Below, piece after piece: positions 1-64,000 of a stretch of DNA of 64,000 nucleotides. Source of the DNA: Maribacter polysiphoniae (GTDB lineage Bacteria > Bacteroidota > Bacteroidia > Flavobacteriales > Flavobacteriaceae). Below the pieces are notes generated by a model that worked only from the letters and a program-made list of their open reading frames with translations, ran no database searches and had not been told where the DNA came from. Every line of letters starts with the position of its first letter. The first letter of the stretch is position 1. The stretch lies in contig NZ_QGGQ01000003.1 of assembly GCF_003148665.1 (NCBI RefSeq), positions 372,001 to 436,000 on the forward strand, given 5' to 3'. A program made the position numbers and the translations under genes.

Positions 1-207
1 ATGCTTAACCTCTTTAAGGTCATTAAGGGCATCTAATTTAGAGTCGTATTCCTTTAGGTTATCCTCCAGTTCCGGTACGGGAATCTGGTTATTGTCTGTA
101 GTAGGTTTCTTATCCTCTCCCCATACCAGCATTGCATAGCCTACTAGAAAAAGTAGAATACAGGCCAGTACCATGGAAAAAACTAATTTGTTCTTTTCTA
201 TTTTCAT
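1..207 (-). CDS. traM: Conjugative transposon protein TraM, N-terminal part
   Basis: Partial gene: 69 codons are visible and the rest lies beyond the window start. Read on the minus strand from an ATG at 207, it encodes a short basic head, one membrane segment at about residues 9-26, then an acidic and polar stretch containing NNQIPVPELE. This N-terminal layout is that of the TraM component of Bacteroidetes conjugative elements, a VirB10-like envelope-spanning part of the mating channel. It follows traK by 23 bp in the same operon. The identity rests on the N-terminus and on gene order only. Confidence 0.75.
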   Translation of the reverse strand, partial: MKIEKNKLVFSMVLACILLFLVGYAMLVWGEDKKPTTDNNQIPVPELEDNLKEYDSKLDALNDLKEVKH

Positions 208-230
208 ACTGTTGTTTTTTTAATTGCCCA

Positions 231-854
231 TTATGGGCTTTCATCATTTAATTTCTTTAAGGTGTTTTCAAAAAAATCGGTAATCAACAATCCATGGGTA
301 TTCTTTGGAAAGTTTCTATCGACGTGAATCAACTTTCCCGTAGTAGTTAATTCATAAGTGTCGGTAACTGTACCCCGGTTGATTTCAAAAATGGTTTTCG
401 TTTCAAATCCGTAGGGTTCATTTTGTATATCTACTTTTGATTCTATAAGCAGTACTTTCTGGACCAGGGAATATTGCAGTAAGCGGTTATAAACACCATC
501 AGCTTTTTTCTGGCGGTACAAAGCATCTACGGAACTATTACCCAACCATAGGGCCTTTTCCAAATTCTTTTCATAATTGCTGGCATCAATGTTATAGAAA
601 TACGTGTGGAAAAGTTCTAGATTGGCTAATACCTCAACTTTTAAATTTTCTTGTTGGGACACTAATTTCAAGGGAATTACACTACCGTCTGAATTGACTA
701 CAAAGGCATTGTTGGCTGTTTCTTTATATAGTATTATGACCATTAGTACGGAAACGATACATGTAAGGACAGCTCCGATAACTACCGTCAATACGATAAA
801 GCGATTTTGTTTTAAGATGATGTAAATATTTTTATAGGGTGTTTTCATATTCAT
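231..854 (-). CDS. traK: Conjugative transposon protein TraK (VirB8-like)
   Basis: A 207-residue inner-membrane protein of the mating-pair apparatus. A cytoplasmic head of about 18 residues is followed by one transmembrane segment (about 19-43) and a periplasmic domain, the layout of VirB8-type scaffold proteins and of TraK in CTnDOT-like elements. Two possible ATG starts lie two codons apart (M1 and M3). It sits between traJ (34 bp upstream) and traM (23 bp downstream). The family call is from overall sequence look and position; the exact interaction partners are inferred from the family. Confidence 0.9.
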   Translation of the reverse strand: MNMKTPYKNIYIILKQNRFIVLTVVIGAVLTCIVSVLMVIILYKETANNAFVVNSDGSVIPLKLVSQQENLKVEVLANLELFHTYFYNIDASNYEKNLEKALWLGNSSVDALYRQKKADGVYNRLLQYSLVQKVLLIESKVDIQNEPYGFETKTIFEINRGTVTDTYELTTTGKLIHVDRNFPKNTHGLLITDFFENTLKKLNDESP

Positions 855-888
855 GTAGGGATATTGTTACTTAATGAGCCTTGGGCAT

Positions 889-1722
889 TCAGCCAATAAA
901 GAGTTTAAAAGTGAATGAAATTGCCCGTTTGTACAGTTTGAATTTCAACAGCACGATAAATCCGATGGATCCCAATTGTAAAAGTGGAGCGAATAAATCG
1001 CCCCCCCAATCCGTACCAAAAAGATCGCTCCAAAAATTGGTGTTGATTTCGGTATAGAGATTGTTCACGAATACATTGACCAGAAAAAAAGCAGGTACCA
1101 ACATATAGACCCCTGCATAGAGTTTGAAAAATGTATAGGCCAATGATCTGAATTTTTCAAAGACGGCCAAGCTGATGACCAACGGAAAAAAGGCCTGCAT
1201 AACGCCCAAAAGGAAAAAGCGTTCCGCTAGAAACAAGGGGTAGATAAACAAATCCAATAACCACAGGATGACCCCAATGATAAAGGAGAGTATCTTCAGG
1301 CCATACAAAGGGGTAACGAGGGCCTCATAGAGCATCGCCATCGCTTTTTTTGTTGCTTCTAGGGCACCTACATCCTGTTCGATGTCGATATCCATCATCT
1401 GCAAGGGGAGGAGTGCGGGTGCCGTGTCTCGGTATTGACCCTCGATGGCCACGAGCAAGGCATCGAAAACACCCAAAACCTGTGTGGAGAAAATAACCAA
1501 TAGTACGATTGCAAAGTTCTTGGCAAGCTCCGATGGTGTAAGCCCCCAAGTATAGCCCTCGTTATTGGCAACACCCTCATTATATTTTTTTAGGATATTG
1601 ATCAAAAAGAACAATACTGCCAGCGTTTTCATGCCGGCAATGGTGTACTGCGAGAAATCACTGTTTTTTATCGTTTGAAAAACGGTGTCCACATATTCCA
1701 GTCCTATACCCAAAAGAATCAT
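889..1722 (-). CDS. traJ: Conjugative transposon protein TraJ (VirB6-like)
   Basis: A 277-residue polytopic membrane protein with at least five hydrophobic segments (about 30-45, 70-90, 135-185, 200-215 and 245-260), as expected of the TraJ/VirB6-like channel component of Bacteroidetes conjugative transposons. It has no cleavable signal. Its start is 5 bp after the stop of the upstream traI-like gene, so the two are almost certainly cotranscribed. In the family this protein forms part of the inner-membrane pore for the transferred DNA-protein complex. Confidence 0.9.
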   Translation of the reverse strand: MILLGIGLEYVDTVFQTIKNSDFSQYTIAGMKTLAVLFFLINILKKYNEGVANNEGYTWGLTPSELAKNFAIVLLVIFSTQVLGVFDALLVAIEGQYRDTAPALLPLQMMDIDIEQDVGALEATKKAMAMLYEALVTPLYGLKILSFIIGVILWLLDLFIYPLFLAERFFLLGVMQAFFPLVISLAVFEKFRSLAYTFFKLYAGVYMLVPAFFLVNVFVNNLYTEINTNFWSDLFGTDWGGDLFAPLLQLGSIGFIVLLKFKLYKRAISFTFKLFIG

Positions 1723-1727
1723 GTCTA

Positions 1728-2309
1728 TTAGTAATTGGTTTCTCTATTGTTGATTGTGTGCTGCATCTCTCGAAATGCAATTATCTCTCGATAGCGTCTG
1801 GTCTTTGCCTCAATTTCCGCTACCATTTCCTTGGATTGCAATTCCTGTTTTTTAAGGACTTCGGTACGCTCCGCATCGGTCATCTTCAAATTATCACTGG
1901 ACAATATTTGGTCGATATATTCCATACCCTCTATAGAGTTTTGAAGGATGGCATCGAAAGAATCCGATATACGGGTAACTTCATCAGGTTTTATAAAAGG
2001 GGAATTCAGGATTTGTCTTAAATCATTTTGAACAACTTCGTACAGCCGTTGGTTGTTCTTGGTGAGTTCCCTTATCGCTTTCAATTGTTTGATGACATTG
2101 TTTACCTTGTCAATGTTCTCTTTTTGTTGTTTTAGAAAATCTACAGTCTTTAAAAGTTGAGAGGTCTGTTTTGCAGTTTCAACAAGGGATTTGGTCAAAC
2201 TAATAAAATTGGTATTATCATATACAGGCATCCCTTGGGCCATAGCGTGGCCATTCATTACAATGGCAAATAATACGGATAACATTGTTTTTTTAATGAT
2301 GTGTTTCAT
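1728..2309 (-). CDS. traI: TraI-like secreted conjugation protein (VirB5-like)
   Basis: A 193-residue exported protein. A signal peptide (about residues 1-24, ending AMA before Gln) is followed by a strongly helical, charged region with coiled-coil character at about 35-100 and 130-185. This matches the small periplasmic or surface protein that lies between traG and traJ in Bacteroidetes conjugative elements and is thought to act like VirB5 or a pilus-associated adhesin. It lies 41 bp downstream of traG and 5 bp upstream of traJ. The gene letter is given from gene order, and the sequence itself is poorly diagnostic. Confidence 0.7.
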   Translation of the reverse strand: MKHIIKKTMLSVLFAIVMNGHAMAQGMPVYDNTNFISLTKSLVETAKQTSQLLKTVDFLKQQKENIDKVNNVIKQLKAIRELTKNNQRLYEVVQNDLRQILNSPFIKPDEVTRISDSFDAILQNSIEGMEYIDQILSSDNLKMTDAERTEVLKKQELQSKEMVAEIEAKTRRYREIIAFREMQHTINNRETNY

Positions 2310-2350
2310 TTTTTTGATGTTTGGTTGTTAATATTAAATGCCGTCTAGGA

Positions 2351-4747
2351 CTACTTGATAAATTCCTTGATGGCCGCTTCCATGGAGCCCGTCTTTTTAT
2401 AAAGCGTCATTATGGCGTCGTTTTCTTTTCCGTCCGTCAGGTAGGCCGCATATACTTCGGGCGGTACCTCCAATCGAAAAATGTTACTTTCTTTACCTAT
2501 CTTAATGAACATTTCGGTGTATTTCCGTGTTCCGGTCAGATTGTTCTTAATGGATTTTAATTGATTCAGATCGTGGCTGGAAAGATTCAAGCGTTTCACG
2601 ATTTCGTCATATCCCTTTTCGTTGTTTAGGCTGTATATGACCTGTGTGTTTTCAAGAATGCTTGCCGAAGTCGAATTGTTTGGTAACTGATTGATGGATT
2701 GCAGAATGATGCCGATGGCACCGTTTTGTTTCCGGATGGCCTGATAATAAAATTCCACACTCTCCAGTACATTGTCGAACTTCAGTTGCTTGGCAAACTC
2801 GTCGAAGAGGATAATGCCCTTCTCGGCCCTATTCTTCCAAATAGTCCGTTGAATGGCCGTTTTTATAAGCTTCAACATCACGGAAAGGATTTCCTTGTTA
2901 TCCTTTACTTCATCGAGTTCAAAGATGATAAGTCGCTTGTCCTCGATTTTATAGGTCTGGTCTTCGCTAACGTCAAAAAGAAAGCTATATAGACCATCGC
3001 CAACATACTCGGACATGATGTGCAGGAAGTTGGTGATGTTGAAGTAATCGGGATGGATTTTAAGGGTTTTGAGAAGTGTTTCCTTATGTTCTTCTATGAA
3101 ATAGTAAAAGCTACTGAGCGAATGACCAATTGCGGATTGTTTGTAATAGTAGCGTAGGATTTTCTTGATGGAGACCGATTGTGCCTTGGTTACGTCCAGA
3201 TCCGAACCGAAGAGCTCTAAAAGGAAAACCGATAAGTCTTCGAACCGTTCTGGCGTTAGGTCATTTTTATCACTGATGAAGAACGGATTGATACCTAAAT
3301 TCTGGCCGCTTTCATATCGGAGTACGGTGTATTTTTCAGGATAAAGTTTGGCGAACTTGGTGTAGGACCCCCCAAGGTCGATAATGACCAGACGTACACC
3401 ACTCTCGAAATATTGACGTAGGACGTTGTTGGCCAAAAAGGACTTTCCTTCGCCCGTAGGTGCAAAAATAGCGAAGTTCCTAGCCTTGATACGTTTCTTT
3501 TGCTCATCCCAAACATCTTTTAAAACCGGTATATTGTATAGTCTATCATTGAAGATAATACCTGTTTCGTCTGATTTATAGTTGGTATTATTGATAAGCA
3601 GGCATAGGGCATGTTTCAAGTCTGTGACATATAAATCCTCGTTGGAAAAATGAGAGGAGAAGGCACAAAAGCTGTTTAAAAAATAATTTAACCGTTCTTG
3701 CCCCCTAGGGTAGTAAGGAATGATATCCAGATCTTTGAACTCCGCCTTGATTTGGGAAGTAATGCCCTCTAATTTTTTAGGTTCTTTATGCCAATAGATG
3801 ATATTGAGCTGACCGCGTATGACCCGCGAGTTATCATCAGCATTGATATTATCAAGAACGTGCTGGATTTTCCCTAGTATTACTTTGTTTTGGGAACCGA
3901 AGTTGGAGCTCTTTTTAAGTTCCTCAATTTTTTTGTCTAACAGTTTACGCCATTTCTGTTTGTCATCCAGATATAGAATTTGGTTGACGATATGGTTTTC
4001 GTTCAAGCTCAGACCGAGTCCGTCGATAAATCCCTGATGGAAAACAAAATCGTCGGAAGTAAAACTTTCATTCGTTTTACTGCTGAGTACATTTTTGCCA
4101 AAACATGATTCACTATTGACGGCCAGAACATCAAAATGGTTTTCACCAATATTGATTTGACCTTTATCTAGCAGAATGTCGGTATCAAAACCATCATTGA
4201 AACCATTGAAATATACATGCGTAAGCCTAAGTATTTCATTGGATAGGAGAGGGGTAAGTTGAATTTTTCGGCTATTGTTTATAAAAGAAACAGAATCGTT
4301 TATAGCACCAAGGAATCGGTTTAGGTTGTCATCCAGTCCCTTCGGAAAGGAATTAGGAACTTTCTTAAACGGATTGACATATTTAGGATTGTTTAGTGCT
4401 TTATTCTTGGTCAGGATAAAGAACAGGTGACATTGATGTTCGACATATGCCCTCCCTTTGAAATATTCGGAGGTTGCTTTTGCCAAGAAAGTACAGGAGG
4501 GAAGTTGTTTAGAGGTATATGATTTTTTTAGATAGATGTCCTGTTTGTGAACGACGGTACCGACAGGTAGTGATTTAATGGCCTGAAACCAGACACCATG
4601 AAGATCCTCAAAATCCTTTTCTGAAAGGGAATAGATTTCGGGCAAGTTCACTTTGTAGCAAAGCACCACATTGCCATTGTTGGCAAAGAATATGTTTTTT
4701 CGAATGTCTGCAATAGGATGGTTCGATGCCAGATTAATCTTTCTCAT
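2351..4747 (-). CDS. traG: Conjugation ATPase TraG (VirB4 family)
   Basis: A 798-residue cytoplasmic or membrane-associated ATPase that powers assembly of the type IV secretion channel. A Walker A motif APTGEGKS falls at about residue 430 and a Walker B with hydrophobic IILFDE at about 650; the N-terminal half is the VirB4/CagE-type region. The length is normal for TraG of CTnDOT-like elements. Its first codons overlap the end of traF by 14 bp, which indicates translational coupling. It is the best-conserved gene of the tra block and identifies the element as conjugative, not merely mobilizable. Confidence 0.97.
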   Translation of the reverse strand: MRKINLASNHPIADIRKNIFFANNGNVVLCYKVNLPEIYSLSEKDFEDLHGVWFQAIKSLPVGTVVHKQDIYLKKSYTSKQLPSCTFLAKATSEYFKGRAYVEHQCHLFFILTKNKALNNPKYVNPFKKVPNSFPKGLDDNLNRFLGAINDSVSFINNSRKIQLTPLLSNEILRLTHVYFNGFNDGFDTDILLDKGQINIGENHFDVLAVNSESCFGKNVLSSKTNESFTSDDFVFHQGFIDGLGLSLNENHIVNQILYLDDKQKWRKLLDKKIEELKKSSNFGSQNKVILGKIQHVLDNINADDNSRVIRGQLNIIYWHKEPKKLEGITSQIKAEFKDLDIIPYYPRGQERLNYFLNSFCAFSSHFSNEDLYVTDLKHALCLLINNTNYKSDETGIIFNDRLYNIPVLKDVWDEQKKRIKARNFAIFAPTGEGKSFLANNVLRQYFESGVRLVIIDLGGSYTKFAKLYPEKYTVLRYESGQNLGINPFFISDKNDLTPERFEDLSVFLLELFGSDLDVTKAQSVSIKKILRYYYKQSAIGHSLSSFYYFIEEHKETLLKTLKIHPDYFNITNFLHIMSEYVGDGLYSFLFDVSEDQTYKIEDKRLIIFELDEVKDNKEILSVMLKLIKTAIQRTIWKNRAEKGIILFDEFAKQLKFDNVLESVEFYYQAIRKQNGAIGIILQSINQLPNNSTSASILENTQVIYSLNNEKGYDEIVKRLNLSSHDLNQLKSIKNNLTGTRKYTEMFIKIGKESNIFRLEVPPEVYAAYLTDGKENDAIMTLYKKTGSMEAAIKEFIK

Positions 4748-5018
4748 AGTCGAATAGCGTTGCTTTTTTGTTGGTGATAATTTTGGGAAAGGGATGTGTA
4801 AGCTGGATCGGTTGTGGATTTTTGGCCAATCGGATAAGTACGATATACAGGCAGCAGTTCAATATAAAGGCACCTAGTATGATGCCCAGGCCAAATGAAA
4901 AGATAATGACCAGCAGCGAGGCTACTATGAATACCATCATGAGGGCGAACAATGATATCGGTAACCCAAAAATCATTGCCCGCTTTCTAATGTTCTTATA
5001 AACTTCGAATTTTTTCAT
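4734..5018 (-). CDS. traF: Conjugative transposon protein TraF (DUF4133)
   Basis: A 94-residue protein with two adjacent membrane segments (about 16-40 and 41-62) and a short charged tail, typical of the DUF4133/TraF family found between traE and traG in Bacteroidetes conjugative elements. By size and topology it resembles VirB3, which works with the VirB4 ATPase. The 14-bp overlap with traG and the 5-bp gap to traE support one transcription unit. Confidence 0.92.
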   Translation of the reverse strand: MKKFEVYKNIRKRAMIFGLPISLFALMMVFIVASLLVIIFSFGLGIILGAFILNCCLYIVLIRLAKNPQPIQLTHPFPKIITNKKATLFDYEKD

Positions 5019-5023
5019 AAGGA

Positions 5024-5311
5024 TTATACTACAATGCCTATGAGATAGGTAAAGATGCCAACGACCGCTCCGGCAATAAGTACAAAGACCAATACACGGG
5101 TTATTCCTTTTTTAAGGTCTGCATTTTCGCCAAAGAAATGACCTGCATTAAACAGGAAGCCAATTAAAAAGATGACACCTAGAATTATTGGGAAAATGGT
5201 TCTTATCGTATCGGAAACATCATTGACCGAATCTTCGATACCCCCGATTTGGGCAAAAATGGAATTGGTCATAAGCAAAAACAGAAGGGTTGGATACAGT
5301 GATTTTTTCAT
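5024..5311 (-). CDS. traE: Conjugative transposon protein TraE (DUF4134)
   Basis: A 95-residue protein with a signal peptide (about 1-20, ending IFA before Gln) and two further hydrophobic helices (about 37-55 and 70-94). This pilin-like or VirB2-like layout is that of TraE/DUF4134. It is the first gene of the visible tra run; upstream of it lies a 100-200-bp AT-rich region shared with the divergently oriented amidase gene, so an operon promoter is expected there. Confidence 0.92.
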   Translation of the reverse strand: MKKSLYPTLLFLLMTNSIFAQIGGIEDSVNDVSDTIRTIFPIILGVIFLIGFLFNAGHFFGENADLKKGITRVLVFVLIAGAVVGIFTYLIGIVV

Positions 5312-5509
5312 ATTGAAATGGATTTAAAATTAAACTGATTTCTTTATTTGAAAATTACTGTATATTGTAATTCAATACATTGATAATCAAATAATTGTGA
5401 ATAAAATATTAATTGATATGGATTGTTTTTGTTTAATGGGAATTGGCATCAAATCATATGGGAAATGGTAGGGCCTATGTTGATAACTCTAAAATTTCGA
5501 AAAGGGGTA

Positions 5510-5947
5510 ATGCCCAAAAACGTCAGATTTCGACTTTTTCCAATACTTTCTTTTGCGATTTTACTGTTCGAATGCCATACAATTTTTGGTCAACAAAAAG
5601 TAGTGGTAATAGATCCAGGACATGGAGGAAAGGATTCTGGTGCCATAGGGTTAAATGGAATTAAGGAAAATGAGGTAGTACTGCATATTGCCATGGAGAT
5701 GTTAAGGTTAAATAATGAATTAGATAAGCCCTTGGATATTTATTTAACCAGTTATAGCGATACACTTATTTCTTTATCGGATAGAACAAAGCTGGCCAAA
5801 GCTCTTAAAGCTGATTTGTTTGTGTCCTTACATTGTAATCATTCGGATAATCCAAATGCAAGAGGTATTGAAGTTTATGTTGGCAAGAACGAATCTGAAT
5901 ATTCAAAAAAATCTGTTTGGTTTGCCTATCAATTACAGACCCCATAA
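5510..5947 (+). pseudogene. Truncated N-acetylmuramoyl-L-alanine amidase (Amidase_3)
   Basis: An exported peptidoglycan amidase of the Amidase_3 fold that lacks its end. The ATG at 5510, after an AAAAGGGG stretch, gives a signal peptide ending FGQ; an in-frame TTG at 5423 would only add a non-secretory leader. Visible motifs are the zinc-ligand DPGHGG, the second-ligand region GIKENEVVL and SLHCNH. Translation stops after YQLQTP, so the C-terminal third with the catalytic Glu is absent. Related genes next to traE in conjugative elements probably open the wall for the mating channel. The reading after the stop, in another frame (to about 6050), is open but does not look like the missing amidase end, which points to a deletion junction. 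The product is unlikely to be active. Confidence 0.75.
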
Positions 5948-6139
5948 AAGGGCCTTACATAGACTATTGGATTGTTAAAAAAGGGAGGGTTGCCCTTCAT
6001 AGGCTCCCCTTCCTGAACACCCCTGAAGAACATGACCTGTCCAATTGATTTCCATGTACTTTCCATTAAATAAAAATCATACTTTAAATTTGCTAGATTA
6101 TACTACTCGTAGATATTCACTAATCCATCTCGGTCCATT

Positions 6140-6796
6140 TTATTTTCTTTTATCCTTTGTTTTGGAGTCAAACGCAATCAGGTTAAACAATTGCCGCATA
6201 CGGGAACGTACACGGTTTCCATAGCGGTCCTCCAGTTCCTTGGCATTGAGATTGGTGGTGGCATGGGTAAGAATATGGTGGTTTGCAAATAAATCATAAC
6301 GGGAAAGCAGGATTTCTCCCAAGACGTTACAATCTTTGCCAAAGTGTCTTCCGGTGGGTTCTACACCCAAATCGTCGAAACAATAAAATTTTTTATCCCC
6401 GTAATTTTCAATGATTTTGTAACCGATATTATTGAAAGCAAAGGCAATGTTCCTGGAGGGGATGACCTCATAGGGTCTCTGGTGGGGAACAATGTGCCGT
6501 AACAATTTCATTAGACTGGTCTTTCCACATCCGACCGGACCAGAGAGTAGAATACCTTTATCTATGTCGATTCCTTTTTTACGGCAATGCTGCTTATCTC
6601 TAATAAAATAGGAGCAGAGCTTTAAAAGAATCTCCCGATCTTCTTCATAGATCTTGAACTTTTTGCCAAATAGCATTTTGCCTTTGGCATTCAGATAGAC
6701 AAGAATTTTCGGGAAATCATATACCACATTTTGTCCATCGAACTTACCAAGTGAGTATACCACACTGCCTTCTGTAATTTTAGAGGGGTTGTCCAT
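6140..6796 (-). CDS. DnaC/IstB-like AAA ATPase (helicase loader-like)
   Basis: A 218-residue AAA+ ATPase. Walker A is GPVGCGKT at residues 86-93, Walker B is FYCFDD at about 137-142, and an arginine-rich RVRSRMRQL near 195 may hold the sensor or finger residues. Proteins of this DnaC/IstB type load the replicative helicase or assist DNA remodelling. It overlaps the end of the next upstream gene by 17 bp and lies in a three-gene minus-strand unit with an initiator-like and an excisionase-like protein. The inferred role is replication of the excised ICE circle. No transposase is adjacent, so an IstB assignment is not supported. Confidence 0.8.
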   Translation of the reverse strand: MDNPSKITEGSVVYSLGKFDGQNVVYDFPKILVYLNAKGKMLFGKKFKIYEEDREILLKLCSYFIRDKQHCRKKGIDIDKGILLSGPVGCGKTSLMKLLRHIVPHQRPYEVIPSRNIAFAFNNIGYKIIENYGDKKFYCFDDLGVEPTGRHFGKDCNVLGEILLSRYDLFANHHILTHATTNLNAKELEDRYGNRVRSRMRQLFNLIAFDSKTKDKRK

Positions 6797-7523
6797 AGTC
6801 TTTCGATTTAGTGGTTCGCAAGTTGTCTGGGTTTAGGGATGGCTGTTCTTTGTTTTTAGATTCGAATAATTCCGTTCTATCCATCCAGTTTGTGGCTAAA
6901 GCCCGCCAATCACGAATTGCTTGCCCATCGCTTGTTTGCCAGTTCCGGGTTTCATAGTGCTCAAAGAACTTTTTTCCCTCATCAGCATCAAAACCATTTT
7001 CTTCAAAAAAATGAATAACCGCCTGACAGTCCTTCGGCTGGTTTATTTGGTTTTCTTGTTTGATATTGTTTGTATTGGATACCAAGGCTTGTCCATTGGT
7101 GGGACGGTGCCGGTACATTGCTTGTCCGATATTGGAATGGTTGTATCCCTTCAGCGGTACACCCATGGGATAGTACTGTTCCGCAAGTAGTTCCAATTTG
7201 GGATTGTACTGTCCCGTAACAGGTTCGTCACCGGGCTCAATAATGGCCATCTTAATTTTGCTGCCTTTGTAGGGATTGTTTGATGGAAAATAAGATAAGT
7301 ATTGCCAATTATCCAATTCGACAATACATCTATGGTAGGTAGATTTTGAACCAATTTTGGCCACACGCATCAGTTCCCTACGGTTTACGTAGAATTCATC
7401 TAGAAAACGGCAGCTGTTCCATTCTTGGAACAGTGCCATATATAAGCTGATGTGGGTAGGGTTTAAACGATCATCAAAATAAAATTTTTCAAAAGCTGTA
7501 TTCAGTAGCTTTATATAGTTCAT
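6780..7523 (-). CDS. Replication-initiation-like winged-helix protein of the ICE
   Basis: A 247-residue protein I recognise only by type. The N-terminal 90 residues look like a winged helix (an NPTHISLYMALF helix, then a recognition-helix-like SKSTYHRCIVEL). The middle is polar and low in structure (about 115-165), and the C-terminus (about 165-225, with a WRALATNWMDR motif) resembles the DnaD-type end of primosomal proteins. It is translationally coupled to the DnaC-like ATPase (17-bp overlap) and starts 3 bp after the HTH gene stop. A DnaD/DnaC-like loader pair is the natural reading. A family name cannot be given. Confidence 0.6.
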   Translation of the reverse strand: MNYIKLLNTAFEKFYFDDRLNPTHISLYMALFQEWNSCRFLDEFYVNRRELMRVAKIGSKSTYHRCIVELDNWQYLSYFPSNNPYKGSKIKMAIIEPGDEPVTGQYNPKLELLAEQYYPMGVPLKGYNHSNIGQAMYRHRPTNGQALVSNTNNIKQENQINQPKDCQAVIHFFEENGFDADEGKKFFEHYETRNWQTSDGQAIRDWRALATNWMDRTELFESKNKEQPSLNPDNLRTTKSKDYGQPL

Positions 7524-7526
7524 AGC

Positions 7527-7811
7527 TTAGGAATTTAAGCCATGGTGAACGTGGTTGGCATCCATCACTTTTTGGATTTCATCGGTATCGTAGTAGATGA
7601 TGCCGCCCACTTTAGTATAAGGTAGTGTTCCATTGATACGGAGGTTTTGAAGGGTGCCTGGGCTTACTTGTAGTAAATCCATGACCTCTGATGATTTCAT
7701 GTATTTTTTAATTCTTCCCGAAGCCTGTGTGGCAAGAAGGTTTTTAATGTCGTCGAGCAATTCCATTTTGAAATCGCGTAGATCGTCCGTAGTGATAATA
7801 TTTGTCGCCAT
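7527..7811 (-). CDS. Excisionase-like helix-turn-helix protein (HTH_17)
   Basis: About 94 residues. The ATG at 7811 is chosen because the protein from there looks complete (MATNIITTDD); the longer frame from 7871 runs through a perfect hairpin that belongs to the leader. The C-terminal half is a MerR-like/HTH_17 domain (YMKSSEVMDLLQVSPGTLQNLR, then a winged part with LPYTKVGG). Such proteins in Bacteroidetes elements act as recombination directionality factors or small regulators. It heads the unit with the initiator-like and ATPase genes, and upstream lie two inverted repeats and rteC. Regulation by RteC is an inference from CTnDOT. Confidence 0.8.
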   Translation of the reverse strand: MATNIITTDDLRDFKMELLDDIKNLLATQASGRIKKYMKSSEVMDLLQVSPGTLQNLRINGTLPYTKVGGIIYYDTDEIQKVMDANHVHHGLNS

Positions 7812-7830
7812 ATGAAATAAGTTTAAAAAC

Positions 7831-7867
7831 AAAGCCGTCAGGGTTATCGCTTTTTGATGACGGCTTT
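7831..7867 (-). promoter_or_regulatory. Leader hairpin before the HTH gene (attenuator or rteC terminator)
   Basis: Perfect 10-bp arms AAAGCCGTCA (7831-7840) and TGACGGCTTT (7858-7867) enclose a 17-nt loop. Read on the minus strand, the right arm is followed by GTTTTT, as in an intrinsic terminator, and the HTH ATG begins only 20 nt further on. It could end the rteC transcript or attenuate transcription into the HTH operon. A frame starting at 7871 translates through the hairpin in phase with the HTH gene, so ribosome-controlled attenuation is possible. Confidence 0.65.
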
Positions 7868-7988
7868 GCAATGATTTGACTTTCGTTCTACAAAACTGCT
7901 TCGGTTTTTAAGAACTTCTTCCATAGCTATGACAGAGGTGGGTAGTTTTTTTCGTCATTTAATTTAAGGATGTTTGCCCGTAATTCAT

Positions 7989-8006
7989 ATGGTCAATTTT
8001 GACCAT
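7989..8006. promoter_or_regulatory. Inverted repeat, candidate RteC operator
   Basis: ATGGTCAA and TTGACCAT, 8-bp perfect arms separated by 2 bp, lie in the 210-bp gap between rteC and the excisionase-like gene. In CTnDOT, RteC binds an inverted repeat upstream of the excision operon, and this is the only comparable site in the gap. The function is inferred from position. Confidence 0.5.
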
Positions 8007-8082
8007 TCCATTATTTTCTGATCGGGGAGGGGTCAATTCAGAATAACCCATCTTGGGTCATAGTTGGGTATGGATGGTATGC

Positions 8083-8922
8083 TTATTCATCCAAAGATTC
8101 CATGCGTTGGTTCAACATTTCAGTTAGTTTGTCCATGAACTTTGTCCTACTCATTTTTCTTGACCTTATTTCAATAAATGTGTGGTAATAATTTCCCAGG
8201 TCAACATTGTAAAAATGTTCGAAATGGGAGGCCAGTTCCTTGATGTCCGCAGTTCCGCTATTGATGGAATTACTGGCATGGAGCGCATAAAGCAATTCAA
8301 TTAAATCGGTCTTGCTTCCGGTCCAAAAAAGTTTTGAAGGTTTTTGCATCGGCGTATTTACAGGTATTTCAATGATTTTGTCCAAATGATCCACTTCCCG
8401 CTGTAGGTATACGATAAGCATATCGTAAGCCATAATGGTCGCGACCGTACCATCTTGACATGTTGAGAAATGGTCATCGATAAAAAAATGAAAGGAATCC
8501 GAAGGAAGTCTTAGGTCGCGGTTGCCTCGAACAAAATAATGCTCGTCCATTGACATGGCACCGCGTCTATAGTAATTATAGAATTCCAGGTTATCATTAA
8601 AAAATGTCTGTAGCTTATCTATTTGATACCTCAAATACTTGATTTGGGAGGTGTTATTGCCTCTTGGTCTTTTGCTTTCAATGGTAAAAAGCTTTCCGTA
8701 ATAAATAAGTTTGCTAAAAATTTGGGGCTTTACATGTTTGAAGAAATGGATCTCATCCCCTTGTGTGGTGAAGGATTTTTTCTCAACCTCAATATGTAGT
8801 TTCCTAATGTATTTTTCTACCAATACAATGCCTTTTTCAGCCTTAAATAGAATATCCCCTTGGCCATTTTCCAACTTATCCAGTTGGGCCTCGAATTCGG
8901 TTAGCAATTTTTGGTATTTCAT
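8083..8922 (-). CDS. rteC: RteC family regulator of ICE excision
   Basis: A 279-residue protein matching RteC along its length: an N-terminal alpha-helical region, the signature stretch FFIDDHFSTCQDGTVATIMAYD at about 145-167, and a C-terminal DNA-binding region (about 190-270) with WTGSKTDLIELLYAL. In CTnDOT, RteC activates the excision genes. The gene starts 15 bp downstream of the large fusion gene's stop, so it may be cotranscribed with it, an unusual link between cargo and excision control. No rteA or rteB is seen nearby. Confidence 0.9.
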   Translation of the reverse strand: MKYQKLLTEFEAQLDKLENGQGDILFKAEKGIVLVEKYIRKLHIEVEKKSFTTQGDEIHFFKHVKPQIFSKLIYYGKLFTIESKRPRGNNTSQIKYLRYQIDKLQTFFNDNLEFYNYYRRGAMSMDEHYFVRGNRDLRLPSDSFHFFIDDHFSTCQDGTVATIMAYDMLIVYLQREVDHLDKIIEIPVNTPMQKPSKLFWTGSKTDLIELLYALHASNSINSGTADIKELASHFEHFYNVDLGNYYHTFIEIRSRKMSRTKFMDKLTEMLNQRMESLDE

Positions 8923-8937
8923 GTGATGTTGGATTTC

Positions 8938-11340
8938 TCACTGACCTTCCATTATTCCAAGTAGTTCCAGGGTATAATTGTCAGCGGTCTGCAGGTAAGC
9001 ATATTTTTTGATCACCTGGGCCCCCAATTTCTTTTTCTCGAAAGAAGCGGTCATCCCCATGTCTATTTTCGAGAACCCTAACGCAATGGCCCGTTCAATG
9101 GTCATTAATAACAATAGTCTGTAGGTACTGAAATCATTTCGATAGGCGTAGTCCATTCCAATAAATGCAGGGACGTAGACCTGTCCTGAATTCTTATAAC
9201 AAAGCATTACTCCAATTAAGGTTTCAAGTTGATCAGAAGGACGTACCATAATGAACTCCCAAAGAGGATGTTCGTTCATATGATCAAAGAGTTTTTCAGG
9301 AAAAGAAAATGTATTGAGTCCTTGGTTATTATCGTGTACGTTGCCGTATAATTTTTTGATTTGTACTATTTCTGAGGATGTAGCCTTCTTTACTAACTTT
9401 ATATTAACCTTTTCCAGAAAGGGTCTAATGTCCTTGCGATAATGCTTTCGGTTTCGACTGGATAATTTGGAAAGGAAGTCTTGGAGATCTACGACACCCT
9501 TCAAGTCCACCATACAGGTATCGGGCATTTGAACCCGTATGAAACCATTCCCCTGAAGATTTCGATGCCAAGGAGTTTCCCTTTCAAAATCACGGAGCAC
9601 TATCATCTTTGCGTCAAGATCGAACTGTAGGTCTTCCAGTAGGCGGATCAATGTATTCATAGCGTCTTTGGCCTTGGGATGTTTCCCATCCCAATACAGG
9701 TGGTCTCCTTCTGTAAATAAGGAACCCATCGAGACTACCATGGAAGTCAAATGATACGGGTCTTCATTCCGTTCCACTTCTATCGCCTGTGAAACCTTTT
9801 CTTTGGCCAACATATCATCTTTCCACAGGGCATGGGTCAAGAAGGTTGCCAAGATGATTTTTTCATTTTCATCTTTGATGAACACATAGCGAAAGGCCCA
9901 ATTGTATTCCTTTCTATTATTATCTTGGAATACATTTTCAAGAAAATTTAATCCATCCCAGTCGTAGACCCCTTGACCTTTCATTAGGTTATTCCATAGC
10001 TTTTTATCGACTGCCCCAATAGTTTCCTTTATTTCAATTTGAAGGTCAACGTTCAAAACCTTTTCACTTAGGACTTTTGGTTGAAGATTAAAAGCGTGGA
10101 AAACACGTTCCGGAGTCGTTCTGGTTTCAGCTAGTGCTTTAGGATAATGATACTCCATTGCAGCTACCAATGCTTTGATTTCTTCCTTTTGATTATGTCT
10201 GGATATGGTTATTCGGACACCCGTATTCTTTACAGGCACAGCTGGGAAAATCCCTAGGTTCACATAGAATCCTTCCTTCATCAAACGGTTGACAAAATTG
10301 TATCCCGTTTTTGGCATTCCTGTTCCAATGTAGAATACAGGGGATTCATTATGGTCTATCAGTGGTAGATCGGTCTTTGCCAGAAATTCGTTGAAACAAT
10401 CGATTCGCTCTTTCAGCTCATCTTGCAGGCCGTATATATCCTTGGACAAATGGATTTTGGCCGATGCGATTGCAGCAGCCACAGATGCCGGTTCCAATTG
10501 GGCCGAAAACGTCAAGGGCCCACCAAAGGTCTTGATCTTTTTGTATAGTTCTATATCGGAACATGCCAATAGGGCACCGCTAGCCCCAAACGTTTTGCTC
10601 AAGGTTCCAAAAAGAAGTACATTGGACGGCAACGCGCCTAGTTGGCTCAACACATAGCCCGTTCCATTTTTTCCGACCCAACTCATGCCATGGACATCAT
10701 CGAAGTAGAATCGTAATTGTGGATATTGTTTGCCCAGTTCCATTAAATCGTTTACCGGGGCGAAGTCCCCGTACATGGAATAAATCCCATCGGCCATGTA
10801 CCATATGTGCTTTTTGGAGTGGGTGTATTTTTTCAGTTTATCCTCAAGCATTTCCAGGTTGTTATGCCGAATCATTTCGATAGGAACACTACGTGTCTTT
10901 AACATCTTGGCAGCATTCTGTACGCTCCAATGTACTTGATGGTCCAAAATGATGACATCATCATCATCGACGGCACTTGGTATTACCCCGATGTGACCAA
11001 GGGTGCTGTTTTTGGTGATGATGATCGGTGCTTGATACATTTGCGTTATAAGCTCTTCAAGTTCTTTATATAAGGGATTTGAGATGTAGGATTTTGATAA
11101 TGGAAACTGTGTGCCATAATTTTCGATGGCCCGAATAGCGGCTTTTTTGAGCCGTTGATCCTGTTCAAGACCTAGATATCCCGTAGTCCCAAAATGGAAA
11201 AGATTTCGATTCTTGACCTTTATCTTCCTTCCAGAAAAGGAATTGCCTTCCGCATACAAATGCAGGACGCCTTCTTGTTTGGCATCCGTAAATACCTCGT
11301 GAACCGTATTCAAGAAATTATGATGTTTGATCTTTGCCAT
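8938..11340 (-). CDS. Alpha-oxoamine synthase-like PLP enzyme fused to a GNAT-fold acyltransferase
   Basis: An 800-residue fusion. Residues about 1-410 are a fold-type I PLP enzyme of the alpha-oxoamine synthase group (BioF, KBL and serine palmitoyltransferase relatives): DDVH at 214-217 stands for the usual DEAH, and the Schiff-base lysine is K249 in TLSKTFG. Residues about 450-800 form a GNAT/FemAB-like acyltransferase (Acetyltransf_6 type), with NRKHYRKDIRP near 630 and SKIDMGMT near 760. The first half should condense an acyl-CoA with an amino acid, and the second could acylate the resulting amine. A bifunctional aminotransferase/GNAT protein is known from flavobacterial genomes, but I know of no defined product. 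Product and substrate are therefore inference. Confidence 0.85.
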   Translation of the reverse strand: MAKIKHHNFLNTVHEVFTDAKQEGVLHLYAEGNSFSGRKIKVKNRNLFHFGTTGYLGLEQDQRLKKAAIRAIENYGTQFPLSKSYISNPLYKELEELITQMYQAPIIITKNSTLGHIGVIPSAVDDDDVIILDHQVHWSVQNAAKMLKTRSVPIEMIRHNNLEMLEDKLKKYTHSKKHIWYMADGIYSMYGDFAPVNDLMELGKQYPQLRFYFDDVHGMSWVGKNGTGYVLSQLGALPSNVLLFGTLSKTFGASGALLACSDIELYKKIKTFGGPLTFSAQLEPASVAAAIASAKIHLSKDIYGLQDELKERIDCFNEFLAKTDLPLIDHNESPVFYIGTGMPKTGYNFVNRLMKEGFYVNLGIFPAVPVKNTGVRITISRHNQKEEIKALVAAMEYHYPKALAETRTTPERVFHAFNLQPKVLSEKVLNVDLQIEIKETIGAVDKKLWNNLMKGQGVYDWDGLNFLENVFQDNNRKEYNWAFRYVFIKDENEKIILATFLTHALWKDDMLAKEKVSQAIEVERNEDPYHLTSMVVSMGSLFTEGDHLYWDGKHPKAKDAMNTLIRLLEDLQFDLDAKMIVLRDFERETPWHRNLQGNGFIRVQMPDTCMVDLKGVVDLQDFLSKLSSRNRKHYRKDIRPFLEKVNIKLVKKATSSEIVQIKKLYGNVHDNNQGLNTFSFPEKLFDHMNEHPLWEFIMVRPSDQLETLIGVMLCYKNSGQVYVPAFIGMDYAYRNDFSTYRLLLLMTIERAIALGFSKIDMGMTASFEKKKLGAQVIKKYAYLQTADNYTLELLGIMEGQ

Positions 11341-11544
11341 ACTGTTGCGTTTTAAAGTGGAGTAAAATGTAATAGTATTTGTAGGAAAATATCCTTTTTT
11401 GATATTTTAAAATCCTTTATGGATAAGTGTTTATCCTTGACAAATAAGATTTCTTTCTTTATTAGTCAACGAATATTAAAACTATGGTCAATTTAAGAGT
11501 TGTCGATTTACTAACTTTATGGTATTAACCAGTTTTCTATTACA
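11341..11544. promoter_or_regulatory. Divergent promoter region of the ICE cargo
   Basis: A 204-bp AT-rich gap between the minus-strand oxoamine-synthase fusion and the plus-strand STAS-like gene. It must contain divergent promoters. TAACTTTA at 11512-11519 resembles the Bacteroidetes -7 box TAnnTTTG at 7 of 8 positions, but no well-spaced TTG box is evident. Confidence 0.35.
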
Positions 11545-11916
11545 ATGTCTTTTTTTAAAGAAAATGAATATGCAACATACCATATTCAAGATAGTATCTT
11601 GTATATCGTATATAAGTCGGAGGTTTCTATCGATTTACAAGCCGCAATTCGTATTGTTGAAGATCGCCTTAGGTTACAGGAAGGCTTGGCCTATAAAGTC
11701 CTATGTGATGTAAGGGGTATCTATGAAATGGATAAACCAGCTAGGGATTATTTGGCCATTGAAGGGTCTATCCTGGTAACCGTTGTAGCGTATGTTATTG
11801 AACCTACGATTTCAAAAGCGCTATCAGCGTTTTATTTACGAATCAGTAGTCCACCCATACCTTCAAGGGTCTTTTCTGATATTGAAGCTGCCAAGCTATT
11901 TCTTCTTACAAAATGA
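11545..11916 (+). CDS. STAS/SpoIIAA-like small protein
   Basis: A 123-residue soluble protein with no signal or membrane segment. An alternation of strands and helices (strand ILYIVYK, then helix, strand YKVLCDVRGI, then helix AVAYVIE-like) resembles the SpoIIAA/STAS-like fold of small anti-sigma antagonists or lipid-binding modules. The C-terminal PPIPSRVFSDIEAAKLFL is typical of a bacteroidetal family that often precedes a PAS-AraC regulator, as here (58 bp). It may modulate the regulator. The family assignment is by eye, so the role is tentative. Confidence 0.65.
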   Translation: MSFFKENEYATYHIQDSILYIVYKSEVSIDLQAAIRIVEDRLRLQEGLAYKVLCDVRGIYEMDKPARDYLAIEGSILVTVVAYVIEPTISKALSAFYLRISSPPIPSRVFSDIEAAKLFLLTK

Positions 11917-11974
11917 CAAGGTAAACTAAGGGGTTTAGGAAGGTGAACATTTCATTGAAAACAGAAAACCGATC

Positions 11975-12952
11975 ATGGATAAATTGCGAAAAATGGACCT
12001 GAACAAGATCAACAAGATGTTGATGGAAATGGCCAGCGGCAATTTTTTCTATAGATTGGAGCGTACTGGCAACCATGACAACTTGGAGTCCATTATCCTT
12101 GTTTTGAATATGTTGGCCGAAGAAATCCAAGAAATCCTGATACACCAAGGATATGCAAATTTGAATGGTATCGTTAAGCATTTGATTCAATTGAATTTTC
12201 TGTTGGATATGCAAGGCGTCATTAAAGGGGTGAATAAAAGCACGTGTTTGACCTTGTCCTACCTGCATGAAGATTTGCTCAAGAAACGTTTTGATGCATT
12301 GCTCAATACAAAGTCCAAAAAAAGATGGACCAAATATCTCAAAAAAATAGGTAAGAAAGGTTTTTATGAAACTTCAATGGAACTTACGTTTGTTTCGAAG
12401 GAAGGCCTATTGCTGCCGCATACCTGTCACATTGGTTCCTGTGAAGGCCAACACACCCAGGACAATGGGATTTGGGTCACTGTTATACTTTTTTCCAAGG
12501 ACCGGAAAGAAAGGGACGAGCTTCAAAGGCAAGATATCATATCCTACAAAGAGAAGAAGACCACAGGTTCAGGCAATGAACTGAAGACCACAAAGAACCG
12601 TCCCAAATTGAGTTTTGAGGATATTCGAAAAATCAGGGAGGGAAGAAATCTTATCCTCAACAATCTAGAGAAAGATTTGCCCTCGCTACGCGATTTTGCA
12701 CTTCAATTAGGGACCAATGAATTCAAGCTCAAGTATGGTTTTAAGGAGCTTTTTGGAACCAGTGTCTATCGGTTTTTGTTACAGGAGCGACTGCGAAAAG
12801 CCAAAATGTTGATTCAGTATACTGACTTCACCATAAAGACGATTGCCTATAAAACCGGGTTCAAGAGCATTCCCCATTTTTCAAGGGTCTACAAGAAAAC
12901 GTATGGTTATGCCCCAAGTGAATTGCGGAAAATATCTAGAAAAGACCCTTGA
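11975..12952 (+). CDS. PAS domain AraC-family transcriptional regulator
   Basis: A 325-residue cytoplasmic regulator. Residues about 8-52 look HAMP-like (a MASGNFFYRLERTG turn followed by an amphipathic helix). Residues about 62-180 form a PAS fold (HLIQLNFLLDMQGVI, then TSMELTFVSKEG). Residues about 215-320 are a two-HTH AraC domain with LRDFALQLGTNEFKLKYGFKELF and the signature TIAYKTGFKSIPHFSRVYKKTYG. It has no membrane anchor, so it senses an internal ligand or a partner such as the STAS-like protein. It probably controls the MauE/DUF6520 genes downstream and perhaps the metalloprotease/SusCD operon. Confidence 0.88.
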   Translation: MDKLRKMDLNKINKMLMEMASGNFFYRLERTGNHDNLESIILVLNMLAEEIQEILIHQGYANLNGIVKHLIQLNFLLDMQGVIKGVNKSTCLTLSYLHEDLLKKRFDALLNTKSKKRWTKYLKKIGKKGFYETSMELTFVSKEGLLLPHTCHIGSCEGQHTQDNGIWVTVILFSKDRKERDELQRQDIISYKEKKTTGSGNELKTTKNRPKLSFEDIRKIREGRNLILNNLEKDLPSLRDFALQLGTNEFKLKYGFKELFGTSVYRFLLQERLRKAKMLIQYTDFTIKTIAYKTGFKSIPHFSRVYKKTYGYAPSELRKISRKDP

Positions 12953-13046
12953 TTGATAAAATACTTCAATTACTACCTAACGGATATTAAACGCTCCTTT
13001 ACGAGTAAATAGGACCCGCTATTTTTATCATATCAATATAAACGAT

Positions 13047-13478
13047 ATGATTCACATAGAGAAGATCAAGCAAACCATTGCATGTAGTATCAGCATGGTA
13101 TTGGCTACCCTGTTTTTATTTGCAGCCACGACCAAGCTTTTGAATTATCGGGAATTCAGTTTACAATTGGCCCAACCTTCTATATTAAGAGGTTACACGG
13201 ATATCGTGGCTTGGATGGTACCGGTAGCCGAACTTGTGGTCTCGGTCTTACTTTTTTTTAAAACATTCAGGCTTCAGGCCCTTTTTGCCAGTTTCGGTTT
13301 GATAGTCCTCTTTACCACCTATATCCTATTGATCTTGAATTTTAGCGATGTTGTACCCTGTTCCTGTGTCGGAGTCATTCCCGCTTTGGGATGGACGGAT
13401 CACATCCTATTCAATATTGCCTTACTGGCACTTGCAGCACTTGGAATCTTTTATTCCAAAAACATGGCATCAGAATAA
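13047..13478 (+). CDS. MauE/DoxX-like redox-associated membrane protein
   Basis: A 143-residue integral membrane protein with four hydrophobic segments (about 13-32, 50-70, 78-99 and 119-137). A CSC pair (C105, C107) lies at the periplasmic end of the third segment (VVPCSCVGV). MauE/DoxX-like proteins pass reducing or oxidizing equivalents to exported cysteine proteins. The next gene encodes an exported protein with exactly two cysteines, which supports that role. An AT-rich promoter region of 94 bp separates it from the AraC gene. Confidence 0.82.
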   Translation: MIHIEKIKQTIACSISMVLATLFLFAATTKLLNYREFSLQLAQPSILRGYTDIVAWMVPVAELVVSVLLFFKTFRLQALFASFGLIVLFTTYILLILNFSDVVPCSCVGVIPALGWTDHILFNIALLALAALGIFYSKNMASE

Positions 13479-13554
13479 AAAAAATACTACGTAGGGACAG
13501 GATAAGCCGAAAACCTGTAAAAAAGAGTAGGCATTAATTTTTAAATATAATCGT

Positions 13555-13797
13555 ATGAAAACTAAATTTTTTAAGTTCGTATTACCTGCATTGGCCATCG
13601 TTATGGCCCTTGGCCTTGCCTTTGCATCGGAAGCCGAAACAGAAAGTCGAATTGCCTATTACGACCATCCCATCCTTGGGGTGCAGTCCACTATGGTTGA
13701 GAATGAATGTGGAACAGGTAATGCAATTGCCTGTAAGTTCAACGGTCATCAATTGTATGCGGAACCCGCGTTGACCAATGAATTACGTAAAGACTGA
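13555..13797 (+). CDS. DUF6520 small secreted protein
   Basis: An 80-residue precursor. The signal peptide (about 1-25, cleavage near AFAS before EAE) leaves a mature chain of about 55 residues with two cysteines, C52 and C60, spaced as a C-x7-C loop (ECGTGNAIAC). This fits the DUF6520 family of small flavobacterial exported proteins, which have no known function. It follows the MauE-like gene by 76 bp and is closed by a strong terminator. A disulfide formed through the MauE-like protein is a reasonable inference. It could be a signal or metal-binding peptide, but nothing in the sequence proves this. Confidence 0.8.
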   Translation: MKTKFFKFVLPALAIVMALGLAFASEAETESRIAYYDHPILGVQSTMVENECGTGNAIACKFNGHQLYAEPALTNELRKD

Positions 13798-13826
13798 GCC
13801 TTGGTTTGACACAGATGTCAAAAGAA

Positions 13827-13854
13827 AAGGTGCCTTGTATAAGGCACCTTTTTT
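13827..13854. terminator. Bidirectional intrinsic terminator
   Basis: Perfect 10-bp arms AAGGTGCCTT and AAGGCACCTT with a GTAT loop (13827-13850) run into a T-tract on the plus strand. An A-rich stretch on the left supplies a T-rich run on the minus strand. It ends both the DUF6520 transcript and the convergent metalloprotease transcript. Confidence 0.88.
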
Positions 13855-13949
13855 AACTAATTCAAAATAACAAACTACCATGTCAGAAAATATTTTGTTT
13901 CTGAATCCATGGATACTTTTCATAGTCAGGGGAAGGCCTGGCATTTTAG

Positions 13950-16265
13950 TTACAACATGTCCTTTATTTTTTTCAAGCTTAATTTCCAATGACCGGAGGA
14001 AAGGGCATTATCACTTTTTTTTATGTGATTTTCGATATCCTTCCTTAAGGAAACCAATTGTTGTAGCAGTAGTCCCTTGGAATAATCGGTATAGTCCATG
14101 GCTTTCCTGTCAGGATCAACGTTTATTCGTTCTTGTTCCAGTATAGCCTTCATCTTATCCAAATAGGTCATTTGAATTTCCTGCTTTCTACGTCCAATAG
14201 GCACCAGATCTTTCTGTATTTCAATAAATATCCCTGATTGCAATGCTGTCAGATAGTTGCTCAGGGTTTTCTGATAACCAGCTACGGTTTCTAAATATTC
14301 GAAACGCTTCAGCCTTTGGGGCCTTAAGAGTTCGTACAGTAATTTTTGCTGGTACGATACTATATAATCTGGATGGCTACTATAGTTGATTCTGGTGCTG
14401 AAAGCGGGATTCGTTAACCATTCTGGAGGGTCGAAAGCATTGGTCAGGATATAGGCAAGGGCCTCTTCCTGAGATTTTAGAGCCAATGGGGTGTATATTT
14501 TACCAGGTTGATCCAAGGATTTGTACTGGATGTCATAACCACCAATCAAGGAAACTACTTGGCGCATTTGTAAATACCATAATTCCATACATTTTTTGTA
14601 GAGGACTTCCAGTCTCACATTGTCCTTTGTGTTGGAGCATGCTTGGGGTAATAGTGCAATGGTCCTTTTTAAATTTTTCATTGCCAATTGGGTACTTCTA
14701 ACCGGGTCATTGGTTTCCACAACTTCATTGGTGTTAGCAGGACCGACCACTTCGAGAGGACTGGTATTGTAGCGATACCATGGAATGGAATCCTGAAGTC
14801 TGACGATGCGCTCCAAAGCGGCTTTCTCGTCCATTCCTTCGGCAAATTCCGAGTAGCCCCATTGAATCGTGTAAACATCCGTTGGTCCCACTTTTGATAT
14901 TAGGAAGTCAGGAGGTATACTATCCTCGGGTTGGGGAATGTTGTTGGCTCTGGTAGAGTTCATGACACTTGGGGTAAATCCCATAGTTTTCAGCCAGTCG
15001 ATATCGTTCATCTTCTTTACGGGATACTGGGCCTCCCCATAGTTATTGTCCATTATCCCTAGGGCATGTCCCGTTTCGTGTGCGGTCAGTTGTTGGAACA
15101 GCTCTCCTAATAGGCTGTCGGGAAACGGCAGTTTTTGTGCTCTTTTATCCAATGGTGCGGCTCTGGTAAAGTAGAAGTTCTCGAAGGTATGACGGGCGGC
15201 ACCTAAGACAATATCGCTCCTCAGGATTTCCCCGGTTCTGTAATCCTTGATAAAGGAAGCCTTACCTGCATCATCCTCTTTTTCGTTACCCCTAAAATAT
15301 TTTTTGGGTGACCAGTATACAATGTTGTTATGGATGTTATGCCTGTCCCATTCACTTAAACGATCGGTTTCCTTGACCACAATGGCATCTTTAAATCCTG
15401 CGGCCTCGAAAGCCGGGAGCCACTCCCTGATTCCAGCTATGACATAAGCTCTCCATACTTTTGGAATTTCGGGAGCTAACAAAAAAGTGATGGGTTTGAC
15501 CGGGACACTTATTTTTTGGTTCTTATATTTCTTTTCAAGGCGCCATCGACTAATATTGGCAATATCGTTTTGGGTACCTTCGGTGTCGATTCCGTAACCA
15601 ATACCGAAAACTTCCTCGTTATAATACCCCATTCGGTAATCATGGCGTCTGGCTTTCATCGGTTCCCCCAATGCGCAGAAACTTAAGAAAATAGGGAAGG
15701 AGACCTTTGATCCATCTTTTAGGATACCATGACTGGTTTTGATCAATACCTGATCGTCAAGATCCTTGGCTCCAAGTAGCATGGAAATCTGGGGAATGGT
15801 ATTTCCAGAAAATCCTCCAGGGAATTGAGGCCATTCTATATCAAGATGCAATACAAGATCAGTGATGTTGATACAATAGCTATCCGGGTCACCTTTTTTG
15901 TTTACTACTGGGAATATGGCGAGGATATTTTCCATTAGAGGAACTTTTCGTTTAAAGGGAATGATGATTCCTGCCGTGGATTTTATGCTTTGGGGCTTGA
16001 GTACTATTTTATCCTGATGTCTTGACCAGACCACCTGCATGTATTTGCGTCTGTAATTTCCTTCGTATCGAACGAACAGCATTGGCTTGTCCAATATAGG
16101 TTCAGGAATATTCAAATAGAGTTGGTCTCCCTCTATAAAAGAGCTTAAAAAAAGGCTTTTAATGGGCTTTGCATCGGCTAAGTTGTCTATAGTCCTTGTT
16201 CTGGAATGGGATGGATACCAAAAGATCAATAGGAACAAAAATTGAATGATTATATTTTTTTTCAT
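13950..16265 (-). CDS. Secreted zinc-dependent metalloprotease (DUF5117/DUF4953)
   Basis: A 771-residue exported protease. A signal peptide (about 1-21) is followed by a DUF5117-like beta-rich domain (about 40-250) and a metallopeptidase domain with HETGH at 396-400 continuing as ALGIMDN, where D406 is in the place of the third zinc ligand. A DUF4953-type C-terminal region follows. The length is near the family norm of 750-850. It is the last gene of the SusC-SusD-protease unit, 76 bp after susD. It probably acts in the periplasm on peptides brought in by the SusC/SusD pair, or on the DUF6520 peptide; both roles are inferred. Confidence 0.9.
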   Translation of the reverse strand: MKKNIIIQFLFLLIFWYPSHSRTRTIDNLADAKPIKSLFLSSFIEGDQLYLNIPEPILDKPMLFVRYEGNYRRKYMQVVWSRHQDKIVLKPQSIKSTAGIIIPFKRKVPLMENILAIFPVVNKKGDPDSYCINITDLVLHLDIEWPQFPGGFSGNTIPQISMLLGAKDLDDQVLIKTSHGILKDGSKVSFPIFLSFCALGEPMKARRHDYRMGYYNEEVFGIGYGIDTEGTQNDIANISRWRLEKKYKNQKISVPVKPITFLLAPEIPKVWRAYVIAGIREWLPAFEAAGFKDAIVVKETDRLSEWDRHNIHNNIVYWSPKKYFRGNEKEDDAGKASFIKDYRTGEILRSDIVLGAARHTFENFYFTRAAPLDKRAQKLPFPDSLLGELFQQLTAHETGHALGIMDNNYGEAQYPVKKMNDIDWLKTMGFTPSVMNSTRANNIPQPEDSIPPDFLISKVGPTDVYTIQWGYSEFAEGMDEKAALERIVRLQDSIPWYRYNTSPLEVVGPANTNEVVETNDPVRSTQLAMKNLKRTIALLPQACSNTKDNVRLEVLYKKCMELWYLQMRQVVSLIGGYDIQYKSLDQPGKIYTPLALKSQEEALAYILTNAFDPPEWLTNPAFSTRINYSSHPDYIVSYQQKLLYELLRPQRLKRFEYLETVAGYQKTLSNYLTALQSGIFIEIQKDLVPIGRRKQEIQMTYLDKMKAILEQERINVDPDRKAMDYTDYSKGLLLQQLVSLRKDIENHIKKSDNALSSGHWKLSLKKIKDML

Positions 16266-16332
16266 GGTGTTGCATATTTAAAGGGTGTTGACCTTTTTTA
16301 GGCCATAGCGTATAGTATATGATGCATGATAT

Positions 16333-16351
16333 CGGGTATTTTTAATACCCG
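16333..16351. promoter_or_regulatory. Hairpin overlapping the susD stop
   Basis: CGGGTATT and AATACCCG (8-bp arms, 3-nt loop) overlap the last codons and stop of the SusD gene. No T-tract follows on the minus strand, so it is more likely an RNA stability or processing element that separates susCD expression from the protease gene than a full terminator. Confidence 0.5.
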
Positions 16352-17775
16352 GGGTTTTGCGGTAAAAGATTCGGATTGATTTCCAGTTCCGTTTCAGGAA
16401 TGGGAAGCAGTACATCCGTTGGTTTCCAGTTCGTCTTCAAGTCCCCTAGGGCTTCTTCAGCTGTCCCCGTCCTTTTAAGGTCGAACCAACGTAATCCTTG
16501 CTCGGTAAAAAGTTCGACACGCCGTTCTTGTAAAATGGCGTCCAACAGGTCACCTGTCGTACCTACAATGGTATCGGGTAACCCCGCCCTATTTCTGATG
16601 GAATTGAGGTCCTCTAGTGCTCCCGGATTATCCCCCGATCGTGCCCTTGCTTCCGCGCGGATCAGGTATTGTTCCGCCAATCGGAACACAATGGAATATT
16701 CCAAGGATTCCGTTTCGATCAAGGTGGCCTTGTATTTATGGGCAAACCGTAGGGTAATGGTGTTGTCTGTATCGGATAGGCTATCGGTCCAATGCGTCTT
16801 TCGCAGATCACCGGTTTCAAAGGCCGAAAATAAGTCATCGGTCAAACTGTAGGTCTGACCGGGAATGAATCGGATGACGAGTTGGTTGGCCACTTGCGTA
16901 TTCTTTGGGTTCTCGCCGTCTTTGAGCTGCCATATCGTTTCGGGGGATTCCTTTAGGAAAACGTTCTCCAGGTCCGTTTCCAACATAAAATTGTCGATGA
17001 GTTCCGTTGCGATCGATGCTGCCCGTTCCCAGTTTTCTGCATATAGGTTCATCCGCGCCAACAAGGCCTTGGCGGCCCATTGATCCGGTAGCACCCGTTC
17101 ATTCGAAGAAACATCGACACCCTCCAAGAGGTCCACGGCCAAAGTGAGGTCGGATAGGATGTTATCCATTACCGTTGTCTCGGTGTTGCGGACCACAATG
17201 TTGTTGTCCAAATAGTCCGTAGTGGTGATGTAAGGGATATCGCCGTATAGGGCCACCAGGAGGCTGTGCATATAGCATCTAACAAATAACGCCTGTCCCT
17301 TGTATTGATCTTGTTCCATTGCGGTCAGCTTATTTGAATTCTCGACACCCTTGATTACATCATTGGCGCTGTATATGAGGTAATAGCCTTGGCTCCACCA
17401 ACCCGTGATAACGTCATTGCCAGGCAAAACGTTATGAAGGTTCAATTGTGAATATCCGGTATCGAACCCATAATAATCCAATTCGTCGCTGTAGATGCCC
17501 AACCCCGTGGTCAGACCGAAATTACCGGAAACCATGCCCTGTTCCCGCATCTTATAATAGATATTAGCCAAGGCGGACTCCACTGTCGCCGCATCATTGA
17601 AGACCGTTTCGGAAACCAAAATATTTTCTGGGGGTCCCACTTCAACAAAGTCCGAGCAACTGAAAAGTCCCAGTGCTAGCAGGAGCAGGGTAATTCGAGG
17701 CATCCTAACTGTCTGCTTGAATAAGTGTTTCGTATCGAGGTTTCTACTGATTGTTATTTTTTTTCTGTATTGCAT
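16342..17775 (-). CDS. RagB/SusD family outer-membrane lipoprotein
   Basis: A 477-residue surface lipoprotein with lipobox LFSC (Cys about residue 40) and an N-terminal SusD-like TPR region; the C-terminus carries the family's typical RRVELFTEQGLRWFDLKRTG and NPNLLPQNPGY ends. The start at 17775 lies 16 bp after the susC stop. An internal ATG at 17703 would give a cleaner short signal peptide and is an equally good start. With the adjacent SusC it forms a lidded importer. The presence of a metalloprotease and the absence of any glycosidase nearby argue for a peptide or small-metabolite substrate. Confidence 0.93.
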   Translation of the reverse strand: MQYRKKITISRNLDTKHLFKQTVRMPRITLLLLALGLFSCSDFVEVGPPENILVSETVFNDAATVESALANIYYKMREQGMVSGNFGLTTGLGIYSDELDYYGFDTGYSQLNLHNVLPGNDVITGWWSQGYYLIYSANDVIKGVENSNKLTAMEQDQYKGQALFVRCYMHSLLVALYGDIPYITTTDYLDNNIVVRNTETTVMDNILSDLTLAVDLLEGVDVSSNERVLPDQWAAKALLARMNLYAENWERAASIATELIDNFMLETDLENVFLKESPETIWQLKDGENPKNTQVANQLVIRFIPGQTYSLTDDLFSAFETGDLRKTHWTDSLSDTDNTITLRFAHKYKATLIETESLEYSIVFRLAEQYLIRAEARARSGDNPGALEDLNSIRNRAGLPDTIVGTTGDLLDAILQERRVELFTEQGLRWFDLKRTGTAEEALGDLKTNWKPTDVLLPIPETELEINPNLLPQNPGY

Positions 17776-17791
17776 AGTATCATGATTATGG

Positions 17792-20700
17792 TTAAAAGCC
17801 TAATTGAAGTCCGAGGGTAATCTGTCTCAACTGTGGTAATCGGGTATTGGAAGGTTGTTCGGGATCTGGCCCCTTGTAGTTGGTTAGGGTCAAGAGGTTT
17901 TGCCCTTGCACGTATACGTTCAGGTCCAGCCCATTCCCTAAATCGGGTACTTTATAATTGATCGAAATATTCCGCAATCGAATAAAGGAGGCATCGGAGA
18001 CGGCCGCATTGCTGCTTTTCTGAAGGGCACCGGTATCCTCTCCGAATGCCAGACCACCGGAAGCCCTTTGGATGGGATTCATGTTCCCGGGCTGTTGCCA
18101 TCTATCCAATAGGGCCGTGCTTGAATTACCCCTATATCCCGGGGTGGCTCCAAAAGCAATTTCATTGAATGCCTTTTGATTTTTAAACTGAAGGAAAAAG
18201 TCTAAGGTCACATGGTTAAAGGTGATGGTATTACCCAGACCCCCATAAAACTTGGGTCCGAAGTCTTCCACCCATTGCTTGTCCTCCAAACTGCCGATAG
18301 TCCCATCCCCGTTATAATCCTCGAATTGATAGCTACCTGTTTCCGGATCCACGCCCAAGGCATTGTACAATTTTACGATGGTCAAGGGTTCCCCTATGAT
18401 CAGGTGGTTGGCGAACGTGGACGTTTCCAAGCCTTCAAAGGCCACCAGTTTATTTTTGGGTATCGTCAAATTGAATGTGGTCGACCAAGTAAAATTCTTT
18501 TTTTTAAAATTTACAGTTCGGATATCCACCTCGAATCCTGAGTTTTCCACGGTGGCATCAAAATTTCCGGTCAGTTCGGAAAAGCCGGTCGTTGCGGCCA
18601 ATGGAATTCCGATAAGTTGGTTCGATGAACGGTTTCGGTACCAGGAGCTGTTGATCAAGATCCGGTCTTTAAAAAAACCGAGTTCCAGGGCCGCCTCCAG
18701 TTTTTTGTTCGCCTCCCAGCCAAATAGGGGATTGAATATGCCCGTTGGCTCCAAAAGGACGATCCCATTATAGTTGAATCCACTGACGTTATAGGTGTCC
18801 AGAAACTTATAGTCCCCAATGTTATCACTACCGGTGGTACCAAAACTACCCCGTAGCTTTCCATAGCTTAATAGGGGGTTTCCTTGAAGGCTATTTTCTT
18901 CCGAAAACAGCCATGCCATGCCTACCGCACCAAAATTCCCGAACTGTTTTCCGGGTCCGAATCGGGAGGACCCGTCCCTGCGGCCTGTGAAATTCACGAT
19001 ATATCTATCCCGAAATTTCAGGTTCAGGCGACCGAATAGGGCATTGTACTTGTATTCGCTATCAGCATCCTGAAGCACTTCCAAGGTGTTGGCGGCCGTC
19101 AGGTTCCGCAGGAGTTCGTCATTGGGAAAACCTGTTCCCTTTTGAATGAATTGTTCGGTGTTTTCCTCTTGGAATGTCGTTCCGACCAGGAAATCCAACT
19201 TGAGCTCTTGCCATTGTTTCCTCCAATGCAACTGTGGTTCTACGATCCATGAGTTCCTTTTGGATCCATTGGTGGTCAACGAGGCATAATTTTGGGATGT
19301 TAAACCCAGATTGGGATTTCTTGCCGAACTTGGCAAGGTCCTATAGGAATCCAGTCGATAGCTGTTAAAACCCAGACTGGATTTGAACTCCAAGTTGGGT
19401 ATGATTTCATAAGACACCAATGCATTGGCGATGAGGGTATTTGTGGTCACCTCGAATGTTTCTTCTAAGGAGGCCAAAGGATTGTCCCAGGTATTGTTTT
19501 CCCAATTGATATTACCTTCAGCATCATAAAGTTCCGGGGCATTGGGCTCCAATGTGTAGGCCTTACTGGTAAAGTCGGTCCTAGGCATCCTATTTTTCCC
19601 ATTGGTGTAGCTGGTAGAAAGATTGAACTTGAACCGATGATTACTGGATTTGTGGTTCAGGTTGCTGTGAAGGGTCGCTTTTTTATAATTGGCATCCCCA
19701 AGGAATACGGTGGTCTCCTTGTTGTAGGCCCCACTGACCAGAAACTGCGTATCCGATGATCCTCCGGAGACGGAGAGTTGGGCACTGTTTCTATAGGCGG
19801 TGCCTCCGATAAGCTTTTTTTGCCAATCCGTATAACGGTCGTTGTCCCAAGATTTAATATCCGGCCAAATAAAATCGAATGCTGGATCTTCCAAAAACGG
19901 ACCAAAACCATCGTTCGTGATTCCTTCCCTTCGTACTTCCAGATACTGTTCCGTGTTCATAAGCTCCAAGAAATTGGATACCCTCCCCAGGGAAGTACTT
20001 AAATGGGCATTGAACCGTGTTTTTCCCGTTTTTCCCTTTTTAGTGGTAATGAGCACCACACCATTGGCCGCCCTGGAACCGTAAATTGCGGTGGCATCGG
20101 CATCCTTTAATACCTCGATGCTTTCAATATCATTTAGGTTGAGGGCATTTAAGGGACTGATGTTTCCCCCAAGGATTTGACCGGAAACATTCGATGAACC
20201 GAGGGACTGGGCGTTGTACGGTACACCATCAACAAGGTAAAAGGGGTCGGAAGCTCCATCGATAAAATTCCGACCGCGTATTTCTACATTAAAACCACCC
20301 CCTGGTACCCCTGACGATTGGATGATGTTCACACCCGACAAATGCCCTTGCATGGCGGCCAGAGGATTGCCCACTGGCTGTTGTTCCATGGTTATCGCCT
20401 TGATCGTAGAGATACTACCAGTGCGTTCTTTCTCTGTGACGGTGTAATACCCCGCATTAAGGACAACCTCGTCCAACTGGGTGATGTCCTCCTGAAGGGT
20501 TACGTCGATTTTTTTTCTACCATTGATTGGAATCGTTAGGGTCTTAAAACCTATTGCGGAAAAGATAAGTTGGCCATTGCCTGCTGCACGAATGTTGTAT
20601 GTACCGTCCATTTTTGATATGGTCCCTTTGTCCGATTGTTCCACGAGTATGGTCACCCCCCCGATGGGTTGTCCATGGGTATCGGTAATTAATCCCGTAA

Positions 20701-20851
20701 TAGTGGTCTGTAGGTGGTTTTGATTCGTAATACTTTTTATGGAGGTGGTATACTTGGCCTCGAGTTTAAGGCTAAATAGGGGGGAGAGCAAAGCATACAC
20801 GGTAAGAAGTAAACTCAGGCCGTTCGTTAATCGTTGTTTTTTATTCATCAT
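17792..20851 (-). CDS. SusC/RagA family TonB-linked outer-membrane transporter
   Basis: A 1019-residue TonB-dependent transporter. It has a signal peptide, a carboxypeptidase-regulatory-like domain (about 50-130, with GLITDTHGQPIGGVTI) and a plug (about 140-260, with the SusC signature IESIEVLKDADATAIYGSRAANGV). A 22-strand barrel ends in the aromatic LGLQLGF. It lacks the extra STN domain, so it does not signal to a FecR/ECF pair, consistent with AraC control of the cargo. The substrate is unknown. It is the only SusC on the ICE portion of the window. Confidence 0.95.
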   Translation of the reverse strand: MMNKKQRLTNGLSLLLTVYALLSPLFSLKLEAKYTTSIKSITNQNHLQTTITGLITDTHGQPIGGVTILVEQSDKGTISKMDGTYNIRAAGNGQLIFSAIGFKTLTIPINGRKKIDVTLQEDITQLDEVVLNAGYYTVTEKERTGSISTIKAITMEQQPVGNPLAAMQGHLSGVNIIQSSGVPGGGFNVEIRGRNFIDGASDPFYLVDGVPYNAQSLGSSNVSGQILGGNISPLNALNLNDIESIEVLKDADATAIYGSRAANGVVLITTKKGKTGKTRFNAHLSTSLGRVSNFLELMNTEQYLEVRREGITNDGFGPFLEDPAFDFIWPDIKSWDNDRYTDWQKKLIGGTAYRNSAQLSVSGGSSDTQFLVSGAYNKETTVFLGDANYKKATLHSNLNHKSSNHRFKFNLSTSYTNGKNRMPRTDFTSKAYTLEPNAPELYDAEGNINWENNTWDNPLASLEETFEVTTNTLIANALVSYEIIPNLEFKSSLGFNSYRLDSYRTLPSSARNPNLGLTSQNYASLTTNGSKRNSWIVEPQLHWRKQWQELKLDFLVGTTFQEENTEQFIQKGTGFPNDELLRNLTAANTLEVLQDADSEYKYNALFGRLNLKFRDRYIVNFTGRRDGSSRFGPGKQFGNFGAVGMAWLFSEENSLQGNPLLSYGKLRGSFGTTGSDNIGDYKFLDTYNVSGFNYNGIVLLEPTGIFNPLFGWEANKKLEAALELGFFKDRILINSSWYRNRSSNQLIGIPLAATTGFSELTGNFDATVENSGFEVDIRTVNFKKKNFTWSTTFNLTIPKNKLVAFEGLETSTFANHLIIGEPLTIVKLYNALGVDPETGSYQFEDYNGDGTIGSLEDKQWVEDFGPKFYGGLGNTITFNHVTLDFFLQFKNQKAFNEIAFGATPGYRGNSSTALLDRWQQPGNMNPIQRASGGLAFGEDTGALQKSSNAAVSDASFIRLRNISINYKVPDLGNGLDLNVYVQGQNLLTLTNYKGPDPEQPSNTRLPQLRQITLGLQLGF

Positions 20852-21557
20852 TCAAGTTGTTTCGTTAGACATTGGTATTGGAGTCCAGCAATGTCCCGTA
20901 AAAGGGAATTGACGGAACTGATTTCCCTTTCGGAACCCTGGGCTTAAGGTCATGACAAGGCATTTCCTTTTGATAACAAGCACAGGTTGTCCGGTCCAAG
21001 TATTGTTAAGACTTGGAAAGGGAACATGTTAAAATGAATTTTAATGCGTTTTATGGCCGGCTACCATGAAGTATTCGTTATCGTCAGCTATGGGCAAAAG
21101 TAATGTCGTCAACCGGAATTCAGTGTGGTAGAAAACCCATAACTATTAGCAAGGATTAAATTGGATTTTTGGGCTTTTTCTTGAAGAGGAGATCAAATAC
21201 GGTTTCTTCATTCCCATATCTGGACGGGAACAGTAGTATAGCCCCTAATCTAAAAAACAGCACAATCAATTTATTTTCCATTTCAACCTTGATGGTTTAG
21301 CGAAACCAATAAAAACAAATCTTCAAAAAGCGCTAAGAATAGTTGGGCGTGAAACTCAACTTATCTGTTAGTGGTACTGGTATACCTTGCACCGATAAGA
21401 GAGCCCACGCCCGGGTCGTGAGCCTATCTACTTATCATCTCAGGTGCAAAAATTACCAGTTTTCTAACAGAGACTCTAAGCGAAAGCTTCAAATATGTTC
21501 TATACGAAGAATCGCAAATTTATGTAACTATAAGTAAATATAATAAAAAAATCAATA
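20852..21557. other. Long leader region with nested competing hairpins
   Basis: A 700-bp gap between susC and the XRE gene. At 21343-21449 there are several mutually exclusive pairings. GGGCGTG (21345-21351) matches CACGCCC (21406-21412), and CTTATC (21360-21365) matches GATAAG (21394-21399). The same GATAAG also matches a second CTTATC (21431-21436), and TTGCACC (21387-21393) matches GGTGCAA (21443-21449). Inside the second fold CACG pairs with CGTG. It may be a regulatory RNA or a recombination site. The rest holds only the small frame at 21156-21281 and an open but startless frame just before susC. Confidence 0.4.
21156..21281 (-). CDS. Possible 41-residue leader protein upstream of susC
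   Basis: ATG at 21281, TAA at 21156-21158. The product begins MENKLIVLFF, has one hydrophobic stretch (about 4-18) and a basic end FKKKPKNPI. It is the only sizeable frame with a start in the susC leader. It could be a small membrane or leader peptide, or chance. No family is recognised. Confidence 0.3.
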   Translation of the reverse strand: MENKLIVLFFRLGAILLFPSRYGNEETVFDLLFKKKPKNPI

Positions 21558-21575
21558 GTGGGTAATAATACCCAC
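21558..21575. promoter_or_regulatory. Palindrome with T-tract before the XRE gene
   Basis: GTGGGTA and TACCCAC arms with a 4-nt spacer are followed by GTTTTTTTA and preceded by an A-rich run. It may be an operator for the adjacent XRE regulator or a small bidirectional terminator. It lies where an alternative GTG start would be, so it favours the downstream ATG at 21621. Confidence 0.5.
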
Positions 21576-21620
21576 GTTTTTTTATTGAAAACTGAAGACA
21601 TTGTACATCCAAGTGATTAT

Positions 21621-21878
21621 ATGGAGATTGATATGGATGGTACAAAGTTTTTATTACTTTTTGGTCGCAACATGAAAAGGTTAAGAAATTCTCAAAATCT
21701 AAGTTTACGACAAATGGCTACACGTTGTAATATTGATTACAGTGATATTGGTAAAATCGAGAAAGGTAATAGAAATATTCAAATGTCTACAGTATTGGAA
21801 CTTTCGAAAGGTCTCGGGGTCCACCCAAAAGAACTGTTCGATTTTGAGTTTGAATGGAAGCCTGGGGATTTTGAGTAA
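21621..21878 (+). CDS. XRE-family helix-turn-helix regulator
   Basis: An 85-residue repressor-like protein, or 106 residues if the GTG at 21558 is used. The ATG at 21621 is preferred because the longer start lies in a palindrome. A Cro/CI-type HTH occupies about residues 10-65: LRNSQNLSLRQMATRCNIDYSDIGKIEKGNRN. The acidic tail ends WKPGDFE. It is convergent with mobC, 35 bp away. A role in keeping the ICE quiescent is plausible but not shown. Confidence 0.85.
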   Translation: MEIDMDGTKFLLLFGRNMKRLRNSQNLSLRQMATRCNIDYSDIGKIEKGNRNIQMSTVLELSKGLGVHPKELFDFEFEWKPGDFE

Positions 21879-21913
21879 ATAAAATTAGGCACATACGTGC
21901 TATACTTCTCCTT

Positions 21914-23347
21914 TTAAATGGTTTTGGCCTCCCTGTGAATCCGTTCAAAGTTCAATTGGATATCCATGTTGGAGCACTGCTTTCTTTTATCAGGCATTTC
22001 TCTTCGAATAGGTTGTAATTTGAATTGTACTTTTTTATCCTTCCCATCTGCAAAGGCGATGAACTCGCCCTGTTTCAATCGAAAAAAAATATCCGCCCTA
22101 CGTTTGGAAACCTCCTTTTCCCCTTTGGTAATACGGCTTTCAAAGCTAAGTCCACTGTTCTTGCTGATACTTCGTGTGGGCTTTTTAATGATTTCAAAAA
22201 AACGTTCGTAATATTTGGCGGTATCGGGGTCATTGACCTTTCCAAAGAACTGATAGGACAGGTTGCTTAAAATGGCCTTGCTTGCCATGTCCCCATATAG
22301 CAGATCGTTCTGCACCTTATCCTGCATGACATAAACGGTACAAATATCGAAACTCCTCAAGGTAGCGGGAATCCGGTGCATATTGGGTAGTTTGATGGTC
22401 GGAGCCTCTTCCATCAAGAGAAAGGAGGGTTTCATACCACGGACACTCATCTGTTTGACTAGGGTATGCATGACCATGGCAATGATAGGGGAGTAGGCCG
22501 CATCGTATTTAGGATTGTTGACCAGCGATACCACGGCCGGATGGTCCGGGTTGTTGATGTCCAAGGATAACTCATCCCTGGAAAGCACGTAGAACACTTT
22601 TTTGGAACTTATTTTTTTAAAGGCGTTGGAGAGGGTACTTTTTATCCCTGCGGTCTGCTTTTCGGATTCGATACCATGGATAAAGGCACTGGCCATACTT
22701 CGGGAGGTCAGGTCCGATTTAAGTAAGGCCACCAGTTTTTTGGTACTTGCCGAATGGAAGAGGGCGATGATATGGGGGAGGGTGCAATACTCCGGATAGG
22801 CGGTTTTCATTTTCCATACCATCCCGCTTAAAAGTCCCTCTACGGCATCGGAGAAAAATTTATTGCTCCCGTGGTTCTGGGTAAGGTCCTGTTCCAACAA
22901 GTTTTCCATCAGTACCCTGGAGAGCTCATTGATACTTTCCTCATTGGGCAGATATTTAGGGGCGATGGGATTGACCCGGTAATGGATATCGTCAAAGGCA
23001 ACGGTATAAAAAGGTATGTTGTTGTCCCTGAACAAGGGATAGGCGATCTCGGTCAGATCAAAGTCCTTATAATCATGGATTACCCCACAGAAGCCGTTTG
23101 CACTGAAATGTTGCAAAAAATTATAGACGACGCTTTCCGTCTTGCCACTTCCCGCTGAACCGATGACCGAAGTTCCCCTGCGGATATTATCCGTGGTGAA
23201 GCTGCCGAACCTTAACTTGAATCGTACCTTATATTTTTTATCCGTCCGTTCATGCACTTCCCCGAACAGAAGGGCATAGAGTACCGTACCCACGAATAAC
23301 AGTGGTAGAACGATATAAAGGATGATATGTTCGGCCTGCCAGCTCAT
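21914..23347 (-). CDS. mobC: Conjugative coupling protein (VirD4/TraG family) MobC
   Basis: A 477-residue type IV coupling protein that brings the relaxase-DNA complex to the channel. An N-terminal membrane segment (about 7-27) is followed by Walker A GSAGSGKTE at about residues 64-72. The Walker B-like FLLMEEAPT is near 312, and the motif-rich PATLRSFDICTVYVMQD follows. Its ATG overlaps the mobB stop by 4 bp (ATGA), which indicates translational coupling. Its length is a little short of the usual 500-670, but the family motifs are intact. Confidence 0.93.
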   Translation of the reverse strand: MSWQAEHIILYIVLPLLFVGTVLYALLFGEVHERTDKKYKVRFKLRFGSFTTDNIRRGTSVIGSAGSGKTESVVYNFLQHFSANGFCGVIHDYKDFDLTEIAYPLFRDNNIPFYTVAFDDIHYRVNPIAPKYLPNEESINELSRVLMENLLEQDLTQNHGSNKFFSDAVEGLLSGMVWKMKTAYPEYCTLPHIIALFHSASTKKLVALLKSDLTSRSMASAFIHGIESEKQTAGIKSTLSNAFKKISSKKVFYVLSRDELSLDINNPDHPAVVSLVNNPKYDAAYSPIIAMVMHTLVKQMSVRGMKPSFLLMEEAPTIKLPNMHRIPATLRSFDICTVYVMQDKVQNDLLYGDMASKAILSNLSYQFFGKVNDPDTAKYYERFFEIIKKPTRSISKNSGLSFESRITKGEKEVSKRRADIFFRLKQGEFIAFADGKDKKVQFKLQPIRREMPDKRKQCSNMDIQLNFERIHREAKTI

Positions 23348-24378
23348 ATACCAATGGAGCCTGATTCGATGGCCTTGCCAATCCCTTTTTTCAATAGATT
23401 GATCGCTTTGAGGGTCAACTGGAGTTTACTGGTCGGAATGTGCAACAAGGCGGTACTGACCCCAGCTTTTTCCAGGAGTTTAAACGCCAAGGCCTTTTCA
23501 TTGGTCGGCAGTTTCGTGATTATGGAAAAATAAAGCTTCGGATTCTTTAGAAAGGTCTTCCTTGCCGTATAGGTCTCTACGTAGTTTCGGTTATAACCGA
23601 ATAGCCCATCAAAGGTCTTCTCCGCATTTTTATAAAAGGTGTCCCTGTCAAAGCCCCGTTTCACGGTCTTACCGTTCATCTCAACATCGGAGGCCTTGTA
23701 CTTGCTTCCGGGAGAGAGGCTGTACCGGTTAGAGACATCCTTGCGGCTGACAATGATATGGATATGGCTCTGTGGACCCGGCTTGGGCATTCCCCTGACG
23801 ATGCGCTTGCCGTTCAGTTGGTGGGGGGCTTCCCTTTCCAGGCGCACCATATCCCTTTGCAGTTTTTTGATATTCCCTATAAGTTCCCCATTTTCGATAC
23901 GACGGATTTCTTGTTTCAGGATTAGGATTTTTGTGGCATAGGGTTGGTTTTCGATAATCTGTGCATCGCTTCCTTTATAGGTGCGTTGGTGTTCCACTTT
24001 GGCATAGTATTGAATATCGTCTACGGTCACGGGTCTACCATTGATTTCCCTGTTAAATGCCTTCGCATACGCTTTCATTACTTCGCGGGTATAGCATTTA
24101 AGGGTTTTAGGGGAATTCCCTATGGCCTGAAGTTCGCGCCTACTTGGGTTCAGGGTGATGGAATAGAACTTGGGCTCCACCTTTTTGAGTTTGGCCGTGT
24201 TCCCATCTATTTTATTGATGACCTCCATCGCTGATATTTCTTCCCTGTCTTGGTCAAAGAAATGCTCCAGTTCGTTTATGGGTTTCCCCTCGTTTTCCTT
24301 TTCGAGATAGTCCACAAAGGCACTGGCGCTTTGGGCATAATTACCTTTGACCTTTTGTGCGGTAATGGTGATGTACAT
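23344..24378 (-). CDS. mobB: MobB family relaxase
   Basis: A 344-residue relaxase of the MOB type found in CTnDOT-like and Bacteroides mobilizable elements (DUF5712). The metal-binding histidine motif SHIHIIVSRKD lies at about residue 203. The N-terminal strand MYITITAQKVKGNYA and a candidate catalytic Tyr (YYAKVEHQR near 126) fit a nicking enzyme. It is followed by mobC (4-bp overlap) and preceded by the BfmA-like gene (1-bp gap). Its target, oriT, should lie upstream of the operon at about 25.0-25.1 kb. Confidence 0.9.
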   Translation of the reverse strand: MYITITAQKVKGNYAQSASAFVDYLEKENEGKPINELEHFFDQDREEISAMEVINKIDGNTAKLKKVEPKFYSITLNPSRRELQAIGNSPKTLKCYTREVMKAYAKAFNREINGRPVTVDDIQYYAKVEHQRTYKGSDAQIIENQPYATKILILKQEIRRIENGELIGNIKKLQRDMVRLEREAPHQLNGKRIVRGMPKPGPQSHIHIIVSRKDVSNRYSLSPGSKYKASDVEMNGKTVKRGFDRDTFYKNAEKTFDGLFGYNRNYVETYTARKTFLKNPKLYFSIITKLPTNEKALAFKLLEKAGVSTALLHIPTSKLQLTLKAINLLKKGIGKAIESGSIGI

Positions 24379-24379
24379 G

Positions 24380-24919
24380 TTAAAGTCCTTTTTTTAATTC
24401 TTCAAATTCGTTTTTGTCCATATCCAGTTTATAATGTCCTTTGCCAAAGGTTCCCTTCACGAAGGTCATTTGCTCTAGGAGATGCAGCATCCGTTTTTTA
24501 TAATTGCCAAGTTGTTGTTGCATTTCTTCATAGCGGTTTCGGTAGTGGTCCAGTTCGTTGTCCCGGGAAAGCGGTTCGGGCGATCCAAAATCAAAATCTT
24601 CCTCCTTTTCCTCCGTATCTTCCATGTTGGAAATTACTTGGAAGAGGGTATCCAACATCGCCTTTGTCGGTAGGGTCTGGTGCTTTTCAATATTTTTAAG
24701 GATGGCGATAACGGCATTGATCCGCTTGTTGGTCCTGTTGTTGTTGATACCCAGGTCATCGTTTGGAGAGAGGTCGTTCCATTCAAAAAAATCCATGACC
24801 CTCTCCAAGGTATGGGTATGCGAATCCGATACCAATCGGGAAAAGTTCCGAAAGCGCATGGCAACATCCTTTTTGATATTAATGGCCGAAAAACGATATT
24901 TTTGATACGGATCCTTCAT
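24380..24919 (-). CDS. BfmA/BtgA family mobilization accessory protein
   Basis: A 179-residue protein: N-terminal FSAINIKKDVAMRFRNFSR typical of BfmA/BtgA/MobA accessory proteins, then an acidic linker (about 98-120) and a C-terminal coiled coil (about 122-150). Such proteins bind oriT and help the relaxase nick. It is the first gene of the mob operon and directly faces the palindromic candidate oriT. Confidence 0.9.
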   Translation of the reverse strand: MKDPYQKYRFSAINIKKDVAMRFRNFSRLVSDSHTHTLERVMDFFEWNDLSPNDDLGINNNRTNKRINAVIAILKNIEKHQTLPTKAMLDTLFQVISNMEDTEEKEEDFDFGSPEPLSRDNELDHYRNRYEEMQQQLGNYKKRMLHLLEQMTFVKGTFGKGHYKLDMDKNEFEELKKGL

Positions 24920-25046
24920 TTTTACTGTAAAATTTCAACTGTTTACGGGCGTTCTGGCATCATTTGCTGTAAAAGCCCCAGGCCATCGCTTTTGTAAATA
25001 TATTTAAAGTGTTGTATATCAGAATATTATATATGTATAAACCCAT

Positions 25047-25068
25047 GTAACAGCGCGCAGCGTGTTAC
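25047..25068. repeat. oriT-type hairpin 1
   Basis: GTAACA (25047-25052) pairs with TGTTAC (25063-25068). Inside, CGC pairs with GCG across one bulged G, giving a nine-pair stem with a 3-nt loop. It is the most GC-rich short element in this gap. Confidence 0.6.
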
Positions 25069-25083
25069 CCTCTTGCTTCTCCA

Positions 25084-25108
25084 TTTTTCGTCCCAAGGGG
25101 ACCAAAAA
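25084..25108. repeat. oriT-type hairpin 2
   Basis: TTTTTcGTCCC and GGGACcAAAAA form 11-position arms with a single C-C mismatch and an AAG loop, 15 bp from hairpin 1. Confidence 0.6.
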
Positions 25109-25260
25109 TTTCCGAACAACCTCACTATCGTGGGTTGCCCATATCATATTTCTCGAGTTTGGCCATCAAGGAAAGTCAAATTATAATCAAGGTGATGGCC
25201 ACTAGAAAATCAATGCTTTTCTAAGGCTATAAAGATATGGAAATTAGGGGATTGGGCATC

Positions 25261-25286
25261 AAAAAAGCCCTTCATAATAAAAGGGC
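25261..25286 (-). terminator. Terminator of the ssb/DUF6876 unit
   Basis: GCCCTT (25267-25272) and AAGGGC (25281-25286). On the minus strand the stem is followed by six T (complement of the A-run 25261-25266), 75 bp after the DUF6876 stop. Confidence 0.7.
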
Positions 25287-25359
25287 CCGTTTGGTGTGTT
25301 TTGTTATTTGGATAAGGAAAACATAGTTATAATTGTATGGATTTCATAAGTCTTCCATT

Positions 25360-25740
25360 TTAATATTCACTGGGTAGCATGAGCGTATCATTTACAAAAA
25401 ATAAACGCAGTTCATCCAAAGGGAAATCGGTAAGGTGGTATCGATGCGTTTCCAATATATTACCGTTTCCATCGCTGTAAATCATTTCGGCTTCATAACC
25501 TGTTGAATCCTGTTTTTCTTTCGATAGCCTTTTAAAATCTATCGTGATGAAATGGCTTTTGTTCATTAAACTTTTGGCGATTACGGAAGTATCCGTAATC
25601 AACCAAAAGCATTCCGCCACCTGGGCCAAATAATTCAATCCGTTTGTAAACCGGGTTTGTATCAATGGGATTTGATAGAACATTTCAGAACCGTGAAAAT
25701 GTTGCAATCCCTCTAGTATTTCGTTAACCTGTGCTTTCAT
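25360..25740 (-). CDS. DUF6876 family protein
   Basis: A 126-residue soluble protein with no signal or membrane segment. The family is recognised from FHGSEMFYQIPLI and the repeated aromatic LAQVAECFWLITD. DUF6876 genes are frequent passengers of plasmids and conjugative elements beside ssb, and no function is known. It lies 72 bp after ssb, with a hairpin (arms 25772-25782 and 25796-25806) in the gap that could limit read-through. Confidence 0.8.
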   Translation of the reverse strand: MKAQVNEILEGLQHFHGSEMFYQIPLIQTRFTNGLNYLAQVAECFWLITDTSVIAKSLMNKSHFITIDFKRLSKEKQDSTGYEAEMIYSDGNGNILETHRYHLTDFPLDELRLFFVNDTLMLPSEY

Positions 25741-25771
25741 TATTACGTCTTTTTAGGATTAATTAATGATG

Positions 25772-25806
25772 AAAGAGGGTGTTCCTGTCCAAGGCACACC
25801 CTCTTT
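25772..25806. promoter_or_regulatory. Intercistronic hairpin between ssb and the DUF6876 gene
   Basis: Perfect 11-bp arms AAAGAGGGTGT and ACACCCTCTTT with a 13-nt loop. The following run on the minus strand is only moderately T-rich, so partial termination or RNA protection fits better than a full stop. Confidence 0.5.
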
Positions 25807-25812
25807 ATCTTT

Positions 25813-26148
25813 TTACTTACTGCCCATCAACAGGATTTCATCGGCTACCACTTCGGTAACATAGCGTTGGTTGCCGTCATTTGCGGTGAAGGTGCGTGTC
25901 TTTAATTTTCCCACCACACCGATTTCCTTGCCTTTATCGGCATACTTTTCGATAATTTCGGCATTCTTACCCCAAGCGACAACGGTGTGCCAATTGGTGT
26001 CCGTTTGCTTTTCGCCTTTATTGTCTTTGTAGTTTTCATTGGTAGCCAATGACAATCGGGCTACTTTCTTACCGCTTTCAAGGTTCGTAATGGTTGGCTC
26101 TTGTCCAACATTTCCAATTAACTGTACGTGGTTTCTAATAGTACTCAT
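25813..26148 (-). CDS. ssb: Single-stranded DNA-binding protein (ICE copy)
   Basis: A 111-residue OB-fold SSB: N-terminal HVQLIGNVGQEPTI, the central TNWHTVVAWGKNAEII and the oligomer strand GVVGKLKTRTF are all present. It ends at the OB fold and lacks the acidic C-terminal tip of chromosomal SSBs, as is usual for ICE and plasmid copies. It would coat the transferred strand during conjugation. It heads the ssb/DUF6876 unit. Confidence 0.95.
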   Translation of the reverse strand: MSTIRNHVQLIGNVGQEPTITNLESGKKVARLSLATNENYKDNKGEKQTDTNWHTVVAWGKNAEIIEKYADKGKEIGVVGKLKTRTFTANDGNQRYVTEVVADEILLMGSK

Positions 26149-26159
26149 AACTAAAAAAT

Positions 26160-26372
26160 TTAAAAGATTAATAATTCCCTTTTCAATCCAGATTGAATTT
26201 TAAGGGGTGTTTGTTCTTTTCCTTTGTGCATCGCACAATGGATAGAGTGGGTTTTGTCAAGACTTTTATGGAATAAATCAGGTGTGTTTGCGACGTAGTA
26301 AAATGCTCGCATTTTCAAGGAAGTAGATACCTTATTTTTCACTAAAACTTGTACAGTCTTGACAAGTTCCAT
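26160..26372 (-). CDS. Doubtful 70-residue ORF upstream of ssb
   Basis: A basic 70-residue frame ending 12 bp before ssb in the same direction. It has no recognised family. Part of its end (26191-26221) resembles a non-coding copy near 30024-30053, which argues that it is a decayed or chance frame rather than a gene. Confidence 0.25.
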   Translation of the reverse strand: MELVKTVQVLVKNKVSTSLKMRAFYYVANTPDLFHKSLDKTHSIHCAMHKGKEQTPLKIQSGLKRELLIF

Positions 26373-26637
26373 AAGGGCATTAGCAATTCTTTTAAACGCA
26401 GTTGCGTTTGAGCGTACCGACAGTTAAGCGAAATAAGCAGCTGTGATTAAATTAGAATCGGTTATGTCGTGCCTGTTTTTCGACGCCCCGAAAAACAATA
26501 GTGGCTTTATCCATTATAAACCCCTTAAAATGTGTAAGGCAGCGGTTCGGTTTTTAAGAATTTTCGAGTGATGGCTCAAGAAGACTTCGCCGAAAATTCG
26601 GTTAGGAAAATCGAAGTGATGACATTCCGATGAAAAG
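26373..26637. other. Palindrome-bearing non-coding region beyond ssb
   Basis: No credible gene. Two clear inverted repeats occur: AAACGCA/TGCGTTT with a 2-bp spacer (26394-26409) and GAATTTTCG/CGAAAATTC with arms at 26558-26566 and 26591-26599. Either could be part of the ssb promoter region, a replication origin of the excised element or its boundary. Nothing here identifies an attachment site. Confidence 0.4.
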
Positions 26638-26858
26638 CGGACTTAATTCACAATTTTGGCTCGGTAATGAAGTGTTCCTTCCCAGAGTATCGGGAAGGGT
26701 CAACGAAATGGACAGCTGAAATTGGGGATTGTGTCCAAGACTTTTTTAGTGAAGCTCTTTGCCTGGAATATGATGAAAGGGAACGTGCTGAACGGATCAT
26801 GAAAACGGATTGTTCTTCCTGGCGGCATTTAAAGCAAACCAAATTATTATAATCTAGG
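26638..26858. repeat. Repeat block A, copy 1
   Basis: Closely similar to 30087-30306. A 74-nt core (26733-26806) differs from the second copy at only three positions by eye. A 61-codon frame (26667-26852, plus strand) is open here but is broken by two stop codons in copy 2. The block may be a decayed gene, or DNA conserved for another reason. Confidence 0.75.
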
Positions 26859-26859
26859 A

Positions 26860-27100
26860 GGAGACCATCCCTGATTGGGGATGGTCCTAAAATAGGAGTT
26901 GAATACAATTTTAATCCAGATTCGATTTTACCAAGGATAACCATTGTCCCTAGATTGACACATATGGAACAAGTTGAATTGTAATTATTGAAAAAAGGGC
27001 TCCATAAAATGGAGCCCTTAAATTATGGAGCATTTAAACACTAACCATTAACTAAAAATCAGCTACCATAAGTTTATTATAGAAATTTAGTAATTGCTCA
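26860..27100. repeat. Repeat block B, copy 1
   Basis: Similar along its length to 40337-40590: a GGGGATGGT element, TAAAATAGGAG, a strong AAGGGCTCC/GGAGCCCTT hairpin, then ACTAACCATTAACTAAAA and CCATAAGTT in the same order. Here it directly follows block A. Confidence 0.75.
26991..27019 (-). terminator. Intrinsic terminator inside block B copy 1
   Basis: Arms AAGGGCTCCAT (26995-27005) and ATGGAGCCCTT (27009-27019). On the minus strand it continues into a T-run, so it can end transcripts from the small-protein genes at 27.4-27.7 kb. The plus-strand run is weaker. Confidence 0.65.
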
Positions 27101-27379
27101 TCTAATGAATGAATCAAGTCATACCTTTAGTTGATACTTGTAAAATATAATCAGGTATTAAAATCAAATTATTAAAATTCTTTATGGGAAATATTTCTGT
27201 AGTAATATTGATGCTTGATATCTCGTCAAATTTATCACATATTACTGGGGTGACCAATTAAATCCTTTAATAAGATCCTATCATTTTTAAAGGGGTAATG
27301 GGTAACCATCGACGACTATATGTACAATTGGTGTTTTTGCATTTAAGTGTAGCACTGACTGATTAATAAAGGAATTCCT

Positions 27380-27481
27380 TTATATTCCAAAGGTCATGAT
27401 AATGACCAATAGGAGTATAGCGCCAAGAAATAAGGCGCCGGAAATAATCAACACTTTCCCATCCCGTCCTTTTCTATACAT
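27380..27481 (-). CDS. 33-residue single-pass membrane microprotein
   Basis: ATG at 27481, TAA at 27380-27382. The product starts MYRKGRDGK and continues as one hydrophobic helix (about 10-33, VLIISGALFLGAILLLV). The positive-inside head and clean helix look like a true small membrane protein. Its ATG is 2 bp after the stop of the DUF6747-like gene, which suggests translational coupling. It is too short for ordinary gene finding, and its function is unknown. Confidence 0.55.
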   Translation of the reverse strand: MYRKGRDGKVLIISGALFLGAILLLVIIMTFGI

Positions 27482-27483
27482 GT

Positions 27484-27660
27484 TTAAAGGTTAGAGAATT
27501 GGAAGTCTGTAAATAGTCTGTATAAAAAGACATAGAGCACCATGGCGAACATGGCCAAGGTAAACCAGGTAAAAGCTTTGAGATAGTGCCTTACGACGTA
27601 ATTTTGAATGTTCTTGAATGTCTCTAAATAGATAACTTTAAAAAGTAAAATTGTTTTCAT
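27484..27660 (-). CDS. DUF6747-like small membrane protein
   Basis: 58 residues from the ATG at 27660. An amphipathic, positively charged N-terminal half (IYLETFKNIQNYVVRHYLKAF) precedes one membrane helix (about 31-50, TWFTLAMFAMVLYVFLY). The pattern matches the DUF6747 family of flavobacterial small proteins as I remember it. No function is known. It is the first gene of a two-microprotein unit with the 33-residue gene. Confidence 0.6.
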   Translation of the reverse strand: MKTILLFKVIYLETFKNIQNYVVRHYLKAFTWFTLAMFAMVLYVFLYRLFTDFQFSNL

Positions 27661-27679
27661 ATAACAGGGGTTTGTTTTG

Positions 27680-27970
27680 TTACAAAGGTTGTGTGGTTAT
27701 TGAAATATTGAATGATTTTTTCGTCAAAAGGGGGGGAAATTGGGACCGAACAACATATGGGTTAAGGAAAGTACGTGAAGCCCTACAATAATCAGGGAGA
27801 TGTAATTTGATCTTATAGGTCCAAAAGTAATTTTCTAGGATATCCTGTCCCTCTTCCGATACATCGGACAGTATGGAATTCGAATTTATTTTAGATTTTA
27901 ACTCCCAAATAAAAGTACGTTTAGCGAGTGCCAGAGCATTAATATCCTCAAAGAAATTGAATAGGGACAT
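27680..27970 (-). CDS. Hypothetical protein of about 96 residues
   Basis: The frame is open from 28099 (139 residues), but the first third is unusually hydrophobic and irregular; the internal ATG at 27970 (MSLFNFFEDINALALAKR) gives a more protein-like product with helical segments (KSKINSNSILSDVSEEGQDI). No family is recognised. It may be a real small soluble protein or a remnant. Confidence 0.35.
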   Translation of the reverse strand: MSLFNFFEDINALALAKRTFIWELKSKINSNSILSDVSEEGQDILENYFWTYKIKLHLPDYCRASRTFLNPYVVRSQFPPLLTKKSFNISITTQPL

Positions 27971-28105
27971 GGAGTGTCCGAAATTGCATGTGAACAGGGA
28001 ATCGACGAGGGTTCTATTTACCAATGGCACAAGAAATAAGGTGGTATAGTGGCCTACATGAAACGGTAGAAGGAATTCGAGGAGGAAAACAGCAAGCATG
28101 ATCGG

Positions 28106-28312
28106 ATGAATGCCGATTTAAGTCTGGATGAACCTATGTTAAATAACGAAATGTCAAAAAAGTTCAAGAACCTTCCGATGGGAAGCACCAAGCGAATACT
28201 TCCTAGGGAATACAGAAACCTTTTCGGGGAAGAATTCTTCCCTAAAACGAACAATAGTAACAAAAAATCGTTGAAATTGGGTTTTCCCAAAAGGGTAAGG
28301 CTGCAATGTTGA
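28106..28312 (+). CDS. Hypothetical 68-residue protein
   Basis: An ATG after a GGAGGAAAA stretch (28081-28089) about 17 nt upstream. The product has an acidic start and a basic end (FKNLPMGSTKRILPREYR, then KSLKLGFPKRVR). It has no membrane segment and no recognised family. The purine-rich stretch and biased charge favour a real gene; the longer minus-strand frame across it is less protein-like. Confidence 0.35.
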   Translation: MNADLSLDEPMLNNEMSKKFKNLPMGSTKRILPREYRNLFGEEFFPKTNNSNKKSLKLGFPKRVRLQC

Positions 28313-28531
28313 TTAAACCTTTGCTTATCATTTCTTTTCATGCCCATCCGGAAACTCCATCCTATTTTTGGTATAAAGCCAACGTTTTTATTGGATGGAT
28401 TCCCGTCTGTTTTTTATTCCATAAATCAGCACTTATAGAATATCCTACAGAAGACCCCATCAAATCATGCCATGGCTAAAACGACAAATTGTATTGGCAT
28501 GGTCACTTCATTGTAAACTCTCGAGAAATAC

Positions 28532-29224
28532 CTAAACGCCATTAAGTGCCTCCATCAATTCCGTTTTTTTGTTTCGGCTCAATGGTATCAGTCTTCCAGC
28601 AACTTCAACTTTTTTACTATTGAACTTTTCGACCTTTTCCAGATTTACAATATAGGATTTGTGGATTCTCAGGAATTTATCCTCTGGCAACTGTTGTTCA
28701 AAGGATTTCATGGTAGAGAGTATTACGATATTGGCCTCATCCGTTACCAGTTTGACATAATCCCCTAGCGCCTCGACCCATTTTATATTGTTCAGGACAA
28801 CCTTACGCTTTTTCAAATTACTTTTCACGAAGATATATTCAGCATCCCCGTCAACCTTGTGCATCTTCCCATAATTGGCCATTGCCCTTTTTACGGCATT
28901 ATTGAAACGGGTCAGGGTAATCGGTTTGTGCAGGTAATCCGTTACGTCATAATCAAAGGCCCGAAGTGCATAATCCGGTTTGCCGGTAATCAAGATTACC
29001 TGTGGCGGGTTCACCAAGGATTCTAAAAGATCAAAACCATTGATGATCGGCATTTCCACATCCAAGAAAATAAGGTCGATATCATTGTTGTTTATCCCGT
29101 TCTTTGCCTCAATGGCATTGCTGTACTCCGCTACCATTTCCAGGTTTGGGTGGTTGTCAACTAATTTGGCCACGGCCATCCGCTGTATGTATGAATCGTC
29201 TACAATTATACTTCTCAATTTCAT
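28532..29224 (-). CDS. LytTR-type response regulator
   Basis: A 230-residue two-component regulator. The receiver domain spans about 1-120, with DD at 9-10, phospho-acceptor D55 in FLDVEMP, a T at the usual place (LITGKPDYA) and K102 in HKPI. The LytTR DNA-binding domain spans about 130-228 (IKWVEALGDYVKLV, LPEDKFLRIHKSYIVNL). No sensor kinase of the LytS type is beside it, so it is an orphan in this window. It lies between repeat block copies, and whether it belongs to the ICE or the chromosome cannot be said. Confidence 0.93.
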   Translation of the reverse strand: MKLRSIIVDDSYIQRMAVAKLVDNHPNLEMVAEYSNAIEAKNGINNNDIDLIFLDVEMPIINGFDLLESLVNPPQVILITGKPDYALRAFDYDVTDYLHKPITLTRFNNAVKRAMANYGKMHKVDGDAEYIFVKSNLKKRKVVLNNIKWVEALGDYVKLVTDEANIVILSTMKSFEQQLPEDKFLRIHKSYIVNLEKVEKFNSKKVEVAGRLIPLSRNKKTELMEALNGV

Positions 29225-30815
29225 TCGTGGTAATCTTTGGGGTTAAATCATCAGCAAGGTATATGAACATCATTTTTCACCGCAATAAAAGATGTGAATA
29301 GGGGATTAAATGTTGTGTAGATGGAAATAATAATGGTTTTAATATTTGGCTAAGATTATTATATGGGGACCGTTATCCTTGGCCAATATCTTACGATGGG
29401 GTTTATATAGATATCACTTATTTTTATTTCATATTTTTGTTTGCAAATTCACAGTATAATTTCGCAGAAACCTTCTTCGATTTTTGGTCGGGCTTTTCGA
29501 TAGTCAATAATATAGTAGTGTTCCCTCAAATCAGGAGTGAGAATTGGTTTTTTGATTTCCGTAAGTGCGGGGTATGGGAATCTTCGATTGGAATAATTTC
29601 AAGATTTTTGTATTCATCCAGGGGCAATCAAACCCATCCATAGCCGAACAACTTAACGACTGAAAAGGAAACTGTTCTTTGAATTGATGATATCAGCCAA
29701 AATCACGCGTTGTCAATTCTCCAATTTCTTTCTACCTCAGGCGAAAGACAATGCAAAAAGAAACTGTGATTGGAATTTTGGGCAGTATTGTTGTATAACG
29801 CATAATTATTGTCAATAAGCCCTTTCTAAATAATGATTTCGATACGGCTCTATTCTATTGGCGTACACATTACTGAACCTGTCAGATTGTTTACATCGGC
29901 TTCATGGTGTTTTTCGTAATGGTTATCAAATGTCTTTTCGGTAATGAAAGGGCTTAAGGAATTATTGTTATATGGTAAATATGGTATTAGCTACGTAATG
30001 ATCATCATTTTTATTTAAACACAAATGAATTTTAATGGGTGTTTGCTTTCTCCATTAAAACTTCCTTAGACTTCCCGATTACAAATGGACTTGATTCCAC
30101 GTTTTGGCTAGGGGGCGAAGTATTACTTCCCGGCAAAGGGGGGAGGGGTAGTGAAGTGGAAAGCCAAAAAGGGGATTAGGTCCAAGACTTATTTAGTGAA
30201 GCTCTTTGCCTGGAATATGATGAAAGGCAACGTGCTGAACGGATCATAAAAACTGAATATTCTTTCTGACGGGTTTTAAAGCGAACTAAACTATTATAAT
30301 GTAGGTTTGGATTTAAGGAGACTCTTTTTTTTCGATTCCATAAAACGTCAATCAACCAAACTACAAAAGGAGAACAAGAATGGGAGGTTCTTGGAAAGAC
30401 CGCATGATTATTGATAAGTCAAACTCTTATTTCAGGTCCTTTTCAAGCTTTTTTACATAAAATCGTATACGCTGATTATTAGAACATTTTTAAATTTATA
30501 TGTTTTGTATAACTAACAGAATTATTTAAAGGATTAATGTTTTTTAGGACTTTATCAGGAATCCGAATCTTAGGATTCCATCTTAGAATAGTTCAAAATT
30601 TCACACAGCCAACATAATAAAATAAACCTTGTTTTGAGCCAATTTCGGTTACCCATTTTTTATTTGGAACTGTTTATGTAAGACCTTATTTATGGTGTCG
30701 GGCATTCATTATGATAAAAGGATTTTTCATTATAATACCCCTTCATCATGAGACAGTTCTTTAATCTAAGCTTTACTTTTAGTTAATGTTCCTGACTTAA
30801 ATATTTGATTTATTT
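29225..30815. other. 1.6-kb region without clear genes
   Basis: No convincing coding frame on either strand. It holds repeat block A copy 2 (30087-30306) with a short upstream match (30024-30053 against 26191-26221). The last part is the AT-rich promoter area of the sigma-factor gene, where TACTTTTA at 30774-30781 resembles the -7 box TAnnTTTG. Confidence 0.6.
30087..30306. repeat. Repeat block A, copy 2
   Basis: Second copy of the block at 26638-26858. Its core 30180-30253 has three differences from copy 1, and two in-frame stops interrupt the frame that is open in copy 1. Beyond about 30325 the similarity ends, and what should follow (block B) is found instead at 40337. Confidence 0.75.
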
Positions 30816-30821
30816 GTGTCC

Positions 30822-31373
30822 ATGCAGGAACATAAGATTAACCGTATTTCTTCCTTCGATTTGATGGAGAGAATTAAGAATTCCGATCAATTGGCTCTCC
30901 GAATCCTATATGGTAGGCTTTGGGAACGTATGTATGTGTTGGCTTTTAGTATGCTACATGACGAAGCTGTTTCTAAGGATATTGTCCAAGAGATTTGGAT
31001 AGATCTCTGGGAAAGAAGAAATAAGATTCTTAATCAGAACATAGAAGCTTACATCATTAAGGCAACAAGATTTAAGGTTTTCAAAGTTTTGAGGGATACA
31101 AAGATGAATATCGTACCAGAGGAATTTTTGGAAGGATTGAGTACTTCTGATGCTGATGGGACTTTGGAAAAAATATATGTTAAGGAAACAGAGTCCAAGA
31201 TCCATAAAGCCGTGGAAAAGCTTCCGAAAAAATGCAATCAGGTATTTCTCCTAAGTAGAAAAGAAGGTTTGGCAAACGCTGAAATTTCGAAGATGTTGAA
31301 TATCTCCCAAAGGACCGTGGAAACCCATATTTCCAATGCTATAGTCCGTATAAAGCGGGAACTTACCATATAG
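30822..31373 (+). CDS. ECF sigma factor (Bacteroidetes sigma-70 type)
   Basis: About 183 residues from the ATG at 30822; a GTG two codons earlier is possible. Sigma region 2 is at about 25-90 (EAVSKDIVQEIWIDLWERR) and region 4 at about 125-180 (LPKKCNQVFLLSRKEGLANAEISKMLNISQRTVETHI). It is paired with the FecR gene 92 bp downstream and with an STN-bearing SusC, the standard trans-envelope signalling arrangement, so it should activate the SusCD operon when substrate binds. Confidence 0.95.
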   Translation: MQEHKINRISSFDLMERIKNSDQLALRILYGRLWERMYVLAFSMLHDEAVSKDIVQEIWIDLWERRNKILNQNIEAYIIKATRFKVFKVLRDTKMNIVPEEFLEGLSTSDADGTLEKIYVKETESKIHKAVEKLPKKCNQVFLLSRKEGLANAEISKMLNISQRTVETHISNAIVRIKRELTI

Positions 31374-31465
31374 GAGCCAAACCCTATGTTTCCCTTTTTT
31401 TAAAATAATCAATTTTTTTTACGTGTGACGGTGATGTTCTGGTATATAGTATTAGAACATTAGAC

Positions 31466-32392
31466 ATGACCGAAAAACAATTCAAAGAGCTTCTAGATAA
31501 ATATCTGCAAGGAAAAACTTCGCCGAAAGAGGAAAAAATACTAAATGATTTCCAAGACTTCGCAATTTCACATTCAACAGCAAGTGTTTTTAAAAACGAT
31601 GACAATAAGAAAAGGATCGAAGAAGAAGTCTTTGGTAACATTGAAGGTCATATAAACAAAAAAGTTTCTACAGGAACATGGATGAGGATAGCGGCCTCGA
31701 TAGTAATCCTAATAGGTATAGGAACATTTTTTTACAATATGGATATTTCGAATGCCATAGTGATTACGAACAATTCCGAAACCTTTAAAACCACCAAACT
31801 TGAAGACGGAAGCCTAATTACGCTCAACGCAAACAGTTCATTACGTTTTGACAATAATCATAAGGGAGTACGACTTGCAGAGTTGGATGGTGAAGCCTTT
31901 TTTGAAATAGCAAGGGATGAACAAAAGCCTTTCATCATTACGACAGGATCAATAAGTACAAAGGTTTTGGGAACTAGTTTTAATATAAAGGAAACCGATT
32001 CTGTTATTGATGTTACGGTAGCTACAGGTCTCGTTCAAGTTTCCAATGGTGTCAATGCCGTAAAATTAAAACCTAACCAGAGGGTTGAATACAGCTCAAT
32101 GTCAAAATCTTTTAAAACTACCGAAATAGATCACAATCTGTACACATCCTGGTATAAGAATAAGGCTGAGTTTAATGAAGTTAGAATGGTTGATTTAGCC
32201 AAATATTTAGAATCTAGATTTAGTGTGAATATCACGTTTATAAAGGAAAGGACAAAAAATGTTCAAATGACCTTGACCATTGCCCAAGAAGAATCTTTGG
32301 AGGACATATTGAATACGATCAATTATATCAGTGAATTAAAACTAACCAAAATCCAAACCAATGAAATAGAAGCCAATTTTAAAAACCAATAG
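31466..32392 (+). CDS. FecR-family anti-sigma factor
   Basis: 308 residues: a cytoplasmic sigma-binding head (about 1-70), one membrane helix (about 73-90, MRIAASIVILIGIGTFF), a periplasmic FecR domain (about 100-205, with SLITLNANSSLRFDN and GSISTKVLGTSFNI) and the C-terminal DUF4974 domain (about 230-305) that touches the transporter STN domain. The order sigma, FecR, SusC is canonical. It holds the sigma factor inactive until signalled. Confidence 0.93.
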   Translation: MTEKQFKELLDKYLQGKTSPKEEKILNDFQDFAISHSTASVFKNDDNKKRIEEEVFGNIEGHINKKVSTGTWMRIAASIVILIGIGTFFYNMDISNAIVITNNSETFKTTKLEDGSLITLNANSSLRFDNNHKGVRLAELDGEAFFEIARDEQKPFIITTGSISTKVLGTSFNIKETDSVIDVTVATGLVQVSNGVNAVKLKPNQRVEYSSMSKSFKTTEIDHNLYTSWYKNKAEFNEVRMVDLAKYLESRFSVNITFIKERTKNVQMTLTIAQEESLEDILNTINYISELKLTKIQTNEIEANFKNQ

Positions 32393-32466
32393 AAACGGAG
32401 AAGGGTCTGCTGCTACAGACCCCTCAATTATAAGCGTCGAATGTCAAAATATAAACAACACTTAAT

Positions 32467-35400
32467 ATGAAAATAGATTTTAATTATTTTAAACCTAAAC
32501 TGTCAATATTGGCATTCCTATGCTTTATAGGGGTCTATGCTTCCGGCAGTTCAAATGAGCCAAATATAAGTATTAAACTTAAAGATGCTAGGCTTGTTCA
32601 GATTTTTTCCGAGTTGGAACAAAAAACCGATTATGAATTTAGTTATGGTCAATTTGTACTGAAGAATGAAATAAAATATTCAGTTGTCCAAGAAAATAGT
32701 CCATTGGAAAAAGTACTGGAAAGTTTATCAAAAAAGGCCAATTTCATTTATAGAATCGATAAAAACCATGTATTGGTTGCAGAAAGCCCTAAAACAGGAA
32801 GTGCAGAACAGCAAGGCACTATTGAAGGGTTGGTAGTTGATAGTGATGGGAATCCATTGCCAGGAGCCACTATTATGGAAAAAGGAACCAATAATGGTAC
32901 CACTACTGATTTTGACGGCAATTTTTCCCTTAAAATCTCTGGTGCTTCGGCAACAATCCAGATAACCTACATAGGTTTTGAAATGCAGGAGATTACGGAA
33001 ACAGTAGGTTCAAATATCGTCATTGAATTAAAATCGGGTTCCAATACTTTGGATGAGGTTGTTGTAGTTGGTTATGGAAAGAAAAGTAAGGAGAAACTAA
33101 TCGACGCCGTCAACAAGGTAGATATCGCAACTATTGAAAATCGACCATTATCCAATGCCGCAAATGCGTTGCAAGGAGCGAGTCCTGGGCTTAATATTGT
33201 TCAGACCAGTGGAAAACCGGGAGACGCACCAAGGATTAACATTCGTGGATTTACCACAATAAACGGTGGTTCGCCATTGGTCATGGTAGATGGGGTTGAA
33301 GGGGATATCAACAACTTGAATCCAGATGATATTGAGGCCATAAGTGTTTTAAAGGATGCAGGGGCATCTGCGGTTTATGGAGCCAGAGGAGCGTTTGGGG
33401 TGGTATTGGTAACTACTAAAAAAGCCAAGAAAGGAGACTTTACGATTAATGTGAATCATACGACGGCCTTTAGTTCGCCCACGATGAATACGGATTTCTT
33501 AACGGACCCCTATAAGTCCACAATGTTGGTCGACGAAGCCTTTAGGACGGCCGTAGGAAGATCGTATACGGGGTATACCGAACAAGATTACGCTGCACTT
33601 CTTGAGGTTTCCCAAGATCCATCAAAGGCAAGGGTTATAACCGATATACGCAACGGTAGGGAGCAATACGTACATTATGGGGCAACCGATTGGTGGAATA
33701 CGTTCTTCAGGAAAAATTCACCATCCAATATTACGAATGTTTCACTCTCTGGAGGATCGGAAAAAGTGAGGACCTTTTTCTCATACAGAAACTATCAATC
33801 TACTGGAATACTAAAAGTACAGGATGATATTTTCAAGCAATATAACCTTAGGGGGAAATTGGAGGTTGATGCAAAAGATTGGTTGACCTTTAGTAATAAT
33901 ATGCAGTACAATCGCTCTAATGATATACAACATGGGGGTAGTCAATACGGTAATTATTCGAATCCTTGGAGCAGCTTGATATGGGTACATGCCTTACCGG
34001 CTTATGTACCGGTCAATCCGGATGGTAATGCCCTTTGGAGGACCGAATTGAATAACTATACGGTAGGGGATGGGATTTATGCCGCACTTCTGCATGGTAA
34101 ATCAAAACAGGAAACTGATAATCAAGAGTTTTCGAATATCGCAACAGCCATCATTACGCCTTTTGAGGGTATGGAAATAACAACAAGTTATGCCCTGCGA
34201 AAAATGACGTACAATAGATATCAAAGATCTACGAGAATACCGTATTCGATATTTACTGATGAAGTCGGTATTATGGGAAGCGATAGGTTGACCGAATACA
34301 ACAGCCAATCAAGTTACAATGCTTTTAACGTGTATGGGGAGTATCGAAAACAGTTATCAGATCATTTTATAAGTGCTATGGTAGGTTTCAATCAGGAGTC
34401 TTATGATGTTAAGAATATTGAGGCGAGTAAACTGAACAGTATATCGGACGACCTAAATTCATTAGGCTTGGCTACTTCCAATGCAGAAGCCAATGGTAGT
34501 GCTTCAGCTTGGGGATTACAAGGTCTTTTCTATAGACTTTCTTATGATTATAAGAAGAAATATCTATTGGAGCTTAATGGGCGATACGATGGTTCCTCAA
34601 GGTTTCCATCTGATTATCGATGGGGCTTTTTCCCATCTGTTTCTGCTGGATGGATTGTTTCCAACGAAGAATTCTTAAAAGAAAGCAATACAATAAATCA
34701 ATTTAAATTGAGGGCTTCTTACGGGTCTTTAGGAAATCAGAACATTGATGATTATGCCTATATACCTACCTTAAACAAGGATATTGATACCGGTTACGCT
34801 ATCGACGGGGGCACCTTGGATTATATTGAGTCACCAAGCTTGAATCCAAATGAAATTACTTGGGAAGAGGTAAAAACCTTAAACCTAGGAATGGACCTTT
34901 CTTTTTTTCAAAATAGATTGACGACTAATTTTGATTGGTTTCAAAGGGATACGGAAGGCATGCTTACTCAAGGAGCCACTTTGCCAAGTGTATTGGGGGC
35001 AGCTTCTCCCCAGGAAAACGCAGCAGATCTACAGACTAGAGGTTTCGAATGGTCTTTAGGGTATAATGATTCTTTTGAATTGGGTAACGATACGTTCAAT
35101 TTTTCAATTGTTGGTTCCTTATCCAACTCAAAAACCAAGATTACGAAGTTTGATAACCCTACCAATAGTTTATTGGATTATTATGAAGGTATGACCATTG
35201 GTGAGTTATGGGGATATCACATTGATGGCCTTTTTCAAACAGCGGACGAAGTTGCGGCACATGCGGACCAGACAAGGGTCTCCAATAGAATTGTTGCTGC
35301 AGGAGGACTCCAACCTGGGGATGTCAAGTATATGGACTTGAATAATGACGGAGTAATCGATGAAGGGGAAAATACATTGGATAATTCGGGTGACCGCAGG

Positions 35401-35964
35401 ATTATAGGGAATACAGCACCACAATACCTGTATAGCTTTAAGATAAATGCGGATTATAAAGGTTTTGATATATCCGCCTTTTTTCAAGGGGTTGGAAAAC
35501 AGGATTGGTATCCGGATCGTGACTCAAGATTGTTTTGGGCCATGTACAACCGACCTTATGATTCGTTCATACGAAAAGATTTGGCCAATGATATTTGGAC
35601 TCCTGAAAACACGGATGCATACTTCCCTAGGATGTTCGGGTATATAGCTCTTTCCGAAAGTGATGCCCTTGGTGCCGTTAACAATAGATATTTACAGGAT
35701 ATATCTTACCTCAGAATGAAGAACATAACCTTGGGGTATACACTTCCTTCCAAGATAATAGACCGCTTACCTTTCAACAAGCTGAGGGTTTATTTCAGTG
35801 GTGAGAATCTGTTGACATTTACCAAGCTGACTGATTATATTGATCCGGAAGCCGCTGGTAACTCAGTGAACCTTAATTCACCTTCTACTTCCGCGAATAG
35901 GAGTACGGCACAAACAGTGCCTTTTTCAAAGATTTATTCAATGGGTATTTCAATACAATTTTAA
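32467..35964 (+). CDS. SusC/RagA TonB-linked transporter with STN signalling domain
   Basis: A 1165-residue outer-membrane transporter. The signal peptide (about 1-26) is followed by an STN (secretin/TonB N-terminal) domain at about 35-105, a CarboxypepD_reg-like domain (about 118-200, GLVVDSDGNPLPGATI), a plug (about 205-330, IEAISVLKDAGASAVYGARGAFGV) and a barrel ending YSMGISIQF. The STN domain fits control through the adjacent FecR and ECF sigma. It starts an operon with susD (11-bp gap) and the EEP enzyme. The downstream phosphatase-type enzymes suggest a phosphorylated ligand. Confidence 0.96.
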   Translation: MKIDFNYFKPKLSILAFLCFIGVYASGSSNEPNISIKLKDARLVQIFSELEQKTDYEFSYGQFVLKNEIKYSVVQENSPLEKVLESLSKKANFIYRIDKNHVLVAESPKTGSAEQQGTIEGLVVDSDGNPLPGATIMEKGTNNGTTTDFDGNFSLKISGASATIQITYIGFEMQEITETVGSNIVIELKSGSNTLDEVVVVGYGKKSKEKLIDAVNKVDIATIENRPLSNAANALQGASPGLNIVQTSGKPGDAPRINIRGFTTINGGSPLVMVDGVEGDINNLNPDDIEAISVLKDAGASAVYGARGAFGVVLVTTKKAKKGDFTINVNHTTAFSSPTMNTDFLTDPYKSTMLVDEAFRTAVGRSYTGYTEQDYAALLEVSQDPSKARVITDIRNGREQYVHYGATDWWNTFFRKNSPSNITNVSLSGGSEKVRTFFSYRNYQSTGILKVQDDIFKQYNLRGKLEVDAKDWLTFSNNMQYNRSNDIQHGGSQYGNYSNPWSSLIWVHALPAYVPVNPDGNALWRTELNNYTVGDGIYAALLHGKSKQETDNQEFSNIATAIITPFEGMEITTSYALRKMTYNRYQRSTRIPYSIFTDEVGIMGSDRLTEYNSQSSYNAFNVYGEYRKQLSDHFISAMVGFNQESYDVKNIEASKLNSISDDLNSLGLATSNAEANGSASAWGLQGLFYRLSYDYKKKYLLELNGRYDGSSRFPSDYRWGFFPSVSAGWIVSNEEFLKESNTINQFKLRASYGSLGNQNIDDYAYIPTLNKDIDTGYAIDGGTLDYIESPSLNPNEITWEEVKTLNLGMDLSFFQNRLTTNFDWFQRDTEGMLTQGATLPSVLGAASPQENAADLQTRGFEWSLGYNDSFELGNDTFNFSIVGSLSNSKTKITKFDNPTNSLLDYYEGMTIGELWGYHIDGLFQTADEVAAHADQTRVSNRIVAAGGLQPGDVKYMDLNNDGVIDEGENTLDNSGDRRIIGNTAPQYLYSFKINADYKGFDISAFFQGVGKQDWYPDRDSRLFWAMYNRPYDSFIRKDLANDIWTPENTDAYFPRMFGYIALSESDALGAVNNRYLQDISYLRMKNITLGYTLPSKIIDRLPFNKLRVYFSGENLLTFTKLTDYIDPEAAGNSVNLNSPSTSANRSTAQTVPFSKIYSMGISIQF

Positions 35965-35975
35965 AAACACGCATT

Positions 35976-37709
35976 ATGAAATTTAATTATTTATTATTGA
36001 TCTGTATCCTATTAATGTCGGGATGTAGTGATGAGTTTTTAGACAAGGAACCACTTTCAGATGTGACTCCTGAGAATTTCTTCTTAAAATCCAGTGATTT
36101 ACTACTCTATACCAACGGATTCTATAGAATGTTTCCCAGTACCTCTATATATGACGGTGACGAAACGGCTGATAATATAGTTGCAACTACGTTAAGTGAG
36201 GAAATGCGTGGTGCCAGAACCATACCGACCACTGGAGGTGGATGGGATTGGGAATACCTTAGGGATATTAATTACTTTCTTGAAAATTATGAGAAATGTG
36301 AAGATGAAGCCGCTAAATTACACTACAGTGGGGTAGCCTATTTTTTCAGGGCTTATTTTTATTTCGAAAAATTGAAAAGGTTTGGCGAAGTTCCTTACTA
36401 TGAAGGTACTATTGAGGCTGATGATTTAGAAAGTCTTCAAGCTCCGAGAGAAAGTAGGCAGTTCATCACAAACAAGATCTTGGAAGATTTGGACAAGGCG
36501 ATAAGTAATTTGAACGAAGAGGTTCAGGCGTATCGCATTACGAAGTACAGTGCTCTTGCACTAAAGTCCAGGGTGGGCCTTTATGAGGGAACCTATGAGA
36601 AGTATCGGGATATTACCGGTTATGAAGTATACCTCAATGCCGCTATGGAAGCTTCCTTGGATTTGATGGAGGACTCTCCTTATTCCGTTTATAGTACGGG
36701 AAGTATCGAAGCGGATTACATGAACCTGTTCAATTCACACGATGCACAGATCGCTGAAGTTATTTTAAGTAGGCAGTTTACACAAACAGTGGCCGTGGAC
36801 CACAATGTAAATTACTACACCACCACGTCTTCCTATGGGAGACCGGGAATGCCCAAGGATTTGGTGAACAGTTATTTGATGGACGATGGGTCGAGGTTTA
36901 CCGATAATGCCGGATATGATGAGCTGTTTTTTACTGAAGAGGTTCAGGGGAGGGATCCCCGGTTAGCACAGACCATAAGAACTCCCGGTTACACAAGAAA
37001 AGGAGAAAGTATGGAGTTGGTTCCTAATCTAGGTGCAACGATGACGGGTTATCAATTAACAAAATATGTGACCGAACCGGTTTATGATACCTATGATGAG
37101 TCTATAGGTGATTTACCTCTATTAAGGTTCGGCGAAGTTTTGTTGAACTATGCGGAAGCCAAGGCGGAATTGGGAACATTGGAACAATCCGATTTGGACG
37201 CCTCCATACAATTGTTACGGGCAAGGGTAGGTATGCCTGCCTTGAGCCTAAACGATGCCAATAGTGATCCAGATCCATTTTTGGAAGATCAATATCCTAC
37301 GGTCGAAGGCACAAATAAAGGTGTAATTCTTGAGATTAGAAGAGAGCGTAGGATCGAACTTTATATGGAAAACCATAGGTGGAACGATATTGTTCGATGG
37401 AAATCCGGACAAACATTGACCCAACCTTTGCGAGGATTGTATTTTCCGGGAACTGGTGAATATGATATGGATTCAGATGGAAACGTTGATGTGGTTTTAT
37501 TTGAAGGGGATGAGCCTTCCGGACAAATGACAGGTGTTCAATATATCAAAATAGGTTCTGATATGTATTTCGACGAAAACAACCTGATCAATCCCCAACC
37601 GGATTTTAATGTCAGATCTTTTAATGAAGAGCGGGATTATCTCTATCCCATTCCTAGGGTAGAATTACAATTGAATCCAAATTTAACCCAAAACCCAGGT
37701 TGGGAATAA
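35976..37709 (+). CDS. RagB/SusD family lipoprotein
   Basis: 577 residues with lipobox MSGC (Cys about 17), SusD-like N-terminal ENFFLKSSDLLLYTNGFYR, the TPR region and the C-terminal EIRRERRIELYMENHRW and NPNLTQNPGWE. It is the substrate-binding lid of the preceding SusC. It lies 13 bp before the EEP gene, so the three are one transcript up to the terminator at 38601. Confidence 0.95.
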   Translation: MKFNYLLLICILLMSGCSDEFLDKEPLSDVTPENFFLKSSDLLLYTNGFYRMFPSTSIYDGDETADNIVATTLSEEMRGARTIPTTGGGWDWEYLRDINYFLENYEKCEDEAAKLHYSGVAYFFRAYFYFEKLKRFGEVPYYEGTIEADDLESLQAPRESRQFITNKILEDLDKAISNLNEEVQAYRITKYSALALKSRVGLYEGTYEKYRDITGYEVYLNAAMEASLDLMEDSPYSVYSTGSIEADYMNLFNSHDAQIAEVILSRQFTQTVAVDHNVNYYTTTSSYGRPGMPKDLVNSYLMDDGSRFTDNAGYDELFFTEEVQGRDPRLAQTIRTPGYTRKGESMELVPNLGATMTGYQLTKYVTEPVYDTYDESIGDLPLLRFGEVLLNYAEAKAELGTLEQSDLDASIQLLRARVGMPALSLNDANSDPDPFLEDQYPTVEGTNKGVILEIRRERRIELYMENHRWNDIVRWKSGQTLTQPLRGLYFPGTGEYDMDSDGNVDVVLFEGDEPSGQMTGVQYIKIGSDMYFDENNLINPQPDFNVRSFNEERDYLYPIPRVELQLNPNLTQNPGWE

Positions 37710-37722
37710 TTCGAATAATAAA

Positions 37723-38592
37723 ATGGAAAAAAAGATGATTTATAGACTTTTTATCTTGTTTTTTATAGTGGGTTCACTGAACACATTTGCACAGGGTCCT
37801 TTAGATATAAAAGCAATGACCTTTAATATTCGATATGCCAGTCCGAATGACGGTATCAACATATGGGAGAATAGGCGCGACTGGCTTTGCAGCAGCATCG
37901 ATTATTTCGATGTGGATGTTTTTGGTGCACAGGAAGTTATAAAAAGTCAATTGGACGATATGGTAACAAGGTTACCTGAATATGATCATGTGGGCATAGG
38001 CAGGAATGGGGGAGATGAAGGCGAATTTTGCCCTGTTTTTTATAAGAAAACAACCTTCGACCTATTGGATAATGGTACGTTTTGGTTGTCGGAAACACCA
38101 ACAAAGGTGAATTCAAAAGGCTGGGACGCCGCTTTGCCCCGTATTGTAACATGGGTAAAGTTGAAACATTTGGGTAAAGGAAAGGAGTTTTACTTTTTTA
38201 ATGTCCATTTTGATCATAAAGGGGAGACCGCTCGCTTGGAAAGTGCAAAGCTTTTAAAGAAAATGGTTCAAAAGATAGCTAAAGCGGAACCGTTCTTGAT
38301 CAGTGGGGATTTTAACTTTCCGCCTTCGGCAGCACCTTATTCCGAACTTGTTGATGAGAAAGAAGCCAACGTAAAGATCTTGGATAGCAAGGCACGGGCA
38401 AAAAAGGTTTATGGTCCTTCGTACACCTTTAACGGGTTTGCGTTGGAACCCGATGAGGAAAGGGAGCGAATAGATTACATCTTCAGTAGTGGGGATGTGA
38501 CTATTTTGAAACACCATACCGTTGATGGTCAAAGGGGAAATAAATATATCTCCGACCATTTCCCCATTTTGGTAGATGTACGTTTCCAATAA
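37723..38592 (+). CDS. Secreted endonuclease/exonuclease/phosphatase (EEP) family enzyme
   Basis: A 289-residue exported hydrolase. The signal peptide (about 1-23) ends FAQ. EEP motifs in order are MTFNIRYASPNDG, GAQEV (metal-binding Glu), FFNVHFDH, SGDFNFPP and SDHFPILVDV (catalytic Asp-His). The family cleaves phosphodiester or phosphomonoester bonds in nucleic acids, inositol phosphates or lipid head groups. Being secreted and in a SusCD operon, it probably works in the periplasm on an imported phosphorylated substrate. Confidence 0.92.
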   Translation: MEKKMIYRLFILFFIVGSLNTFAQGPLDIKAMTFNIRYASPNDGINIWENRRDWLCSSIDYFDVDVFGAQEVIKSQLDDMVTRLPEYDHVGIGRNGGDEGEFCPVFYKKTTFDLLDNGTFWLSETPTKVNSKGWDAALPRIVTWVKLKHLGKGKEFYFFNVHFDHKGETARLESAKLLKKMVQKIAKAEPFLISGDFNFPPSAAPYSELVDEKEANVKILDSKARAKKVYGPSYTFNGFALEPDEERERIDYIFSSGDVTILKHHTVDGQRGNKYISDHFPILVDVRFQ

Positions 38593-38600
38593 TATTTTTT

Positions 38601-38640
38601 AAGTGCCGCCCTGAATGATGAGATGGGCGGCACTTTTTTT
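38601..38640 (+). terminator. Intrinsic terminator after the EEP gene
   Basis: Perfect 11-bp arms AAGTGCCGCCC (38601-38611) and GGGCGGCACTT (38625-38635) with a T-run to 38640. It separates the susCD-EEP operon from the metallophosphoesterase gene and argues against the longer upstream start of the latter. Confidence 0.92.
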
Positions 38641-38692
38641 ATGGTCAGGTCTGGTTATAAATAGTAAAAACAAATGTCTTAAAAAACAAAGA

Positions 38693-39880
38693 ATGATAAA
38701 AAAGCAAAACAGGAAATCGAGTCTTCTTCACATAATAGTTGTATTGGTATGCGCTGTGAAATTCACATATGGTCAAGATATCGCCATTACACACGGCCCG
38801 TTTATTCAATATTTAACGGACAATAGTGTGGTGGTCAATTGGAGCGCTTCCGTTGATTGCGTTTCCTGGGTAGAATATTATGAGGAAGATGGCTCCAATT
38901 TTTACCAAAAAGAAAGGTTAAAAGTGTTTAGTGCAACCGGCGGATTAAAAAATATAGGTAAACGGCATTCGGTTACCATAAATGGCCTTAAACCACGAAC
39001 AAAATATGCCTATCGCATTTATTCGCAGGCAGTGACAGAAGAGGGTGATTTAGGTAAAATAGCGGCGACACGGGTATATAAGAAACAACCCCTTTATTTT
39101 ACGACACTAGATCGGGAAAAGGAGCAAACATCATGTGTTGTTTTAAGCGATATGCACGAAAACGGACCTAAAGTGGGGCTACTCTTGAATAATGTGGAAT
39201 GGAACAAAACGGATTTTGTATTGCTGAATGGTGATTTTGTGAACAATGCTACGGGCGAAGAGGTTATATACAGTGTGTTGGATACTTGTGTGGCTATATT
39301 CGCAAAGGAAAAACCGCTATATATTGTACGCGGAAATCATGAAACAAGGGGAGCCGCAGCACGTGAATTGGATACGTACTTTCATTTCCCACAAAAGGAA
39401 TACTATTATACATTTTCATCAGGATCGACTTTCTTTATCGTATTGGATTCCGGAGAGGATAAACCCGATTCGGATATGGAGTATAGCGGCATGGCGGATT
39501 TTGATTTGTACCGTAACCAACAAGCCCAATGGTTATCAAAGGTGGTAGCATCGGAAGCATTCAAGAATGCGGAACGAAAGATAGTTTTTATGCATATTCC
39601 TCCCTTTAGTAAAAAAGAAGGAAATGAATGGCATGGAGAGTTGGAAGTGAGAAATAAATTCATACCTATTTTAAATAAAGTGGATATTGATTTGATGGTA
39701 TGTGGACATAAACATTCCTATTCAGTGATTCCTCGGAGCCAGGGCCGCAACAATTTTCCTATTATGGTAGTGGACCACGAATCACGAGTGGACCTATTAA
39801 TCGATAAGTCCGGTATTAGCGCAAAAAGATTTGATATGGATTCAAAATTGGTTTCTGATTTATTCTTTGGTAGTAAATGA
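38693..39880 (+). CDS. Secreted metallophosphoesterase with N-terminal fibronectin-like domain
   Basis: About 395 residues from the ATG at 38693, chosen because it gives a signal peptide (ending TYGQ) and clears the terminator. A purple-acid-phosphatase-like Fn3 domain (about 30-130) is followed by a calcineurin-type phosphoesterase. All metal motifs are present: LSDMHE (D-x-H), NGDFV, RGNHET, MHIPPF and CGHKHSY (GHxH). It is probably a periplasmic phosphomonoesterase or diesterase. It follows a terminator, so it may have its own promoter or depend on read-through, but it logically completes the phosphate-ester locus. Confidence 0.92.
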   Translation: MIKKQNRKSSLLHIIVVLVCAVKFTYGQDIAITHGPFIQYLTDNSVVVNWSASVDCVSWVEYYEEDGSNFYQKERLKVFSATGGLKNIGKRHSVTINGLKPRTKYAYRIYSQAVTEEGDLGKIAATRVYKKQPLYFTTLDREKEQTSCVVLSDMHENGPKVGLLLNNVEWNKTDFVLLNGDFVNNATGEEVIYSVLDTCVAIFAKEKPLYIVRGNHETRGAAARELDTYFHFPQKEYYYTFSSGSTFFIVLDSGEDKPDSDMEYSGMADFDLYRNQQAQWLSKVVASEAFKNAERKIVFMHIPPFSKKEGNEWHGELEVRNKFIPILNKVDIDLMVCGHKHSYSVIPRSQGRNNFPIMVVDHESRVDLLIDKSGISAKRFDMDSKLVSDLFFGSK

Positions 39881-39931
39881 TATTTGAGAAATCCATTTTT
39901 TAAGGATTTTGTTAGTTTGAGTTAGTTTTGA

Positions 39932-39966
39932 GAAAAGGGAGGGAAGTAATTTTCTCTCCTTTTTTT
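39932..39966 (+). terminator. Probable terminator after the metallophosphoesterase gene
   Basis: AAAAGGGAGG pairs imperfectly (one bulge) with CTCCTTTTTT across a 13-nt AT-rich loop and ends in seven T, about 50 bp after the stop. Confidence 0.55.
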
Positions 39967-40260
39967 GTCTATGATACAGATATTATTTTCATATATATCA
40001 TGGTGTTTTTGGGTATGAAGGGTAAGTATTTTTGTAATTGTGGCGTAGTCAGTGGGATTGTCAGGGGTAGGTGATTTCCTTGGGTAATCATTAGGTTGGT
40101 TCAAGGCTGGCAGAATTTGTTTTATGGGTAAATGGCGGTTAGGTAAGTGCCGGGTATAGCATAGTAACTCATTTAAATGGCCATTTTGGAGGGTTGTTTT
40201 AATCGCGTAACAAATCATTTTTTCAATCATTCCCCAATTGAACAAAAATTTGGCGTTCAT

Positions 40261-40987
40261 TATGAAACAATTGCCTTTTCCTATTTAAACCAAACATATA
40301 TTTGCCCAGAACCCTAAAGTTCTTATCTATCCATTTAGAGAGGGGACTATCTCTGATAGGGGATGGTTTTAAAATAGGAGCTGAAACCATTATTAATCCA
40401 GGTGCGATTTACCCGCGAAACCATCGTCTTAGGATTGATACATGTTGAACAATAAATTTGGAAGGATGTTTTAAAGAAAAAGGGCTCCTTAATAAGGAGC
40501 CCTTTACTTATGGTGGATTTTACACACTAACCATTAACTAAAATATCAGTCGCCATAAGTTATCTTTATATCTTTTAAAATTGCTGTTGGCATAAGTTGA
40601 GTCAAACCATTCATCATAAAAATACCGGGTACGCTCAATGGAGTTCAAATGTATTACATATTTGTTGTTTGACTAATGGATTCCTCATAGTTCTTGGTAA
40701 AAGAAACTATTCTATGGCCAGGGGGCTATAAAGCCTTGTCCATTATTGCTTCCTCTTATTAAATCCGGAAGTTATAATCTGAATAAACAGCCTTTAAATT
40801 ATGGCAAGCGGTAGGTCTAGAATGGGATAGGATAATGTCTCGACAGACCAAAACAAATTGATGGTTTATATCTAGGATCAGGGTCAAGTACATGATGAAG
40901 ATGGATGCGCTCCAGTCAATAAAATATTTTATTGAGCTACAAATCTATTGAAGGGAGCTATATCTTTGAACATTCATATAACATATT
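40261..40987. other. Gene-free stretch with repeat block B copy 2
   Basis: No credible frame. It contains block B copy 2 (40337-40590) and, at 40961-40968, TATCTTTG, an exact match to the Bacteroidetes -7 box TAnnTTTG, 20 bp before the ATG at 40988. The nearest TTG at 40932-40934 is somewhat far for the -33 box. Confidence 0.5.
40337..40590. repeat. Repeat block B, copy 2
   Basis: Same order of elements as 26860-27100, including GGGGATGGT, AAAATAGGAGCTGAA, a 12-bp-arm hairpin AAAGGGCTCCTT/AAGGAGCCCTTT (40479-40505), ACTAACCATTAACTAAAA and CCATAAGTT. Block A is missing directly upstream; its partner copy ends near 30.3 kb. Confidence 0.75.
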
Positions 40988-41434
40988 ATGAACGTAATAG
41001 AATTACAGGAAGAACTAATACAATTATTGGATAACAACTATGCATCGGAGCATATTCTATCCGAATACAAGGACAAGGCCAGCTCTTCATATTTTAAAGA
41101 TTATTTACAGGAATGTTCTATTTTCTTCAGGGAACTTGGAGACCACCTATATTTGGCCTTGGCCGTGGAAGGCATAAAAATGGATTTTCGGACCGTTCAC
41201 GGCGGGCAATCGGAGCGCCCTTGGATTGACAATATATCGTTACGACAAACTTTAACAGATCATGAAATTCTTGAGGTCGTTCTTGAGGGTCATAGCAAGG
41301 CCGTTTCCGATATGGAAGCCGTCCTTGAAAATAAGGTTTTGCCCTATGATTTGGCCATGGTAATTGAAAAAGGACTCATGGTTTTAAAAGGACTCATCGG
41401 ACATGTCCACTCACTTGCCGACCTTTCTAAATGA
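40988..41434 (+). CDS. Helical bundle protein of unknown function
   Basis: A 148-residue soluble protein made of about four long amphipathic helices (about 3-30, 38-65, 85-112 and 118-145), reminiscent of the PA2169/DUF2383 four-helix bundles, though without clear metal ligands. It has no signal. An exact TAnnTTTG box lies 20 bp upstream of the ATG. It stands alone. The fold is inferred from the helical pattern, and the function is unknown. Confidence 0.6.
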   Translation: MNVIELQEELIQLLDNNYASEHILSEYKDKASSSYFKDYLQECSIFFRELGDHLYLALAVEGIKMDFRTVHGGQSERPWIDNISLRQTLTDHEILEVVLEGHSKAVSDMEAVLENKVLPYDLAMVIEKGLMVLKGLIGHVHSLADLSK

Positions 41435-41814
41435 GAGTGTCCAACAACCAATATTTATAAAACTTGTGGTTTTTTAGGTTAAATTTTGATATTTAAGGCA
41501 AAGCCTAGGCTTTATGAGGTGGTTTTTTCAGGTAGTGGATTATTCAGAAACTCGGTGAAAACTCCCTATAAGCAGCTTTAATTTTTTGATCGAATTATCA
41601 ATTTTTAAATTGGGTATGTCCTTTATGTAGAAATCTTGACCAAAAGAAGGAAGGTTGGTATTCTGTTCCCCTTTGCGATTATAAAGTTCTTTTAGCTCAT
41701 TATTTATGGCACATTTTATCTCGCTCCATTATAATCAATATTTTCTTACACAATAGTTTATTGTTTTAGCGAAAAGTCTTACTTTAAAGTAATGGTTTTT
41801 AATATCGATTAGCG
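41435..41814. other. Intergenic region with a possible gene remnant
   Basis: On the minus strand from about 41735 down to a TAA at 41540-41542 a frame reads as protein-like sequence (IKCAINNELKELYNRKG, then GQDFYIKDIPNLKI) but has no start codon after the upstream stop. It is probably the decayed end of a lost gene. Nothing else is visible. Confidence 0.35.
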
Positions 41815-42102
41815 ATGGATTCGAAGGTTTTGGGGTATGATGAACTTCTTGTCAGGTTGAGATACTTTCAATCTGATTACTATACGCGTGGACAAGCTTT
41901 GGAAGTCTATAAAATTTTGAAAGCAAATTCGAATTGTTTGATTTTTAATGATGATTTAACTGAAAAAAAATTCTACCATCAATTGGAAAGGCTTAAACGA
42001 AGCGAGTCTGCAACTGACATTGATAGGTATGCAGATAGGTTTGCACATGCATTGATGCAAATTATATTACTCGTAATAAAGGCCGATTATGTGGATGATT
42101 AG
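41815..42102 (+). CDS. Hypothetical 95-residue protein
   Basis: A soluble, charged helical protein (MDSKVLGYDELLVRLRYFQ; KILKANSNCLIFNDDL; TDIDRYADRFAHALMQI). TACTTTAA, a weak -7-like box, lies about 30 bp upstream. It has no recognised family and no operon partner. The coding-like composition and clean start favour a real gene. Confidence 0.5.
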   Translation: MDSKVLGYDELLVRLRYFQSDYYTRGQALEVYKILKANSNCLIFNDDLTEKKFYHQLERLKRSESATDIDRYADRFAHALMQIILLVIKADYVDD

Positions 42103-42300
42103 AAAGGGTTAGTCTGTCTCCTAGGGAAAAGAATTGAAAATTATAGTAGCTTATGAAATATGGTGTAGTGTAATCCTGAACATCCCAAATCCATATAATA
42201 TCTTAATTTGTATGTCCCTGATGATGGAATGGCTAGAAAGTGTTTCATTTTCTTCCAGTAAAGTGATAGATATAAGTAATTCAATAAATTCAATAAAAGG

Positions 42301-42438
42301 ATGCAAAGAGTAAATCGAAAAAGAAAAATTAGAGACGAAAAAATCAGGTCATACTGCCGATTTAGAAAACTACCCAGGGAATGTTTTATCTCTAAATCGT
42401 TTCAGACAAGTTGTATTGATTGCGCCCATAACCTTTAA
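42301..42438 (+). CDS. 45-residue basic cysteine-containing microprotein
   Basis: ATG at 42301, TAA at 42436-42438. The first 27 residues are very basic (MQRVNRKRKIRDEKIR; FRKLPRE). The second half carries cysteines at 28, 38 and 41 and a His at 43 (SCIDCAHNL), with one more Cys at 19. The C-x2-C-x-H end could bind zinc. No family is recognised. It lies 79 bp upstream of the cupin gene. Confidence 0.4.
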   Translation: MQRVNRKRKIRDEKIRSYCRFRKLPRECFISKSFQTSCIDCAHNL

Positions 42439-42516
42439 AGTTCAAATAAAGGATTCTTCTGCTATATCTCAACCAGTAATACAAAACTTAAGTATCTTTA
42501 TAAAAACAGGAAGTCC

Positions 42517-42993
42517 ATGAAAAATTTCATTTTCACCCTATTTATACTTTCCCCCTTTTATTTTTATTCCCAGAAATCGGAATATTCCATAGTGTCGTAT
42601 TTGGAAGAAGGTACCAAGGCACCGAATACCCATTATATCGGAGAAGCTTGGCTCAATCCTTTGATTCGCGATGATAAGGACATAGGTTATAATATGACCA
42701 AAGCTACCTTTAGGGCAAACTCAACATTGGATTGGCATAAACATACATCCGACCAGATATTGATAATTGTGGAAGGTGAAGCATATTATCAGGAAAGAGG
42801 CAAAGAACCGGTTATTCTTAAAGTTGGTGATATTATCAAATGTAAAAAAGAGACAGAGCATTGGCACTCCTCTACGAAAGAAAGTTTGGTTACCTATTTA
42901 GCATTATATGGAGGGGAACAGCCGACTATTTGGACTGAAGTATTAAGCCAAGAATATTATGATAAGGTAGCTGAGAAACTAAATGTTAATTGA
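42517..42993 (+). CDS. Exported cupin-domain protein
   Basis: A 158-residue single-domain cupin with a signal peptide (about 1-18, YFYS before QK). Cupin motif 1 is LDWHKHTSDQILIIVEGE with two His at about 74-76, and motif 2 surrounds ILKVGDIIKCKKETEHWH. Related mandelonitrile-lyase-like cupins bind Mn, Zn or Fe. A metal-dependent enzyme or sugar-binding role cannot be decided. TATCTTTA, 7 of 8 of the -7 consensus, is at 42493-42500. It stands alone. Confidence 0.85.
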   Translation: MKNFIFTLFILSPFYFYSQKSEYSIVSYLEEGTKAPNTHYIGEAWLNPLIRDDKDIGYNMTKATFRANSTLDWHKHTSDQILIIVEGEAYYQERGKEPVILKVGDIIKCKKETEHWHSSTKESLVTYLALYGGEQPTIWTEVLSQEYYDKVAEKLNVN

Positions 42994-43059
42994 AACGGTG
43001 AATACCAAAGGGATCAAGATTTAACCATTTTAAAGCCAAAAAGTCTTTGTAAAGATTAA

Positions 43060-43350
43060 AAAAAGGATTGAATCCAATTAATTATTTATAGGATTCACTT
43101 TGATATATCTAATCAGGTCGGTGGTAGCGGAAAATATAAGGAAGGATATCAGTGGTATTCTGATAAACGGGGTTACAATAGGTTTACTATAGGGTATTTT
43201 GCAGCAATGTGCATTATTTGGTACCAAAAAGGATTTTTAATAAGGAAGCAGCAATTGGATATGGAGCCTCCATTAAAGGTGCAGATGGGGGATATGGAAA
43301 TAGTGGTTTATTAAGAGCCAATATGTTGATTTTTTTGTCATATGATTAAT
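43060..43350 (+). pseudogene. Decayed outer-membrane beta-barrel fragment
   Basis: Two plus-strand frames are protein-like in succession: first GKYKEGYQWYSDKRGYNRF and then, after a frame change near 43225, NKEAAIGYGASIKGADGGYG ending in LSYD and TAA (43346-43348). Alternating aromatic and small residues and the aromatic end are barrel-like. No start is found. It is most likely the frame-shifted C-terminus of a lost gene. Confidence 0.4.
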
Positions 43351-43412
43351 GCTTGAAAGGACCAGGAGAAGGTCCAAAATGGGGGGTCAATAATAAAGTG
43401 TGGAAAAGAGTT

Positions 43413-43619
43413 ATGTTGGAAGATGGTTTTTGTTCGGTCAGATATAGCGCAATACTTGGCAATCTCAGGGATAGGGGGTATCTGAGCCACGAAGACGTGG
43501 AGAAACTGTTAAAAGATTATGTTACTGCCCAAAGGGTCATTTTGGCCGCTATCAGTGATGAAAAGGCCAAGATCGTTCAGGAAGCATTGATCGATAATTA
43601 TAATCGGTTGAAGTCCTGA
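43413..43619 (+). CDS. Hypothetical small helical protein
   Basis: The frame is open from a TTG at 43353 (88 residues); the in-frame ATG at 43413 gives 68 residues. Helical and charged (LRDRGYLSHEDVEKLLKDY; ISDEKAKIVQEALIDNYNR). It has no recognised family. It follows a decayed region, so it may itself be the surviving end of a larger gene. Confidence 0.4.
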   Translation: MLEDGFCSVRYSAILGNLRDRGYLSHEDVEKLLKDYVTAQRVILAAISDEKAKIVQEALIDNYNRLKS

Positions 43620-43818
43620 TCAAGGTTCGGGTCATTATTATCAAGGAGTTCATTGGTGACGATGTGATTCGGTATGAGACATATTAAGGTAGGGTGGGGG
43701 TATCGATAACCCAGTTCATGGATTGGGTATACAAACAAGGGATTGATCAGCATGGAAGGAAAGGACCGTTAATTGGGTTCCTTTTGGATCTGTTCAACCA
43801 GCTTTAAAGTTGATTGGA

Positions 43819-44022
43819 ATGAGGAGCAGGTACGAATACACGATTAGGGAACAATCGCAAGGGGAAGCTGTCATCAAGGGGCGAGGAAACTTGGGGGATC
43901 TCCAAGATATTTTGCCAGACGAGATATTCGCCGTCATCACATTGGTTGACGGGACCGATGGCCCTTTGGATATCAAGGTGGATACGGGGAAAACCAGCTA
44001 TGAGATAAAGAAATACAATTGA
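43819..44022 (+). CDS. Hypothetical 67-residue protein or remnant
   Basis: From the ATG at 43819 (a TTG at 43810 is also possible). It is rich in beta-type residues (YEYTIREQSQGEAVIKGRG; GPLDIKVDTGKTSYEIKK). It has no signal and no family. Upstream (about 43718-43804) another short frame reads MDWVYKQGIDQHGRKG and then stops, so this stretch looks like the leftovers of a deleted gene cluster. Confidence 0.35.
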   Translation: MRSRYEYTIREQSQGEAVIKGRGNLGDLQDILPDEIFAVITLVDGTDGPLDIKVDTGKTSYEIKKYN

Positions 44023-44353
44023 AGGAGATCCTTATCGGAAAGATTTTGCATCGGACGAAATTTTGGTGCATTTATCGGATGGGCATTTGATTTCCAAATT
44101 GGGTATGCCCCAGCTATTTTCTATTTACACACCTTATGGGATAGTCCTAACTTAGGGAAATTAAGAAAATCCCTGTAGTAACTAGTACAAATGCCTCTAC
44201 ATTTCGCAAATACTTTTCATTTCAATTAATTCGAAATCTTTGGTAATTGAGATATTTATTACTTCTATTGTTTGAATTATTGGTTTACCTATTTCAGGGC
44301 GTTGTTCCTTGAAATGAAGATTTGAGAATATATATATGTTATTGTTCCAGGTA

Positions 44354-47300
44354 TTAATTGGTAACATTTCCGTTTATATAATCCGATGGGGTCATGTTGA
44401 ATTGTTTTTGGAAATTTCTTCCAAAACTGGTGGGTGAATTATAGCCTACAATATCGGCTACTTCAAAAATTTTATAGTTGCCTGTTTTCAGCAATTCCGC
44501 CGACTTTTTGAGCCTAGTGATGTTGATGAGCTCATTAGGACTTAGGTTTGAAATATCCTTGATTTTACGGTATAAGGTAGATCGACTCATGTGCATAATC
44601 TCGGCTAAGGTTTCTACATTTAAATCCGGGTCGGCCATATGGTTATAAATAATCTCATCTAATTTTTTAATGAAGGTTTCGTCTGTTTTGGTACTGGCGA
44701 TACTTCGAATATGAGCTAATGGGGAGCTGGCATAATGCTCCATTATATGCTTTCTGTTATGAATTAGGTTGGCAGCCTGCACTTTTAAATGTTCCATTGA
44801 AAAGGGTTTGGCTATATAGGCATCAGCTCCTGATTCCAGACCTTCTATTTTAGAATTCAAAGTACTTTTTGCCGTTAAGAGCACTACAGGTATATGGCTT
44901 GTTTCAAGACTAGTCTTTATTTTTTCGCAAAATGTAAAACCATCCATACCTGGCATCATAACATCAGTTATCACCAATTGTATGTTTTCTTCCTTTAATA
45001 TTTCTAATGCAATTTCGGCGTTTACTGCCTTGCGAACAATATAGTTATTCGCAAGGTCTTTGGCTATAAAATCCAGTAGATCTTCATTGTCCTCAACCAA
45101 TAGGATAGCAGATTTATTACCATTTATTATTTCATTTTCCTGCTCCGCATTCCGTTGTTCGCTAATTTTTAGTTTTTTAGTGTTAAATAATTTAAACTCT
45201 TTTTCTTGATGTATCGGCAAACTGAGTACAAAGATGTTTAGTAGGCCATCACTAGTGTCCAGTTTCAAGTTTCCTTTGTGGAGTTCGGTAAGTGATTGAG
45301 CCAATGAAAGGCCAATACCCGTTCCAGGCCTATTTTCATTATCTACACCAGGTATCCTAAAAAAAGGTTCAAATATTCTGTCCCTTAAATAGGTGGGTAT
45401 AAGATTTCCGTCATTTTTTACTGTTAATTCAAAAAAACCTTCATTGCTGTCCAAGGAGATAATAACCTTTCCTGCTGCGTATTTTATGGCATTGTTGAAA
45501 AGATTGCTTAAAATTTTCTTTAATGCCTCAGAATCAACAAAAGCATAAATTTCTTCGTTGCTTAATGTAAGTTCAAAATCAATATTCTTGTCCTTTATTG
45601 CCTGACTAAACCTAGCATGGGTTTTTTTAACAAGGCTCGTAATGTTGGTTTCAACAAAGGTAAGATTCATCCCTTCAAGTTCTGTTTTCCTAAAATCAAG
45701 TAATTGGTTTGCTAGATTCAATAACCGAGAGGTGTTTTTATCCATTATGGATAGGTTTTCCTTTAGTTCAGGTTGGTTGGTGGCTATTTTGAGCAATTTT
45801 TCCAAAGGACTTTTAATGAGTGTTAGTGGAGTGCGTATTTCATGGGAAATATTTGTGAAAAACTCAATTTTTGCTTGATAGATCTCTTTTTCCTTTCTAT
45901 TGTTAAGTTGTTTTATTCTTTGAGTGTTTTCTTTCTTGAGTTTTTGGTCGAACCACTTAAAACTTAAAAAAATCAAAGTAGACACTAAAAAAGTGTATAG
46001 GACATAAGCCAAATTACTTTTCCAAAATACAGGTAATACTTTTATTTTCAATGCAGACGTCTCTTTGCCCCAAACCCCGCTATTATTAATCGATTTCACT
46101 TTAAAACTGTAATTGCCGGCTGCCAATTTGGTGAAATCAACTTTATGGTCCTTGTGTAGATAAGTCCAATCCTTATTAAGACCTTCCATTTTATACCAAT
46201 ATTCAGTATTTTCTGGAGCTGTGTAGCTGAGTGCGGAAAAATTTAAACTAAAGGAAGATTCTGAAGGGTGAAGAGTTAGGTGGTCAAGTAAGGTAATCGA
46301 TTCTTTTATAGGGGAATCGTTTTGGTTCACCCGTACTTCTTGATTATCTATTTGTAATCCAGTAATATGTATTGGGGGACTGAACGAGTTTTTTAAAAAA
46401 TCATTAGGATTGAAACTAATCAACCCGTTGACACAGCCAAAATACATTTTTCCAGTTGGGTCCTTATATGCCGAATTATAGTTGAACTGATCTCCCAAAA
46501 GTCCATTTGCCTTAGTATACGTTTTTTTGGTATCATTTTCCACATTAAATTCCACTAATCCATTTGAGGTTGAAACCCAAAGATTTTTCATATCATCTTC
46601 TAAAATAGAATAGAAAACATTGCTAGGGAAGCCATCTTTGGTGGAGTATTTCCTAAATGTTTTTTTATTTAAATCTAGAAGGTTTAATCCGTTTTCTGTG
46701 GTAACCCAAATATTATTATCGGAATCTTGAAAAATACTGTTGATATGATTGTGTGAAATACCAGTTGTTATTAGTTCGTCATATTTAAAACATCCTTTTT
46801 CTTTGGTTTTGGGATTGTAATAATAAAGCCCATCCCAATAGGTTCCTGCCCAAAGAACACCACTGTTGTCTTCAAGAAAACAAGTGTAATGATGATTTTC
46901 TGGGAAAGCTTCGACAAGATCGAAATGATCCCTTTTTTCATTATAGGTCAATACGCCCTCAGTGGTAATAGCGTATATTTCCTTGGCTGTAGACTCATAT
47001 AGGGCAAAAACAAAATTGCTTCTCAAAGCACCTTCTTTTTCCATATTGTAATGTTTCACCACCTTATTTGTCTTAATATCCAAGATATCAAGACCGTGGT
47101 CAAACATACCTATCCATAAGTAATTGTCAGTTGGTAATAAGGCATGTATATTATGGTAGGATAATATGCCGCCATTTTCTTTTGAAGTAAAATTTGTGAA
47201 TAAACCTGTTTTTGGGTTGTATTTATTGAGACCTGCATCTTCGGTACCTATCCATAAATTGCCATACTTATCGGGTTTTATTTCCCTCACGGCATTGCCG

Positions 47301-48331
47301 TTAATTGAGTTTTGGGAAGGTTTTGGGAAATACTTTTCAAAGGGGGTGTATTGCTTAGGATGATAATCAATACCTCCAAAGAAGGTCCCTGCCCAAATGC
47401 CTCCTTCCTTGTCTACCGTTAAGGAATATACCGCATTATCCGAAATGGCGTAAGGGTTATTGTAATCTTTCCTAAGATTGGTATAACCGTTGCTCCCCAA
47501 ATCATAGATATGAATGCCCGACTCAGTTGCAACCCACAATTCATTTTTTCCACGAAGGGCAAAATCCCTCACATAGAATGAATTCGTTGTAATTGGTGCG
47601 ATGTCCATAATGCGCTTTTCTATAATATCAAAAGCTACTACACCGTGATTCTGGGTGCCAATTAGGATGGTTCTATTGTCGAGATTGAATAATTTATTTA
47701 TTCTAAAGAGTTTTTTGCTGTCAGCGGTAATGTTTAGTATATATTTCTGAAAAGAATTGGTTTCTTTAGAATAATGGAACAGCTCTTCTGGTGAAACTGC
47801 CCAAATTTCATTATCAAGGGTCTTTATCACTGAAATTGCATGAAAAAATCGATCAGGAGAAAATCTTGTTGTTTTGTTTGTTACAACATTATGTTTATTC
47901 AATGTGTTATCTGCGACAAACCAAAGGTTTCCAAAGTCATCATTTTCAATATCTAGAATATTGGCTTTCGTGGTGCCCTCCAATAAATCAAAATTTTCGA
48001 ATCTTTCGTTGTATTTAAACAATCCATTATCGGTGCCGACCCAAATACTATTGTCAAATTCATGTACACATTCGACATAATTACCTTTTAGGCTCTTAGG
48101 GTTATCTGGGTTGTTTTGATAGAGCTTAAAGGTAAATCCATCAAATCTGTTTAACCCATTTTTCGTTCCAAACCACATGAAACCTTTTTTGTCTTGCAAA
48201 GAACTTAGAACGGTATTGTGTGATAACCCGTCTTCCACTTTGTAATGTTTAAAATAGTAATCCTGCCCCCATAGAAGTTGAAATTGTAAATTAAGTAGTA
48301 CGATGCAGATAACTATTTTTCCTGTATTCAT
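44354..48331 (-). CDS. Hybrid two-component system sensor-regulator (HTCS)
   Basis: A 1325-residue one-protein signal system. The signal peptide (about 1-22) is followed by about 14 periplasmic propeller blades (Reg_prop; repeated WFGTKNGLNRFDG-like units) up to about 660, a Y_Y_Y domain (about 690-765, ENTEYWYKMEGLNKDWTYL) and a membrane helix (about 775-795). The cytoplasmic part has HisKA with H about 829 in SHEIRTPLTLIK, HATPase (RPGTGIGLSLAQSL), a receiver (D about 1123 in ITDVMMPGMDGF) and AraC HTHs (TSFGRNFQKQFN). All catalytic motifs are intact. It is divergent from the glycosidase operon, which it should induce on binding an oligosaccharide. Confidence 0.97.
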   Translation of the reverse strand: MNTGKIVICIVLLNLQFQLLWGQDYYFKHYKVEDGLSHNTVLSSLQDKKGFMWFGTKNGLNRFDGFTFKLYQNNPDNPKSLKGNYVECVHEFDNSIWVGTDNGLFKYNERFENFDLLEGTTKANILDIENDDFGNLWFVADNTLNKHNVVTNKTTRFSPDRFFHAISVIKTLDNEIWAVSPEELFHYSKETNSFQKYILNITADSKKLFRINKLFNLDNRTILIGTQNHGVVAFDIIEKRIMDIAPITTNSFYVRDFALRGKNELWVATESGIHIYDLGSNGYTNLRKDYNNPYAISDNAVYSLTVDKEGGIWAGTFFGGIDYHPKQYTPFEKYFPKPSQNSINGNAVREIKPDKYGNLWIGTEDAGLNKYNPKTGLFTNFTSKENGGILSYHNIHALLPTDNYLWIGMFDHGLDILDIKTNKVVKHYNMEKEGALRSNFVFALYESTAKEIYAITTEGVLTYNEKRDHFDLVEAFPENHHYTCFLEDNSGVLWAGTYWDGLYYYNPKTKEKGCFKYDELITTGISHNHINSIFQDSDNNIWVTTENGLNLLDLNKKTFRKYSTKDGFPSNVFYSILEDDMKNLWVSTSNGLVEFNVENDTKKTYTKANGLLGDQFNYNSAYKDPTGKMYFGCVNGLISFNPNDFLKNSFSPPIHITGLQIDNQEVRVNQNDSPIKESITLLDHLTLHPSESSFSLNFSALSYTAPENTEYWYKMEGLNKDWTYLHKDHKVDFTKLAAGNYSFKVKSINNSGVWGKETSALKIKVLPVFWKSNLAYVLYTFLVSTLIFLSFKWFDQKLKKENTQRIKQLNNRKEKEIYQAKIEFFTNISHEIRTPLTLIKSPLEKLLKIATNQPELKENLSIMDKNTSRLLNLANQLLDFRKTELEGMNLTFVETNITSLVKKTHARFSQAIKDKNIDFELTLSNEEIYAFVDSEALKKILSNLFNNAIKYAAGKVIISLDSNEGFFELTVKNDGNLIPTYLRDRIFEPFFRIPGVDNENRPGTGIGLSLAQSLTELHKGNLKLDTSDGLLNIFVLSLPIHQEKEFKLFNTKKLKISEQRNAEQENEIINGNKSAILLVEDNEDLLDFIAKDLANNYIVRKAVNAEIALEILKEENIQLVITDVMMPGMDGFTFCEKIKTSLETSHIPVVLLTAKSTLNSKIEGLESGADAYIAKPFSMEHLKVQAANLIHNRKHIMEHYASSPLAHIRSIASTKTDETFIKKLDEIIYNHMADPDLNVETLAEIMHMSRSTLYRKIKDISNLSPNELINITRLKKSAELLKTGNYKIFEVADIVGYNSPTSFGRNFQKQFNMTPSDYINGNVTN

Positions 48332-48758
48332 AGGTTTTGATGAAAAATTCTATTTGGATGAAATGTAGCTTATAAATCAATAATTATTAAAAAAGACATA
48401 GTTCTAAAATTCACTATGGAAACTTTCAGCAAGAAAGAGGGTTTTATGCCTTGCATATAATTTAAGTTGCTTCTTCACTTTTTTCAGTAAAAGTTGATCA
48501 TTACATTTAAAGAGTGACTGTCAAATACAAAAATAGTGGTTGATCGGAGAATCTTAGAGTAGGTTACCCAACAAATCGTTCCAATATCATAACCATTTGT
48601 TTCAATTATGCTTTTCTAATCGTGAAGAACTGTATTTTGAACTGTTTGTATGAAAAAAAGAGACGGAAAAGTTGATGTAATTGCTATTATATGTATCTCT
48701 TTGATAGAAAAGTAACTTAGTTTCAAAAACTTTATAAACCATCAAAACAACTGTTCAA
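48332..48758. promoter_or_regulatory. Divergent promoter region of the polysaccharide locus
   Basis: 427 bp of AT-rich DNA between the HTCS gene and the GH2 gene, with no coding frame. It should hold the HTCS promoter and an HTCS binding site for the GH2 unit. I see no clean repeat that would define the operator. Confidence 0.45.
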
Positions 48759-50567
48759 ATGAAAAGAATTTTAATTCGCATAACATTCCTTCTTTTTTGT
48801 ATCCCTTTAATGTCACAATGGAAACCGGCTGGAAAGAATATAAAGACGGCATGGGCAGAAAATATAAACCCCAATGAAGTACTTGGCGAATACCCACGTC
48901 CTATTATGGAAAGGGCGCAATGGAAAAATCTAAATGGTCTATGGGACTACGCCATACGTCCTTACGGCGATATGCATCCGACGAAATATGATGGTAAGAT
49001 TCTTGTGCCATTTGCTGTTGAATCCAGTTTGTCTGGTGTAATGAAAGAGGTTGGCGATGAGAATGAACTTTGGTATCGGACTAGTTTTACCGTGCCAGAA
49101 GACTGGAGTGGAAAAAACACTTTATTGCATTTTGGGGCGGTTGACTGGAGAACGGATATCTGGGTCAATGATGTTAAGGTGGGCTCGCATTCTGGGGGGT
49201 ATACTCCTTTTTCTTTTGATATAACGCCTTTTCTTAATAAAGGCCCCCAAAATTTGATTATCAGGGTTTGGGACCCCACTGACGATGGCCCACAGCCTAG
49301 GGGTAAGCAAGTAAATAATCCTGAGGGAATATGGTACACACCGGTGACGGGTATTTGGCAGACCGTTTGGTTGGAGCCTGTACATACCAAGCGTATTGCA
49401 AAAATACGCACTACGCCAGATCTCGATCATAGTGCAGTTAGGATTCTTGCTACTATAGATGAAGCTGTCCATGGTGATATTATCGAAGTAAATGTTTTGG
49501 AAGGCACTAGTATTGTAGCTAACGCCAAGGCTTCGGTCGGTGAGCCTATTGATATTTCATTGAAGAATCCAAAACTTTGGTCTCCAGAATCCCCTTTTTT
49601 ATATGATATTCAGGTTAAACTTATAAGTGCAGGAAAAACGACAGATCAGGTAAAAAGTTATTTTGCCATGCGAAAAATCAGCATGAAAAGAGATGATCTT
49701 GGTGTTATGCGCATGCAATTGAACAATAAGGATTATTTCCAGTTTGGCCCCTTGGATCAAGGGTGGTGGCCTGATGGTCTTTATACCGCCCCAACTGACG
49801 AAGCGCTCAAATATGATATAATTAAGACCAAGGAATTCGGGTTTAATATGATTCGTAAGCATGTAAAAGTTGAGCCTGCCCGATGGTATATGCATTGTGA
49901 TCGCTTAGGGATGCTAGTTTGGCAAGATATGCCGAGTGGTGATCGGTCCAATGGGTGGCAGAATAAAAAATATTTTGATGGCTCGGAGTTAAAACGTTCG
50001 GGAGAATCAGAAAGAATATACAGAAAGGAATGGAAAGAGATTATGGATTATTTATATTCTTACCCGAGCATTGTGGTGTGGGTGCCATTTAATGAAGCTT
50101 GGGGGCAGTTCAAGACCGTTGAGATTACTGAATGGACCAAAAACTATGACCCAAACAGGTTGGTTAACTCTGCAAGTGGGGGGAATCATTTTCAAACTGG
50201 CGATATTTTGGATCTTCACAATTACCCCCAGCCCGATTTGTACTTGTATGACGCAAATAGGGTAACAGTGCTTGGAGAATATGGTGGTATTGGGTTGCCT
50301 TTAGAAGGGCATTTGTGGAAAACGGACAATAATTGGGGCTATGTGAAATTCAAAAATTCAAAAGAAGTTACAGAAGAATATGTAAAGTACGCCATGATGC
50401 TCAAAAAAATGGTCAAGGCTGGTTTTTCGGCAGCTGTTTACACACAGACCACTGATGTTGAAGGTGAAGTAAATGGGTTTATGACCTATGATCGAAAGGT
50501 GGATAAAATGAATATTTCCAAGGTGAAAAAAGTTAACCAAGAAGTAATCAGTGCGTTACAAAATTAA
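48759..50567 (+). CDS. Glycoside hydrolase family 2 enzyme
   Basis: A 602-residue exported GH2 enzyme (beta-galactosidase, glucuronidase or arabinosidase type). The signal peptide (about 1-19) is followed by a jelly-roll sugar-binding domain (about 40-205, RTSFTVPEDWSGKN, HFGAVDWRTDIWVN), an Ig-like domain (about 210-305) and a TIM barrel. The acid/base is E446 in PFNEAWG and the nucleophile E507 in LGEYGG. It is short for GH2 and lacks extra C-terminal domains. The substrate is probably a terminal sugar of an arabinose-containing polymer; beta-galactosidase or alpha-L-arabinopyranosidase activity is possible. Confidence 0.93.
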   Translation: MKRILIRITFLLFCIPLMSQWKPAGKNIKTAWAENINPNEVLGEYPRPIMERAQWKNLNGLWDYAIRPYGDMHPTKYDGKILVPFAVESSLSGVMKEVGDENELWYRTSFTVPEDWSGKNTLLHFGAVDWRTDIWVNDVKVGSHSGGYTPFSFDITPFLNKGPQNLIIRVWDPTDDGPQPRGKQVNNPEGIWYTPVTGIWQTVWLEPVHTKRIAKIRTTPDLDHSAVRILATIDEAVHGDIIEVNVLEGTSIVANAKASVGEPIDISLKNPKLWSPESPFLYDIQVKLISAGKTTDQVKSYFAMRKISMKRDDLGVMRMQLNNKDYFQFGPLDQGWWPDGLYTAPTDEALKYDIIKTKEFGFNMIRKHVKVEPARWYMHCDRLGMLVWQDMPSGDRSNGWQNKKYFDGSELKRSGESERIYRKEWKEIMDYLYSYPSIVVWVPFNEAWGQFKTVEITEWTKNYDPNRLVNSASGGNHFQTGDILDLHNYPQPDLYLYDANRVTVLGEYGGIGLPLEGHLWKTDNNWGYVKFKNSKEVTEEYVKYAMMLKKMVKAGFSAAVYTQTTDVEGEVNGFMTYDRKVDKMNISKVKKVNQEVISALQN

Positions 50568-50584
50568 TTTTTAAATATTTTAAT

Positions 50585-50621
50585 AGACGTCCTTTTTTTA
50601 CAAATAGTAAAAAGGACGTCT
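50585..50621. promoter_or_regulatory. Long perfect hairpin between GH2 and GH43 genes
   Basis: 13-bp perfect arms AGACGTCCTTTTT (50585-50597) and AAAAAGGACGTCT (50609-50621) with an 11-nt loop, 18 bp after the GH2 stop. No T-run follows, so partial termination or mRNA protection fits better than full termination. Confidence 0.6.
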
Positions 50622-50644
50622 TACCCATTTTAAACGCCTAAGAA

Positions 50645-51673
50645 ATGAAACCTATAAAACCCATTTTTCCTTACCTATGTTTTCTGCTTGTCGTTAATGT
50701 GCAATCGCAAATCAAAAGCGCGGATACTACAGAAAACAACAACCCTATTTTTGAAGGCTGGTATGCTGATCCTGAAGGTGTCATATTCGATGACACCTAC
50801 TGGGTATACCCTACTTTCTCCGATGATTATGACAAACAGTTGCATTTTGATGCTTTCTCTTCCAAAGATTTGGTCAATTGGCATAAACACGAGCGTATTC
50901 TAGATACTACTAACATTAAATGGTTGAGACAGGCATTGTGGGCACCTTCGATCATAGAAAAAGAGGATAAATATTTTCTCTTTTTCGGAGCTAATGATAT
51001 CCAACGACCGGGTCGGGATTCTTTTGACCCTAAAAATGATATTAACCATTATGGTGGTATAGGGGTGGCTGTTGCCGATAACCCTGAAGGACCTTTTGAA
51101 GACTATTTGGGTAAACCCTTGATTTCCGATTTTTATAATGATGCCCAACCTATCGACCAGTTTGTTTTCAAGGATATTGAAGGTACTTATTATTTTTTCT
51201 ATGGGGGTTGGAGCCATTGTAATTTGGGGAGGTTGAATGAAAATTTTACAGGATTTATTCCTTGGGATGATGGCAATCTATTTAAAGAAATTACACCTGA
51301 AGGTTATGTAGAAGGCCCCTTTATGTTCGTAAGAAAAGGCATTTATTATTTTATGTGGTCAGAAGGGGGGTGGACGAATGGTAGTTACAAAGTAGCCTAT
51401 GCTATGTCTGATAACGCAATGGGCCCTTATAAAAGAATAGGTACCATATTAGAATCCAAAGAAGGAGACATCGCTACAGGGGCGGGTCATCATTCGGTAA
51501 TCAGAAAGCCAAACACTGACGACTGGATAATGGTTTACCACAGAAGACCCATTCCCAACAAAGATCGTGACCACCGTGTAACTTGTATGGATAAAATGGA
51601 ATTTAATGGGGATGGAACCATAAAGCCCATTAAAATGACTTTTGAAGGGGTAACAGGTACTTCCAAGAAATAA
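50645..51673 (+). CDS. Glycoside hydrolase family 43 enzyme
   Basis: A 342-residue exported five-bladed propeller hydrolase: signal peptide about 1-22, catalytic base Asp in GWYADPEG (about 41), the second Asp in AQPIDQFVF (about 170) and the acid Glu in GYVEGPFMF (about 222). GH43 enzymes remove alpha-L-arabinofuranose or beta-xylose. It lies 77 bp after GH2, across a hairpin. It has no accessory domain. The substrate is inferred from neighbours. Confidence 0.92.
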   Translation: MKPIKPIFPYLCFLLVVNVQSQIKSADTTENNNPIFEGWYADPEGVIFDDTYWVYPTFSDDYDKQLHFDAFSSKDLVNWHKHERILDTTNIKWLRQALWAPSIIEKEDKYFLFFGANDIQRPGRDSFDPKNDINHYGGIGVAVADNPEGPFEDYLGKPLISDFYNDAQPIDQFVFKDIEGTYYFFYGGWSHCNLGRLNENFTGFIPWDDGNLFKEITPEGYVEGPFMFVRKGIYYFMWSEGGWTNGSYKVAYAMSDNAMGPYKRIGTILESKEGDIATGAGHHSVIRKPNTDDWIMVYHRRPIPNKDRDHRVTCMDKMEFNGDGTIKPIKMTFEGVTGTSKK

Positions 51674-51758
51674 AAACCAAAGGAAGTTATTATGTTTCCG
51701 ATGGCCAGTTTACGAATGGTGGATCACTAGAACTCCAAACAAATCATAAATAATTAAA

Positions 51759-53924
51759 ATGATGAACAAGAAAGTTAATTTAATCGCAATTGTTTTTTTA
51801 CTGTTCCTATTTTCCTGTGCGGAAGAACAAAACAATTCTGAAACGGTGGTTGTTGAGACTTTCGATGTTCCCCCTACTAAATCAACGAACATCAACTATA
51901 TAGGCAATCGAGCGCCTTTGGTAGAAAGTGCCTTGATAAAACTACCCTTGGGAGCCATAAAACCTGATAATTGGTTAAAGGAGTCCCTGCAAAGACAGGC
52001 AGACGGACTCATGGGCAATCTTGGAGAAATAAGTGCTTGGCTGCAAAAAGAAGACAATGCGTGGCTCGCCAAAGACGGTAAAGGATCTTGGGGTTGGGAA
52101 GAGGTTCCCTATTGGCTAAAGGGGTATTTGAATACGGCCTATATTTTGGAAGATGAAACGATGATCAAGGAAGCCCAGATATGGATTGAAGCAGCTATTG
52201 CCAGCCAACGTACCGATGGTAATTTTGGCCCTATCATGGTCTCGGATGAAGATGGCACCCAAGATTTTTGGAGCAATATGATCATGTTGTATTGTCTACA
52301 ATCATATTATGAATATACCCAGGATGAAAGAGTCATAGATTTGATGACCAAATATTTTGAGTTTCAATTGGGTTTGCCCGATGAACAACTACTTTCAAAA
52401 ACACAATATTGGCAACGTATTCGAGGGGGCGATAACCTATACAGTGTTACTTGGTTGTACAACCGTACCGGTGAAAAATGGCTCTTGGAACTAGCGGAAA
52501 AAATACACCGCGTAACCGCACCATGGTCAAAAAGGGACAATACCCTTGACGAAATCGGAAATTGGAAAGAAAAGCGTGAGGGTACTGAATGGCCCGAATG
52601 GTATGGTTACCTTGTAGATTGGCACAATGTAAACGTTGCGCAGGCATTTCGGGAACCAGCCCAATATTATGAGTTAAGCCATAATGATAATGATTTACAG
52701 GCAACCTATGATAATTTTGATATTATAAGAGAACATTTTGGACAGGTCCCTGGTGGAATGTTCGGATCAGATGAAAATGCAAGACCAGGATATGACGACC
52801 CAAGACAGGGTGTAGAGACTTGTGGGATGGTAGAACAAATGAACTCCGATGAGCATTTATTACGAATTACCGGTGATATTTTTTGGGCAGATCATGTCGA
52901 AGAGGTTACATTTAATTCATTTCCGGCAGCATTGATGCCTGATTTTAGGTCACTCCGTTATATAACCAGTCCCAACATGGTGCTGAACGATGATCAAAAC
53001 CATCGACCGGGAATCATGAATGACGGGCCTTTTTTGATGATGAATCCGTTCAGTTCACGTTGTTGTCAACATAACCATGGACAAGGTTTACCCTATCTTG
53101 TTGAAAACCTTTGGATGGCTACTCCTGATAATGGATTGGCGGCAGTTATCTATGCGGCAAATACTGTAAAGGCAAAAGTAGGCAAGGGGCAAGAAGTGGG
53201 CATTGCCTTAAAAACCAATTATCCCTTTGAAGATGATTTGACATTTACCATTTGTAGTGATAAGGAAGCAACATTCCCGTTATATTTTCGAATCCCTGCT
53301 TGGTGTACATCTGCCAGTTTAGTACTGAACAATGAAAAAATGAATGTTTCAGCAAAGGGGGGTAAGTATGTACGATTGGTAAGAACATGGAAAAATGGGG
53401 ATATTATCAAACTTTCTCTTCCAAAAACCTTGAAAGTAAGAACATGGGTGAAGAACCACAATAGTGTAAGTGTAGATTACGGACCTTTGACATTTTCATT
53501 GAAAATCGGAGAAAAATACATAAAAAAAGAGAGTGATAAGACTGCTCTTTGGGATTCAAAATGGCAAAAAGGAGTTGATGTCGATAAATGGCCTTCGTAT
53601 GAAATCCACCCCACAACTGCATGGAATTATGGATTGGTTTTGAGCGAATCAGACCCGCAAGGTTCTTTTACAATTGAGACCAGACCATGGCCCAAAGATA
53701 ATTATCCTTTCACACCGGATAAGGCCCCCATTGTTTTGAGGGCTAAAGGCAAACGAATTCCACAGTGGGAAATTGACAAATACGGATTGGCAGAAGAATT
53801 GCAGGATAGTCCTGTGAAATCAAAAGAGCATGAGGAGGAGATTGAACTTATTCCAATGGGTGCGGCTAGACTACGCATAAGTTCATTTCCTGTAATTGGT
53901 GAAAATGGAAAAGATTGGCAATAG
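51759..53924 (+). CDS. GH127/GH146-type beta-L-arabinofuranosidase lipoprotein (DUF1680)
   Basis: 721 residues with lipobox FSC (Cys about 20). An (alpha/alpha)6-barrel of the DUF1680 family carries the zinc-thiolate site seen in the bifidobacterial HypBA1: E353-x-C355 (VETCGM) and the C435-C436 pair (SRCCQHN), C435 being the expected nucleophile. C-terminal beta-sandwich domains follow (about 480-720). The enzyme should release terminal beta-L-arabinofuranose. This narrows the locus target to a polymer with beta-L-Araf or related caps, as in hydroxyproline-rich glycoproteins or pectic arabinan. GH127 and GH146 cannot be told apart by eye. Confidence 0.9.
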   Translation: MMNKKVNLIAIVFLLFLFSCAEEQNNSETVVVETFDVPPTKSTNINYIGNRAPLVESALIKLPLGAIKPDNWLKESLQRQADGLMGNLGEISAWLQKEDNAWLAKDGKGSWGWEEVPYWLKGYLNTAYILEDETMIKEAQIWIEAAIASQRTDGNFGPIMVSDEDGTQDFWSNMIMLYCLQSYYEYTQDERVIDLMTKYFEFQLGLPDEQLLSKTQYWQRIRGGDNLYSVTWLYNRTGEKWLLELAEKIHRVTAPWSKRDNTLDEIGNWKEKREGTEWPEWYGYLVDWHNVNVAQAFREPAQYYELSHNDNDLQATYDNFDIIREHFGQVPGGMFGSDENARPGYDDPRQGVETCGMVEQMNSDEHLLRITGDIFWADHVEEVTFNSFPAALMPDFRSLRYITSPNMVLNDDQNHRPGIMNDGPFLMMNPFSSRCCQHNHGQGLPYLVENLWMATPDNGLAAVIYAANTVKAKVGKGQEVGIALKTNYPFEDDLTFTICSDKEATFPLYFRIPAWCTSASLVLNNEKMNVSAKGGKYVRLVRTWKNGDIIKLSLPKTLKVRTWVKNHNSVSVDYGPLTFSLKIGEKYIKKESDKTALWDSKWQKGVDVDKWPSYEIHPTTAWNYGLVLSESDPQGSFTIETRPWPKDNYPFTPDKAPIVLRAKGKRIPQWEIDKYGLAEELQDSPVKSKEHEEEIELIPMGAARLRISSFPVIGENGKDWQ

Positions 53925-54199
53925 TTGTCGGTGACAAGGCATAAACCTTCAATTTTACGCCTCTAGGAAGAAAAGCACAATTAGAAACACTTTCTGACAT
54001 TTCATTTTACGATAATCATAGAACTTCTATTCAAGTAGCTGCATTGACTTTTGAAAGTGAAACTTTATAAAGCGATAAGGAAAGACCTTTTGATTTTATG
54101 GCTACCGGATTTAGAATAAATGATGAATGACAATAATTAAATAAGAGGGGGGACTTTCTCCAGTTAGTGAATTACTAAAAACCTTATAAAACATATGAT
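53925..54199. pseudogene. Intergenic gene remnants
   Basis: Protein-like fragments in changing frames: INLQFYASRKKSTIR near 53945, VAALTFES near 54035 and PFDFMATGFRINDE with a stop near 54088-54130. They look like the frame-shifted end of a lost secreted protein gene between the GH127-type and GH43 genes. The last part is the leader of the GH43 gene. Confidence 0.35.
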
Positions 54200-55318
54200 A
54201 TGAAAGCAATCACTATTTCAAAATTTGTCATAGTAGTTTTGGTTATTTTTGCATTTGGCTGCAAGGTAGCCGGTTCGAGAAAGGAAATTGTCACTTCTGT
54301 TGAAGTAATTGGTGATAGTCATGACATCAATACTTTTACCAATCCGTTGTTGCCGAGTGGTGCGGATCCATGGGCCATTTATCATAAAGGCAATTACTAT
54401 TATATAAAGTCTGGAGCCAATGCTATCACACTTATGAGAACCCCTGATATTACCGATTTGAAAAATGCCGAAAAGAAAATAATTTGGACTGCTCCAAATA
54501 CTGGTGACCATTCCAAGAATATTTGGGCTCCTGAGGTTCACAATATTGATGGGTTTTGGTATGTTTATGTTGCTGCGGATGATGGGGACAATAGAAATCA
54601 TAGAATGTTCGTATTGGAAAACAGATCAGCAGATCCGTTTGAAGGAGAATTTATTGTGAAATCGAAGCTTAGAACTGATCCTAATGACAATTGGGCCATA
54701 GATGGTAGTATTTTCAGGCATAAAGATAAATTCTATTTTATATGGTCCGGATGGGAAAAGCCGAAAGCAAAGATTGAAACACAGAATATTTATATTGCCC
54801 GTATGTCAGATCCTTGGACAATTACTTCGGAAAGGGTTTTACTAAGTACACCTGAATTTGATTGGGAACGGAATTGGGAATATCCCGATGTTTGGCATCC
54901 TGATGCCCCGGTTTACGTAAATGAAGGGCCACAAGCCTTGGCACATGGAAGTAAATTACATATTATTTATTCAGCAAGTGGATGCTGGACACCTTATTAT
55001 GCGTTGGGTATTTTATCTATGGATGCTGAAAGTGACCCAATGGATTTATCTTCCTGGAAAAAATCAAAAGAGCCGATATTTCAACAATCATTGGAAAACC
55101 GAGTTTACGGTACGGGGCATAACTCTTTCTTTAAAAGTCCCGATGGCACTGAAGATTGGGTTTTGTACCATGCCAATGATAACCCAACCGATGGATGTGC
55201 GGAAAAACGTTCACCAAGGGCACAAAAAATCAGCTGGTCAGATGATGACATGCCAATTTTAGGAATTCCCTTGCCCACTTCAAAACAGTTGGCAAAACCT
55301 TCTGGGACAAACAAATAG
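54200..55318 (+). CDS. GH43 lipoprotein, exo-alpha-1,5-L-arabinofuranosidase type
   Basis: 372 residues with lipobox FGC (Cys about 21). The propeller catalytic triad is visible: Asp in GADPWAIYH (about 55), Asp in WAIDGSIF (about 165) and Glu in YVNEGPQAL (about 238). The sequence look (IWAPEVHNIDGFWYVYVAADDGDNRNH; YGTGHNSFF) is that of GH43_26-like enzymes that trim alpha-1,5-arabino-oligosaccharides. The subfamily is from memory, the family is sure. A terminator follows, so it closes the first enzyme transcript. Confidence 0.9.
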   Translation: MKAITISKFVIVVLVIFAFGCKVAGSRKEIVTSVEVIGDSHDINTFTNPLLPSGADPWAIYHKGNYYYIKSGANAITLMRTPDITDLKNAEKKIIWTAPNTGDHSKNIWAPEVHNIDGFWYVYVAADDGDNRNHRMFVLENRSADPFEGEFIVKSKLRTDPNDNWAIDGSIFRHKDKFYFIWSGWEKPKAKIETQNIYIARMSDPWTITSERVLLSTPEFDWERNWEYPDVWHPDAPVYVNEGPQALAHGSKLHIIYSASGCWTPYYALGILSMDAESDPMDLSSWKKSKEPIFQQSLENRVYGTGHNSFFKSPDGTEDWVLYHANDNPTDGCAEKRSPRAQKISWSDDDMPILGIPLPTSKQLAKPSGTNK

Positions 55319-55391
55319 AATAAGAATTTCATCTTCAAAAATTACAATGTGCGTAAAAAGGTATAATTTTTTATTTGACACAAGAAATACT

Positions 55392-55426
55392 GAGTCGGAC
55401 TATAGATCGTTCGGCTCTTTTTTTTT
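55392..55426 (+). terminator. Terminator after the GH43 gene
   Basis: GAGTCGGAC (55392-55400) pairs with GTTCGGCTC (55409-55417), including two G-U pairs in RNA, and is followed by nine T. It isolates the enzyme transcript from the susC operon downstream. Confidence 0.85.
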
Positions 55427-55941
55427 CTAATAAGTTCATTGTTTATTTAAGGAAATAGGTTTTCAAGTCTATAAACCGAATATAAAGACAAATACTGGCG
55501 AGTATCTTAAATAATAATTCAGATTCCCATTTAGTTTTATGGTACCGAGGAATTCATACTGACGAAAGCCATTTGTAATATACTATTCTAGAAGAAATTG
55601 GGTAATGCTAGTTCTCAAGCTTAGTTGAATCCTGATGAAGAAATCCACAACGTGTTGCATGGTTCAACAATATGTGTCAACCCATGCTATTTCTTAATGT
55701 AATCTTAATATTTGAACGATTTGTACGAAACAATGAAACAAATTAAATGATCATCCAGCAGTGAAATGGGTTTATTTGACATGTGTCAATGTGATAAAAT
55801 TTTAACCAAAAAATAATAATAACAAAAAAAGAAGAACTAATTATTGCGTATTAAACAAAAAACCACCTTCGAATTAAAAATTTGATTTGAGGATTATAAA
55901 TAAACCAACTCTAAACTTAATGATCATAAAAATGAAAAACA
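55427..55941 (+). promoter_or_regulatory. Promoter and leader of the second susCD operon
   Basis: 515 bp without a coding frame. ATGTGTCAA occurs twice, at 55672-55680 and 55781-55789. The second is part of the inverted repeat TGACA-TG-TGTCA (55777-55788). The last 130 bp are a very A-rich leader. The repeat pair is the best candidate operator for the HTCS in this locus. Confidence 0.5.
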
Positions 55942-58900
55942 ATGAAAAAACGACCAACTAAATTTATTCAACAGCTGCTGGTATATGTATGCTTGCTATT
56001 TATTTCCGTGAATTTGGGATACGGGCAGGATCAAATATCGGTAACAGGGACGGTTACTGCTATGAACGGAGGTGATTTTTTGCCTGGTGTATCGATAATT
56101 GTTAAAAATACAACGAATGGGGTAAGCACTGATTTTAATGGGAATTATAGCATAGAAACTACTTCGGATGCTGTATTGGTTTTAAGTTATCTTGGATTTA
56201 AAACCATAGAAATTCCTGTGAATGGTCAAACTACGATTGACGTTCAACTTGAAGATGATGTTGCTGCTCTTGATGAAGTGGTTATAACTGGGTATACAAC
56301 ACAGGAGAAAAAATCCATTACGGCAGCTATCTCAACAGTTACTAGCAAGGATTTGGAAAATGTGCATGCGGGGGCTTCTGTAAGCTCTGGACTTGCAGGT
56401 AAAATTTCAGGGGTTACCTTTAAAATGGCGGATGGTCGTCCAGGTGCTTCGGCAGCCATTCAAATTCGTAATATGGGTAATCCCCTATATATTATTGATG
56501 GCATTCAACAAGATGTAAGACAATTCAATAACATTTCACCAGGTGATATAGCAAGTATTTCTGTTCTTAAAGATGCATCTGCTGCAATTTATGGAGTTAG
56601 GGCTGCCAATGGGGTTGTTGTGGTAACAACAAAGCGCGGAAGAAAGAATTCTAAGAATGTGGTTGATATCAATGCTTATTATGGTGGACAAAACTGGTCT
56701 AGATTTCCAAATACAGTGAATGACTCCTATGAATATATGAGCAGAAAAGCTGAAGCGGAACTGAATGAATTTGGGGAAACACAAATTACCCAAGAAGAAT
56801 TGGATAAATATAGTTTGGGTACAGAAGCTGGTTACCAATCCTTTAATTGGAAAGATTTTATTATTAAAAAGAACGCTCCGTTGTACAATATCAATGTTAG
56901 TACATCTGGGGGGTCAGAAAAGATAAACTACTATATTTCCGGTACCCATTTAAAACAGGAAGCGGTTTTGGGTCCAGAGTTTAGTTTTGAACGAAGTAAT
57001 ATTCAGAGCAACCTGGATGCCAATATTACAGATCGCTTAAAAGTAGGCGTTCAGATTAATGGTAGAATAGAGACTACTGACAATCCGGGAATACCTGGAG
57101 CTGATGATTATTGGTTACCGCGGTTTGCTATTTTACGTAATAGACCTTATGAGCGACCTTATGCCAATGACAATCCTGAATATTTGAATGATATAGGTCA
57201 TAACGAGACCAACTGGGCACTGCACAACAAAGAAATTGGCGGCTACTCAACAGATATTAGACGTGTCCTTCAAACAAATTTTAGTGGTGAATATAAATTT
57301 GGAGGTATTGCAGAGGGGCTAATTGTAAAGGGTATGTATTCTTACTTCATTGAAGACCAAGTTCTGAATGGGCATGAATATACGTACGACGCTTATACAT
57401 ATGATGCTACAAATGATGAATATAATGCTACAGGAGGTAGTTCTAATCCATGGAGGGAGCGTAGAAACCGTAAGCAAATTAAAAAGGTTTACCAAGGTCA
57501 GCTCCTATACAAGAAATCCTTTGCAGAAAACCATAATGTTGAAGGTTTGTTCATGGTGGAGCGCCAAGAGGAACGAGATCAGAACCAATGGTTTCGTTCT
57601 GTACCGGAAACCAATATTCTTCCTTTGATTTATTTTGCTAATCTGGCTGATTTTCAAGATTATGACGCAGAATTGGCGAGAATAGGATACATTGGAAAAC
57701 TCAATTATAATTTTAAAGAGAAATACTATGTAGAGTTATCAGGCAGGCAAGATGCTTCATGGAAGTTTGCACCCAGCAAAAGAAAAGGTTTTTTTCCATC
57801 GGGTTCTATTGGTTGGAGGCTAACCGAAGAGGATTGGTATGATACCATTGCAGGAGAAGATCCTTGGGTGTCAGAATTTAAACTTAGGGCATCTTATGGT
57901 ATCCTGGGAGATGATGATATCGGTATTGGGGCTTATGACTATTTACCAGGATATAACTATAATACGGGGACGGTTATATTAGATGACCAACCTATTGTTG
58001 GGGCTAGGGACAAAGGGCAGATTGTTGATAATATATCTTGGTTCAAGAGTAAGATAACGGATATTGGTTTTGATTTTAGTCTTTTCAATGGTAAGATTTC
58101 GGGGTCGTATGATTATTTCTACAGATTACGAACCGGTCTTAGAGGTAGGAAATACGATATTTTAATACCTAATGAATTAGGGTACGGACTTCCCGATGAA
58201 AATGTGAACAGTGATGCACAATCCGGATTTGAAGGAGCAATTACTTATACCAATAGTTTTGGAGATTTTAATTTGACTGTATCAGGAAACGGTTCTTATT
58301 CCAGAGGTAAATTCATCGAATCCTATAAGCCGAGATTTGAAAATTCTTGGCAAGAGTATAGAAGTTCAAATGAAGGAAGGTATAACGATATAAGATGGGG
58401 GTTCAATACAATAGGACAATTCCAATCACAAGAGGAAATAAACAATTATACTGTGGATATCGATGGTCAGGGCAACAGGACTTTGTTGCCGGGCGATCTT
58501 ATTTATGAGGATTTAAACGGTGATGGAACCATCAACGGTTTAGATGAAAAGCCAATTGGTTATAGTTGGGGGAGACAACCTTCTATTAATTTTGGTTTAA
58601 ATATCCGAATGGACTATAAAGGAGTTGATTTTTCAGCCGATTTCTCTGGAGGATCAGGTTATTCTTGGGCCCAGGAGTGGGAGACCCGATGGGCTTTTCA
58701 GAACCAAGGAGCTTTAAACACAATATTCTTGGACTCATGGAGACGTCAGGATCCTGCTGATCCAAATAGTACTTGGATACCCGGAAAATATCCTGCATTA
58801 CGTTATAATAGTGGATATCACAGTAACTATAGATGGGGGCAAGCTTCAACTTACTGGATGCACAATGTAACTTATTTAAGGGCCCGTACCATCGAATTGG

Positions 58901-59091
58901 GTTATTCATTACCAAAATCCTTATTGGACAAAGCTGGTTTGCAAAAGGCACGGTTCTATGTGAACGCATATAACCTATTCTCTTTTGACAATCTATCTAA
59001 ATTCGGTATAGACCCAGAAGTTAATGACACCAATGGATTACAGTATCCACAAAATAAATTTGTTAATGTAGGGGTGAACCTATCCATATAA
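55942..59091 (+). CDS. SusC/RagA TonB-linked transporter of the polysaccharide locus
   Basis: A 1049-residue transporter: signal peptide about 1-29 (GYGQ), CarboxypepD_reg domain (about 33-110, GTVTAMNGGDFLPGVSI), plug (about 115-235, IASISVLKDASAAIYGVRAANGV) and a barrel ending NVGVNLSI. There is no STN domain, so regulation goes through the HTCS, not a FecR. It imports oligosaccharides together with the SusD encoded 13 bp downstream. It follows its own promoter region after a terminator. Confidence 0.96.
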   Translation: MKKRPTKFIQQLLVYVCLLFISVNLGYGQDQISVTGTVTAMNGGDFLPGVSIIVKNTTNGVSTDFNGNYSIETTSDAVLVLSYLGFKTIEIPVNGQTTIDVQLEDDVAALDEVVITGYTTQEKKSITAAISTVTSKDLENVHAGASVSSGLAGKISGVTFKMADGRPGASAAIQIRNMGNPLYIIDGIQQDVRQFNNISPGDIASISVLKDASAAIYGVRAANGVVVVTTKRGRKNSKNVVDINAYYGGQNWSRFPNTVNDSYEYMSRKAEAELNEFGETQITQEELDKYSLGTEAGYQSFNWKDFIIKKNAPLYNINVSTSGGSEKINYYISGTHLKQEAVLGPEFSFERSNIQSNLDANITDRLKVGVQINGRIETTDNPGIPGADDYWLPRFAILRNRPYERPYANDNPEYLNDIGHNETNWALHNKEIGGYSTDIRRVLQTNFSGEYKFGGIAEGLIVKGMYSYFIEDQVLNGHEYTYDAYTYDATNDEYNATGGSSNPWRERRNRKQIKKVYQGQLLYKKSFAENHNVEGLFMVERQEERDQNQWFRSVPETNILPLIYFANLADFQDYDAELARIGYIGKLNYNFKEKYYVELSGRQDASWKFAPSKRKGFFPSGSIGWRLTEEDWYDTIAGEDPWVSEFKLRASYGILGDDDIGIGAYDYLPGYNYNTGTVILDDQPIVGARDKGQIVDNISWFKSKITDIGFDFSLFNGKISGSYDYFYRLRTGLRGRKYDILIPNELGYGLPDENVNSDAQSGFEGAITYTNSFGDFNLTVSGNGSYSRGKFIESYKPRFENSWQEYRSSNEGRYNDIRWGFNTIGQFQSQEEINNYTVDIDGQGNRTLLPGDLIYEDLNGDGTINGLDEKPIGYSWGRQPSINFGLNIRMDYKGVDFSADFSGGSGYSWAQEWETRWAFQNQGALNTIFLDSWRRQDPADPNSTWIPGKYPALRYNSGYHSNYRWGQASTYWMHNVTYLRARTIELGYSLPKSLLDKAGLQKARFYVNAYNLFSFDNLSKFGIDPEVNDTNGLQYPQNKFVNVGVNLSI

Positions 59092-59104
59092 AATTGATTT
59101 AAAG

Positions 59105-60994
59105 ATGAAAAAGTATATATTTTTAGCAGGGATTATTACGATGTTGGCTTGGAGTTGTACCAAGAACGACGAGGAATTCTTAGACCGACCACCATCTTCA
59201 TTATTGACGCAAGATCAGATATTTAAAGATCCGAGTGCTGTTCTATCCGTATTGGGGGATTTATATAATAGATATGAAGATTTTGGAAGACTTGATGATT
59301 GGGCATCCGTTGCGCAATTCAATGTGGCATATTGGTCAGAGGTGGGGCGCTATCAAGAGTTTCAGAATGATGGTTGGGGTTATGGCTCATGGGGGATATG
59401 GGATTATGGATACATTAGGGAAATTAACCTATTCTTGGAACGATGTGAAGAAGCAACTGAGTTGGAAGAATCACTAAAAGCCCGTTTCTTGGCTGAAGGA
59501 CGTTTTTTAAGGGCATCTTATTATTTTGAGATGGTAAAACGCATGGGTGGGGTTCCTTTGATTTTAGAATCAGAAACCTATGATTTTAGTGGTGATGCAT
59601 CTTATTTACAGCACCCAAGAGAAACCGAAGCAGCCATTTATGATTTTGTTATAGGAGAAGCGGATGCCTTAAAGGACATTTTGCCTACTGATGTAAATTC
59701 AAAGTCTCGGGCTACAAAAGGGGCTGTCCTAGCGATGAAAGCTAGAGCGGCACTATATGCCGGGTCAATTGCCAAATATGGGACAACAACACCACAGGTT
59801 TCGTTGCCAGGAAATGAAGTTGGGATTCCTGCTTCAATGGCCGATGGTTATTATACACAAGCATTATCAGCTGCAGAGGCTATCATCAATGGAGATGCAG
59901 GGGCCTATGGTTTGTATACTAAAAAACCGAATCTTTCGGAAAATTTTGAAGCACTTTTTTATGATAAGGCCAATAATCCAGAAGCAATCTTTGTGGAGGA
60001 TTACAAAGTCGGTGCAGGAAAGATCCACTACTTCACAGGTTGGAATCAACCACGTTATGGTGCTGAAGAAGAAGAGGGAGGGCGTATAAACCCCAGTTTA
60101 CAATTAGTACAATCTTTTGAAATGTTGGATGGTACTTATGCACCGTTGGAAAATGAAGTAGGAGGCAATCCTGTTTATTATGACAATATAGATGATATTT
60201 TTCAAAATAGGGATGCCCGTTTGGCTGGCACTGTCATATTGCCCGGTTCCACGTTCAAGTCGAAACCTGTTGATATTTGGGCGGGAGTAGTATTGGCCGA
60301 TGGTTCTATTGTAAGTGGCGATTCACGTGGCCAGGAAAAAACATTACCAGGAGCTACGGAACAAGTACAGGTAGTAGGATTTGATGGTCCTATCGATGGG
60401 CTTGAATTTACAGCTCAGAGTGGTTTTTATATCCGTAAGTATCAAGATCCGAACACGGGGTCAGGTCGTCGTGGTACCCAAAGTGATGTTTGGTTTATAC
60501 GATACAGATACGGGGAAGTGTTGTTGAATGCTGCCGAGGCGGCATTCGAGTTGGCACAACCGGATGTTGCGGCAGGCTATCTAAACGAACTTAGGGCGAG
60601 GGCTGGTATTACTGTCCCATTGACAGGTGCAGACGTGAGTTTTGATAAAATCGCCCATGAACGTTATGTTGAGTTAGCATTTGAAGGACTGCATTTCTTT
60701 GATTTAAAAAGATGGCGATTGGCACATGTTGTATTGGACGGAAACCCAATTAGTGAAACCGAAGTCACACAGAACATTGGTGTTGCCAGCAAGAGGGAAA
60801 CCCAACCATACAGTATATGGCCTTATAGATACCATAATCCTGGAGATCCGAACGATGGTAAGTGGCTGTACAAAACTTTGAGATTGTCCAGAATTACTGG
60901 AGCAGACCGTTTCCAACTTGGGAACTATTACTCAGAGATAGGACAAGATCTAATCAATAATAATCCCAAATTGGTTAGGAACCCAAATCAATAA
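59105..60994 (+). CDS. RagB/SusD family lipoprotein of the polysaccharide locus
   Basis: 629 residues with lipobox WSC (Cys about 18). SusD signatures include RFLAEGRFLRASYYFEMVKR in the TPR part and C-terminal ERYVELAFEGLHFFDLKRW and NNPKLVRNPNQ. It is larger than an average SusD owing to loops at about 200-330 that could hold glycan-binding residues. It forms the lid of the preceding SusC and lies 20 bp before the DUF3823 gene. Confidence 0.95.
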   Translation: MKKYIFLAGIITMLAWSCTKNDEEFLDRPPSSLLTQDQIFKDPSAVLSVLGDLYNRYEDFGRLDDWASVAQFNVAYWSEVGRYQEFQNDGWGYGSWGIWDYGYIREINLFLERCEEATELEESLKARFLAEGRFLRASYYFEMVKRMGGVPLILESETYDFSGDASYLQHPRETEAAIYDFVIGEADALKDILPTDVNSKSRATKGAVLAMKARAALYAGSIAKYGTTTPQVSLPGNEVGIPASMADGYYTQALSAAEAIINGDAGAYGLYTKKPNLSENFEALFYDKANNPEAIFVEDYKVGAGKIHYFTGWNQPRYGAEEEEGGRINPSLQLVQSFEMLDGTYAPLENEVGGNPVYYDNIDDIFQNRDARLAGTVILPGSTFKSKPVDIWAGVVLADGSIVSGDSRGQEKTLPGATEQVQVVGFDGPIDGLEFTAQSGFYIRKYQDPNTGSGRRGTQSDVWFIRYRYGEVLLNAAEAAFELAQPDVAAGYLNELRARAGITVPLTGADVSFDKIAHERYVELAFEGLHFFDLKRWRLAHVVLDGNPISETEVTQNIGVASKRETQPYSIWPYRYHNPGDPNDGKWLYKTLRLSRITGADRFQLGNYYSEIGQDLINNNPKLVRNPNQ

Positions 60995-61014
60995 TCGATT
61001 TTAATACAGATATT

Positions 61015-61707
61015 ATGAAAACTAAATTTTATTTATTGATACTCAGTACGTTATTAGTGGTGACGTCATGTGAACTTGATAATTTTGATGAACCAGATGC
61101 AATTTTCACAGGGCGTATCATGTACAACGGAGAGGCCATTCCCGTTGCTAGAAATCAAGTTAGGTTTGAACTTTGGCAACCAGAGTATGAAACACCAGCC
61201 CCCATAGATGTTGCCATCGCGCAAGATGGAAGTTTTAGCAGTCGTTTGTTTTCAGGGAAATACGAACTTCGATTTTTACAAGGAGAAGGACCTTTTAAGG
61301 CTCCTACGAACGCTATCAATATTGAATTGAGTGGTGGTAAGCAAATGGATATAGAGGTTACACCTTATCATTTGATAAGAAACCTTCAATTTTCTCATTC
61401 TTCAGGTACTATAAGTGCAACTTGTTCTGTAGACCAAATTCTGACTGGTGCGGATGCGAAAGATGTTGAAAGGGTTGTACTAGTAATCAATAGGACCCAG
61501 TTTGTTGATGCCAATAGTGGTAGTGAAGGAAGTATAGCACAGGTAGATGCGACGGATATTTCTAATTTAAGTAGTTTGGAAATGTCTGTGGAAATACCCA
61601 TTGATCCCAAAAAACCTGATCAAGATTATATGTTTGCCCGCATTGGAGTGAAAATGATAGGTGTTGAGGATATGATTTATTCCCAAGTCGAAAAAATAGC
61701 GCTCTGA
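61015..61707 (+). CDS. DUF3823 surface lipoprotein (SusE-position)
   Basis: 230 residues: lipobox TSC (Cys about 20), then two small beta-sandwich domains (about 30-115, IFTGRIMYNGEAIPV, and about 120-228). DUF3823 proteins sit in the third position after susC-susD and are thought to be glycan-binding surface proteins. The near-constant position and the 20-bp gap support cotranscription. A strong terminator follows. Confidence 0.88.
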   Translation: MKTKFYLLILSTLLVVTSCELDNFDEPDAIFTGRIMYNGEAIPVARNQVRFELWQPEYETPAPIDVAIAQDGSFSSRLFSGKYELRFLQGEGPFKAPTNAINIELSGGKQMDIEVTPYHLIRNLQFSHSSGTISATCSVDQILTGADAKDVERVVLVINRTQFVDANSGSEGSIAQVDATDISNLSSLEMSVEIPIDPKKPDQDYMFARIGVKMIGVEDMIYSQVEKIAL

Positions 61708-61818
61708 TTATTTAAAGATGACCGAAGTTAAAAAGCACGTATAATATCCAAAGATAATATCATGGAACCCATGGTAAGAAGAAGTTAGTTTTTTTGAGTT
61801 AGTGAGTGAGTTAAGTTT

Positions 61819-61852
61819 TACCGGATTTTCTATGAAAATCCGGTAATTTTTT
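61819..61852 (+). terminator. Terminator after the DUF3823 gene
   Basis: Perfect 11-bp arms TACCGGATTTT (61819-61829) and AAAATCCGGTA (61835-61845) with a 5-nt loop and a T-run. It divides the binding/transport operon from the last enzymes. Confidence 0.9.
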
Positions 61853-61917
61853 CAGCAAAAAAGACTCTGTTAGCCCTAAATTCTTTGACATTGTTCCAAG
61901 ACTGGTATACAGTATAA

Positions 61918-63075
61918 ATGTTTATGGTTAAAAAAATAAAAACAATTCCTTATAAGTTTGTATTTATCCTATTGTTTTTTTGTCTTGCTTGCAAAACGGA
62001 TAAAAAACAAGCTTCTATATCCAATGAAGAAGCCAACATATATTCGAATCCATTGAATGTAAACTTCGGTGACCCATTTATTTTGGATAATGGAGACGGA
62101 ACGTACTTTATGTATGGTACTGGTGGTGGTGCCAAGGACGGTTTTTCAACCTATTCTTCCACTAATCTAACTGACTGGGAATATGAGGGTCAGGTTTACC
62201 AAGGAAACACAGCCGAATCTTGGAATTTAAAAAGTTTTTGGGCACCTGAAGTTTATAAGATTGATAATGCTTATTATTTGTTTTATAGTGCCGACAAAAA
62301 AGATAATCCTACTAACGAGTTAGAAACCTATAGCATTGGCGTTGCTTTTTCAGATAGTCCTAAAGGCCCTTTTGCAGATTTAAAAAATGAACCCCTTTTT
62401 GATCCGGGCTATCCGATAATTGATGCTAATGTTTTTCAAGACGATAACGGAAAGTATTATTTATATTATTCCCGTGCCTGTTATAAACATTCAGTTAAGA
62501 GCGAGATTTCTGAATGGGCAAAAAATGAAGGTTTATATGACGAATTAGAGGAAAGTTGGGTCTATGGTGTAGAACTTGCACCTGATTTTAAAAGCATAAT
62601 AGGGGAGCCAGTTTTACTTCTTAGCCCTCCAAGTTCTATAAATGATCAAAATGCTGAATGGGAAAGTCGTTCGGTAATCTCAAAAGAAATAAATCGCAGA
62701 TGGACAGAAGGTTCTTATACGTTTAAACATGGTGCGACCTATTATATGATGTATTCGGCCAATTATTATGCTGGCCCGAATTATGCGGTTGGTTATGCAA
62801 CGGCTGCCCATCCTTTGGGACCTTATTCGAAGGCAGGAAACAATCCGGTTTTACAGAAGAATAGTGCAACTGGGGGAGATGTCACGGGAACAGGTCACAA
62901 CAGTGTTCTTTTTCTAGACGGAGGTTCAACAATGTACGCGGTTTATCATGGAAGGACAAAGCAAAGTGGGGAAAAACGTGTCGTATTTATAGATGAAATG
63001 GAAATTTTGGAAGACGGTACCCTGGTTGTGAATGGGCCAACCACAGCACCTAAGCCATATCCCTTGGTGAAATAA
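61918..63075 (+). CDS. Glycoside hydrolase family 43 lipoprotein
   Basis: 385 residues with lipobox LAC (Cys about 24; an alternative ATG two codons downstream, M3, is equally good). Propeller motifs: Asp in NFGDPFIL (about 52), WAPEVYKIDNAYYLFYSA, Asp in YPIIDANVF (about 165) and Glu in RWTEGSYTF (about 264). It has the usual GTGHNSV metal-binding end. A probable alpha-L-arabinofuranosidase or beta-xylosidase. It is the third GH43 of the locus and differs clearly from the other two in sequence, so each probably cuts a different linkage. Confidence 0.92.
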   Translation: MFMVKKIKTIPYKFVFILLFFCLACKTDKKQASISNEEANIYSNPLNVNFGDPFILDNGDGTYFMYGTGGGAKDGFSTYSSTNLTDWEYEGQVYQGNTAESWNLKSFWAPEVYKIDNAYYLFYSADKKDNPTNELETYSIGVAFSDSPKGPFADLKNEPLFDPGYPIIDANVFQDDNGKYYLYYSRACYKHSVKSEISEWAKNEGLYDELEESWVYGVELAPDFKSIIGEPVLLLSPPSSINDQNAEWESRSVISKEINRRWTEGSYTFKHGATYYMMYSANYYAGPNYAVGYATAAHPLGPYSKAGNNPVLQKNSATGGDVTGTGHNSVLFLDGGSTMYAVYHGRTKQSGEKRVVFIDEMEILEDGTLVVNGPTTAPKPYPLVK

Positions 63076-63116
63076 CAGATCAACTTAAGAATCAGTACAA
63101 TTTAAACATAGAACAA

Positions 63117-64000
63117 ATGAAAAAATCCTTATTAACAAGCCTGTTGTTATTTGTCGTAGTATTCGGGTTGGCACAAGAAAACCTATTGGAAGAAAATAAA
63201 TGGTCAAGAGAGGAAGCTCACAAATGGTATGCACAACAAGGTTGGATTACTGGGGCGAATTTTGTGCCGAGTACCGCTATTAACCAACTGGAAATGTGGC
63301 AGGAAGAGACATTTGATCCAAAGACCATGGACCGTGAATTGGGTTTTGCCGAAAGCATTGGTTTTAATACTATGCGGGTCTACCTTCACAGTTTGGCATA
63401 TAAAGCAGACCCAAAAGGATTTAAAAAACGAATGGACACTTATTTGGGAATTGCCAATAAACATGGTATAAAAACACTATTTGTGATTTTTGACGACGTT
63501 TGGCAAAAAAAACCAAAAGTAGGAAAGCAGCAAGAACCTGTACCAGGTACACATAACTCAGGTTGGGTGCAAGATCCAGGGGACCCTGCCCATAAAGAGA
63601 AAAAGAATTTCGCCGCTCTTGAGGTTTATGTAAAAGACATACTCAAGACTTTTGCCAACGATGATCGTGTTTTAATGTGGGATCTCTACAACGAACCCGG
63701 TAATGAAGGAAAAAGGAATACCACTTTGCCGTTGCTAAAGAGTGTTTTTACATGGGCCAGGGAAGTAAACCCCAGTCAACCTATCACTGCGGGACTATGG
63801 GCCTGGGATTTACAAGAGTTGAATGCTTTTCAGGCCTTGAATTCTGATATTTTGACCTATCACGACTATGCGGATGAAAAACACCATCAACATATAATTA
63901 ATTTATTAAAATCCCATGGCAGACCAATGATTTGTACTGAATATATGGCTAGGACAAATAATAGTCGTTTTGCCAATATTCTACCCGTGTTGAAAAAAGA
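63117..64000 (+). CDS. GH5-like (clan GH-A) glycoside hydrolase, N-terminal part
   Basis: Open from the ATG at 63117 to the window end (294 codons seen). The signal peptide (about 1-19) ends GLAQ. TIM-barrel motifs: NTMRVYLHS (about 85), VLMWDLYNEPGN with the acid/base E193, and MICTEYMAR with the nucleophile E275. The family resembles proteins often annotated as cellulase-like or 1,4-beta-xylanase in Bacteroidetes. It starts 41 bp after the GH43 stop and is surely in the same transcript. It probably cuts the backbone or a core linkage; the substrate is uncertain. Confidence 0.88.
   Translation, partial: MKKSLLTSLLLFVVVFGLAQENLLEENKWSREEAHKWYAQQGWITGANFVPSTAINQLEMWQEETFDPKTMDRELGFAESIGFNTMRVYLHSLAYKADPKGFKKRMDTYLGIANKHGIKTLFVIFDDVWQKKPKVGKQQEPVPGTHNSGWVQDPGDPAHKEKKNFAALEVYVKDILKTFANDDRVLMWDLYNEPGNEGKRNTTLPLLKSVFTWAREVNPSQPITAGLWAWDLQELNAFQALNSDILTYHDYADEKHHQHIINLLKSHGRPMICTEYMARTNNSRFANILPVLKK

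Follow-up and report, generated by a model that had tools for sequence, protein, structure and literature searches.

What does an enzyme of the oxoamine-synthase type, joined to an acyltransferase-like second half, do in a conjugative element of Maribacter polysiphoniae, and which neighbouring genes does it work with? The locus lies in a 64,000-nucleotide stretch of contig NZ_QGGQ01000003.1, here called the window. An initial annotation had proposed that the fusion makes an N-acyl amino-ketone serving as a mobile lipid, a signal or an antimicrobial, and that the adjacent rteC ties it to excision of the integrative and conjugative element (ICE). Among these products, a signal is the one that we retain as the best reading: the fusion is a candidate signal synthase with a dedicated sensor, from a branch spread through Bacteroidia and captured by ICEs, and we put the probability of this reading at roughly 0.6.

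Related loci were collected in a scan of one genome per species, which yielded 78 loci (the near loci), nearly all in Flavobacteriaceae, with two or three copies in several genomes. The features of the window that the argument needs are the following.

2351–4747, minus strand: TraG conjugation ATPase of the ICE (TIGR03783, over cut-off)
7527–7871, minus strand: HTH_17 protein downstream of rteC (domain match)
8083–8922, minus strand: rteC, presumed second gene of the operon, 15 bp downstream of the fusion (PF09357, E 3.8e-83)
8938–11340, minus strand: fusion enzyme, with a synthase half (residues ~1–400) and a FemX-type tandem GNAT half (~410–800)
11391–11469, minus strand: candidate AraC-type operator, tandem half-sites at a 21-bp period, between the fusion and the DUF7793 gene
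11545–11916, plus strand: DUF7793 protein, divergent from the fusion (PF25056, E 1.4e-38), with a STAS/SpoIIAA fold by structure model and fold search
11975–12952, plus strand: soluble PAS-AraC regulator, presumed receptor/activator (HTH_18, E 4.2e-20; PAS_9, E 0.0015, below cut-off)
13047–13478, plus strand: MauE-type membrane protein (PF07291, E 4.7e-28; homologue in 72 of 78 near loci)
13555–13797, plus strand: DUF6520 small protein (PF20130, E 2e-14)
13950–16265, minus strand: Met-zincin (DUF4953/DUF5117; homologue in 36 of 78 near loci)
16342–17775, minus strand: SusD/RagB-like protein (homologue in 70 of 78 near loci)
17792–20851, minus strand: SusC-like TonB-dependent receptor (homologue in 68 of 78 near loci)
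23344–24378, minus strand: MobB relaxase of the ICE (NF041495, 402 bits, over cut-off)

The fusion gene and its synthase half

The fusion gene is a single uninterrupted frame of 800 residues starting with ATG. Pfam models match both halves, Aminotran_1_2 at residues 49–392 (E 2.8e-23) and Acetyltransf_6 at residues 630–767 (E 3.4e-07), with FemAB_like spanning residues 442–762 below its cut-off; these matches and the intact frame bear out the annotated fusion of an oxoamine synthase with a GNAT/FemAB-like enzyme. Residues K249, D214/D215, H217, H137 and R376, which we take to be the catalytic Lys, Asp and His residues and the carboxylate-binding Arg, are invariant in 41 of 41 aligned homologues (chosen at <82% mutual identity from 83 rows, with two rows left out). 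K249 and the Asp and His residues of the DDVH motif, named at the outset, are thus among the invariant positions, and the fusion carries the conserved catalytic residues and Arg of an alpha-oxoamine synthase of PLP fold-type I.

The joining of the two halves does not look like chance, because residues 1 to at least 790 are covered in 75 of the 78 near loci and dN/dS against the 90% identical fusion of locus L021 is 0.097 (0.046 for the N half and 0.143 for the C half; dS is saturated in the comparisons with the more distant L022 and L095). The Maribacter luteus fusion is 99% identical to that of the window, and the full fusion was found in 8 of 60 searched genomes of relatives, the host genome included. 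One ICE copy (L097:10001-11134) holds only the first part of the fusion and keeps rteC, and in one genome the fusion is broken by stops (L106/L121), so that the fusion enzyme is not strictly needed.

The top score for the N half came from PRK07505, an unnamed model (262 bits, cut-off 342). The two models for serine palmitoyltransferase (SPT) gave 156.1 bits against a cut-off of 500 and 146.7 against 640, the bioF equivalog model 164.5 against 426.45 (155–174 against 426 in five family members), and PRK07179, the CqsA/LqsA model, 77.6 against 428 (54–88 in five members, same cut-off). These model scores rule out a plain SPT, BioF, Kbl or CqsA identity. The closest solved structures are 8xha and its relatives, followed by SPT; an excerpt of PMC11906848 gives 8xha as the Alb29 oxoamine synthase.

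A presumed sensor pair beside the synthase

The initial account left out the two genes that diverge from the fusion. Among the 73 near loci with enough flank, the DUF7793 gene and the PAS regulator gene are present upstream and divergent in all 73 (a count that takes in L085, whose regulator is a kinase by Pfam), and rteC adjoins the fusion in 65. Profile models run across all 78 near loci similarly found DUF7793 in 77, an AraC domain in 74 and RteC in 66. DUF7793 with the PAS sensor is therefore a steadier partner of the fusion than rteC.

The window's PAS-AraC protein has a HAMP-like start, judged by eye, and no 19-residue stretch above 1.27 mean hydropathy, that is, no transmembrane segment. 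The DUF7793 structure model (pLDDT 90.2) matched the SpoIIAA-like structure 2q3l (E 1.4e-4, TMq 0.65) and then STAS domains, which gives this protein a STAS/SpoIIAA fold by fold search; a SpoIIAA-like Pfam family also matches three DUF7793 members, one of them above cut-off, and a sequence search of solved structures returned weak matches only. STAS proteins are commonly regulatory adaptors, and the predicted fold would suit such a function next to a kinase or AraC sensor. Distant DUF7793 genes elsewhere show no tie to a synthase, and some of them adjoin kinases. At L156:3961-7144 and L158:3516-6838, for example, they lie directly upstream of hybrid histidine kinases with no synthase, a wider STAS-kinase pairing.

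The sensor itself varies between lineages. L124 has a PAS histidine kinase (HisKA_3) with a LuxR-type response regulator in this place, and L085 a HisKA kinase with PAS and a weak HAMP match, along with two DUF7793 genes. In L163, which is filed as viral and is the single relative that two scans of viral contigs found, 3 bp separate an unfused synthase from the 7TM histidine kinase gene behind it, and a response regulator is encoded ~3.1 kb away on the opposite strand; the unfused synthase of L175 has a membrane kinase next after it. The nearest sensor gene in five test lineages lies 3–909 bp from the synthase. A phage-type integrase and an HU-like gene lie near the synthase-kinase-regulator set of L163 (L163:7566-12917, IMGVR_UViG_3300024336_000001).

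Beyond the near loci, the N-half family at E 1e-65 or better occurs in 67 of the 395 genomes drawn at class level and in 9 of the 395 drawn at phylum level, the two draws differing in make-up. Our class-level set comprises 60 of the 77 places in the draw, 32 fused to the GNAT half and 28 unfused; since contig ends cut 24 of the 60 stretches to less than 15 kb, some neighbour genes may be missed in it. A histidine kinase, response regulator or AraC gene lies within 1.5 kb of the synthase at 48 of the 60 loci (27/32 fused, 21/28 unfused) and at that distance is lacking at 12 (5/32 and 7/28). The presence of DUF7793 goes with the fusion: it lies within 1.5 kb in 30 of 32 fused loci (absent from L263 and L293) and in none of the 28 unfused ones. 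By a simple hydropathy scan, the kinase adjoining a fused synthase is soluble in 24 of 25 cases (all but L297), and the one adjoining an unfused synthase has at least two hydrophobic segments in 16 of 17 (all but L253).

For comparison we used 40 control synthases, hand-picked from the non-fusion synthases in relatives' genomes, which are also the sole gauge of the genome-wide background of kinase genes. With the same models, no histidine kinase, response regulator or AraC gene turned up within 600 bp of any of the 40, and widening the range to 4 kb added just two cases, at 2,389 and 3,173 bp; DUF7793 and the C-half GNAT are likewise absent around all 40. The controls fall into about five clades and so amount to fewer independent cases than 40.

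In a tree of the synthases, the N halves of the fusions group with L163 and L175 in one clade (100/99), which has PRK07505 as its sister and includes none of the 40 controls; the tree has long branches, for which the program issued a warning, and its deep order, like that of the quick tree described next, is unsure. A quick tree of 76 rows needs three changes of the fused/unfused label, so that few events stand behind the agreement of GNAT fusion with DUF7793 and a soluble sensor. In this quick tree the branch of Flavobacteriaceae to which the ICE copies belong has a nested position, with the non-ICE L085 as its sister, and for this reason the ICE form looks derived.

The predicted acyltransferase half and its product

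The structure model of the C half (pLDDT 88.7, pTM 0.87) has two GNAT-like domains with a FemX fold, as in FemABX or tandem GNAT enzymes. By E-value, its top fold in the PDB is FemX (1ne9, E 4.2e-13, TMq 0.51), and its FemX matches reach TM-scores of 0.50–0.55. Below them come tandem GNATs, with E-values from 1.9e-9, and N-myristoyl transferases, from 2.3e-7, both with TM-scores mostly about 0.4–0.57, near those of FemX; MprF/A-PGS stand further down the list. A sequence search found no solved structure for this half. A role as acyl or amino-acyl transferase is well supported by the model, and since the C half folds like FemX, N-acylation is likely. The N-acylation proposed in the initial annotation is thus the probable activity, but the fold also allows amino-acyl transfer.

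An unfused GNAT relative of the C half is found at L111:499-2586, where it adjoins a DAGK-type lipid kinase, an APP1-like gene (match just below cut-off) and DUF1761; neighbours that look similar by eye occur in several of L113-L119 and L122.

The main rival to a signalling role is the synthesis of a structural lipid. SPT-like and bacterial-ceramide-synthase-like halves would then make an oxidised-ceramide-type lipid, and the sensor would switch the enzyme on under envelope stress. The C half does match FemAB_like in 8 of 26 members at E 0.01, and the same family matches in Caulobacter vibrioides, presumably in its bacterial ceramide synthase (bCerS). The window's own C half, at 23.4 bits against a gathering threshold of 27, falls short of this family (PF04339-like). 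The lipid-kinase-like and APP1-like genes beside the unfused GNAT of L111 also point towards lipids. According to an excerpt of PMC11087976, Spt and then bCerS act in the cytoplasm before reduction, an order that suits a fused pair. Against this stand the N half, far below both SPT cut-offs, the host's separate synthase genes in control clades (L196 and L204), and the 40 control synthases without an adjoining sensor gene, and we judge a structural lipid enzyme unlikely.

The C half may instead resemble FemX or MprF in function, using an aminoacyl-tRNA donor to decorate the aminoketone or another lipid. The rank of FemX as top fold and the listing of MprF/A-PGS favour such an amino-acyl transferase, but GNATs and N-myristoyl transferases mostly come close to FemX in TM-score, a level of likeness at which the fold does not discriminate, and we consider this alternative very improbable.

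The gene set at 13047–20851 adjoins the module, and homologues of its MauE, SusD and SusC genes occur jointly in 67 of the 78 near loci. If the cargo of the ICE were an accessory natural product or an antimicrobial, with SusCD/MauE for uptake or immunity, this would account for the joint occurrence and for the related PRK07505 gene that sits among biosynthetic-type genes in L161, but such a role is highly unlikely given that tblastn finds no such neighbours in L085 and L124, which keep the fusion, DUF7793 and the sensor.

A candidate operator, rteC and comparison with known systems

TraG, the MobB relaxase and BfmA-type genes score over their cut-offs in the ICE of the window, and a tyrosine recombinase, TraN, TraM, TraK and MobC match below theirs. 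Together with RteC, these genes make up the integrase, Bac_Flav tra genes and relaxase of a CTnDOT-like ICE, with the integrase and several tra models below cut-off, and judged by this gene content the fusion is carried in a conjugative element. A weak HipA-type (YjjJ) match, below cut-off, lies just inside the integrase end of the ICE (L303:16731-17987). Plasmids give little sign of carriage: among 72,556 plasmid records, 174 have a match at E 1e-20, and in none does it extend over 80% of the query.

Around the 60 class-level loci, the search for mobile elements used the RteC, TraG and MobB models; RteC was absent within up to ~7 kb of the synthase at all 60, and TraG and MobB gave no match, although these two are poor markers at this range, being found in 37 and 0 of the 78 near loci, respectively. 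Because no RteC or TraG match lies nearby, the wider family is probably chromosomal. The proposed tie to rteC therefore stands as a close linkage in the near loci, 15 bp behind the fusion, and is secondary in the family at large; as a constant partner, rteC is ruled out by its absence from 8 of 73 near loci and from all 60 wider ones. The initial annotation had also named, as one outcome that would speak against it, homologues mainly outside mobile elements with a biotin-type role. The first part does apply, in that the wider family is probably chromosomal, but the second does not, the five members scored lying far below the BioF cut-off.

The gap between the fusion and DUF7793 is ~200 bp in most loci. 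A 14-bp direct repeat (at least 12 identical) occurs at a spacing of 20–22 bp in 43 of 76 gaps, with 1.5 expected in resampled sequences; when spacings are taken in steps of three, the 21–23 bp range holds 40 gaps and every other range 0–5. Direct repeats with this 21-bp period are a typical feature of AraC operators. Scanned with a position weight matrix trained on the same set of loci, the array in the window scores 29.7, 28.3 and 18.4 and is the sole strong site in 64 kb, the next best reaching 14.8 at position 52524 and the shuffled maximum (Markov resamplings) 14.4. Additionally, 4 of 6 scanned loci (L024, L028, L031 and L044) have a second site ~1.5 kb off, near the MauE start by coordinates, which was not found in L021, L022 or the window. 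In the simplest model suggested by this arrangement, the PAS-AraC protein controls the fusion-rteC operon.

Read as a signal synthase, the locus might work as follows. The N half, like others of its family, would form an alpha-aminoketone by condensation of an amino acid and a fatty acyl thioester, and the amine of this product would be N-acylated by the FemX-type C half. The divergent STAS-fold DUF7793 protein and the PAS protein would read the product inside the cell, as their steady pairing with the fusion suggests. In the ICE, the PAS-AraC protein would bind the 21-bp direct-repeat candidate operator and drive a co-transcribed fusion-rteC operon, through which synthase output would feed back on RteC and hence, as in CTnDOT, on excision.

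Because the AraC-type sensor lacks a transmembrane stretch, the signal may act within the producing cell. True quorum sensing, in which a neighbour's signal is read, would need a product that permeates the membrane or is brought back in; a metabolic loop that regulates itself is a possible alternative. A bolder proposal, which we hold tentatively and as rather doubtful, is a second oxoamine-synthase quorum-sensing family in Bacteroidia. Its unfused members would signal to membrane kinases, and the N-acyltransferase fusion would make a lipid-like signal with a STAS and PAS intracellular receptor; the ICEs of Flavobacteriaceae would have captured the fused type, gating RteC, excision and transfer.

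Signalling small molecules are, to our knowledge, poorly known in Bacteroidota, and a Bacteroidia synthase family with its own sensor, at the class-level frequency given above, would offer a handle on them. If the reading is true, conjugative transfer would, in the ICE branch, be tied to a chemical signal via a defined promoter; confirmed, it would be a new kind of bacterial chemical signalling, perhaps one that times a mobile element's own movement. The best-matching open papers in PubMed Central did not describe signalling by oxoamine synthases in Bacteroidota or control of RteC by a synthase, and in the literature on RteC, ICEs and aminotransferases the only match concerned ICEs of Riemerella.

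Among known systems, the PRK07505 family and Alb29-type synthases supply the top model and the top solved structure for the N half. PRK07505 is the sister of the fusion branch in the tree, but the branch does not fall inside it, and for the PRK07505 members L161 and L162 the (incomplete) annotation shows neither a kinase nor a response regulator or AraC gene next door. FemX and MprF share the fold of the C half, but at 7–15% identity in the FemX/MprF rows. Spt and bCerS likewise combine an oxoamine synthase with subsequent N-acylation in the cytoplasm, the latter predicted here, whereas our enzyme is a single polypeptide, far below the SPT model cut-offs and linked to a sensor. RteC of CTnDOT-type ICEs, which in CTnDOT acts on excision, is similarly a PF09357 protein in an ICE with Bac_Flav-type tra genes; here, rteC is co-directional with the synthase and directly behind it, with an AraC-type candidate operator upstream.

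The closest parallel in layout is with CqsA/CqsS, LqsA/LqsS/LqsR and JqsA/JqsS/JqsR, in which a PLP enzyme of the oxoamine-synthase type stands beside a histidine kinase, with or without a response regulator. An excerpt of the review PMC3376566 describes CqsA/CqsS and LqsA/LqsS as cognate pairs of synthase and six-TM kinase, and an excerpt of PMC3566124 places JqsA next to JqsS and JqsR. The same arrangement of synthase beside sensor holds for the four-fifths of class-level loci counted above, with no control having a sensor so near, and a multi-TM kinase likewise stands beside most unfused members. The fused members differ from these systems in belonging to a separate synthase branch, set apart by its PRK07179 score, in the added GNAT half, and in pairing a soluble PAS sensor with a predicted STAS-fold partner, with an AraC-type output in the ICE.
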